Assembly: GCF_016790065.1 (NCBI RefSeq)
Contig: NZ_JAEUPY010000290.1
Location: forward strand, 1 to 39,929
Direction: 5' to 3'
From: Steroidobacter sp.
Lineage (GTDB): Bacteria > Pseudomonadota > Gammaproteobacteria > Steroidobacterales > Steroidobacteraceae
Length of the DNA stretch: 39,929 nt
Below are positions 1 to 39,929 of this stretch, in pieces. Position 1 is the first letter of the stretch; each line of letters starts with the position of its first letter. The notes beneath the pieces are model-generated. The model was not told where the DNA came from and did not search any database. It saw only the letters and a program-made list of their open reading frames with translations. The translations under genes were made by a program, and so were the position numbers.

Positions 1-40
1 CGAGATCACGCTGGAAGCGAAGCTGGAGGGCTGGACCTGA
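1..40 (+). CDS. C-terminal end of a truncated upstream gene (possible)
   Basis: Reading from base 2 gives an open frame ending EITLEAKLEGWT and a TGA at 38-40. It may be the tail of a plus-strand gene whose body lies outside the window. It would run convergent to, and overlap by about 35 bases, the end of the MFS transporter gene. Twelve residues are too few to assign a family, and the frame could be chance. Confidence 0.3.
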   Translation, partial: EITLEAKLEGWT

Positions 41-1205
41 CCCACAGGAAACAAAACAACGCCAGCAATGCACCGCTGGCCATGATGGCGGCCAAGGTGT
101 GAACCGTGCCGTCGTTGAACACAGCGACGGCCAGACCCGCGGCGGCGGTTAGAGCCGACTGAGTGGCACCCATCAACGCCGATGCGGTGCCAGCGTTGCG
201 GCCATGAGGCGCAAGCGTGAGCGCAGAAACATTCGGGCCCACTCGACCGACGCAGACGAAGAACAACAGCTGTAACGCTACGACCGTCCAAATCGGCAGA
301 TCGAACAGCCAACTCAGCGTGAACAAGGCCACTCCGAGCACCGGCGACGCCCAGATATAGCGCGCCAACACCTGACTCGGTGTCATGTTTCTCAGAGCGC
401 GCATGTTGAGCATGCTGGCCGTCATGAACGCCAAGCCGTTCAAGCCGATGAGGCCCCCGAACTGCTCCGCCGACAGACCGTAATTTTGAGTCAGGACCCG
501 CGGCGCGCCGGTCACATAACAAAACATCGAGCCCATCGAAAAGCCCAACAGCAACGACAACGCCATGAACTGGCGGTCGCGCAACAGCCGAGCGTAGTTA
601 CGCAGCACATCGCCGAACCTAACCGTTGCATCGCGCGTGACGTTCGACTCGGTCAACGTCCGATGCATGGTCAGCAGCAACGCCAGTCCGAGGAGTGCCT
701 GGACGACGAACGTGCCCCGCCAACCAACGGAGCCGACGATCAAGCCGCCAACGGCAGGCGCGAGCACCGGGCCCAACGCGACAATCAAAGTTAGAGTTGT
801 GAACGCCCGCGCCGCTTCGTGAGGCTCGCAGCGATCACGCACGACTGCCCGACCGATCACCAATCCGGCGCAGCAGCCCAGCGCCTGCACGACACGCATG
901 ACGGTGAGCATGGTCATGTTCACTGACAATGCGCAGCCCAGTGCGCCGATCATATAAACCGTGAGGCCGACGTACAGCGGCGGCTTGCGACCGAAGCGAT
1001 CGCTGATCGGTCCGTAGAACAGCTGACCGATGGCGATGCCGACGATGAAGGCCGCCATGGTGCCTTCCACGCCGCGCGTCCCGAACTCCTGTTCGATGGC
1101 CGGAAAGCCCGGCAAATACATGTCGATCGATACTGGACCGACGGCGGTCATCGCCCCGATCAGCATCATCCAACCGGGAAGTCGGGATCGCGACGTTCCG
1201 GTCAC
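6..1205 (-). CDS. Bcr/CflA-type MFS drug exporter
   Basis: A 399-residue, twelve-helix major facilitator protein of the drug:H+ antiporter type, acting in the inner membrane. The N-terminus has the SIDMYLPGFP stretch typical of the Bcr/CflA subfamily (first helix, with the conserved Asp). The loop between helices 2 and 3 carries the MFS motif A (GQLFYGPISDRFGRKPP, about residues 61-77). Length is normal for the family. The ATG overlaps the stop of the S-formylglutathione hydrolase gene by four bases, so the two are almost certainly co-translated. Its position at the end of a formaldehyde-detoxification pair suggests export of a drug or toxic metabolite, but the substrate cannot be read from sequence. 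Known Bcr/CflA members export bicyclomycin, chloramphenicol or sulfathiazole. Family call strong, substrate unknown. Confidence 0.9.
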   Translation of the reverse strand: MTGTSRSRLPGWMMLIGAMTAVGPVSIDMYLPGFPAIEQEFGTRGVEGTMAAFIVGIAIGQLFYGPISDRFGRKPPLYVGLTVYMIGALGCALSVNMTMLTVMRVVQALGCCAGLVIGRAVVRDRCEPHEAARAFTTLTLIVALGPVLAPAVGGLIVGSVGWRGTFVVQALLGLALLLTMHRTLTESNVTRDATVRFGDVLRNYARLLRDRQFMALSLLLGFSMGSMFCYVTGAPRVLTQNYGLSAEQFGGLIGLNGLAFMTASMLNMRALRNMTPSQVLARYIWASPVLGVALFTLSWLFDLPIWTVVALQLLFFVCVGRVGPNVSALTLAPHGRNAGTASALMGATQSALTAAAGLAVAVFNDGTVHTLAAIMASGALLALFCFLWVRSSPPASLPA

Positions 1206-2047
1206 GCCGAGGACAGCTGTCGAGCGTGATGTCGCAAATGATCTTCCATGAACGTCGCGATGAAGTAATAGCCGTGGTCGTAGCCCGGCTGGATCCGAGT
1301 CTGCACTTCGCTGCCGGATTCTTTGGCGGCGGCCGCGAACAACTCAGGCTTGAGCTGCTCGACCAGGAATTTGTCCTTGTCGCCTTGATCGATCAGGATG
1401 GGCCGCGCGTAGCGCTGCGAACGGATCAACTCATTCGCATCGTATTGCTTCCACAGCGCCCGGTCTTCACCGAGATAGCCGGTGAACGCCTTCTGTCCCC
1501 ACGGAACTTGCGAGGGCGAAGAGATCGGCGCGAATGCCGACACCGACTTATATTGAGTCGGATTACGCAACGCGCACACCAGCGCGCCGTGCCCGCCCAT
1601 CGAGTGACCGAAGATGCCCTGCCGATCCGCATCGCCAGCACCGAGCGACTGCACGACCTCCGGCAGCTCGCGGGTCACATAGCTATACATCCGATAGTTT
1701 TGCGCCCACGGCTCCTGCAGCGAATCCACATAGAAGCCGGCAGCCAGTCCGAAATCCCAACTCGCATCGTCGCCGGGATGCCGCACTTTGCGCGGGCTGG
1801 TGTCCGGTGCCACCAGCATCAATCCCAGCTCGGCGGCGACGCGCTGCGCGCCCGCCTTCACCGTGAATGTTTCTTCGGTGCAGGTGAGGCCGGCAAGGTA
1901 ATACAGCACCGGCACTTTGCCATTCTTGGCCTGTGGCGGGAGATACACGGAGAAGCGCATTTCCGTGCGGCACTCACGCGACTCGTGCGAGTAGAACCGC
2001 ACCGAACCGCCGAAACAGGCATGTTCCGAAATCAAATTGAGTGACAT
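1202..2047 (-). CDS. fghA: S-formylglutathione hydrolase
   Basis: A 281-residue esterase-D-type alpha/beta hydrolase that splits S-formylglutathione into formate and glutathione, the second step of glutathione-dependent formaldehyde oxidation in the cytosol. The nucleophile is Ser149 in GHSMGGHGAL. The acid is an Asp in IDQGDKDKF (about 220-225) and the base is His258 in GYDHGYYFIATFMEDH; spacing matches FrmB and human esterase D. The N-terminal part shows the family oxyanion region LAGLTCTEETF (51-61). It lies 26 bases after the formaldehyde dehydrogenase gene and overlaps the MFS gene by four bases, so it sits in the middle of a three-gene unit. No FrmR-like repressor gene is nearby. Length and motifs are complete and nothing is unusual. 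Confidence 0.96.
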   Translation of the reverse strand: MSLNLISEHACFGGSVRFYSHESRECRTEMRFSVYLPPQAKNGKVPVLYYLAGLTCTEETFTVKAGAQRVAAELGLMLVAPDTSPRKVRHPGDDASWDFGLAAGFYVDSLQEPWAQNYRMYSYVTRELPEVVQSLGAGDADRQGIFGHSMGGHGALVCALRNPTQYKSVSAFAPISSPSQVPWGQKAFTGYLGEDRALWKQYDANELIRSQRYARPILIDQGDKDKFLVEQLKPELFAAAAKESGSEVQTRIQPGYDHGYYFIATFMEDHLRHHARQLSSA

Positions 2048-2073
2048 GACAAGCGCCTCCGACTGGCCAACGT

Positions 2074-3183
<1,110 letters not shown>

Positions 3184-3200
3184 GGGGTTCGGGGGAGTCA

Positions 3201-3228
3201 CCGAAAAGGGGGTTCGGATTCTCCTCCT
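3201..3228 (-). promoter_or_regulatory. Distant strong Shine-Dalgarno plus small hairpin before frmA
   Basis: On the minus strand AGGAGGAG (3228-3221) is followed by CCGAA-CCCCCTT-TTCGG (3217-3201), a 5-bp stem with a 7-base loop that ends on the candidate GTG start at 3201. The SD is 19 bases from that GTG and 37 from the preferred ATG (3183). No other start codon lies at a normal distance. The hairpin could shorten the effective spacing. This is seen in the sequence; its function is inferred. Confidence 0.4.
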
Positions 3229-3258
3229 TCGCGCCGGGCCGCGCCAGCTTGCGAACCG

Positions 3259-4470
3259 CTACTCGTGCCGTAGCGCCTCGATGGGATCGAGCTGAGCTGC
3301 GCGCCGTGCGGGGAAGTAGCCAAAGACGATACCGACCGCGGCCGAGAACGCGAAAGACAACAGCACGATGCCGGCATTCAATACGAACGGCACATTGAAC
3401 GCATTGGTGGCGAGCGCTCCAGCCGCCAGACCCAACACGATACCGATGACACCGCCGAACGCTGCCAGCGTGACGGCTTCGATCAAGAACTGCAGCAGTA
3501 CATCGCGCGCCATCGCGCCAACCGCCAGACGTGTACCGATTTCACGCGTTCGTTCGGTCACCGACACCAGCATGATGTTCATGATGCCGACGCCGCCGAC
3601 CAACAAGCTCACCGCGGCAACGGCCGCTAGCAAACTGGTGAGCACGCGCGTCGTCGCGGTCATGGCGCTGCTGATCTCTTTGAGATCGCGCACGTTGAAA
3701 TCATTCTCCGCGCCAGCTCGCAACTTGCGCCGCTCGCGCATCAGCCGTTCAATATCTGCTTGTACCTTTTCCGTCGACACGCCATCGCGCGCCGACACCA
3801 TGATGGAGCCCACGTCCGAATTACCGGCCATGCGACGTTGCAAGGTGCGGATCGGCACCGCGACCATGTCATCTTGATCCTGGCCGAATCCCGACTGCCC
3901 TTTGGAGGTGAGCGTGCCGATGATCTGGCACGAGATCTTGCCCAGTCGAATACTGGCGCCGATGGGATTTTCCTGGCCGAACAATTCGCGCTGTACGGTC
4001 GAGCCCAGGATGCAAACGGCGGCGCCGGCGCGCAGCTCCGACTCGGAAAAGTTACGACCGCCGGACAACGACCAGTCGCGCACCGAAATGTATTGATCGT
4101 CGGTGCCGGTGACCTGCGTCGACCAATTGGAGTTGCCGTAAATGGCCTGCGCTTGTGAGTTCGACGTCGGCGCCACGGTGCGCACGCCGGAGATTTCGTT
4201 CTTGAGGGCCTGGACGTCTTCCATCGAGAACGGCGGCGCCGAGGAGCGAGCGCCGCCACCGCCGCCGAACCCTTGGCCGCGAAACACCTGCAGCAAATTG
4301 GAGCCGAGCTTTTGGATGTCGGCTTGCACTTGCGCGGTCGCGCCTTCACCGATGGTCACCATGGTGATGACGGCACCGACGCCGATGACGATGCCGAGAA
4401 TGGTCAGCGTCGACCGCAGAACGTTGCGGCGAATCTCGCGCAGCGCGAGGACGATGGCGTTACCGAACAT
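3259..4470 (-). CDS. MacB-type ABC transporter permease
   Basis: A 403-residue inner-membrane permease of the MacB/FtsX family. It has an N-terminal helix (residues 1-40, ending in the conserved LGIVIGVGAVITMVTIGEGA), a large periplasmic domain of about 210 residues, and three C-terminal helices from about residue 275 onward (LLVGGVGIMNIMLVSVTERTREIG is the family signature before helix 2). It ends ARRAAQLDPIEALRHE, the conserved cytoplasmic tail. Unlike E. coli MacB it has no fused ATPase; the ATPase is the preceding gene, with stop and start overlapping as TAATG. Together with the adaptor and outer-membrane factor upstream it should drive export from the periplasm across the outer membrane. 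Known MacB-type pumps export macrolides, lipopeptides or protoporphyrin; the substrate here is unknown. Confidence 0.93.
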   Translation of the reverse strand: MFGNAIVLALREIRRNVLRSTLTILGIVIGVGAVITMVTIGEGATAQVQADIQKLGSNLLQVFRGQGFGGGGGARSSAPPFSMEDVQALKNEISGVRTVAPTSNSQAQAIYGNSNWSTQVTGTDDQYISVRDWSLSGGRNFSESELRAGAAVCILGSTVQRELFGQENPIGASIRLGKISCQIIGTLTSKGQSGFGQDQDDMVAVPIRTLQRRMAGNSDVGSIMVSARDGVSTEKVQADIERLMRERRKLRAGAENDFNVRDLKEISSAMTATTRVLTSLLAAVAAVSLLVGGVGIMNIMLVSVTERTREIGTRLAVGAMARDVLLQFLIEAVTLAAFGGVIGIVLGLAAGALATNAFNVPFVLNAGIVLLSFAFSAAVGIVFGYFPARRAAQLDPIEALRHE

Positions 4471-5195
4471 TACAGTTCTCGCACCGGCTCGTTGACTTGA
4501 TCGCTTTCGATGAGGCCGTCGCGGAAGCGCACGATGCGACGGGTCCAGCTGGCAATGTCCGGCTCGTGAGTGACCATCGCAATGGTGATGCCACGCTGTT
4601 CGTTCAAGCCGGTCAGCAGCTTCATGATTTCGGCGCTGGTGGCAGTATCCAGATTACCGGTGGGCTCGTCGGCGAACAGCACTTGCGGCTGCGACACGAT
4701 GGCGCGCGCAATCGCGACGCGTTGTTGCTGACCGCCGGACAACTCACTCGGCACATGACCTTCGCGGCCGGCGAGCCCCACTTCATGCAGCGCTTTACGC
4801 GCCAACGCATGACGCTGCTCTTTCGGCACATGTCGATACACCAGCGGCAGCTCGACGTTTTCCAACGCGGTGGTGCGACTGAGCAGATTGAAGCCTTGGA
4901 ACACGAAGCCGAGATAATTCCGACGCAGCAGCGCACGCTGATCGGGATTCATGGATCCAACCGGCACGCCTAGAAACTTATACGTTCCGCCCGTGGGCGT
5001 ATCGAGGCAGCCCAGAATGTTCATGCAGGTCGACTTGCCGGAACCGCTCGGCCCCATCACCGCAACGAACTCGCCCTGATTGATGCGCAGATCGATGCCG
5101 CGTAACGCACGCACCTCGCCTTCGCCGTGACCGTAAATCTTGGTCACTTGCGACAGATCGATGACGGGAGGGGAACTGGCGGGCAGGCCGGTCAC
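4470..5195 (-). CDS. ABC transporter ATP-binding protein (MacB/LolD type)
   Basis: A 241-residue nucleotide-binding subunit powering the adjoining permease. Walker A is GPSGSGKST (48-56), the Q-loop is FVFQGFNLL (98-106), the ABC signature is ELSGGQQQR (151-159), Walker B is VLFADEPTGNLD (about 173-184) and the switch His is in MVTHEPD. The EPTGNLD box and the size place it in the MacB/LolD/FtsE subgroup. It overlaps the adaptor gene by four bases and the permease gene by one, so the three subunits are translationally coupled and should be made in fixed ratio. The pump is a split version of MacAB. Confidence 0.95.
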   Translation of the reverse strand: MTGLPASSPPVIDLSQVTKIYGHGEGEVRALRGIDLRINQGEFVAVMGPSGSGKSTCMNILGCLDTPTGGTYKFLGVPVGSMNPDQRALLRRNYLGFVFQGFNLLSRTTALENVELPLVYRHVPKEQRHALARKALHEVGLAGREGHVPSELSGGQQQRVAIARAIVSQPQVLFADEPTGNLDTATSAEIMKLLTGLNEQRGITIAMVTHEPDIASWTRRIVRFRDGLIESDQVNEPVREL

Positions 5196-6685
5196 GGCGC
5201 CGGGACTCCGGAGTCGACGACGACTTTGGTGCCCGGCTCGAGCTTGCGTTCAAAGGCTTTGCGCATCTCTTCTGGATCCACGCCTCTGGGTCCGGCACCG
5301 TTGCCGCCAGCACCGCCACTCGGACGAGCGCCTTCAGGCGCTGCACCGGGCGCGGCACCAGGAGCACCGCCGGGCGGACGATCGGACGGCAACACTTGAG
5401 TCATGCGACCGTCAGTGGCGCCGGCACGGAACATCACCAACGCCGGCTTGCCCTCTTCAAGAATGTAAGCACGGCCCATGCGACGACCGGCACCTTGCTG
5501 CTGTTGCTGCCCGCCACGCGGCCCGCCGCCCATGCGAGGCCCACGCATCGGCATGATTGCTTGTAGCGCACTACGTTGTGGTTGGCCGGCGCCGGCACCC
5601 GCTGCTTCCGGCGTAAAACGCAGCGCTGCGTTCGGCACGAGTACGGCGTCTTTGATATTGGTGGTGACGATCTCGGCGGTGGCAGTCATGCCCGGACGCA
5701 ACAGCAGTTCGGGATTGTCCACTTCCAACACGGTTTCATAAGTCACCACGCCGGTCGACGTGGCGCTCGAGCCGCTGGAGCTCGACGAAGACGACGAACT
5801 CGCCTTGGTATTGCTGGAGGCGAAGTGGACCTGCGTGATGTGCGCCGAGAACCGCCGATTGGGATAAGCGTCGACAGTGAACGACGCGTCCTGATTCACC
5901 TCGACCGAGCCCACGTCGGCTTCGTCCACCGACACGTGCAGCTCCATCTTCTTCAGGTCTTCGGCCATGATGAACAACGTCGGCGCTTGCAGCGAGGCAG
6001 CCACGGTCTGGCCCGGCTCGATGGAACGAACCAGGATGACGCCATTAATAGGAGAGCGGATTTCGGTTTTGCCGAGATCGGTGCGCACAGTTTCCAAACT
6101 CGCGCGCGCTTGAGCGACTGCCGCCTTCGCTGCCGCCAACTCACCATCGGCGCGAGCCACTGCGGCATCGGCCACATCCATATCCTGTTGCGACGGCAGC
6201 TTGTTGCCGCTCAACTCGCGCACCTTCTGTAAGCGAGCCAGGTTGGCACGCGCTTCTTTCGCGCTCGCGTCTGCTTGCAACACACGTGCGTCGGCAGAGG
6301 CCAACGAACTCTCCGCCTGCAACACCTGCGCCTTCAAGCGCGTGGTATCGAGCACCGCGAGGACCTGGCCGGCTTTGACCTCGGCGTTTACGTCGACATT
6401 CACTTTGATGACGGTGCCCGACAGCTCGCTACCGATCTCGACTTGATTGCGTGGTTCGAGATTGCCGGTGGCAGTGACGGTGACGGTCAGATCGCCGGTG
6501 ACGACGTCCTGGGTGGTGTAGGTGGTCGCCTTGGTGCCGTTACGACCGAAGGTGAAATACGCGACGGCGATGACCAGCAGCGCCAGCACGCCCCACTTCA
6601 GGAAACGCAGCCATGCCGGCGGACCTTCGAGCCCTTCTCGCAAAGTGCGCGACAGATCGGTGGAGTTGTTGGTTTCGGTATCCAT
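5192..6685 (-). CDS. MacA-like periplasmic adaptor with low-complexity insertions
   Basis: A 497-residue membrane-fusion protein linking the ABC permease to the outer-membrane factor. A short cytoplasmic N-terminus is followed by one membrane anchor (about residues 30-46), the first lipoyl/barrel half (GNLEPRNQVEIGSELSGTVIKVNVDVNAEVKAGQVLAVLD), a long alpha-helical hairpin (about 115-205, Ala-rich with heptad character), and the second lipoyl half (IRSPINGVILVRSIEPGQTV). Beta-barrel and membrane-proximal domains follow. Two features are unusual: a serine tract at 296-308, and Gly/Pro/Gln/Ala-rich stretches at about 381-404 and 437-468 that make it roughly 100 residues longer than typical MacA. 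These lie in predicted loops and are probably disordered. It is the first gene of the adaptor-ATPase-permease set, 35 bases after the outer-membrane factor gene. Confidence 0.92.
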   Translation of the reverse strand: MDTETNNSTDLSRTLREGLEGPPAWLRFLKWGVLALLVIAVAYFTFGRNGTKATTYTTQDVVTGDLTVTVTATGNLEPRNQVEIGSELSGTVIKVNVDVNAEVKAGQVLAVLDTTRLKAQVLQAESSLASADARVLQADASAKEARANLARLQKVRELSGNKLPSQQDMDVADAAVARADGELAAAKAAVAQARASLETVRTDLGKTEIRSPINGVILVRSIEPGQTVAASLQAPTLFIMAEDLKKMELHVSVDEADVGSVEVNQDASFTVDAYPNRRFSAHITQVHFASSNTKASSSSSSSSSGSSATSTGVVTYETVLEVDNPELLLRPGMTATAEIVTTNIKDAVLVPNAALRFTPEAAGAGAGQPQRSALQAIMPMRGPRMGGGPRGGQQQQQGAGRRMGRAYILEEGKPALVMFRAGATDGRMTQVLPSDRPPGGAPGAAPGAAPEGARPSGGAGGNGAGPRGVDPEEMRKAFERKLEPGTKVVVDSGVPAP

Positions 6686-6720
6686 ACGGACCTTGCGAAT
6701 GCTGCTGGGCGAAGGGGCGG

Positions 6721-8169
6721 TCAGCCGCCGGAAGCCGTGGTCGCCGTCGGGAACACCGACCAGCCACCGCCGAGCGCTTTGTACAGACGAATCAAATTGC
6801 CGGTGATTTCACCGTCGCTGACGGCCAGCGAATCTTCCAGCGACAACAACTGCCGATCGGCGGTCAGCACCGTCTGGAAATCCACCAATCCGGAGTTGTA
6901 TTGAACCAGCGCCAGCTCGGCGGCACGGCGCGCACTGTCGACTGCTTCGAGCAACGACACGTGACGACGTTGCTCGCTGGTCCACGCGTCCAACGCGTTT
7001 TCCACTTCTTCATAAGCGGCCAGCACCACCGACTCATACGAGGCCAACGCCTGATCGACCGCCGCGTTCTGCGCTTTGATGTTCTGGCGTAACGCGCCGC
7101 CGTTGAACAACGGCAGACTCAAACTCAAACCGCTGCGCTCATTGCGAGAGCCGCTGAACAGATCGCTGGCGGTCAACGAACTCCAGCTGATCGAACCGCT
7201 CAACGACAAGCTCGGATACAACGCCGCGGTGGCCACGCCGACTTGTGCCGTCTGCGCCGCCAGCGACCGTTCGGCGCTACGGATATCCGGGCGACGCCGC
7301 AATACGTCGGCGGGCACGCCGGCCACGATCTCGACCGGCGCGATGGGAATGGGCTTGCGAGCCTTGAGCGAGTCGGCCAAGGCGCCCGGCACCTGACCGG
7401 TCAGCACCGCGAGCCGATTCATGTTCTGACTCAAGTTCGATTCGAGCTGCGGGATCTGCGACAGCGTTTGCTGATAACTGGTGTTGGCGCTCTCCACGTC
7501 GAGCACCGTGGTCAACCCGGCTTCGGCACGCCAGCGCGTGATGTCCAAGGCCTCGGCCTGCGATTCCAAGTTGCGTTCGGCGAAATCGAGCCGGGATTGC
7601 GCGGTTCGCACACCGACGTAGCTCAACGCCACATCGCCCAACAGCACGACCAGCACATCACGCAGTTCGGCTTCGGTCGCCGCGAGCTGCGCGGTCGCCG
7701 CTTCGTACGAGCGGCGTTGGCCGCCGAAAATGTCCAACTCCCAGCTGGCGCTCAGCCCGGCGCTATAGCTTTCGCCGACGGTACTGACCACTTCGCCGCT
7801 TTCGTTGAAACTCGACTCGGATTTGCTCCGGCTGGCAGTGCTCGAAGCCCCGAGGTTGGGCCAGAAGCCGGCGCCGGTGATGGCTCGTTGCGCGCGGGAC
7901 TGCACCACTCGGGCATAGGCTTGCTTGACCGTTTTGTTGTCGGCCAGGGCCCGCTCGATGAACTCATTTAATTGCGGATCATTGAGAGTGGTCCACCAGG
8001 CCGCCAGCGACGGCGCGTCCGGCGATTCCACCCGCACCCCGGTTTGGGGCAACTGATGCCACTGCTCGGGGGTGACCGTCTGCGGGGGGCGGTAGTCAGG
8101 CCCGACAGCGCAGCCGGCCAAGACAGTCGCCACCGCCGCCGGTAGGAGTTTTGAGAGCGTTCTGGACAT
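6721..8169 (-). CDS. NodT-family outer-membrane efflux lipoprotein
   Basis: A 482-residue TolC/OprM-like channel subunit of the pump encoded downstream. A lipoprotein signal ends in VLAGC (Cys19), followed by the family start AVGPDYRPPQ. The two tandem outer-membrane-efflux repeats are visible: in the first, WWTTLNDPQLNEFIERALADNKTVKQAYARV, and in the second, PADVLRRRPDIRSAERSLAAQTAQVGVATAALYPSLSLSG, which contains the classic RRPDIRxAE motif. Length is normal. It is the first gene of a minus-strand unit reading through adaptor, ATPase and permease, so its promoter must lie in the 307-base gap shared with cysD. The gap carries palindromes at 8284-8297 and 8351-8370 that are candidate regulator sites. 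Confidence 0.95.
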   Translation of the reverse strand: MSRTLSKLLPAAVATVLAGCAVGPDYRPPQTVTPEQWHQLPQTGVRVESPDAPSLAAWWTTLNDPQLNEFIERALADNKTVKQAYARVVQSRAQRAITGAGFWPNLGASSTASRSKSESSFNESGEVVSTVGESYSAGLSASWELDIFGGQRRSYEAATAQLAATEAELRDVLVVLLGDVALSYVGVRTAQSRLDFAERNLESQAEALDITRWRAEAGLTTVLDVESANTSYQQTLSQIPQLESNLSQNMNRLAVLTGQVPGALADSLKARKPIPIAPVEIVAGVPADVLRRRPDIRSAERSLAAQTAQVGVATAALYPSLSLSGSISWSSLTASDLFSGSRNERSGLSLSLPLFNGGALRQNIKAQNAAVDQALASYESVVLAAYEEVENALDAWTSEQRRHVSLLEAVDSARRAAELALVQYNSGLVDFQTVLTADRQLLSLEDSLAVSDGEITGNLIRLYKALGGGWSVFPTATTASGG

Positions 8170-8283
8170 GCTGGCTACTTGAAATTGGCTCGCCTGACCC
8201 GCGGCAAGCGCGGTCCACGGCTTGCGTGGAGGTTAGTGGCTCCGCCGGAGCGGAAGTTCAGCACGTAGGCTTCTCCACAACTG

Positions 8284-8297
8284 TTACAAGATTGTAA
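8284..8297. promoter_or_regulatory. Palindrome TTACAAGATTGTAA, candidate operator
   Basis: TTACAA and TTGTAA are perfect 6-base inverted arms around a 2-base centre. TTACA/TGTAA half-sites of this form are bound by several dimeric regulators. It sits 115 bases upstream of the efflux-operon start. Regulator unknown. Confidence 0.4.
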
Positions 8298-8350
8298 GGA
8301 TATGTATCTGAAAAGACCGCGATTTTAGCGTCGCGGATCTGCGGTGACCT

Positions 8351-8370
8351 GCTTATAACCAGATGTAAGC
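8351..8370. promoter_or_regulatory. Palindrome GCTTATAACCAGATGTAAGC, candidate operator
   Basis: The arms GCTTA/TAAGC are perfect and the next two positions match once (GCTTAYA overall). The TGTAA half resembles the neighbouring palindrome at 8284-8297. It lies about 105 bases from the cysD start, so it could serve either direction. Confidence 0.4.
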
Positions 8371-8476
8371 GGCGCCGTACCAGTTGCGATATGCGTACTA
8401 ACAGGGGTTAACGCACAATCTGCGGCCCGCGCCGACCGGACCCGGGACTCAAGACCAGCGGAATGTTTCGCCAACG

Positions 8477-9379
8477 ATGACCAGACTGACCCATTTACAG
8501 CGGCTCGAAGCCGAGTCCATCCACATCCTCCGTGAGGTGGTCGCCGAGTGCGAGCGACCGGTGATGCTGTACTCCATCGGCAAGGACAGCGCGGTGATGC
8601 TCCACCTGGCCATGAAGGCCTTCTACCCGGCCAAGCCGCCGTTCCCGCTGCTGCACGTCGATACCACCTGGAAGTTCCGGGACATGATCGCGTTCCGCGA
8701 CAAGCTGACCAAACAGCTGGGCGTGGAACTGCTGGTACACATCAACCAGGACGGCCTGGATCGCGGCATCGGCCCGTTCACGCATGGCTCGGCCGTGCAT
8801 ACCGACGTGATGAAGACCCAGGGCCTGAAGCAGGCGCTGGACAAGTACGGCTTCGACGCTGCCTTCGGCGGCGCTCGACGCGACGAAGAAAAGTCGCGCG
8901 CCAAGGAACGCGTGTTCTCGTTCCGCTCCGCTCAGCATCGCTGGGATCCGAAACGGCAACGTCCCGAACTTTGGCGCCAGTACAACGCGCGTAAGAACAA
9001 AGGTGAAAGCCTGCGTGTGTTCCCGCTCTCCAATTGGACCGAGCTGGATATCTGGCAGTACATCTATCTGGAAAACATTCCGATCGTGCCGCTGTACTTC
9101 TCCGCGCCGCGCCCGGTGGTTCGCCGCGACGGCACGTTGATCATGGTCGACGATGACCGCATGCCACTGCGCGAGGGCGAGAAGCCCGAGATCAAATCGG
9201 TGCGCTTCCGCACGCTCGGCTGCTATCCGTTGACCGGCGCCATCGAAAGCGAAGCGGCTACGCTGCCCGAGATCATCCAGGAAATGTTGCTGACCACCTC
9301 CTCCGAACGCCAGGGCCGCATGATCGATCACGACAGCGCCGCGTCCATGGAGAAAAAGAAACAGGAGGGCTATTTCTAA
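8477..9379 (+). CDS. cysD: Sulfate adenylyltransferase subunit 2
   Basis: The 300-residue catalytic subunit of ATP sulfurylase. With CysN it makes adenosine 5'-phosphosulfate from ATP and sulfate in the cytosol. The PP-loop motif is [18 protein letters not shown] (about 32-49), and the family signatures [21 protein letters not shown] and [18 protein letters not shown] are present. The C-terminal half has the [12 protein letters not shown] segment. Length matches E. coli CysD (302). The stop TAA overlaps the ATG of the next gene (TAATG), so CysD and CysNC are translationally coupled. Start choice is clear because [21 protein letters not shown] aligns with known proteins. Confidence 0.98.
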
Positions 9380-11304
9380 TGGCCCACAAGTCCGACCTCA
9401 TCGCCACCGACATTCAGGCTTACCTGAAGGCGCACGAACACAAGAGCCTGCTGCGGTTCATTACTTGCGGCAGCGTGGATGACGGCAAGTCGACCTTGAT
9501 CGGTCGCTTGTTGTACGAATCCAAAATGATTTTCGAAGACCAGCTGACCGCGCTGGAAGCCGACTCCAAAAAGGTCGGCACTCAAGGCGGCGAACTGGAC
9601 TTCGCGTTGCTGGTCGACGGCCTCGCGGCCGAGCGCGAGCAAGGCATCACCATCGACGTCGCGTATCGGTTCTTCTCCACCGACCGTCGTAAGTTCATCG
9701 TCGCCGACACGCCGGGACATGAGCAGTACACGCGCAACATGGTGACCGGCGCTTCGACGGCCGATGTCGCGGTCATTCTGATCGATGCTCGCAAAGGCGT
9801 GCTGACCCAGACTCGCCGGCACAGTTACATCGTGTCCTTGATCGGCATCAAGCACGTGGTGCTGGCCATCAATAAGATGGATCTGGTCGGCTACTCGCAG
9901 CAGATCTTCGACACCATCGTCGCGGAGTATCGTGAGTTCGCGGCCCAGATCGGTCTGGACAACATCACGCCGGTGCCGCTCTCGGCCCTGCGCGGCGACA
10001 ACATGCTCGAACGCAGCTCGGCCACACCGTGGTACGAGGGCCCGACGCTGATGTCGTACCTCGAGAATGTAGCCATCGAGGACGATCTGCAGCAGCGCCC
10101 GTTCCGTCTGCCGGTGCAATGGGTGAATCGCCCGAATCAGGATTTCCGTGGCTTCGCCGGCACCATCGCCAGCGGCATCATTCGCAAGGGCGACGCCATT
10201 CGCGCGCTGCCTTCGGGTCGCACCAGCAAGATTGCTCGCATCGTTACTCAAGATGGCGATCTGGAGCAGGCCGTTGCCGGTCAGTCCATCACCCTGACGT
10301 TGACCGACGAGGTCGATATCAGCCGTGGCGATGTGATTGCCGCCGCGGCATCGCCGCCGGCCGTGGCCGATCAGTTCCAAGCCACCATCATTTGGATGCA
10401 CGAGGAAGCCATGCTTCCCGGCCGTCCTTATCTGATCAAGCTCGGCGCGCGCACCGTGACCGGCAGCATCACCGCGCCGAAGTACAAGGTGAACGTCAAC
10501 ACGCTGGAGCATCTGGCCGCGAAGCAGCTAGAGCTGAACGAAATCGGCGTGTGCAATCTGAGCTTGGACCGTTCGGTGGCCTTTGATCCATACACGGACA
10601 ATCGCGAGACCGGTGGCTTCATTCTGATCGACAAGATCTCCAATGACACCGTCGGCGCCGGCTTGCTGAACTTCGCTCTGCGCCGAGCCGAGAACATTCA
10701 TTGGCAAGCGCTCGATGTGAACAAGCATGCGCGTGCTGCACTGAAGGGTCAGCGTGCTTGCGTGCTCTGGTTCACCGGTCTATCCGGCGCCGGCAAGTCC
10801 ACCGTCGCGAACCTGGTCGAGAAACGCTTGCACGCGCTCGGCCGGCACACCTACACGCTCGACGGCGATAACGTGCGCCATGGCCTGAACAAGGACTTGG
10901 GCTTCACCGATGCGGACCGCGTCGAAAACATCCGTCGTGTTGCCGAAGTCTCCAAGCTGATGGTGGATGCGGGCTTGATCGTGCTCGTGTCCTTCATCTC
11001 GCCGTTCCGCTCCGAGCGACGCATGGCGCGCGAGCTGGTGCAGTCGGGAGAATTTTTCGAAGTATTCGTCGATACGCCGCTGGAAGAAGCCGAGAAGCGC
11101 GATCCGAAAGGCCTGTACAAGAAGGCCCGTCGTGGCGAGCTGCAAAACTTCACCGGCATCGATTCGCCGTACGAGCCGCCCGAAAAACCCGAGATTCATT
11201 TGCACACGGCGCTGTATTCTCCGGAAGCCGCCGCCGAGCAGATCATGAATCAGCTGCGCGATGCCGGCATGTTGTATCCGGCGGACGAGTTGTCCGGTTT
11301 GTAA
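9379..11304 (+). CDS. cysNC: Bifunctional sulfate adenylyltransferase subunit 1 / APS kinase
   Basis: A 641-residue fusion. The N-terminal part (1 to about 440) is the GTPase subunit of ATP sulfurylase, with G1 GSVDDGKST (31-39), G3 DTPGHEQY, G4 NKMD and the EF-Tu-like beta domains. GTP hydrolysis drives APS formation by CysD. The C-terminal part (about 455-641) is APS kinase, making PAPS: P-loop GLSGAGKST (467-475), [11 protein letters not shown] substrate motif, and [14 protein letters not shown]. Both active sites look intact. It is coupled to cysD by a one-base overlap and followed after 12 bases by cysQ. The fused form is common in proteobacteria (NodQ type). No APS/PAPS reductase or sulfite reductase gene is in the window. 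Confidence 0.98.
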
Positions 11305-11316
11305 GGGAAGCGTCGC

Positions 11317-12114
11317 GTGACTCAGTCGGAACTGCTGGCCTCGGTGGTGCAGCTGGCCCAACAAGCCGGCAACGCCATCCTGAGCGTGTACGGCGAACAG
11401 TTTGAAGTCACTCATAAGAGTGATCAGTCGCCGCTGACGGTCGCAGATCTGCGCTCGCACGAGATCATCGAGCGCGGACTGCGTGCACTGACACCGGACG
11501 TGCCGGTGCTTTCCGAGGAAGCGAGCGACATCCCCTACGAGCAGCGGCAACAGTGGACACGCTACTGGCTGGTCGATCCGCTCGACGGCACCAAAGAGTT
11601 CGTGTCTCGCAACGGCGAGTTCACGGTCAACATTGCGCTGATCGAAAACCACGTGCCGGTGTTGGGCGTGGTGCATGTGCCGGTGACGAGCACGACCTAC
11701 ACAGGCGCGGTTGGCATCGGCGCTTGCCGACAGATTGACGGCCAAGCCCCTGAACCGTTGCGAGTGCGTGCTCCTGCCGGCAGTCCGTTGCGCATCGTCG
11801 GCAGCCGCTCTCATCGCGGCGACACACTCGATCGATATCTTCCCAAGCTCGCACCGTACGAGCTGGTCGCCGTGGGCAGCTCCTTGAAGTTCTGCCTGGT
11901 CGCCGAAGGCAGCGCGGACTTTTATCCGCGCTTCGGCCCGACCAGTGAGTGGGACACGGCCGCCGCGCAAGCCGTGGTCGAAGCTGCCGGCGGAGCGGTC
12001 GTCAAAACCAACGGCGAGCGCCTGAGCTACAACACCAAGGCGGATCTATTGAATCCGCACTTCCTGGTTTACGGCGATCGCGGCCGCGACTGGTTACGCA
12101 TCTTTCAAAGGTGA
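11317..12114 (+). CDS. cysQ: 3'(2'),5'-bisphosphate nucleotidase
   Basis: A 265-residue inositol-monophosphatase-fold enzyme that hydrolyses 3'-phosphoadenosine 5'-phosphate, the by-product of PAPS use, and may also control PAPS level. Metal-binding motifs are LSEEASD (Glu cluster), DPLDGTKEFVSRNGEFTVNIALI (the DPxDGT motif) and EWDTAAAQAVVEAAGG. The start is GTG at 11317, 12 bases after the cysNC stop, with AAGGGAAG about 8 bases before it as a weak ribosome-binding site. Its place directly after cysNC fits removal of the product of the same pathway. The last 10 bases overlap the convergent small membrane-protein gene. Confidence 0.96.
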   Translation: MTQSELLASVVQLAQQAGNAILSVYGEQFEVTHKSDQSPLTVADLRSHEIIERGLRALTPDVPVLSEEASDIPYEQRQQWTRYWLVDPLDGTKEFVSRNGEFTVNIALIENHVPVLGVVHVPVTSTTYTGAVGIGACRQIDGQAPEPLRVRAPAGSPLRIVGSRSHRGDTLDRYLPKLAPYELVAVGSSLKFCLVAEGSADFYPRFGPTSEWDTAAAQAVVEAAGGAVVKTNGERLSYNTKADLLNPHFLVYGDRGRDWLRIFQR

Positions 12115-12296
12115 CGAGCCGTCGGCGTGCCGTCCATGGCCAGCTGCTGAATGGTCACAGTGGCGTGCTGACCGGTCTGCTCGAACGTACCGAAGGACGG
12201 ATCAAGCAGCGCCAGAAACATGACGACGGTCACCACCGCCGTCGTTGACAGAATGATGGATTCGAAAGCGCCAACCAGCTTGGTATGAATGTTCAC
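12105..12296 (-). CDS. Small single-pass membrane protein, unknown
   Basis: A 63-residue protein, MNIHTKLVGAFESIILSTTA followed by a hydrophobic segment to about residue 31 (VVTVVMFLALL), then a polar tail rich in Thr, Gln and Gly. I do not recognise the family. Translation is supported by a GTG start at 12296 with GGAG eight bases upstream on the minus strand. One transmembrane helix is predicted with a short N-terminal cytoplasmic end. It converges on and overlaps the cysQ stop by 10 bases. Its upstream region, shared with the end of the exported-protein gene, contains a strong inverted repeat at 12428-12456. Small size and lack of homology recognition keep this moderate. Confidence 0.6.
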   Translation of the reverse strand: MNIHTKLVGAFESIILSTTAVVTVVMFLALLDPSFGTFEQTGQHATVTIQQLAMDGTPTARHL

Positions 12297-12427
12297 GAGT
12301 CGTACTCCACAGTTGTAAAACCTTTCCAGAGCGGCTCCAGCGTTGCGACATATGGGCGGCCGGATTCGTCGAGGGACTGAACGCCGCTACGTAGTCGTGC
12401 AATGAGTGTCTGGTTTTCATGGTGGAG

Positions 12428-12456
12428 ACTTTGCCGTTCGCTCGTGACGGCAAAGT
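12428..12456. repeat. Perfect 10-bp inverted repeat
   Basis: ACTTTGCCGT (12428-12437) and ACGGCAAAGT (12447-12456) form a perfect 10-bp stem with a 9-base loop. No T-run follows on either strand, so it is not a canonical terminator. It lies 130 bases before the small membrane-protein gene and about 85 bases past the end of the exported-protein gene, so it may be a regulator site or an RNA stem in that intergenic transcript. Confidence 0.6.
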
Positions 12457-12540
12457 GATGGTACGCGTGAAGAACGCGTGAAATGTGACGTGTGCCCGAA
12501 AGGCCGATGCCTGGGCCGCGTCAACGCCCGCGTGGGAGCG

Positions 12541-13113
12541 TTAGGGAACGTCGGCCGCGGTTGCTTCTTGAGTTTTCTCTGGAGTTTTGTTCGGGTCGCT
12601 GACCCGTATGTACACTTGCGCGCCGCGCGTCGTTCCGTCGCGAGCCGGTAACATGCTGGTAAGACGCAGCGGATACTCTCCGGCCGCGTTGGGTTGCAAA
12701 CAAATATCCTTTTTACTGCGACTCAGGCCGAGTCGCTGTTTGTGATCCTGGCGCACATGGATGGTGAGCGGCGCGCCGCCCACCGGTTCCTTGCCTGGCC
12801 CCAAGGTGCGAATACTCATCTTGGTGAGGCACAGCCGTTCACCGATGACCAGCTGGTTGACCACCGGCGCCACATCCACCTGTTCGATCTTTACGTTGGC
12901 CAGGCTCTTGGAGACCAGATCCGAGGCCATGAACAGCTGCCGGCCGGCGTGCGCCTGGTCCTTGTCGGAGGCGCTGGACGCCTCGCCGATCACCACCCAA
13001 ACGATCTGGAAGGGCGAATCCTGACTACGGGCGGGGGCCCCGAGCAGCATCGGTAAAAGGGCGAATAACGCCACCGCCCAACGGCCTGAAGTGGGATTGC
13101 TCCGTTGCACCAT
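12541..13113 (-). CDS. Exported protein of unknown function
   Basis: About 190 residues from the ATG at 13113. I prefer this start because it opens directly on a signal peptide (MVQRSNPTSGRWAVALFALL, then PMLLGAPARSQ with an A-x-S/Q-type cleavage near residue 28). The frame stays open 67 codons further upstream, but that part is Arg/Gln-rich, lacks a signal and runs into the leuA leader. The mature part is beta-rich with two cysteines (in ERLCLTKM and KDICLQPN) that could form a disulfide. The tail is rich in Lys, Thr and Glu. No known domain is recognised. It is transcribed divergently from the leuA leader. Likely periplasmic or surface-attached. Confidence 0.65.
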   Translation of the reverse strand: MVQRSNPTSGRWAVALFALLPMLLGAPARSQDSPFQIVWVVIGEASSASDKDQAHAGRQLFMASDLVSKSLANVKIEQVDVAPVVNQLVIGERLCLTKMSIRTLGPGKEPVGGAPLTIHVRQDHKQRLGLSRSKKDICLQPNAAGEYPLRLTSMLPARDGTTRGAQVYIRVSDPNKTPEKTQEATAADVP

Positions 13114-13190
13114 ACTCAACCAACCCTGCGGCGCGGGGGCCAGTTCCCCCCACCAGTGTGACCGCTCTAGCGGATTGCCGCAGCGGCTTC

Positions 13191-13220
13191 TTGCGTTTTG
13201 CCGGGAGCCCCTGCTAGATT
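13191..13220 (+). promoter_or_regulatory. Predicted leuA leader promoter
   Basis: TTGCGT (13191-13196), 18-base spacer, TAGATT (13215-13220). Matches to the sigma-70 boxes are 3/6 and 4/6. Transcription would start 6-8 bases later, at or just before the ATG at 13228, giving a leaderless leader-peptide mRNA. Confidence 0.45.
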
Positions 13221-13227
13221 CATGCAC

Positions 13228-13308
13228 ATGCGTACGAACCAGCAATTGTCTGCTCTGCCCCCCCAAGGCAGTGGGCTGCTGCGTACGCGCCTGCACCTGC
13301 GTCGCTAG
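13228..13308 (+). CDS. Leucine-rich leader peptide upstream of leuA
   Basis: A 26-codon ORF, MRTNQQLSALPPQGSGLLRT then RLHLRR and TAG. Six of 26 residues are Leu, four of them in the last ten codons (LL, L, L), as expected of an amino-acid-sensing leader for leucine synthesis. An alternative ATG two codons upstream (13222) is in frame. No ribosome-binding site precedes it, and the predicted transcription start falls on the ATG, so initiation is probably leaderless. A 6-bp hairpin (TGCGTC-GCTA-GACGCA) spans the stop codon. The peptide itself is unlikely to have a function; the act of translating it would regulate leuA. Confidence 0.6.
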   Translation: MRTNQQLSALPPQGSGLLRTRLHLRR

Positions 13309-13313
13309 ACGCA
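13298..13313 (+). promoter_or_regulatory. Hairpin spanning the leader stop codon
   Basis: TGCGTC (13298-13303), loop GCTA, GACGCA (13308-13313): a perfect 6-bp stem containing the last leader codons and the TAG. It is followed immediately by a C-rich, G-poor stretch to about 13340. A ribosome at the end of the leader would disrupt it. Confidence 0.5.
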
Positions 13314-13365
13314 CAACTTCACCTCTCGCCTCCCCCCCTGAAATGGGACCTGGGATCGGCGCTAA

Positions 13366-15160
<1,795 letters not shown>

Positions 15161-15175
15161 TGTCGAAAAAACTGT

Positions 15176-15199
15176 AGGGGTGGGCCTTCGCTCACCCCT
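15176..15199 (-). terminator. Intrinsic terminator of the CBS-protein gene
   Basis: AGGGGTGGGC (15176-15185), loop CTTC, GCTCACCCCT (15190-15199): a 10-bp stem with one G-T pair. On the minus strand it is followed after four bases by six T residues (15170-15165). The stem begins at the stop codon of the CBS gene. On the plus strand there is no T-run, so it would slow leuA readthrough only as a stem. Confidence 0.8.
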
Positions 15200-15627
15200 C
15201 AGCCAGCGATATACCGCTCCAGCTGAGTAATCGTCTGCTGCTGCTCTTCGATCACCGCCTTCACCAGGTCGCCGATCGAAATCATGCCCACCAGCCGGTT
15301 CTTTTCCACCACCGGCAAGTGCCGGATGCGTAACTCCGTCATCAGCTCCATACAACGATGCACGCCTTCATCAGGCGTCACGGTGGTCACCGGCGAAGTC
15401 ATGATCTGCCACACCGGCGTATCGGAGCTGGAGCGGCCCAGCAGGATCACCTTGCGCGCGTAGTCGCGCTCCGAAACGATGCCGACCAGCTCCTGGTCCC
15501 GCACCACCGGCAACGCGCCGATGTGCTTATCGGCCATCAGCTGAATGGCTTCCAGCACCGGCTCTTCCGGACCGACGGTCCAGACCCCTTTGTTCTTGAA
15601 AGCAAGCAGGTAATTGACGCGCAACAT
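15199..15627 (-). CDS. Tandem CBS-domain protein
   Basis: A 142-residue protein made almost entirely of two CBS motifs. The first spans about residues 16-70 (EPVLEAIQLMADKHIGALPVVRDQELVGIVSERDYARKV) and the second about 80-132 (VHRCMELMTELRIRHLPVVEKNRLVGMISIGDLVKAVI). Such stand-alone CBS pairs bind adenine nucleotides (AMP, ATP, NAD, SAM) and act as energy or redox sensors, often without a known partner. A strong ribosome-binding site (AGGAGGG, about 5 bases before the ATG) suggests high expression. It has its own terminator and is not coupled to neighbours; the DUF2934 gene ends 71 bases upstream. Confidence 0.92.
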   Translation of the reverse strand: MLRVNYLLAFKNKGVWTVGPEEPVLEAIQLMADKHIGALPVVRDQELVGIVSERDYARKVILLGRSSSDTPVWQIMTSPVTTVTPDEGVHRCMELMTELRIRHLPVVEKNRLVGMISIGDLVKAVIEEQQQTITQLERYIAG

Positions 15628-15698
15628 CGCTGCCCTCCTAGGTACGCGAGGAACAGCCTACTCCCAAACTCGCAGCCGATGAAATGCGGGCTGTCGAC

Positions 15699-16028
15699 TC
15701 AGCCGTACAGTTGGGCGTGCACAGCGCGCTCGGCAGCCAACCAGTCATCCAGCTCGTAGCCCGGCGTGAAATTGCGGGCGGCGGCCATGTAATAGGCCGC
15801 GGTGGCAATCATGGAGCCGACATCTTCCGGAGCAGCCGCGACGCTGGCGGCCACGACAGGAGCCTCGACCATCGGCGTTGGCGCTAGCACCGCAGCTGTC
15901 GGGGTTTTACGCGGCGCCCGAGGCTTTTTCACCGCCGCAGACTTGGTCTGAGCCGGCTCTTTGGCGACCACGACCTTGGGCTTGGCGCGAGCGCGCTTAG
16001 CGGATGAGGTGTCAGGGGTGATTTCCAT
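15699..16028 (-). CDS. DUF2934-type protein with basic, Lys/Ala/Pro-rich N-terminus
   Basis: 109 residues. The first 60 are low complexity, rich in Lys, Ala, Pro and Val (MEITPDTSSAKRARAKPKVV and following), resembling histone-H1-like tails. The C-terminal 40 residues (MIATAAYYMAAARNFTPGYE then LDDWLAAERAV) match the pattern of the DUF2934 family: an AYY-type helix, a Gly-containing turn and a [D/E]xWLxAE end. The family's function is unknown. A GAGGAG ribosome-binding site stands 7 bases before the ATG at 16028. The basic tail may bind nucleic acid or another polyanion, but that is inference. No operon partner: gaps of 71 and 233 bases flank it. Confidence 0.75.
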   Translation of the reverse strand: MEITPDTSSAKRARAKPKVVVAKEPAQTKSAAVKKPRAPRKTPTAAVLAPTPMVEAPVVAASVAAAPEDVGSMIATAAYYMAAARNFTPGYELDDWLAAERAVHAQLYG

Positions 16029-16214
16029 CGACAGCTCCTCTCAAATGAATCACTCCGTGATGAAGCATGGAGTGTGCCAGCGAGGCGGCGCCATTCTACG
16101 GTGCAGATATGACCGGGAAATGTCGGAAAATCGCGATTAAAAGCCTGCTCCGCAACGCCAACGCGTGCGGCGACGCTACCTCCTCGAGAAGGATGGTGCA
16201 CGATCTGCGCCGTA

Positions 16215-16235
16215 CGCACGCTGATAGTGCGTGCG
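16215..16235. repeat. Stem-loop downstream of slyD
   Basis: CGCACGC (16215-16221) and GCGTGCG (16229-16235) pair perfectly around a 7-base loop, and the outer CGATC/GATCG (16201-16205, 16243-16247) can extend the fold. It lies about 25-60 bases past the slyD stop on that strand. No T-run, so it is a terminator only if Rho-assisted; it could protect the 3' end. Confidence 0.5.
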
Positions 16236-16261
16236 CCGGCTGCGATCGTTGCCGTTAGCGA

Positions 16262-16744
16262 TCAGTGATGATGACCGCCGGGGCCGTGCACGTGACCGTG
16301 CGACAGCTCTTCTTCAGTGGCAGCTCGTACTTCGACGATCTCCACTTTGAAGTTCAGATTCTTGCCGGCCAGCGGATGGTTGCCGTCCAGCGTCACCATG
16401 TCGCCCTGGATCTGCGTCACCGTCACGGCACGCACGCCGTGTTCCGATTGCGCATGCAACTGCATGCCGACATGCAAATTGCCCACACCTTTGAGCGCCC
16501 GCTTCGGCACGCGCTGAATCAGGCCTTTGTCGAACTCGCCATAACCGTCGGCCGGCGAAATTTTCACGTCCAGCTTGGCGCCCGCGCCTTTACCTTCCAG
16601 CTCGCGCTCCAGGCCCGGGATCAGGTTGCCGTTGCCATGGATGTAGGCCAGCGGCTCACCGCCGTCGGAACTGTCGATGGTCTTACCCTCATCGTCAGTC
16701 AGCGTGTAATGGATCAAGGCGACGGCGTCTTTGGTGATTTGCAT
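16262..16744 (-). CDS. slyD: FKBP-type peptidyl-prolyl isomerase, SlyD-like
   Basis: 160 residues from the ATG at 16744 (MQITKDAVALIHYTLTDDEG), which matches SlyD N-termini. An open extension 22 codons upstream is Pro-rich and not family-like. The FKBP domain is interrupted by the insert-in-flap chaperone domain (about 70-120). Visible landmarks are PLAYIHGNGNLIPGLERELEGKGAG (flap and active site) and PADGYGEFDKGLIQRVPKRA. The C-terminus, EELSHGHVHGPGGHHH, is a shortened version of the histidine-rich nickel-binding tail. It folds proteins in the cytosol and in some species delivers nickel to hydrogenase or urease; no such genes are in view. It sits 84 bases after the GFA-family gene on the same strand. 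Confidence 0.94.
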   Translation of the reverse strand: MQITKDAVALIHYTLTDDEGKTIDSSDGGEPLAYIHGNGNLIPGLERELEGKGAGAKLDVKISPADGYGEFDKGLIQRVPKRALKGVGNLHVGMQLHAQSEHGVRAVTVTQIQGDMVTLDGNHPLAGKNLNFKVEIVEVRAATEEELSHGHVHGPGGHHH

Positions 16745-16828
16745 GACAGGGCCCGGAATCGGAGTTGGCCGAAACGGGGGATTATGGACCAACGGGCGCC
16801 AAACGCCCACCCAGCCGGCGCCGCCTCA

Positions 16829-17236
16829 TCAGCCGGGCAACTGGTCCACCCTCGGTACTTTTTCCAACGCTTCGTCCCAGCTTGCCTTACTGGCCACGAA
16901 AATGTGCGCGTTCGGTTTGATGGGGACCGCGGTGTTCAAACTGCCGGCCGGGACGACTAGCAGCGCGCCGTTCATTTGCAGGTTGGGCAGCGCCGAGCCG
17001 CAGATCGAGCAGAACGATTTCGTGTGCCGCGTCGAGGGCAGATTGAAGGTGCTGACCTTGGATTCGCCGGAGAGCCACTGCAAGCGTGCGCTCGATGAGA
17101 ACAGATTCGCGGCGTGTGCCGAACCGGTGTCCTTGCGGCAGTACTCGCAATGGCACAGAAAGAAACAGTCGAAGTCGCCGGCGATTTCGAAACGGACTGC
17201 GCCGCACAGGCAGGCGCCGGAATGGCTATTGCTCAT
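16829..17236 (-). CDS. GFA / CENP-V-fold zinc protein
   Basis: A 135-residue protein of the family named after glutathione-dependent formaldehyde-activating enzyme. The zinc cysteines are all present: CLC (Cys9, Cys11), CHCEYC (Cys28, Cys30, Cys33) and CSICG (Cys76, Cys79). Length is typical. Most family members are not true formaldehyde enzymes and their role is unknown. This gene is 14 kb from frmA/fghA and not in an operon with them, so a link to formaldehyde is not supported. It ends before slyD with an 84-base gap and starts 23 bases after the amidohydrolase gene, so it could be the last or next gene of that transcript. Confidence 0.9.
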   Translation of the reverse strand: MSNSHSGACLCGAVRFEIAGDFDCFFLCHCEYCRKDTGSAHAANLFSSSARLQWLSGESKVSTFNLPSTRHTKSFCSICGSALPNLQMNGALLVVPAGSLNTAVPIKPNAHIFVASKASWDEALEKVPRVDQLPG

Positions 17237-17259
17237 GCGGCGATTCTAGCCGGCGCGCA

Positions 17260-19017
17260 TCACTCCGTCTTCGCCGCCGACACCGCTGTGAGTTCTCCAT
17301 AGACCGGCTGGCCGGCGAACAGGGTGACCAGAACCTTGGCCTTGGCGATCTGGGTCGGAGCGATCTTGAACAAGTCCTGATCCAACACCACCAGATCGGC
17401 GCTCTTGCCGACGACGATGGAGCCGCTGCGATCATCGAGGTGAGACGCGTACGCGGCACCGAGGGTGTAGCTCTCGATGGCTTGCTCGAGAGTGACGCGC
17501 TCTTCCGGCGCAAGTAACTCGCCGTCGGTCACGCCCGGAGCCCGACGAGTCAGCGCCACTTCGATGCCTTCGAGCGGATTGGCGGAAGCAACGGGCCAAT
17601 CAGAACCATAAGCCACCCTGCCGCCAGCGCGCGCCAGGCTCATCACCGGATACATATGTTCCATCCGCGCCGGCCCGACGCGAGCACCGACGAGAACCAT
17701 GTAGTCATCCATACAAGCCCACAATGGCTGAAAGATCACAGTCACGCCCAGCTCTTTGAACCGCGGCAGATCGTCCTTCGAAATCAAATTCACATGCGAC
17801 AACAAGGGCCGATGGTCTTTGGCACCATTGCGCTCGCGCGCTTGCGCGAACGCATCCAACGCCGTCCGCACCGCTTGATCGCCAATCGCATGAATATGCA
17901 CTTGAAAACCTTCCGCATCGAGTCGCGTGACCGCATCCTTCAACACGGCGGGCTCGATATGCATCTCACCTTTGAAGCCGGGCATATCGGAATAGGGCTC
18001 GATGAGCGCCGCGGTTCGCTGCGCCGGCACGCCATCCAACAGGAATTTCACCGACTTCGCAGCCACACCCACATCAGCCAATTTCTGCGCGGCGGCGAGC
18101 AGGTCGGGAATCTGCTCCATGCCGCGCTTCGTGTCCCACGCGAGCGCCAGACTCACATGACCTTTCAACGTATCTTTCTGAGCCATCGCGGCGTAAGTCT
18201 GCGGCACACCGGGCGGAATGGCTTGACCCGGGTCAGCGCCGGAAATCGGCACCAGCGCGTCATGCCAACCGACGATGCCGTTGCTGTTGAAATAATCTCG
18301 CGCATAGCCGAGCGCTTGTTCGCGGGCCTTGTCCGACGGCGGCGGCAATTTGCCAACGATCAACTCCACCGCGGCTTCCTGAAACGAGCCGATGGGTTCG
18401 CCTTTCTTGTCCCTGTCGATACGGCCGTTGGGCGGATCCTTGGTGTCTCGCGTGATGCCCGCGACTTCGAGCGCTTTGGAATTCACCCAAATGCCATGAC
18501 CGCCGACATTGGTGAACGCCACCGGCCGATTGGCGACGACGGCATCCAGCAGTTTCTTGTCCGGCACCCCATCGGGTGGAAACAAACCGTCTTTCCAGCC
18601 CGAGCCATGAATCCAACCGTCACCCGGCTCCTCGGCCGCGCACTTGGCAATGATCTTCAGGTAATCCTCCGGCGAGTTACCGTCGTACAGCGCACAGCCG
18701 CTGTGATTCACACCGCCCCACACCGGATGAGTGTGCGCATCATGAAAGGCCGGCAACATGAGCCGGCCTTGCAGATCGACCACTTGAGTCTTCGGACCGA
18801 TGAGAGCACGCGTGTCGTCCTCATTGCCGACTGCGGCGATCTTGCCCGCAACGACGGCGACCGAAGTCGCCGTCGGTTTGGTGGTATCGACGGTATAGAT
18901 ATTCCCGTTCTTGAACACGAGATCTGCAGCCGCACTGCTGGCGGCCGGCGGTTCTTGTTTGGAACACGCCGCCGCCAGAGCGGCAATCGCCATCAACACC
19001 AGTTTTGTGATTCTCAT
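17260..19017 (-). CDS. YtcJ-like amidohydrolase lipoprotein
   Basis: A 585-residue metal-dependent hydrolase of the amidohydrolase superfamily (amidohydrolase_3/YtcJ group). A lipoprotein signal ends in LAAAC (Cys18, followed by Ser), placing it at the outer or inner membrane facing the periplasm. The metal site begins with FHDAHTHPVW (His95, His97). A later His is in FQVHIHAIGDQAVRTALDAF, and the closing Asp is in AYGSDWPVASANPLEGIEVA. The C-terminal beta-sandwich ends with GKSADLVVLDQDLFKI. Related enzymes act on cyclic amides, N-acyl amino acids or exocyclic amines; the substrate is unknown. It lies 17 bases after the TonB-dependent receptor, so the two are co-transcribed: the receptor would import the compound and this enzyme would hydrolyse it at the periplasmic side. 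Confidence 0.9.
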   Translation of the reverse strand: MRITKLVLMAIAALAAACSKQEPPAASSAAADLVFKNGNIYTVDTTKPTATSVAVVAGKIAAVGNEDDTRALIGPKTQVVDLQGRLMLPAFHDAHTHPVWGGVNHSGCALYDGNSPEDYLKIIAKCAAEEPGDGWIHGSGWKDGLFPPDGVPDKKLLDAVVANRPVAFTNVGGHGIWVNSKALEVAGITRDTKDPPNGRIDRDKKGEPIGSFQEAAVELIVGKLPPPSDKAREQALGYARDYFNSNGIVGWHDALVPISGADPGQAIPPGVPQTYAAMAQKDTLKGHVSLALAWDTKRGMEQIPDLLAAAQKLADVGVAAKSVKFLLDGVPAQRTAALIEPYSDMPGFKGEMHIEPAVLKDAVTRLDAEGFQVHIHAIGDQAVRTALDAFAQARERNGAKDHRPLLSHVNLISKDDLPRFKELGVTVIFQPLWACMDDYMVLVGARVGPARMEHMYPVMSLARAGGRVAYGSDWPVASANPLEGIEVALTRRAPGVTDGELLAPEERVTLEQAIESYTLGAAYASHLDDRSGSIVVGKSADLVVLDQDLFKIAPTQIAKAKVLVTLFAGQPVYGELTAVSAAKTE

Positions 19018-19034
19018 CGTGCTTATGCGTCAGC

Positions 19035-21146
19035 TCAGAACTTTTTGCTCACGGTGCCCAGGATGCTGCGCGTCTGGCCCGCCGTGCACATGCCGTCGAA
19101 CGGCACGGCCCAAGCGGAACAGGTGGCGTAATACTCCTTGTCGGCCAGGTTGTTGACGTTGAGCGCCAGACTCCAATCCTTGAAGGTGGCTTCGGCGCTG
19201 GCATCCACCAGCGTGACCGCCGGAGTCTTCTGGATCTGGTAATAGTCCAGCTTGTCGCCGACGCGACGCACGCCCGCACCGAGGCGCATCGTGAGATCGT
19301 TGTTGACGTACAGCATCTGGCTCAACCACAGCGACGCCAGATGATTCGGCAGATCCTCGATACGATCGCCCGCCGGATGCGACGCCGTGCCTTCAAGCAC
19401 TTTGGCATCGGTGTAGCTCCACGCTGCGTTGACGCTCAGCCCCATGCTGAAATTGAACTGCACTTCCAACTCGACACCCTTGGAACCGATCACGCCGCTT
19501 TGAATGAAGTTCTGCAGGTTGTTGGGATCGCTGGTGAGGAAGTTGCTGTCCTCGATATCGAAGTAGGTCGCTGTAATCAGGCTGTTCGAGAACGGCTGCC
19601 ACTTGATACCTGCTTCGTACTGCTCGCCTTCCTGCGGCTTGTAAGCGTTGCCGTAGAAGTCGCCACCAAAGATCGGCGTGAACGATTCGGAATAGCTGGC
19701 GAACGGCGAAACGCCAGGGAGCACTTCGGCGATCACACCGACCTTGAACGTGGTCGCGTTGATCGTGTCCTTCGGGCTCAGCGTGGCTTCTGAAGTGGCA
19801 CGGTCACGACGCGCGCCAAGCACGAACGAGAGCTTCTCGCCGATCTTCATTTGATCTTGCAGATAGATACCCAGCTGCGTGCTGCGGCTATCGAACGCGT
19901 TGCTGTAGCCGTAGTTGAACGACTGCCCGTACACCGGGTTGTAGACGTTCAGTGGAATCGTCATCTGTTCGAAACAGCCGGGATAGTAGAACACGCAGGA
20001 ATAGCCTTCGCGGCGATCCTGTTCGAACAGCGTGTAGTCGATGCCCACCAGCACCTTGTGAGCAATCGGGCCGGTGCGGAAATCGATCTGCGCATGATTG
20101 TCCGAGTTGACGATCTTGTACGAGTCGTCGAGCAGGTAGAACGCACGTGTCAGCGTGGTCCGCGCCGGATCGATGAACGTATCGACGCCGTAGTTGAACG
20201 TCGGGTACACCTCGCCGTAGTCCACATCTTGTTCCAGATAGCGGCTGTTGCTCGACAGCGCCACCGTATCGTTGAAGCGATGATTGACCAGCAGCGACAC
20301 CGACGTCTGCTCGGTGTCCATATGATTGAAGTTCGGCTCGCCGACGAAAAAGTCGATGGGAATCTTCACGTCGCTGCCGCCGGCGTGCAGCGTCTTGGTC
20401 ATGGGCAGGTAGGTCTGCGTGCCCATATCTTCCTTCTGGTACAAGCCGATCAAGGTCACATCGGTGCGTTCGCCAGGCTTCCAGGTGAATGAAGGATTCA
20501 GCACGTACTTGTCGTTGGCCTGGCCTTCCCACATCAGATCGCCGTCGCGAAGCACGCCGACGAAGCGACCGGCAAAGCTCTCGCCCAGTGGGCCGGTGAG
20601 ATCCACCTGCAGCTGTTTGCGATCCCAGTTGCCGGCCTGCAAACCGATCTCGCCACCGAATTCCCATTGCGGCCGTTTGCTCACCGCATTCAACAAGCCG
20701 CCTGAGCTACCGGCGCCGTACAGCACAGCCGACGGGCCGCGCAGCACTTCAGCACGCTCGAGGGTAAATGTTTCCTGAGTCGAGCCGTACAAACCCTTGG
20801 GTGTTTTGTTCAGCCCGTCCAGATACTGCTTCAGCGCGAAACCGCGCGCCGCGAAATAATCCGACCGCGTGTCGCTGCCTGCCAGTTCGGTCGCGACGCC
20901 AGCGGAGTAACGAAACACTTCCTGATAGGTGGTCGCGCCGCGCTCCACAATCTGTTCAGCGGTGATGACACTGATGGATTGCGGAATTTCCACCAGCAGC
21001 GTGTCAGTCTTGGTTGCCGCGCCGGCACGATCTGCGAGGACGGTGACTTCCTCGAGTGTTTCGTTGTCAGCGCCCTGGCTCTCCTGAGCTCGCAGCGCCG
21101 ACGCGAGTGCCAGCGTGCAGGCAACGGCCATCGATATCTTGTTCAT
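19035..21146 (-). CDS. TonB-dependent receptor, siderophore-receptor type
   Basis: A 703-residue outer-membrane transporter. Signal peptide about 1-20 (ends ALRAQ), then a TonB-box-like EEVTVLAD, a plug domain (IPQSISVITAEQIVERGATT, FAARGFALKQYLDGL, LERAEVLRGPSAVLYGAGSSGGLLNAVSKRP) and a 22-strand barrel ending in SILGTVSKKF with the usual terminal Phe. The plug resembles FpvA/FhuE-like siderophore receptors, but no signalling domain and no siderophore genes are near. The ATG has GGGGAG seven bases upstream. A 128-base gap separates it from the permease gene, so it could have its own promoter. Genomic company (amidohydrolase, NCS1 permease, hydantoinase-like enzymes) points to import of a nitrogen heterocycle or a metal complex of one rather than a classical siderophore. 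This is inference. Confidence 0.93.
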   Translation of the reverse strand: MNKISMAVACTLALASALRAQESQGADNETLEEVTVLADRAGAATKTDTLLVEIPQSISVITAEQIVERGATTYQEVFRYSAGVATELAGSDTRSDYFAARGFALKQYLDGLNKTPKGLYGSTQETFTLERAEVLRGPSAVLYGAGSSGGLLNAVSKRPQWEFGGEIGLQAGNWDRKQLQVDLTGPLGESFAGRFVGVLRDGDLMWEGQANDKYVLNPSFTWKPGERTDVTLIGLYQKEDMGTQTYLPMTKTLHAGGSDVKIPIDFFVGEPNFNHMDTEQTSVSLLVNHRFNDTVALSSNSRYLEQDVDYGEVYPTFNYGVDTFIDPARTTLTRAFYLLDDSYKIVNSDNHAQIDFRTGPIAHKVLVGIDYTLFEQDRREGYSCVFYYPGCFEQMTIPLNVYNPVYGQSFNYGYSNAFDSRSTQLGIYLQDQMKIGEKLSFVLGARRDRATSEATLSPKDTINATTFKVGVIAEVLPGVSPFASYSESFTPIFGGDFYGNAYKPQEGEQYEAGIKWQPFSNSLITATYFDIEDSNFLTSDPNNLQNFIQSGVIGSKGVELEVQFNFSMGLSVNAAWSYTDAKVLEGTASHPAGDRIEDLPNHLASLWLSQMLYVNNDLTMRLGAGVRRVGDKLDYYQIQKTPAVTLVDASAEATFKDWSLALNVNNLADKEYYATCSAWAVPFDGMCTAGQTRSILGTVSKKF

Positions 21147-21274
21147 CCTTCACTCCCCATAGGCTGATCTTGCTAGAAATCGTCAGCATTCATCGCAAGC
21201 TATGGCGGGGGATCGACGCTGACTAGCCCACTACCCATCGCTGCTACTCAACTACCCGGGCACGGGTCGTTCGT

Positions 21275-22525
21275 TCATACCCCTCTATTGCGTGACCACA
21301 CGCCGTAAATCACTGAAGCAACCAGCGTTGCATCGAGTGCCGGTACGGTGGTCAGCGTGAAATAACCTGCGTTGGCGAGCAGTGCGATGCCGGCGGATAC
21401 GGTCCAAGTCACAATTGCCGGCCAATGCACCGGCGCGGAGCTGTTGTTGCCGCGGAATGCGTCAATGACGTAGATGGCGGCAATCGGCGGAATGATGGCG
21501 CCGAGCAACAGCAGGAACGAAACAAACGCATCCAGAATGCCGGCCACTGCCACCAGCGCGCCTAGCACGCCGGCGATCATCGTAAATTTCCATTGCGCGA
21601 CGCTGGGGAAGGTCGCCGTCAAACTCAAACTGGCCGAATATAGATTCGCGGAATTGATGGTCCAGGTGGATAGGATCAGCACCAACAGCGCCGGCACACC
21701 GAGCCCGAAGCCGATGATCAGGCGCATGATGTCGATCTCGCCCGTCGCCAGCACTGGAATCGCTGCAGCCAAGGTCAGCAACGGCGTCGCGACTGGGAAC
21801 GACAACACCATGCCGAGCACGGATTGTTTCGCCGAACGGATGTATCGAGTGAGATCCGGCATGGCTGCGACCGTGAGCATGTTGCCGCCGATCAACGCAG
21901 ACAGCGCGATACCAAAACTCATCGGCTCCGGTGGCGTCGGATCCGGCGCGGCGACGATGCCGTAACGACGCACCGCCATCACCACAACCGTGCCGAGGAT
22001 TACGCCGAGAATGGGCACCGCAATCAGTGCCAGCCGATCGAGCGCTTTGAAGCCATAGATCGTCGTGATGGCCATCAGCACACCACCGATCAGCACGAAG
22101 GCGGCGAACGGTCCTGACACGCCCAGCACTTCCTGAGTGCCGGCCACCATGGCATTACCGAAGAACGCCGCGTTCACGCCGAACCAACCGAAGTGCACGA
22201 ACGCGATGGCAATGTTCACCAGCGCCGCCCCTTGCCGCCCGAACGAACGCTGCACCAGCAGATAAGTGGTGAGCCGAGTACGGACACTGACGACCGCCGT
22301 GAAGCACCCCATCACACACAGCAGAACGCCGGCGAGTAGTGCCACGACGAACGCTTGTCGCAAGCCCAACGCAGACGAGATCTGTGCGCTACTGAGGAAG
22401 CTCGGCAGCGAGATCGCGAAACCCGTCAATATCATCGCGACGCGCCAGCCGCCGACCGTCTCACTCTCTGGCACTGGCGCGTTGGCGAAGTGCTCAGTCT
22501 TGGATTCGAGGGTCGTGCTGGCCAT
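21275..22525 (-). CDS. NCS1-family nucleobase/hydantoin permease (CodB-like)
   Basis: A 416-residue, twelve-helix inner-membrane symporter of the NCS1 family, which imports cytosine, purines, allantoin, hydantoins and thiamine precursors. The N-terminus ETVGGWRVAMILTGFAISLPSFLSSAQISSALG and the YGFKALDRLALIAVPILGVI segment fit the CodB-type subgroup. Length is typical. It begins six bases after the DUF917 gene stop, with its ribosome-binding site (GGGTGGAAA) inside the end of that gene, so it is translationally linked to the DUF917/hydantoinase pair. It probably imports their substrate. Exact substrate not readable; no cytosine deaminase is present, which argues against cytosine. Confidence 0.9.
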   Translation of the reverse strand: MASTTLESKTEHFANAPVPESETVGGWRVAMILTGFAISLPSFLSSAQISSALGLRQAFVVALLAGVLLCVMGCFTAVVSVRTRLTTYLLVQRSFGRQGAALVNIAIAFVHFGWFGVNAAFFGNAMVAGTQEVLGVSGPFAAFVLIGGVLMAITTIYGFKALDRLALIAVPILGVILGTVVVMAVRRYGIVAAPDPTPPEPMSFGIALSALIGGNMLTVAAMPDLTRYIRSAKQSVLGMVLSFPVATPLLTLAAAIPVLATGEIDIMRLIIGFGLGVPALLVLILSTWTINSANLYSASLSLTATFPSVAQWKFTMIAGVLGALVAVAGILDAFVSFLLLLGAIIPPIAAIYVIDAFRGNNSSAPVHWPAIVTWTVSAGIALLANAGYFTLTTVPALDATLVASVIYGVWSRNRGV

Positions 22526-22531
22526 GCGTCG

Positions 22532-23656
22532 TTATTTCCACCCGTTGAGCTCAGCAATCGACCGATACGGTCCCGGTAGCCTGAAGGCATCGGGCCCGAG
22601 TACCGCCAATGCCTCAGCGGTTCGCAAAGCCTGCGGCGCACTGGCGCCGACGACTTTTACGCGCTGACCGTATTTCAAACATTCAGTCACGATGGTCTCG
22701 GCCGTTTCGCGGTCGAGAATGCTGATGATGTCCGGCACCAGCGCCCGCACTTCACCGTTCAAGCGCGCGATCAGGTTTTCGTTTTTGAATTCGACCTCGA
22801 GGCGCTGACCGCCGCCGAATGCGTCAATCACCGCTCGGCCCACCGAGAAGCCATTGCGCGTCTCGCGTTGCAGATCGACGATCTTGCCGTCGAACAACAC
22901 GCCGGCGTGATCGAACTGACGCGAGTACTTCAACGCTTCGAACAGCGCGGCAAACGGATCGCGACCACTTTCGCGGGCCAGACGAATACTGCGACCGATA
23001 CTCAGCGCGTCCGAAATCGTGCCGCGCAGAGCATTCGCCTTCATGTCACGAGCGAAGGCAGCATATTCGATGAGATGGCAAGAACCACCCAAGATCACCG
23101 ACGCGGCGCGCGCCAAACGCTCTTCGCTCACGTTGTCGACGGTCTCGAGCACCACACAGTTGCCCTTGTCGTCGGTGAGAATGGCCGGCGCCGCCTGCTG
23201 GCCGCGAATATTGAAAATGACCATCTGCGATTCGGGAAACGCGCGACCCATGCCGTCGCAATCCGCCACCGGCAACCCCGCTCGAATGCCCAGCAGAAGC
23301 GCGGCCAGCCCGTTGCTGCCGCCCACTTCCACCGGCATCACCGCGTCCACTCGGCGACCGGCGATCTGTTCGAGTCTGCGCAAGCCCTGCAAAGCCTCGC
23401 GGCCACTGGGCAATTTCTCCACTGAAATGGTGGGCGCGCCGATCCAACCGCAAGGCGCGACGAACGCATCGTCGGGCAGGGAGGCGATGTCGATCAACTC
23501 GATGACACCGCCATCGGCCAACGCCGCTTCGATCTCCATGAACGTGGTGTGCGGATCGCCGCCGCCACCCGAGCCCAAGAAGGCACAGCCGCGCGCCAGA
23601 TCGGCGACGTCGTCGATGCCCAAGCTATATGTTTTCAAAGCAGACGACGCGCTCAT
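22532..23656 (-). CDS. DUF917 protein (S-methyl-thiohydantoin-desulfurase-like family)
   Basis: A 374-residue cytosolic protein of Pfam DUF917 (PF06032). As far as I recall this family was renamed after an S-methyl thiohydantoin desulfurase; I cannot check that here. The N-terminus has the family pattern LARGCAFLGSGGGGDPHTTF (about 19-38), followed by SLPDDAFVAPCGWIGAPTIS and a MPVEVGGSNGLAALLLG stretch. The C-terminal domain includes ALVPDIISILDRETAETIVTE. DUF917 genes are commonly paired with, or fused to, hydantoinase/oxoprolinase-like ATPases, as here: the start overlaps the hydantoinase stop by four bases (ATGA). The two products probably form one enzyme complex acting on a five-membered ring amide or thio-derivative. 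Function inferred from neighbours. Confidence 0.88.
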   Translation of the reverse strand: MSASSALKTYSLGIDDVADLARGCAFLGSGGGGDPHTTFMEIEAALADGGVIELIDIASLPDDAFVAPCGWIGAPTISVEKLPSGREALQGLRRLEQIAGRRVDAVMPVEVGGSNGLAALLLGIRAGLPVADCDGMGRAFPESQMVIFNIRGQQAAPAILTDDKGNCVVLETVDNVSEERLARAASVILGGSCHLIEYAAFARDMKANALRGTISDALSIGRSIRLARESGRDPFAALFEALKYSRQFDHAGVLFDGKIVDLQRETRNGFSVGRAVIDAFGGGQRLEVEFKNENLIARLNGEVRALVPDIISILDRETAETIVTECLKYGQRVKVVGASAPQALRTAEALAVLGPDAFRLPGPYRSIAELNGWK

Positions 23657-25212
23657 GCGGCACTCATCGCCAGATCCCCGACCACCTTGGCGCGGATCTG
23701 CACCGTGTTGCCCGGGAAGTAAGAAAGATACGTTTCTTCGACGTCCACCAATCGTACCGTGTTGGCGTCGGCGCCGGCCGCAACGGCCTGCGCGGTCGCT
23801 TCACGCTCGATATCTTGCAAGGCCACAGCACGCTCTTGATGATCGTACGCGACGATGCGATCCACTTCGGCGCCGACTTGAGCGATTGCCGCGCCGACCG
23901 CGTTAGCCACCGCAGCGTGATCCGGCTTGATGACCCGCGACGCGCCCTTCAGCTCAGGCGGCACCAGAATACTGCCACCACCCACCAGCACGACGGGCAC
24001 ATCGGCAGCCGCTGTCTTCATACGATCGATGCCGTCTTCGAGCGTTTGGCGAAAGCGCGCCAGAATCTTTTCCATAACCGCGGGCTGCAGCGATGGAATT
24101 CGTGCGGGATCACCGAAGCTCGCGAGGCCCGCCTTCACCGCGATGTCGCTGGCGGTGAGCGTGTTGCCGCCGAACAGATACGCATCTTTCGCCAGCTGAT
24201 AACCGACCGAGTCCGGACCGATGGCGCGCACGTCGCCGTCGTCATCGAGATGAATTCGCGTACCGCCGCCCAGCCCGATGGACAACACGTCGGGCATTCG
24301 GAAGTTGGTACGAACGCCGCCGATGTTCACAGCAATGGAAGATTCGCGCGGAAAACCATGCACCAATGCACCGATGTCAGTGGTCGTGCCACCGATGTCC
24401 ATCACGATGGCATCGTGAATTCCAGTGAGAAACGCCGCGCCACGCATGCTATTGGTGGGACCCGAGCCGAGCGTCAGCACCGGATACTGAGCGGCGTACT
24501 TCGCTGAGATCAGCGTGCCGTCGTTCTGACTCACATACAACGGCGCGTTGATACCCATCTCGGCAAAAGCGGCCGAGAAGGAAGCCATCACATGCCGCGC
24601 CACTCGCGCTAATGCGGCGTTCAGAATGGTGGCGTTCTCGCGCTCGAGGAAACCGATACGGCCGAGCGCACTCGACATCGTTACAGCGATGTCCGGAGCA
24701 ACTTCTTTTACTAGCGCCGCGGCGCGTTGTTCCATCGAGCGGTTGATCGGCGAGAACACGCAGGAGATGGCAATGGACTGCAAGCCTTTACGTCGCAGCT
24801 GAAGCGCCGCGTCGCGGACCGCGTTCTCGTTGAATAGAGTGTTTTCCTGGCCATCGAACTCGTAGCCGCCGGGCAGTTGGAAACTCGTGCCGCCGATGCA
24901 ACGCTTCAAGTCGTCGGGCCAGCCGCTCATCGGCGGCAAGGCTTCGCCGGCCGCCCCGGCCAGCCGCAGTACCCCGACGCCCAACAAGCCTTTGCGCTCG
25001 ACCAACGCATTCACGAAATGAGTCGTGCCGATCATCACGCCTTCGATGGCGGATGTACTGACGGCCGCCGCATCGAGCACAGCGCGAGTGGCATTCACGA
25101 TGCCACTACTCACGTCGCCGGTGGTCGGCCGCTTTGCTGAAGCCAACACGGTGCGTCCCGCGACCAGAACGGCGTCCGTATTTGTGCCCCCCACATCGAT
25201 ACCTAATCGCAT
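23653..25212 (-). CDS. Hydantoinase/oxoprolinase-family ATPase subunit (HyuA-like)
   Basis: 519 residues from the ATG at 25212 (MRLGIDVGGTNTDAVLVAGR), which is the normal start of the family. A 21-codon in-frame extension upstream is Pro/Arg-rich and runs into the divergent promoter. The fold is an ASKHA-type kinase/ATPase: phosphate loops at IDVGGTNTD (5-13) and, mid-protein, DIGGTTTDIGALVHG. The DPARIPSLQPAVMEKILARF and VLVGGGSILVPPELKGASRV segments are family landmarks. Such proteins use ATP to open hydantoin, oxoproline or N-methylhydantoin rings, usually with a partner. Here the partner is the overlapping DUF917 gene rather than HyuB. Shorter than full-length oxoprolinase, as typical for this DUF917-associated group. 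Confidence 0.92.
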   Translation of the reverse strand: MRLGIDVGGTNTDAVLVAGRTVLASAKRPTTGDVSSGIVNATRAVLDAAAVSTSAIEGVMIGTTHFVNALVERKGLLGVGVLRLAGAAGEALPPMSGWPDDLKRCIGGTSFQLPGGYEFDGQENTLFNENAVRDAALQLRRKGLQSIAISCVFSPINRSMEQRAAALVKEVAPDIAVTMSSALGRIGFLERENATILNAALARVARHVMASFSAAFAEMGINAPLYVSQNDGTLISAKYAAQYPVLTLGSGPTNSMRGAAFLTGIHDAIVMDIGGTTTDIGALVHGFPRESSIAVNIGGVRTNFRMPDVLSIGLGGGTRIHLDDDGDVRAIGPDSVGYQLAKDAYLFGGNTLTASDIAVKAGLASFGDPARIPSLQPAVMEKILARFRQTLEDGIDRMKTAAADVPVVLVGGGSILVPPELKGASRVIKPDHAAVANAVGAAIAQVGAEVDRIVAYDHQERAVALQDIEREATAQAVAAGADANTVRLVDVEETYLSYFPGNTVQIRAKVVGDLAMSAA

Positions 25213-25349
25213 ATGGGCCAGTCTACGTGGCCGGCTCGACGGGCCCGCCGCTAAGACGGGTAACGGCTGCCCCACCGGTGGGCAGTCGGGCGTCGGCGAT
25301 GGGTAGCGCCGTTGATTTGCTATGCTCGACCCAGTCCCCGGAACGTACC
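25213..25349. promoter_or_regulatory. Divergent promoter region of the hydantoinase locus
   Basis: 137 bases between the start of the hydantoinase-like gene (minus) and the LuxR-type regulator (plus). Contains a perfect 12-base palindrome, CCCACCGGTGGG (25271-25282), extendable with CTG/CAG arms over one bulge (25267-25285). A TATGCT box at 25321-25326 may be the regulator's -10; no good -35 is visible. Confidence 0.5.
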
Positions 25350-28049
25350 ATGGCCTCCCCTGTGAACAGCCTCGGTGATCCGATACTCACCAAGATCGCA
25401 CCTTCGGCTCGGCCAGCCAGTCAGCACGTGCCGCGCGAGACGCTGTTGCATCGGCTGGACGAGGTCGTGTGCCACCGGCTGACCTTGCTGCATGCCCCGG
25501 CCGGTTACGGCAAGACCAGCCTGCTCGGCCAGTGGCATCGCTTGCTGGCGGAACGCGGCATCGAGGTCGCCTGGCTGACCCTGGAAGAAGAAGAGTCAGA
25601 CGCCGCCCGCTTCGCCGAGTATCTGATGGCGGCTATCGGCGGCAGCAACAGCGGCGAAAGCATGCCGACGCGGGCGGCGCTGTCCGCCATCGTGAATCGC
25701 TTGTCGCTCGCCGAACGCGACACCGTACTGATCCTCGATGACTTCCATCGCGCCGAGAGCGAAGCGGTTTGTCATTTCGTGCGCGGCTTGATCAAGTTGG
25801 CCCCGCCCCGGCTGCACATCGTGATTGCTTCCCGCGATTATCCGAATCTGGGTCAGGCGGTGCTCGCAGCCAACGAAGACCTGGTCGAGATCGGCATCGA
25901 AGATCTCAAGTTCACGCTCGACGAGGCGCAGCTGATGTTGAGTCGTGGCGCGTCGGTGCCGCTGGCCGAGGATGACATCGCTCGGCTGCTGAAGCGCACC
26001 GAAGGCTGGCCCATTGCATTACAGATGACGGCCCTGTCGTTACGTAAAGGCTGCGACCGAGCCGAGCTGATCGCCAATTTCTCCGGGCCGGCGTGGGAGC
26101 TGGCGAGCTATCTATCCGAACAGGTGTTGGCCAGTTTGCCGCCGGATATCGAGAGCATCATTACGCGCACGGCCATTCTCGAACGGCTGAACGGCGACCT
26201 GGTCAATCTGCTCTGCGAGCGCAGCGACGGCCAGCTGATGCTGGAGCAGCTGGAAAAGCAGAATCTATTTTTGCTGCCGCTGGATGCTCAGCATCTCACT
26301 TATCGTTATCACCAGCTGTTCGCCCAGATCCTGCGAGATCGACTCGTGCGTCGCGATCCGGCGGCGTTTCGGCAGTTACATCGCAAGGCCGCGCATTGGT
26401 TCAGCACTCATGGCCAGATTGCCGAAGCCGTCGGTCATGCCATCGGCGCGGCGGATGAAGAGTTTCTGGCCGTCATCCTCGACGATGCCGGCGGCTGGCG
26501 CATGATTCCCGAAGGACGAATGGAAACGCTGATCGCCGGCCTGGCGCATCTGTCCAGCGCCACCATCGCTCGTTTCCCGCGCTTGCAACTGGCCAATGTT
26601 TATCGGCTGATCAAGCAGGGGCAGATGACCACGGCACGCACCAGTTACGATGCGTTCCGCAATTCCATGGAACGCTCCAGTCTGCCCGCAGATCTTTGGA
26701 CCGAGGTGAATCTGGTCGGCGAAGTGCTCTCCGAATATGAGAACACGCCGGTGCGGCTCGAAGATCTGCTGGCCAAAGAAGCGCTGATCCTGAGTTTGCC
26801 GTCGCACGATCACTTGATGCTCGCCAATGTGTGCGAATCGCTGGGCGAGAAGTATTGCGATTGTGGCTGGCTGGAGCGAGCGCTCGAACCGACCCGGCGA
26901 GCACGCGAACACCATCGTGCGCTCGGCTCTCTCTACGGCGAAATGTTTGCTCGCCTGCTGGAAGCTCGGATCCGGCTAGCACAGGGTCGACTGGATGAAG
27001 CGCAGGTGGTGCTGAAGGAAGCCGCCGCGGATATTCATCACAACTACGGCCCGCGCTCCGACCTTGCCGCAAACTGCGCCGTGTATCAGGCGGAAACCCT
27101 GTTCGAACGCGATGCCGTCGACGAAGCCTCGGCCTTGCTCGACTGGGCTTTGCCGCACATGGAACAGTCGGACGGCTGGTTTGAGATTTATGCCTCAGGC
27201 TTTTGCACCGCCATTCGCGCCGCTTTCGGCAACAGCCCTGCGGAGGCTGAGCGCATGCTCATGCGGATGCGCACGATTGCCGGCCGGCGACATCTGACCC
27301 AGTTGCAACTGCTTGCGGACGTGTATGAAGTCGAGTCGCTGATCCATGCCGGCCGTAACGACGCCGCGCGCGAGCGCGCCGATGAAATCGGCATGAGTTC
27401 GCTGGCCGCGGCCATGAGCGAAGAAGTGCCCGCTTACCGGCACATCGCCCTCGCCGCTTCAGTGTGTCTCGCCAAACTGCATCTATGCGCCGGCGATCAT
27501 CAGGCAGCGATGGCTGAAATCGACAGTACCGAGCGCTGGGCCCGCAAACACGGCCAAAGCCGCTTGCTGATCACTTTGTGCATTCTCGCCGCGCACGCGC
27601 ATCGTCTGGCGAAGGCGCCGGAGCAAGCGATCACTCGCTTCGACGAAGCGGTGAGCATGTCCATGTTTCAGGGCTTCATCAGCCCGTTCCTGGATTGCTG
27701 GCGCTTCATCAGCATCTCGGCCACCATCGATGCGCGCCACGCCACTGCGCGCAACACCGATCGCTTCCGTGAAAATTTCTTGCGACGGCTACGCAAATCT
27801 TTGGAGCGGCATTCAGCGCAGAGTCGCGAAGCCACGTTGCTGAGCGGGCCGGAGCTGTCTGCTTTGCGTCACTTGGATCAGGGCTACACCAATAAAGAGA
27901 TTGCGCGACTGCTCAAGATTTCGCCCAACACGGTGAAGTATCACTTGAAGTCGCTTTACGAAAAACTCGGCGTGAATTCTCGCCGCGACGCCGTCCGGCT
28001 GTCGCGGGAGCAGAAGCTGCTGGACGGCGCGTCGGACGAGTCACATTAA
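25350..28049 (+). CDS. MalT-like LuxR-family transcriptional regulator
   Basis: An 899-residue STAND-type regulator from the ATG at 25350 (MASPVNSLGDPILTKIAPSA). The start 72 codons upstream would run into the hydantoinase gene and is Arg/Pro-rich, so I reject it. Domains in order: NTP-binding with Walker A HAPAGYGKTSL (about 48-58), the RPRE-like VPRETLLHRLD, Walker B TVLILDDFHRAES; a winged-helix region (about 270-370); TPR-like helical repeats (about 400-800); and a C-terminal LuxR helix-turn-helix (LDQGYTNKEIARLLKISPNT, then VKYHLKSLYEKLGVNSRRDA). Like MalT it should bind ATP and a small inducer, oligomerise and activate transcription. It is divergent from the hydantoinase operon across a 137-base gap and is the obvious candidate for its activator. 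Inducer unknown. Confidence 0.92.
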   Translation: MASPVNSLGDPILTKIAPSARPASQHVPRETLLHRLDEVVCHRLTLLHAPAGYGKTSLLGQWHRLLAERGIEVAWLTLEEEESDAARFAEYLMAAIGGSNSGESMPTRAALSAIVNRLSLAERDTVLILDDFHRAESEAVCHFVRGLIKLAPPRLHIVIASRDYPNLGQAVLAANEDLVEIGIEDLKFTLDEAQLMLSRGASVPLAEDDIARLLKRTEGWPIALQMTALSLRKGCDRAELIANFSGPAWELASYLSEQVLASLPPDIESIITRTAILERLNGDLVNLLCERSDGQLMLEQLEKQNLFLLPLDAQHLTYRYHQLFAQILRDRLVRRDPAAFRQLHRKAAHWFSTHGQIAEAVGHAIGAADEEFLAVILDDAGGWRMIPEGRMETLIAGLAHLSSATIARFPRLQLANVYRLIKQGQMTTARTSYDAFRNSMERSSLPADLWTEVNLVGEVLSEYENTPVRLEDLLAKEALILSLPSHDHLMLANVCESLGEKYCDCGWLERALEPTRRAREHHRALGSLYGEMFARLLEARIRLAQGRLDEAQVVLKEAAADIHHNYGPRSDLAANCAVYQAETLFERDAVDEASALLDWALPHMEQSDGWFEIYASGFCTAIRAAFGNSPAEAERMLMRMRTIAGRRHLTQLQLLADVYEVESLIHAGRNDAARERADEIGMSSLAAAMSEEVPAYRHIALAASVCLAKLHLCAGDHQAAMAEIDSTERWARKHGQSRLLITLCILAAHAHRLAKAPEQAITRFDEAVSMSMFQGFISPFLDCWRFISISATIDARHATARNTDRFRENFLRRLRKSLERHSAQSREATLLSGPELSALRHLDQGYTNKEIARLLKISPNTVKYHLKSLYEKLGVNSRRDAVRLSREQKLLDGASDESH

Positions 28050-28085
28050 ACCCAAGGTTTTCGCCGCTCCCAAGCAGCAATACAC

Positions 28086-28161
28086 TTTATAAGCATAACC
28101 TTATATTTGCATTTTATAAGCCTAAGGTTCTATATTGCAAATATAACGCCAGGCTTATATA
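28086..28161. promoter_or_regulatory. Large AT-rich dyad, hipBA operator
   Basis: Two pairs of inverted arms share one centre (28123.5): outer TATAAGC (28088-28094)/GCTTATA (28153-28159) and inner 11-base TTATATTTGCA (28101-28111)/TGCAAATATAA (28136-28146). TTTATAAGC also recurs directly at 28086 and 28113. The dyad overlaps the predicted hipBA promoter, as expected of an autoregulating antitoxin. E. coli HipB binds paired inverted sites in the same way, but the sequence here is different. Confidence 0.75.
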
Positions 28162-28163
28162 GT
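28135..28163 (+). promoter_or_regulatory. hipBA promoter
   Basis: TTGCAA (28135-28140, 4/6 match to -35), a 17-base spacer, TATAGT (28158-28163, 5/6 match to -10). The transcript should start about 28170-28171, on the ATG of hipB, i.e. a leaderless mRNA. The boxes lie inside the right half of the dyad. Confidence 0.6.
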
Positions 28164-28170
28164 GTCTGGT

Positions 28171-28440
28171 ATGGATACTGTTCTGCTACAGAGCCCGTCG
28201 CAGCTCTCCGTGCATCTGAAATCTCTGCGTAAATCGCGCAATCTGACTCAGGCCGAGATGGCCAAGCGCCTGCAGATTACACAGGAACGCTACTCCCAGA
28301 TCGAGCGCAATCCGGAGCTGATCGCCACCGGCCGACTGCTGGAAATTTTCGCCGTGCTCGGCGTGGATGTTCTACTCAAAATACGCACGGCGCCGGGAGC
28401 CTCTACGTCTTCGCCGACCCACCAAGGTGAGGACTGGTGA
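28171..28440 (+). CDS. hipB: HipB-like XRE-family antitoxin
   Basis: An 89-residue helix-turn-helix protein from the ATG at 28171. A GTG at 28162 is also in frame but lies inside the predicted -10 box. The XRE-type HTH covers about residues 13-60, with recognition region LTQAEMAKRLQITQERYSQI and the conserved ERNP turn. The C-terminus after residue 70 is short and polar. It should bind the dyad at 28086-28161 to repress its own operon and neutralise the HipA kinase. The stop TGA overlaps the GTG start of hipA by three bases (GTGA), so the two are co-translated. No ribosome-binding site precedes the ATG, in keeping with leaderless start. Confidence 0.9.
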   Translation: MDTVLLQSPSQLSVHLKSLRKSRNLTQAEMAKRLQITQERYSQIERNPELIATGRLLEIFAVLGVDVLLKIRTAPGASTSSPTHQGEDW

Positions 28441-29801
28441 GCACACTTGGCGTGTGGATGAACGGCCGCTACGTCGGCGCCTGGGAACAGGTGCGCGGTG
28501 GACGGGACCGTTTCAGCTATGACGCAGCATGGCGATCCGATCCGCACAGCCGCGCTCTATCGCTATCGTTGCCGATGACCTCGGACGCTGCGATCACCAG
28601 TGCAGCGGTGGGCAACTATTTCGACAACCTGCTACCGGACAGTCAGGGCATCCGGGATCGAATCCAGGCGCGTTTCAACGCGCGCTCCGCCAATACGTTC
28701 GATCTGCTCGAGGCCATCGGTCGCGATTGCGTCGGCGCCGTACAGCTACTACCGGAAGGCGAAGCTCCGAATGGCTGGGACAAGATCAATGTTCAGCGCC
28801 TGCAGCCCAAGCAGATTGAAACTATTTTGCAAGCGGTGCCGACTGCGTCAGCGCCGCTGTTGAATAGCACCGGTACGGCCGATGATTTCCGCATTTCACT
28901 CGCCGGTGCGCAGGAGAAGACCGCACTGACCAAGATCGGCCGTCATTGGTACAAGCCATTGGGCTCGACACCGACGACTCACATTCTAAAGCTGCCGCTG
29001 GGACTGGTCGGCAACCGCCGACTCGATCTTTCGCATTCCGTCGACAATGAGTGGCTGTGCGCCGCGTTGTTGGCAGAGCTGGGATTACCCGTGGCGAACA
29101 CGGACATCGGCCGCTTCGGCGAGCAACGTGTGCTGGTCGTGGAGCGTTTCGATCGTCGCTGGCAGAACGTCGGTGACGGCAATCCGTACGCAGCCAACTT
29201 CAAACCGCGTAGAAATACCTGGATCGCGCGGCTGCCTCAGGAAGATTTCTGCCAGGTCACCGGACGCCCGCACACTGCGAAGTACGAGAGCGAAGGCGGC
29301 CCATCGATACGCGACATCCTGAATGAGTTGGCACGCGCCGAACATCCAGCTTTGGATCAGCGTCGCTTCCTGCTCGCCCAGTTGGCATTCTGGATACTTG
29401 CAGCGACCGACGGACACGCCAAGAATTTTTCCGTCTATCACAGTCGCGGCGGCGGCTTCAGCTCGACGCCGCTGTACGATGTCTTGTCGACCTGGCCTGT
29501 GGTTGGTAAGCGCGCCAATCAGCTCGATATTCGCGAGTTACGACTCGCGATGGCCATTCGCGGCAAGAGTGCTCACTACAAAATCGCCGAGATCCAGCCC
29601 AGGCACTTCCTGGCGCTTACGCAGCTATATCCGGACGCGGAAGCCTGGCCGGCGATGATCGAATTGGCGGGTCGCGTCGAGGAGGCGCTCGAGGCCGTAG
29701 AGAAACGGCTACCGAAAGGCTTCGCGGAGTCAGTGTGGGCCCCGCTATCCAAGGGGGCCCTCGCTCAAGCGAAATCGTTTCTTGCTGTCGCGAACAAGTA
29801 A
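28437..29801 (+). CDS. hipA: HipA-family serine/threonine kinase toxin
   Basis: A 454-residue toxin kinase. In E. coli, HipA phosphorylates glutamyl-tRNA synthetase and causes growth arrest and persistence. GTG start at 28437, coupled to hipB. N-terminal couple_hipA domain about 1-120 (VWMNGRYVGAW ... VGNYFDNLLPDSQGIRDRI). The glycine/serine loop RISLAGAQEKTALT contains Ser154, equivalent to the autophosphorylated Ser150. The catalytic loop is ATDGHAKNFSVY (Asp325, Asn330), and the metal-binding Asp348 is in LYDVLST. All catalytic residues are present, so the toxin is probably active and needs its antitoxin. Length is close to E. coli HipA (440). The gene ends 18 bases before the convergent glmS stop. 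Confidence 0.95.
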   Translation: MSTLGVWMNGRYVGAWEQVRGGRDRFSYDAAWRSDPHSRALSLSLPMTSDAAITSAAVGNYFDNLLPDSQGIRDRIQARFNARSANTFDLLEAIGRDCVGAVQLLPEGEAPNGWDKINVQRLQPKQIETILQAVPTASAPLLNSTGTADDFRISLAGAQEKTALTKIGRHWYKPLGSTPTTHILKLPLGLVGNRRLDLSHSVDNEWLCAALLAELGLPVANTDIGRFGEQRVLVVERFDRRWQNVGDGNPYAANFKPRRNTWIARLPQEDFCQVTGRPHTAKYESEGGPSIRDILNELARAEHPALDQRRFLLAQLAFWILAATDGHAKNFSVYHSRGGGFSSTPLYDVLSTWPVVGKRANQLDIRELRLAMAIRGKSAHYKIAEIQPRHFLALTQLYPDAEAWPAMIELAGRVEEALEAVEKRLPKGFAESVWAPLSKGALAQAKSFLAVANK

Positions 29802-29819
29802 ACGCTCGCCGCTGCGTTG

Positions 29820-31655
29820 CTATTCCACCGTCACCGACTTGGCCAAGTTGCGCGGCTGGTCCACATCCGTGCCTTTGAGAATGGCGCAGTGATAGGCCAG
29901 CAGCTGTAACGGCACCGTGTAGACCGCAGACGCCTGGAAGTGGCTGACGTGTTTGGGCATGGTGATGACGGTGACGCCTTCGGAGGACTGGATACCCGAG
30001 TCCGGATCGGCGAATACATACAACTCGCCGCCGCGAGCGCGCACTTCCTGCAGGTTGGATTTCAACTTTTCCAACAGGTCGTTGTTGGGCGCGACCGCGA
30101 TCACGGGCATATCGGCATCGACCAACGCGAGCGGGCCGTGCTTCAACTCACCGGCCGGATACGCTTCGGCGTGAATGTATGAAATCTCTTTGAGCTTCAG
30201 CGCGCCTTCCATTGCGATGGGATACATCTGGCCGCGGCCGAGGAACAAAGCGTGATGTTTGTCGGCGAACCGCTCGGCGAGCTTCTTGATGACTGCGTCG
30301 AGATGCAGGGTCTTTTCGATCAGGCCCGGGATTTCGATCAAACGCTGCACCAGGCCGCGCTCGCGCTCCGGATCGGTGCCATTGAACTTGGCCAGCGCGA
30401 TGACCAGCATGCCCAGAGCGCACAGCTGAGTGGTGAAGGCCTTGGTCGAAGCGACGCCGATTTCCGGACCGGCACGCGTCAGCAGCACCAGCTCGGACTC
30501 GCGCACCAGCGAGCTTTCCGGCACGTTGCAAATGGACAGGGTCGAGAGATAACCCGACTGCTTGGCCATGCGCAGCGCCGCCAGCGTGTCGGCCGTTTCG
30601 CCCGATTGTGAGATCGTGACGAACAAGGTGTTCTTGGGTACGACCGGATTGCGATAACGATATTCGCTCGCGATCTCCACCCAGCAAGGCAGGCGTGCGA
30701 TCTGTTCGATGTAGTACTTGGCAACGGCACCGGCGTGATAGCTGGTGCCGCACGCGACGATCTGCACAGCTTCGCAGCGACGGAACACTTCCGTAGCGAG
30801 CGGGCCGAACGCAGCTTCGAGCAACTTGCCGCCGGCGACGCGTTCTTCCAGCGTCTGCGCGATGGCGCGAGGCTGCTCGTGAATTTCCTTGAGCATGTAA
30901 TGCGCGTACTCGCCCTTCTCGGCCGCGTCGGCGGACAACGAGCTTTCGCGCACTTCGCGCTGCACGTTGTTTCCTTCGTGATTGAGAATGCGCACGCTGG
31001 TGCGACGAATCTCGGCGACATCGCCTTCGTCGAGGAAGATGAACTTGCGAGTCACCGGCAACAGCGCCGCGACGTCCGAGGCGACGAAGTGTTCACCGTT
31101 GCCGACGCCGATGACGACGGGGCAGCCGGCACGCGCCAGAATCATGCTGTCTGGGGCATCTTCGGAAACCACAGCCAGCGCATAAGCGCCTTCCAACTCA
31201 GCAACCGTGGCACGCACGGCCCGGAAAATGTCGCCGAGCTTTTGTTTGTGGAAATGGATGCGATGGGCGATGACTTCGGTATCGGTTTCCGAAGTGAACT
31301 GGTAACCGAGCTTGGTCAGCTCCTCACGCAGCTCTTCGTGATTCTCGATGATGCCGTTGTGGACGATGGCGATGCCATCTCGCGAAATGTGCGGGTGAGC
31401 GTTGCGCTCGGACGGCACGCCATGGGTGGCCCAACGGGTGTGGGCGATACCCAGGTGACCTTCCAACGGGCTCTCGTTGAGCGCGTCCTGCAGCTTACGA
31501 ACTTTGCCGACAGCGCGCAGCCGACTCAGGTGTCCGGTGCCATTCAGAATGGCGACACCGGCCGAGTCGTAACCCCGATATTCCAGGCGCCGCAGGCCTT
31601 CGATCAGGATGGGAACGATGTTGCGATCAGCAATCGCGCCGACGATTCCGCACAT
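29820..31655 (-). CDS. glmS: Glutamine-fructose-6-phosphate aminotransferase (isomerizing)
   Basis: 611 residues from the ATG at 31655 ([20 protein letters not shown]). This start is certain because Cys2 becomes the N-terminal nucleophile; the frame open 46 codons upstream cannot be right. It makes glucosamine 6-phosphate from fructose 6-phosphate and glutamine for peptidoglycan and LPS. The N-terminal glutaminase domain (1 to about 240) has HTRWATHG and the EN(H)EELREEL stretch. Two SIS domains follow, with [19 protein letters not shown] and [14 protein letters not shown], and the C-terminal tail ends [11 protein letters not shown]. It lies 160 bases downstream of glmU on the same strand. 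An AT-rich segment (about 31680-31700) directly upstream may hold its own promoter. No glmS ribozyme-like fold is seen, as expected in proteobacteria. Confidence 0.98.
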
Positions 31656-31781
31656 GGGAGATAAGGGTCCGTTTGGCCGCAGGTTATAAAAATAGAGTGT
31701 AGCCGACCGGGGTTCCCTGGGGCTGAGGAAAGTCTCACAGGTCGGCAAGCCCGCGAGAAGCGCCCTTAAGACCGTTGGCAT

Positions 31782-31805
31782 CCGCCCGGACACGGCTCCG
31801 GGCGG
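31782..31805 (-). terminator. GC-rich stem between glmU and glmS
   Basis: CCGCCCGGA (31782-31790), loop CACGGC, TCCGGGCGG (31797-31805): a perfect 9-bp stem starting 10 bases after the glmU stop. No T-run follows on the minus strand, so it may reduce rather than end readthrough to glmS, or stabilise the glmU 3' end. Confidence 0.45.
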
Positions 31806-31815
31806 GCCGGCAGGT

Positions 31816-33186
31816 CTATTCCTTGGGCTGTTTCTGCGGCCGTTTCCAGCCGTCGATGGTGACCTGCTTGGCCCGGGCCAGGGTCAGCTTGCCCTCGGGG
31901 GCGTCCTTGGTGATGGTCGAGCCGGCGCCGGTATTGGCGTTCGGTCCGATTTTCAGGGGGGCGATCAGCATCGAGCCGGAGCCGACGAAGGCGCCGTCGC
32001 CGATTTCGGTCCGGTATTTGTTGACGCCGTCATAGTTCACGGTGACGGTGCCGGCCCCGACGTTGACTTTACTACCGACGGTGGCATCGCCCAGGTAGGT
32101 CAGGTGGTTGGCTTTGCTGCCGGCGCCGATCTCACTCTTTTTCACCTCGACGAAGTTGCCGATGTGCACGTCTTCATGGAGCACGCTTTCCGGACGCAGC
32201 CGGGCGAACGGACCGATCACGTTGCGCGGACCGACCACGGCGCGGTCGATGACGCAGTTCGGATGGATTTCGGTATCCGCGGCGATCTTGCAGTCTTTCA
32301 AATAACAATTCGGGCCGATGCGTACCCGGTCGCCGAGTTCGACGTCGCCCACCAGCACCGCGTTCACATCGATGAAAACATCGCGACCCACCGTCACCTT
32401 GCCGCGAATATCGATGCGAGCCGGGTCGGCCAGCGTCACGCCGTTGATCATCAATTCACGCGCGCGATCGGAGCGCAGCGAGCCTTCCAGCTGCGCCAGC
32501 TGCACTTTGTCGTTGACGCCGAGCACTTCCATTTCGGTCGGCGCGATCACCGCATTCACCTTGAAGCCGGCGCGTACCGCCATGACGATGATGTCGGTCA
32601 GGTAGTACTCGCCCTGCGCATTGTCGTTCTTCAGATCGGACAGCCACTTGCGCAGCGCCGCCGCGGGCACGGCCATGAGACCGGTGTTGATCTCACCGAT
32701 GGCGCGCTCCTTGGTGTTGGCATCCTTCTGCTCGACGATGCGCACCACGTTGCCGGCGTTGTCACGAATGATGCGGCCGTAGCCGGTCGGGTCGGCGAGC
32801 ACCACCGACAGCACCGACATGGCCTTGGCGCCACACTGGCCCAGCAATGTTTGCAAGGTCGGCTGGCGCACCAGCGGCACGTCGCCATACAAAATCAGCA
32901 CGTCATGATCGTCGGGAATCGCCGGCATGGCCTGCGCCACGGCGTGCCCGGTACCGAGCTGCTCGGCCTGTAACACCCAGTTCACCGACTCAGCGGCCAG
33001 CGCCTTCTGGACCTGTTCGCCGCCGTGCCCATACACGATATGAATGGCCGCCGCCTGTAACTGCTTCGCGGTATCCAACACATGCGACAGGATGGGTCGG
33101 CCGGCCAAAGGCTGCAGCACCTTGGGCAGGTCGGATTTCATACGTTTGCCCTGGCCGGCGGCCAGGATGACGATGGACAAGGGCAT
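31816..33186 (-). CDS. glmU: Bifunctional GlmU: glucosamine-1-phosphate acetyltransferase / GlcNAc-1-phosphate uridylyltransferase
   Basis: 456 residues from the ATG at 33186 ([20 protein letters not shown]), the usual GlmU start. The longer frame to 33360 overlaps the next gene and is spurious. The enzyme acetylates GlcN-1-P and adds UMP to give UDP-GlcNAc. The N-terminal uridylyltransferase has [20 protein letters not shown] (here GKRM in place of the commoner GTRM) and [11 protein letters not shown]. The C-terminal left-handed beta-helix of hexapeptide repeats (about 250-430) contains [32 protein letters not shown] and [20 protein letters not shown], with the acetyl-transfer residues. Length equals E. 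coli GlmU (456). glmS follows. Confidence 0.98.
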
Positions 33187-33319
33187 GGCGGTGGGAATGG
33201 TTGCCGGCCGAAAGCGGCCTGGATGGGGCCGCATTATCGGGACATGCGCGAGCCGCCGCCAGCGCACTAGTTCTCTAGTCGTAACGCCTAACTCGGGCCT
33301 GCTTCGCAGTCGGACCGAG

Positions 33320-36300
33320 TCAATGGCCCGGCGGGCGCTCGTCGGCGAACCAGGGGGCATCCGGGCGCCGCGGCGTCGGCCACAACTCCTCCAGCGAGCC
33401 GGCGTCGTAGAGCCGGCCGTTTTTCATCACCAGGGTCGGATTCCGGGTACGACGAATGTCGTCCCTCGGGTCGGCCTCGAGCACCACCAGGTCGGCAAAC
33501 TTCCCCGGTTCGAGACTGCCAAACTCAGCCACCCGCCCGATGGCCTGCGCGCCTCCCAAGGTACCGGCACGCAGCGCTTCCATGGGCGTCATCCCGCCCT
33601 GCACATGCGCCTCCAGCTCCCAATGAAAACCCGCCCCCTGGATCTCGCCATGCGAGCCGATGGCAGTCACGCCGCCGGCCCGCTGGATGCGCGCCACGTC
33701 ACCGCCGATGCGTGGATAGAGCAGGGTCGACGGCTCGATCCACTCGCGTGACAGTGCTTGTTGACCGGCGATGTAGTCGGGCCGGAGGCGTCGATATTTC
33801 TGATCCATGAACGGCCGGTCGCGAATCACGAAATTGTCCTGCGCGCCCGGACCGCCGTTCTTGATCTGCAGCGTCGCGTCGTAACTCGTGCCACTGCGCG
33901 CCACCAATTGGATGACGTCGTTATAAAGCGGCGTCGGCAACGCGTGCTCGTTGCCCGCGTAGCCATCCATGATTTGAGTCAAATCCAACTTCAACGACAG
34001 CGAGCCTTCGGTGGTCGGCATCATGCCGAGATCGGACGCGGCCTGGATCAGCCACTGCCGCCGCTCACGATTGCCGATCAGATATTGCTTCACGTTACGT
34101 GTTCGATAGTGATCGCGATAACGCGTCAGCAAAGCGCGCGCCTCGTCGACGGAAGCAAGCCGATTGAATGAAAACATCGCCGTGCCCGTGCTCGGCACTC
34201 GCGAGCCCACCAGAACTCCAGCATCGCCCAGGTCCTGATAGGCAAACATGTCGATGCTGAGCGTGGATGGATCGAATGCAGTGGTGACGCCATACGCCAA
34301 GCGCGCTCGCAATCCCCAGCTCTCCATCGCAATCACGTCGCGACGAATATCGGCCACATGATCGTGGACATCGATGAAGCCTGGGAGGATGGTCTTGCCC
34401 GTGACATCACGCACTACCGTACCCGCAGGAAGCTTGAGCGATCCACGCGAGCCGACAGCTGCAATCCGTCCGTCGCGAATCAACACATCGCCGTCTTCGA
34501 TCACTTCCGAGTCTCGCATCGTGATAACGCGAGCACCGCGCAGTACCAGGCCGCCGCGAGGATCGTCGCGAGGCACTTCGACGACTGCCGGGAACGAAGC
34601 GACTCCGCGCTTCGGCACATCGGCAGTCCAGCTCGGGCTGGTTGCAAAGTTGAGCTTGATGTCGGCGAGCGAGCGCCGATAAAACGTCGAGCCCACCGAC
34701 CAAGTCACGGTCTTACCGGCGTCGGCCCATTCGATGAAGTCCGCGCCGACAGCGGTGATGCGTCGATGCTCGCGACCAGGATTGAGCAGATCGACGACTT
34801 GGCCAGGCTCTGGTGCAGCGAGCACATGCGCCTGCTGAGCAATGATCGCCAGCACCCACTTGCCGTCCGGACTCAGCCGGCTGTCATCCACTTGTGCCAA
34901 CGATTCGGCGAAGTACCAGTTCGGCCCCTGCACGTTGACAGCGGGTTTGATCTCGCCGCTGGTGAGGTCAACGCTGCTCAAGCCCGCAGCCTGACGCACG
35001 TAAACCAGATTCGGATTCGCGGCGAAATGCGGTTTGCCGCCGAACGTTCCGCTAGCGATGACTTTCACTGCGCCACCATCGACGGGCAGTGCGACCAGCG
35101 TCGCTTCTCGAACGTGTTGACCGAACTCCATCGAGCTGTGCAACCGCGCTTGGTTGTCCGAACGAACCACGAGGACGGACTTGTCGTCGGGCGTGAAGAT
35201 GGGATGTGAGTAGTAGCCAGCAACATCACTAATCGGCTTGGGCTCGCCGCCGGTCGCAGGAACGACCCACACTTGCCCGGCTTGTTTTGCAGTCCAGGTG
35301 ATGAAAGTCAGTTGTTTGCCATCGTGCGACCAGCTCGGATGAAACTCAGGCGTCTGACCCGACGTGAGCCGCCGCGGCTTGGCGCCACTTTTGAGCGACA
35401 TCACATACAAATGACCGAGCGAAGAAAACGCCACGTGCTTGCCGTCCGGCGACTGCTCGGGCGATTGAATGAGCCGCGCGCGTACCGGACCGGTTTCCTG
35501 TTTGATGGCAACTCGTGTCTGGGGACCAAGTTGCACGTCGACGGTGGCTTGGAACGGAATCGCCGTGCTGGCGCTGCCATCGATGGGCAGCTTCTCCAGC
35601 TTGCCATTGCGACTTACGATCACCGCGCGACCGTCGCGAGTGAAGGCGTAGCGCGGCACGAGATCTTGCCAACTCTGCGCATGAATCTGATCGTGCTCGA
35701 TAGGAAACGCGAGCCAGCGATCTTCATTGGTTTCCAAGTTGCGCAGGCGCAGACCGGTCTGACCTTCGTAGCGAGTGGCATACGCCAGCAGCTGACCGTC
35801 AGGTGAAAGTGCGGGACGGAAATACGCACCAGGAGCACGACCCCGTGCCATTGCTGGCGGCAACAAAGTTTTCTCCGTGCCGCTGTCTAACTCACGACGC
35901 ACGATGGACCAATCATCCACCTTGTGGTCGTTCGATGTGCCATCGCGGCGTGCGAAATAAAGATACTTTCCATCCGACGATGCGACTGCGCCAAGCGAAC
36001 TCTTGCCACTGTCGCGCGGCTGGCCGGGTGATTTGATCGGCACGATCAGTGTCTCGGTGCCATCCAGATCGTAGCGCCACAGTTGATAGCTGTCGGCGCT
36101 CCATAGAAAACGACTCACGTAGATTGCTTTGCCGTCCGCACTCCACGCCGGCGAGACCAGCACGCTGTTGTCGCCACCCAAACTGATTTGTTTGAGCTCG
36201 GAGCCATCGGGCCGCATCACCCAGACGTTCTCGGCACCGGAGCGATCGCTGACGAAGGCAAGCCACGCACCGTCGGGCGAGTAGGTCGGCTGTGTGTCGA

Positions 36301-36628
36301 ATGCCATGCCGCGTGTGATCGCGGTCGCTTGCCCACCTGCGGCATCGAGCGTGTAGATGTCGCCAAGCATGTCGAAGACCAGCCGTTTGCTGTCGGGCGC
36401 GATATCCACCGACAACCACGTGCCTTCATCCGTGTCGAACTTGATTTGCCGCGTCGCTCGCAGCGGCAACGTTTGCCCGGCTGGTTGTCGCGGGCGATTC
36501 AAATTGGAGGCGAAGCCTGCTTCAGAAGCCATGCCCTGAGCGAGCATGGGGAACAGCATTTCATCTTCATGCGCGCCCGCTACGGAGTTGAGCAGCGCCA
36601 GGCCGATGCCGAGGACAGCACCCTTCAT
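33320..36628 (-). CDS. Exported beta-propeller/amidohydrolase fusion
   Basis: 1102 residues. A signal peptide (about 1-19, ending VAGA) is followed by a long TolB/PD40-type propeller region (about 60-620) with repeated SPDG motifs (YSPDGAWLAFVSDRS, LSPDGQLLAYATRYE, QSPDGKHVAFSSLGH, LSPDGKWVLAII). A C-terminal amidohydrolase domain runs from about 695: HxH metal ligands at His755/His757 in LPGFIDVHDHVAD, later candidates Glu874, His894 (NEHALP) and His993 (GSHGEI), and the closing GKFADLVVLEADP. The propeller probably gates or binds substrates at the active site, as in TolB- or prolyl-oligopeptidase-like enzymes. An AGAGGGG ribosome-binding site supports the start. It follows the TonB-dependent receptor gene by 103 bases on the same strand. 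Substrate unknown; periplasmic. Confidence 0.9.
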   Translation of the reverse strand: MKGAVLGIGLALLNSVAGAHEDEMLFPMLAQGMASEAGFASNLNRPRQPAGQTLPLRATRQIKFDTDEGTWLSVDIAPDSKRLVFDMLGDIYTLDAAGGQATAITRGMAFDTQPTYSPDGAWLAFVSDRSGAENVWVMRPDGSELKQISLGGDNSVLVSPAWSADGKAIYVSRFLWSADSYQLWRYDLDGTETLIVPIKSPGQPRDSGKSSLGAVASSDGKYLYFARRDGTSNDHKVDDWSIVRRELDSGTEKTLLPPAMARGRAPGAYFRPALSPDGQLLAYATRYEGQTGLRLRNLETNEDRWLAFPIEHDQIHAQSWQDLVPRYAFTRDGRAVIVSRNGKLEKLPIDGSASTAIPFQATVDVQLGPQTRVAIKQETGPVRARLIQSPEQSPDGKHVAFSSLGHLYVMSLKSGAKPRRLTSGQTPEFHPSWSHDGKQLTFITWTAKQAGQVWVVPATGGEPKPISDVAGYYSHPIFTPDDKSVLVVRSDNQARLHSSMEFGQHVREATLVALPVDGGAVKVIASGTFGGKPHFAANPNLVYVRQAAGLSSVDLTSGEIKPAVNVQGPNWYFAESLAQVDDSRLSPDGKWVLAIIAQQAHVLAAPEPGQVVDLLNPGREHRRITAVGADFIEWADAGKTVTWSVGSTFYRRSLADIKLNFATSPSWTADVPKRGVASFPAVVEVPRDDPRGGLVLRGARVITMRDSEVIEDGDVLIRDGRIAAVGSRGSLKLPAGTVVRDVTGKTILPGFIDVHDHVADIRRDVIAMESWGLRARLAYGVTTAFDPSTLSIDMFAYQDLGDAGVLVGSRVPSTGTAMFSFNRLASVDEARALLTRYRDHYRTRNVKQYLIGNRERRQWLIQAASDLGMMPTTEGSLSLKLDLTQIMDGYAGNEHALPTPLYNDVIQLVARSGTSYDATLQIKNGGPGAQDNFVIRDRPFMDQKYRRLRPDYIAGQQALSREWIEPSTLLYPRIGGDVARIQRAGGVTAIGSHGEIQGAGFHWELEAHVQGGMTPMEALRAGTLGGAQAIGRVAEFGSLEPGKFADLVVLEADPRDDIRRTRNPTLVMKNGRLYDAGSLEELWPTPRRPDAPWFADERPPGH

Positions 36629-36693
36629 TAGGCCCCTCTTTGGTGTCGGGAAGGTTCGAGCCGTATTGTGGTCGCGCTCGCGCCAGGAGAGAA

Positions 36694-36720
36694 GCGGCCG
36701 CCGCCGAAGCCAGCGGCCGC
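36694..36720 (-). terminator. GC-rich hairpin after the second TonB receptor gene
   Basis: Two copies of the self-complementary GCGGCCGC (36713-36720 and 36694-36701) face each other across an 11-base loop with an inner GC-TTCG-GC. On the minus strand a pyrimidine tract TTCTCTCCT follows. It lies 11 bases past the receptor stop, so it is a likely (partial) terminator before the fusion-protein gene. Confidence 0.55.
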
Positions 36721-36731
36721 GAGCGCCTTTA

Positions 36732-38996
36732 TTAGAAATCCAGCGAAGCGGAGACTACGAACGTCCGCGGCGAACCGAGCACCAAGTAGTTAGAGCCCGC
36801 CGAGCCGCCCACGGAAGACCAGTAGTCTTTGCCGGTCACGTTGTCGACACGAGCGCGGAACGTCAGCGTTTTCTCGCTGAGCTCGAGCGCATAGCGTGCG
36901 CCCAAATCCAGACGAGTCCACGAAGGAATGCTCAGCGTGTTTGCCGCATTGGCTTCTTGCTCACTGGTATAGACCAGGCGTCCGTCGACGCTAAGGCCGT
37001 TGAGCCCGGGCACATCCCAATCCACACCGACGTTCGCTTGAACGTCTGGCACGCCGATCACGGTGTGGCCTTCGTTCACGCCGAACTGAGTCTTGCGATA
37101 CTCGGCGTCGAGGAAGGTCACGCCGCCTAGCACGCGCAGGCTATCCAGCGCCTGGCCGTACCAGCTCAGCTCGATACCTTGATTGAGCTGTTCACCGTCG
37201 TCGCGCACGATGTTGCCAGCAAGAATGGCGGTCGGCTGATTCACACGGAACAGCGCCAGTGTCGCACCGAGAGTGCCGCCGTCGTACTTGGCGCCGACTT
37301 CGTACTGCGTCGACTTGAACGGATCCAACGTCACACCGCCGTTGATCGGCGTCACCACGCCGTTCGGTGTGCTCACCGTCGTCGGTACTTGCGTGCCCTG
37401 AAGCAAACCTTCCGCGTAGTTGCCGTACAGAGAGAACTGATCCGCGATTTTGAACACGATCGCGCCGATGGGCGTCACAGTGTCTTCATCGTAACCGCAG
37501 ATCGGAGTCGCGCCAGCACGCGGCGGCGTGACGCAATTTTCCGCGCCGGTGTTGTAGTTGAACGTGTGCTGTTCCATAACTTGCAATCGCGCACCGAGCG
37601 TCACAAGCAAACGTTCGTCTGCGAACGCCAGCGTATCGGCCACAGCGAAGCTGCTCGTCTTGGTCTCGGTGGTGGTGCGCGGATTGGAAAGCACGCCGCC
37701 GAAGAAAGTGCCGGCCGGAAGCGGCGCCTGTATCGGATTGATGAGGTCGCTAACGATGCTGGTGGTCGGCAGCGCCATCACATAAGCGTTCTTGGAATCC
37801 AGATCGAAGAACGACGCCGAAATGCTGACCCGATGTCCCACCGGTCCGGTGTCGAACTTGAAGCGCACGCCGGTGTCGCCGGTGAACACGAAATCTTCGC
37901 GATAGTTTTCGAACAGGTAAGTAGTGATCCGATTGGGCAATGCTGCTGTCGGGCTGAACGTCGGATTGGCGAGCGCGTTGTGCTCTTCGCTGTCACGAAT
38001 GCCGAGGGCAGCCCACACATCGATGTTGTCGGTGATGTCGAACTCGCCACGCGCCACGCCGAAGAAATCCTTCTCGCTGCTGAACGTCCAGTTCTGGGCG
38101 TAGTTCTTGGTCGAGTCCGGCGCACGGGGAATGGCAGTGGCCGACGGCGTCACGCTCGGGCGCGGCGCGTCGATGTTGTGATCCTGGTAACCGAAGTCAG
38201 CTGAGAAGCGAGCGCGCTCGCCACGATAGTCGACACCGAGTGAGAACATCGAGAGCTGACGTTTCTGGTCCTCGATGGCCATCTCGCCATCGCGACGGAC
38301 CGCATTGGCGCGAATGCCGAAACTATCATCGCCACCGAAGCGACGCGCAAAGTCGGCAGCCGCATAACCGTGGCCGTCGTTTTCGTAGCCGAGGGTCATG
38401 CGATTCAAGTCTGCATCGGGCGCACGTTTGGGCACGAGATTGAAGGATCCGCCGACGCCGCTACCGCCCGGCGCCGCGCCGTTGAGGAAGCTGTTTGCGC
38501 CACGAAATACTTCGACTCGCTCCAGGAATTCAGCAGCGACATATTGACGCGGCAACAAACCATACAAGCCGTTGTAGCCCATGTCGTCCGAATAGACCGG
38601 AAAGCCGCGGACCACATACAACTCTTGGAAGTTGCCGAAACCGCGAGCCACGCGAACGCCGGGATCGCTCTGCACGACGTCGGCGACGCTGCGGGCCTGC
38701 AGGTTGCGCATGAACTCGGCCGTGTAGTTGGTGCTGTTGAACGGCGTGTCCATTACGTCGAGGTTGCCGAACAGACCGACGCGGCCACCGCGGGCCACCT
38801 GGCCGCCGGCATAGTCGGGCGGCAACGAGACTTGCGAGCCGGTGACGATGACGTAATCGATGATTTCGTCGCTCGCGGCGGCGGCGTCTTTCGACTCAGT
38901 CTGAGCAGAAACGTTTTGTGCCGCGAGCAGGCAGGGTACGGCAAGGCTCGACAACAACAATGAACGACACATGCGACGTTCGAGTGCGGCCAGCAT
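36732..38996 (-). CDS. TonB-dependent receptor, siderophore-receptor type
   Basis: A 754-residue outer-membrane transporter. The start at 38996 has GAGG nine bases upstream; an internal ATG eight codons later (38972) is also possible. Signal peptide to about residue 32 (ends NVSAQ), a TonB-box-like DYVIVTGS, plug domain (DVMDTPFNSTNYTAEFMRNL, SVADVVQSDPGVRVARGFGN, YVVRGFPVYSDDMGYNGLYG, LERVEVFRGANSFLNGAAPG, FNLVPKRAPD) and a barrel ending TFVVSASLDF with the terminal Phe. Plug and barrel look complete. No sigma/anti-sigma pair or siderophore synthesis gene is nearby. The downstream neighbour is a secreted propeller/amidohydrolase, so the receptor probably imports the product or substrate of that enzyme rather than a siderophore; this is inference. 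Confidence 0.94.
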   Translation of the reverse strand: MLAALERRMCRSLLLSSLAVPCLLAAQNVSAQTESKDAAAASDEIIDYVIVTGSQVSLPPDYAGGQVARGGRVGLFGNLDVMDTPFNSTNYTAEFMRNLQARSVADVVQSDPGVRVARGFGNFQELYVVRGFPVYSDDMGYNGLYGLLPRQYVAAEFLERVEVFRGANSFLNGAAPGGSGVGGSFNLVPKRAPDADLNRMTLGYENDGHGYAAADFARRFGGDDSFGIRANAVRRDGEMAIEDQKRQLSMFSLGVDYRGERARFSADFGYQDHNIDAPRPSVTPSATAIPRAPDSTKNYAQNWTFSSEKDFFGVARGEFDITDNIDVWAALGIRDSEEHNALANPTFSPTAALPNRITTYLFENYREDFVFTGDTGVRFKFDTGPVGHRVSISASFFDLDSKNAYVMALPTTSIVSDLINPIQAPLPAGTFFGGVLSNPRTTTETKTSSFAVADTLAFADERLLVTLGARLQVMEQHTFNYNTGAENCVTPPRAGATPICGYDEDTVTPIGAIVFKIADQFSLYGNYAEGLLQGTQVPTTVSTPNGVVTPINGGVTLDPFKSTQYEVGAKYDGGTLGATLALFRVNQPTAILAGNIVRDDGEQLNQGIELSWYGQALDSLRVLGGVTFLDAEYRKTQFGVNEGHTVIGVPDVQANVGVDWDVPGLNGLSVDGRLVYTSEQEANAANTLSIPSWTRLDLGARYALELSEKTLTFRARVDNVTGKDYWSSVGGSAGSNYLVLGSPRTFVVSASLDF

Positions 38997-39347
38997 GGGA
39001 GTAATCCTCTTAATGAAACGGGACGACCAGATACGAAGCAGCGCGTGACCAGGCGCACTGCATGGCCGAGAGTAGAATTACTGTGAATTGGATCAAGTTA
39101 TAAGGATATGCGCGGCGTCGAGTTGCACCGAGGCCGTGCGTTCGCTGCAAAGCGCCGCCCGTTCCGAGTGCTTATACGACTGGTAATGAGCACTTAAGGC
39201 GGCGCCCCATCGAGTTTTTGCCCGCTTTTTGTAACTGCGACATTTGGGATGCGTGTCGCATTGGTAGCGGGAAACTCGCACCGCTGTGGCCTCAACCTCG
39301 GCCGTCGCGGACCGACACAGCGACTAACAATTCTTGGTCCCGAACCC
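38997..39347. promoter_or_regulatory. Divergent gap between TonB receptor and chemotaxis-receptor genes
   Basis: 351 bases without a convincing gene. It must hold promoters for both directions. An AT-rich patch (39070-39110) sits just upstream of the receptor, but no clear -35/-10 pair or Fur box is visible to me. An interrupted palindrome, AGTGCTTA (39167-39174)/TGAGCACT (39187-39194), 7 of 8 matching, is the only marked symmetry. No sigma-28-type box was found before the chemotaxis gene. Confidence 0.4.
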
Positions 39348-39929
39348 ATGACTGCAGCCAACCCGCATTCAGCGATGCATGCGATTCACGCCCGCGCCGA
39401 CCGCCTCATGGTCGGGGTGCTGGCCGGGTTGCTGGTCTTCACCTTTGCCTTGGCGCCTCAGTACGACACCTGGCACTGGGCATTCCTGATCGGCCTGCCG
39501 GCGGCGCTGATCCCCGGCGCGTTCGCGTTCATCTATCCCGGCTCGCTGTTGACGCGCTTGAGCGTGGCCGCGTCGTTGATGGTGTTCTGCGCGCTCAACA
39601 TCCATCAGGCTTTCGGCCTGACCGAGCTGCACTTCGGCATTTTCGTGCTGCTCGCGTTTCTGCTGTGTTATCGCGATTGGCGGCCCATCGTCATGGCGGC
39701 CGGTGTGGCCGCCGTGCACCACCTGTCGTTCTATTATTTTCAGGAGCTCGGCTATGGGGTGATGTGTTTCACCAAGCCCAGCTTGGGCATCGTGCTCAGT
39801 CACGCAGCCTATGTCGTCGCCGAGACGGTGGTGCTCTCCTACCTTGCTTACATGTTGCGCGCCGAGAGTTTGCAAGCCGCCGAGCTGCAAAGGCTGGTAG
39901 AAGCGATGGATCGCCACGGCACCATCGAT
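39348..39929 (+). CDS. Membrane sensor domain of a methyl-accepting chemotaxis protein (3' truncated by window)
   Basis: The frame from the ATG at 39348 stays open for 194 codons to the window edge. It encodes six hydrophobic helices (about 20-37, 49-70, 75-95, 100-117, 120-139, 152-178) with short loops. The segment LTELHFGIFVLLAFLLCYRD followed by WRPIVMAAGVAAVHHLSFYYFQE matches a membrane sensor module found at the N-terminus of some chemoreceptors, where a [V]HHLxFxxxQ motif is conserved. The signalling domain should follow outside the window. After the last helix begins an amphipathic region (LRAESLQAAELQRLVEAMDR), as expected of a HAMP or linker. The start has no strong ribosome-binding site. 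The signal sensed is unknown. Confidence 0.8.
   Translation, partial: MTAANPHSAMHAIHARADRLMVGVLAGLLVFTFALAPQYDTWHWAFLIGLPAALIPGAFAFIYPGSLLTRLSVAASLMVFCALNIHQAFGLTELHFGIFVLLAFLLCYRDWRPIVMAAGVAAVHHLSFYYFQELGYGVMCFTKPSLGIVLSHAAYVVAETVVLSYLAYMLRAESLQAAELQRLVEAMDRHGTID

Follow-up and report, generated by a model that had tools for sequence, protein, structure and literature searches.

The window analysed here is a 39,929-nucleotide stretch of DNA from the soil bacterium Steroidobacter sp., and positions 17,260 to 28,049 hold a block of six genes. The ORF list and a profile search with Pfam and NCBIfam models agreed that all six ORFs are present and belong to the families named in the original prediction. 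Five lie on the minus strand and encode HydA, a short HyuA-type ASKHA ATPase of 519 aa (23653..25212), its partner of the DUF917/S-Me-THD family (22532..23656; PF06032, PF20906), an NCS1-family (Transp_cyt_pur) inner-membrane permease (21275..22525; PF02133), a TonB-dependent receptor of the siderophore-receptor class (19035..21146; TIGR01783) and a putative Amidohydro_3 lipoprotein (17260..19017; PF07969). The sixth, on the plus strand, encodes a MalT-like regulator with an AAA-TPR-LuxR HTH architecture (25350..28049; PF17874, PF00196). The longest ORF of HydA reaches 25275 and that of the regulator begins at 25134, but the resulting gene overlap is an artefact of choosing the longest ORF: the starts conserved in orthologues are 25212 for HydA and 25350 for the regulator, so that the two genes diverge across 137 bp. 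The HydA and DUF917 genes do overlap, as predicted, by 4 bp, a geometry found in four Steroidobacter loci and two others out of 12 loci measured; in five of the 12 the overlap, counted from the longest ORF start, is 11–71 bp, and in L032 another gene sits between the two. With 128 bp between the permease and receptor genes, the block may comprise at least two transcription units, and separate control is permitted; scans for sigma-70 promoters and terminators returned no more matches than in shuffled sequence. At 1202-2047, 15 kb from the block, lies a PF00756 esterase gene that adjoins a zinc alcohol dehydrogenase gene and whose product presumably resembles S-formylglutathione hydrolase.

HydA scored above the cut-offs of PF05378 (Hydant_A_N; 124.6 bits) and PF01968 (Hydantoinase_A; 112 bits) and contains both phosphate motifs, DVGGTNTD and DIGGTTTD, as did all 12 HydA sequences examined; the pattern used for the GGGS motif matched in 8 of the 12 and left 4 unmatched. 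HydA shares these ATPase domains and phosphate-binding motifs with CapAB, HyuAB and 5-oxoprolinase, in which the ATPase is likewise paired with a second protein expected to finish hydrolysis, and is presumed to be the ATP-dependent subunit that activates a cyclic amide. Against the model of caprolactamase subunit alpha, CapA (NF050156), HydA reached 117.3 bits, under the equivalog cut-off of 1000, and it is ~170 residues shorter than the 689 positions of that model. Unlike in CapAB and HyuAB, its partner is a DUF917 protein rather than HyuB or CapB, and no Hydantoinase_B (HyuB), carbamoylase or urocanase-type domain was found among the 28 window proteins scanned. The partner belongs to the DUF917 family, now named S-Me-THD in Pfam: it exceeded the gathering scores of both PF06032 (184.8 bits) and PF20906 (181.4 bits), and its AlphaFold model (pLDDT 86) matched 2o3i in a Foldseek search of the PDB (E 3.3e-21, TM 0.78), the sole match under E 0.001, with the second-best fold at E 0.039. 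NCBIfam names two desulfurase groups within this family, but the window protein, despite the common Pfam family, scored far under both cut-offs (88.7 bits against 450 for S-methyl thiohydantoin desulfurase, NF058532; 78 bits against 440 for thiohydantoin desulfurase, NF058529). No position of DUF917 carried a conserved histidine among 10 sequences, and it is therefore not a copy of the metal site of CapB, given as Asp-His-Asp-His in PMC8453981. DUF917 genes also occur in cyclodipeptide-oxidase clusters (PMC11055893), where, as in the window, hydantoin-related genes and transporters lie beside them; the authors suggest that DUF917 hydrolyses hydantoin-like rings and, in 2024, described DUF917 proteins as lacking experimental characterisation. 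In the present locus no cyclodipeptide oxidase was noticed, and the word ‘TonB’ is absent from the main text of that paper.

The receptor and the amidohydrolase also set the block apart from CapAB, HyuAB and 5-oxoprolinase. The receptor passed the TonB-siderophore subfamily model TIGR01783 (329.8 bits, cut-off 223.5) and missed the FhuA (364.6 bits, cut-off 803) and FoxA (341 bits, cut-off 1300) equivalogs. Its closest solved chain was the enantio-pyochelin receptor 3qlb (333.9 bits), and among solved chains it stood nearest to the enantio-pyochelin, CntO, FoxA and FhuA receptors. It resembles these siderophore receptors (FetA-type in the case of 3qlb) in class and over nearly its full length, but differs from them in its setting, next to a MalT-like gene and among putative catabolic genes for ring opening. 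The permease passed PF02133 (74.9 bits, cut-off 23.5), had the cytosine permease 7qoa as its closest solved chain (124.8 bits), and missed both the cytosine permease model NF008241 (183 bits, cut-off 326) and the subfamily model TIGR00800 (82.8 bits, cut-off 353.1). The amidohydrolase matched PF07969 with 339.1 bits and has a lipobox-like AAAC at residues 15-18; a similar motif occurs in 3/3 Steroidobacter orthologues and in the Alphaproteobacterial loci L042 and L043, and was not found in the amidohydrolases of L045, L047 and L048. The protein is presumed from this motif to be a lipoprotein, either periplasmic or anchored at the outer membrane.

Having been predicted to act together, the genes do appear to form one functional module. 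Orthologues of the window-type DUF917, receptor, amidohydrolase and regulator genes were found in the same 4 of 14 Steroidobacter genomes; this all-or-none count covers those four genes, and HydA and the permease were seen in each of the four blocks. The neighbourhood search in relatives for which the original prediction had asked found the set conserved together well outside the genus: all six genes recur in Henriciella, Sphingosinicella and Sphingomonas with their order changed, and in the Alphaproteobacterial loci L042, L043 and L048 they lie within ~13 kb, in another order and on other strands, at 36–58% identity. HydA proteins of 9 window-type loci formed one clade (SH-aLRT 99) by a quick tree method, with L048 left out and L041 standing in for L021. 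In L045 the DUF917, permease and amidohydrolase genes lie beside a LysR gene, the receptor is FauA/FhuE-like and no HydA match was found in the 21 kb of the locus. One scan confirmed at least 503 relatives of DUF917, and in 77 of the best 80 loci among them a HydA-type match of at least 44% adjoins DUF917; it is absent or weak in L045, L053 and L064, the last a short contig. Further companions are found in relatives. An aldehyde dehydrogenase and SDR pair occurs in two Steroidobacter loci (L021, L023) and four Alphaproteobacterial loci (L042, L043, L046, L047) and is missing from the window block, so the claim of an apparently complete route was too strong. CoA-transferase, MFS acid transporter and amine oxidase genes are also among the companions.

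We next consider the regulator, which passed PF17874 (TPR_MalT; 59.7 bits) and PF00196 (GerE; 57.3 bits) and missed the MalT equivalog NF003420 (336.8 bits, cut-off 537). Two operator-like arrays lie at the block. Array 1 (25258..25306, plus strand), in the gap between the regulator and HydA genes, consists of GGGTA at 25258-25262, GGGCA at 25280-25284 and GGGTA at 25301-25305, at a pitch of 22 and 21 bp; its box count was reached in 0 of 2000 dinucleotide shuffles, and the triple pattern written from this gap occurs at two places in the 8.5-Mb genome, array 1 itself and contig C672 of G000. Array 2 (21232..21282, minus strand), upstream of the receptor gene, has GGGTA at 21278-21282, 21253-21257 and 21232-21236, the first inside the 3' end of the permease gene; the pitch is 25 and 21 bp (21 and 21 bp in three orthologues), and for the part inside the gap 10 of 2000 shuffles reached the count. 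In Steroidobacter and Alphaproteobacteria alike, HydA and the receptor are both preceded by GGGTAG/GGGTAA boxes at 20–25-bp intervals. Pairs of GGG[TC]A at this spacing, a range fixed after a first look at the data, were present in 16 of 17 upstream regions, which include orthologous and hence non-independent Steroidobacter regions, where shuffling led us to expect 0.004–0.028 per region. The motif and its spacing came to light in the four Steroidobacter loci, which makes the Alphaproteobacterial regions the more independent test, and 8 of 9 contained a box pair; no array was found in the L046 gap. Of the 21 GGGTA pairs at 20–24 bp in ten window-type loci, 19 precede HydA or the receptor; the other two are both in L047, where one lies upstream of the amidohydrolase gene. 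Among TBDR-linked paralogous loci, 6 of 17 distinct loci had a pair at HydA and 11 of 17 had no strict pair (7/19 and 12/19 as fetched, L027/L115 and L024/L119 being the same contigs).

The pair alone (GGGTARN{13,17}GGGTAR) was rejected as a genome-wide detector: a reversed-pattern control gave counts similar to or above those of the single box pair, and of 10 Steroidobacter genomes without a window-type locus eight had 0–4 matches and two had 9 and 40, most of which fall in simple repeats. Because controls and locus-free genomes give similar counts, we place weight only on position, triple arrays and conservation. On these grounds, one MalT-like regulator apparently switches the receptor and ring-enzyme genes through conserved boxes, and the two groups of genes look co-regulated; the predicted regulator of the locus's own gains from the operator-like boxes common to both promoter regions. 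In E. coli, the MalT regulon has several promoters with several short direct boxes each. The present arrangement is similar in regulator architecture and in the recurrence of such boxes across the promoters of a single uptake and catabolic set, but differs in its candidate box, GGGTAG/GGGTAA at a 20–25-bp pitch, and in its cargo. Fur control was set aside, as no palindrome within 3 mismatches of one Fur consensus was found in the window. Regulation of the receptor apart from the other genes, for example by iron, would have spoken against the original prediction; with arrays at both HydA and the receptor and no Fur-like box in the window, the sequence gives no sign of it.

Elsewhere in the window's own genome, similar arrays precede an IroE-like esterase gene on contig C581 and a PQQ alcohol dehydrogenase gene on C422. 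The esterase arrays are kept in G000 and G003, whose esterase genes are 79% identical, and the dehydrogenase arrays in G000 and G010, where the genes are 85% identical and the spacers changed; the arrays appear to reach both genes as distant regulon members. Among other off-locus matches, one in G003 (C2:560922) adjoins an FMN reductase gene, five had no sensible ORF context (G064 C2:620625 and C6:86065; G003 C2:1195691; G010 C22:1112624; G063 C35:333569), and further pair matches lie in G060 (C45, C108), G061 (C8, C15, C33) and G062 (C160).

On balance, we consider it likely that these genes form the centre of a regulon, induced by its ligand, for scavenging a cyclic amide from outside the cell and opening its ring. 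The amide would be part of a molecule that is too bulky or too scarce to be taken up through porins, and the ring may be a lactam, cyclic imide, hydantoin or diketopiperazine. The receptor would bring the compound into the periplasm, where the membrane-anchored Amidohydro_3 enzyme may trim it, and the permease would carry the ring part to the cytosol. There, HydA would spend ATP to activate the ring amide by phosphorylation, the mechanism put forward for caprolactamase and 5-oxoprolinase (the ATP-dependent caprolactamase CapAB, PMC8453981, being our model), and DUF917, its partner by gene overlap, would take the place of HyuB and finish opening the ring. The regulator may sense the compound or its product and would activate both transcription units by binding the two-turn GGGTAG/GGGTAA arrays.

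What is imported might instead be a siderophore-like complex of iron or another metal, dismantled by esterase, PepSY protein and ring enzymes, with metal release mattering as much as carbon or nitrogen; we regard this as possible but clearly the less likely reading. The receptor's class and nearest solved relatives are those of siderophore receptors, as is the FauA/FhuE-like receptor of L045. The closest matches of the L042 esterase are BES, TAFC esterase and the enterobactin/IroE esterases; related esterases occur in L044, in L047 and, in the window's own genome, at an array, and PepSY_TM genes adjoin arrays in L043 and L047. However, neither a PepSY nor an IroE-like gene is present in the window block, the window holds no Fur-like site, receptors of the TIGR01783 class can have ligands without iron, and NCS1 permeases are not known from siderophore uptake systems. 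The class of the receptor, and the presence of IroE-like esterases in the presumed regulon or next to it, nevertheless suggest that a larger, possibly metal-binding, ester-containing ligand fits at least as well as a hydantoin, which leaves room for the metal-bound substrate named in the original prediction. Hydroxamate siderophores of the coprogen, dimerumic acid and rhodotorulic acid types have a cyclic dipeptide core. A quite speculative proposal is a route that consumes such fungal compounds: the siderophore receptor would import them, an enzyme like IroE or TAFC esterase would cut ester-linked units, acyl groups would be removed by the amidohydrolase/amidase, and HydA together with DUF917 would open the diketopiperazine at the expense of ATP, the whole set being induced by the siderophore through the MalT-like regulator instead of Fur. 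The enzymes of diketopiperazine degradation are left unclear in PMC3852281, and the siderophore degradation treated in PMC11800396 concerns amphibactins.

It is unlikely that the set removes a bioactive compound (an antibiotic, signal or fungal toxin) rather than food. Bioactive diketopiperazine- or lactam-type compounds would lose their activity through ring opening and esterases, and presence in 4 of 14 congeners is mosaic; but active import of a poison would be an odd defence, and the aldehyde dehydrogenase, SDR, CoA-transferase, MFS acid transporter and amine oxidase of relatives fit consumption better. Marginally less probable still is an ordinary hydantoin, thiohydantoin or pyrimidine route for a small substrate. 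It would account for an NCS1 permease, a hydantoinase-family ATPase and an S-Me-THD-family protein lying side by side, yet the desulfurase, caprolactamase and cytosine-permease cut-offs were all missed, the 28 window proteins scanned include no HyuB or carbamoylase domain, and the set keeps a TonB receptor across relatives although small hydantoins should pass porins; the hydantoin or thiohydantoin substrate originally favoured is not borne out. That the receptor/amidohydrolase pair is a chance neighbour of the permease and HydA genes, as the 128-bp gap and the commonness of the families might suggest (316 and 230 first-look receptor candidates and 95 and 88 for the amidohydrolase in G000 and G003, respectively), is very improbable and was rejected on the all-or-none distribution in the genus, the reordered conservation in another class and the shared arrays.

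Searches of the PMC literature found no paper joining TonB-dependent uptake, hydantoinase and NCS1, none joining a MalT-like regulator with TonB-dependent uptake and none matching this combination of regulator and operator; the thiohydantoin/ergothioneine papers, judged by title, included none on this route. If the proposed scavenging of a large cyclic-amide natural product is correct, TonB-dependent catabolism would extend to a further class of substrates. DUF917 relatives are widespread, and a short HyuA that is paired with DUF917 where HyuB would be expected calls for an explanation; the TonB-linked branch, having a candidate regulator and a candidate operator, offers a direct handle on the inducer and hence on the substrate class. 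The repetition of the array at HydA and the receptor across Steroidobacter and Alphaproteobacteria is new here, and other members of the regulon can be predicted from the array across the genome.

The five minus-strand genes and the divergent regulator of the original prediction were all found as open reading frames at 17260-28049, and Pfam and NCBIfam profiles returned the families it had named. HydA, the HyuA-type ATPase, carries two Hydantoinase_A Pfam domains and the phosphate motifs DVGGTNTD and DIGGTTTD, and is short (519 residues from a conserved start at 25212, against the 689 positions of the CapA model); its gene overlaps that of its DUF917 (S-Me-THD) partner by 4 bp. The regulator combines MalT-type TPR and GerE domains and, by conservation, starts at 25350, so that it and HydA diverge over 137 bp and do not overlap. 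The NCS1 permease and TonB receptor genes are separated by 128 bp, and the receptor and the amidohydrolase by 17 bp. A lipobox-like motif is present in the amidohydrolases of all four Steroidobacter loci and of two Alphaproteobacterial ones (L042, L043), and was absent on inspection from those of L045, L047 and L048.

Across 14 Steroidobacter genomes, including the window's own (8.5 Mb), the amidohydrolase (at least 74% identity), receptor (at least 87%) and regulator (at least 87%) each occur in the same four; the regulator tally rises to 7 of 14 if weaker relatives (27-35%) are counted. A wider search of 60 genomes, own included, found some DUF917 homologue in 19, the window type being confined, besides the own genome, to G001, G003 and G010 (86-89% identity). 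All four genomes keep the six genes as one block in unchanged order, and the own genome has an additional partial amidohydrolase relative (52%). An HTH_3 and HipA pair adjoins the regulator (28162-29801); HipA (44%) lies at the equivalent place in G003, a different ORF does so in G001 and none in G010, and the place is possibly an insertion spot.

We then scanned one genome from each of 84,980 species for DUF917 homologues, which gave at least 592 pattern matches (at least 503 confirmed), and took the best 80 loci. Among the matches listed, the nearest loci outside Steroidobacter were Alphaproteobacterial. The shared neighbourhood that the original prediction had proposed to look for is kept in 4 of 14 genus genomes and, with gene orders and strands that differ from the Steroidobacter block, as six genes within ~13 kb in Henriciella aquimarina (L042), Sphingosinicella (L043) and Sphingomonas formosensis (L048). 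Identities at these three loci are 56-58% for HydA, 54-57% for DUF917, 52-55% for NCS1, 46-48% for the regulator, 46-50% for the amidohydrolase and 36-48% for the receptor. Sphingopyxis (L047) has five of the genes, with a 36% receptor ~9 kb past NCS1, while two short contigs hold four (L044) and five (L046, amidohydrolase just 33%) of the six. In a quickly computed HydA tree of 87 rows, nine window-type loci form a single clade (SH-aLRT 99). The original prediction is right in seeing here a module that is fed through a TonB receptor and has a regulator of its own. In Sphingomonas tagetis (L045, 1020-12390), DUF917, NCS1, the same amidohydrolase and a FauA/FhuE-like receptor occur with an M24 peptidase and a LysR gene adjoining DUF917, and no HydA or MalT-like match was found in its 21 kb; DUF917 may work without the ATPase there. 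Actinobacterial loci (e.g. L061, L063, L065, L067) place two or three DUF917 genes after HydA and an NCS1 permease upstream, and contain no match to the window-type receptor or regulator.

Aldehyde dehydrogenase and SDR genes accompany the set in G001, G003, L042, L043, L046 and L047; they are absent from the window and G010 blocks, and the own genome holds no close orthologue of the companion aldehyde dehydrogenase (best 45-47%). Alphaproteobacterial companions, each at one to few loci, include an amidase, an MFS acid transporter, IclR and MocR regulators, PepSY_TM and a CoA-transferase, as well as an esterase nearest to BES, TAFC esterase and IroE and an FAD amine oxidase near N-methyltryptophan oxidase.

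Alignment of the four Steroidobacter loci revealed repeated GGGTAG-like boxes in both intergenic gaps. In the window, the regulator/HydA gap has GGGTA at 25258, GGGCA at 25280 and GGGTA at 25301 on the plus strand, and the region upstream of the receptor has GGGTA at 21278-21282, 21253-21257 and 21232-21236 on the minus strand; only two GGG[TC]A pairs at 20-25 bp occur elsewhere in the 39.9 kb. Ten window-type loci contain 21 GGGTA pairs at 20-24 bp, 19 of them upstream of HydA or the receptor; the other two, both in L047, lie in the amidohydrolase/MocR gap and ahead of a 231-aa gene, and L046 has no such pair. Other spacings are almost empty save 40-44 bp, which represents the same arrays two boxes apart. 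Of 17 upstream regions, all but that of L046 hold one or more GGG[TC]A pairs at 20-25 bp (16 of 17), where dinucleotide shuffles predict 0.004-0.028 per region. The Alphaproteobacterial regions (8 of 9) are the fairer test, because the motif was derived from the four Steroidobacter loci, which are also orthologues of one another. The conserved, operator-like array at both putative promoters across two classes is our main new result.

Across the own genome, the triple pattern taken from the window gap has two matches, one of them the gap itself (reversed control, none), and the pair pattern GGGTARN{13,17}GGGTAR is found at four sites: the window receptor promoter, a paralogous HydA promoter (contig C908), and upstream of an esterase (C581) 46% identical to that of L042 and of a PQQ-dependent alcohol dehydrogenase (C422). 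G003 keeps the esterase array (gene 79% identical), and a search at E 1e-30 found no such esterase in G001 or G010; G010 keeps the dehydrogenase array (gene 85%), with a spacer of different sequence. The GGGTA pair is missing at all 18 other PQQ dehydrogenase homologue loci examined, three of which (65-68%) are in genomes without a window-type locus. Matches cluster on the locus contig in Henriciella (4 of 6 within 13 kb), Sphingosinicella (4 of 7 within 22 kb), Sphingopyxis (5 of 6 within 29 kb) and S. formosensis (3 of 4 within 2 kb), and have an explanation in only 1 of 3 cases in Steroidobacter agaridevorans, 2 of 3 in G010 and 3 of 5 in G003. Reversed-pattern controls gave equal or more numerous matches in most genomes, and by itself the pair-pattern count is weak. 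Eight of ten congeners without the locus have 0-4 matches; the other two have 9 (G007) and 40 (G012), largely simple repeats, most being explained by dispersed GGGTAATGATTAGGGGGTAGGGGGTAG-like or GGGTAG-rich repeats. The sole match in G006 is a paralogous HydA promoter.

Of 19 paralogous TBDR-linked loci, 7 (6 of 17 distinct contigs) have a variant, CGGGTAGG (22-23 bp), upstream of HydA; the pairs number 8 in 355 kb, where the control averages 0.6. Across the 67 remaining HydA-DUF917-type loci (1.14 Mb) there is a single pair, compared with 2.0 for the control. L026, L038 and L052 show GGGTAG boxes in inverted orientation.

Hydantoin is the substrate that the family names suggest. The hydantoin or thiohydantoin originally predicted is unproven and is not upheld by the tests: DUF917 and NCS1 score far under every specific cut-off, and none of the 28 window proteins scanned had a HyuB or carbamoylase domain. 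The receptor belongs to the siderophore class (329.8 bits, cut-off 223.5), and its nearest solved chains are the enantio-pyochelin, CntO, FoxA and FhuA receptors. Taken with the IroE-like esterases and PepSY genes of relatives, the receptor class points to a serious candidate: a larger cyclic amide that contains an ester and perhaps binds metal. The boldest version of this, a fungal diketopiperazine hydroxamate, is speculative. A search of the window for Fur-like boxes found none. We infer every transport and catalytic step of the route, in which the substrate would pass from outside to the cytosol by receptor, lipoprotein amidohydrolase and permease.

HydA is similar to the subunit that consumes ATP in caprolactamase, oxoprolinase and N-methylhydantoinase. 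One mechanism proposed for the caprolactamase CapAB has the ATP subunit phosphorylate the lactam and the metal subunit hydrolyse it (PMC8453981). DUF917 would stand in for this second subunit with different chemistry: ten DUF917 sequences conserve Asp, Glu and Lys and no His. The only match to its predicted fold below E 0.001 was the DUF917 structure 2o3i. No account of the gene combination described here turned up in the single literature collection searched.

Elsewhere in the window, a PF00756 esterase adjoins a zinc alcohol dehydrogenase (1202-3201) and a GFA-domain gene (16829-17236) lies directly downstream of the six-gene block; these are possibly a formaldehyde set, and as far as seen they bear no relation to the arrays. 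In G003, L030 (7889-11750) has DUF917 genes (34%, 42%) either side of HydA, with receptor and MalT-like ORFs close by. The paralogous regulator-HydA-DUF917-TonB receptor set on C908 (1407-12495), kept in G003 (L025), adjoins an arabinosylfuranosidase, ArfA (822.5 bits, cut-off 625), and a GH127-type gene. A second TonB receptor in the window (36732-38996) adjoins a 1102-aa PD40 beta-propeller and amidohydrolase protein (33320-36628), forming another receptor/amidohydrolase pair.
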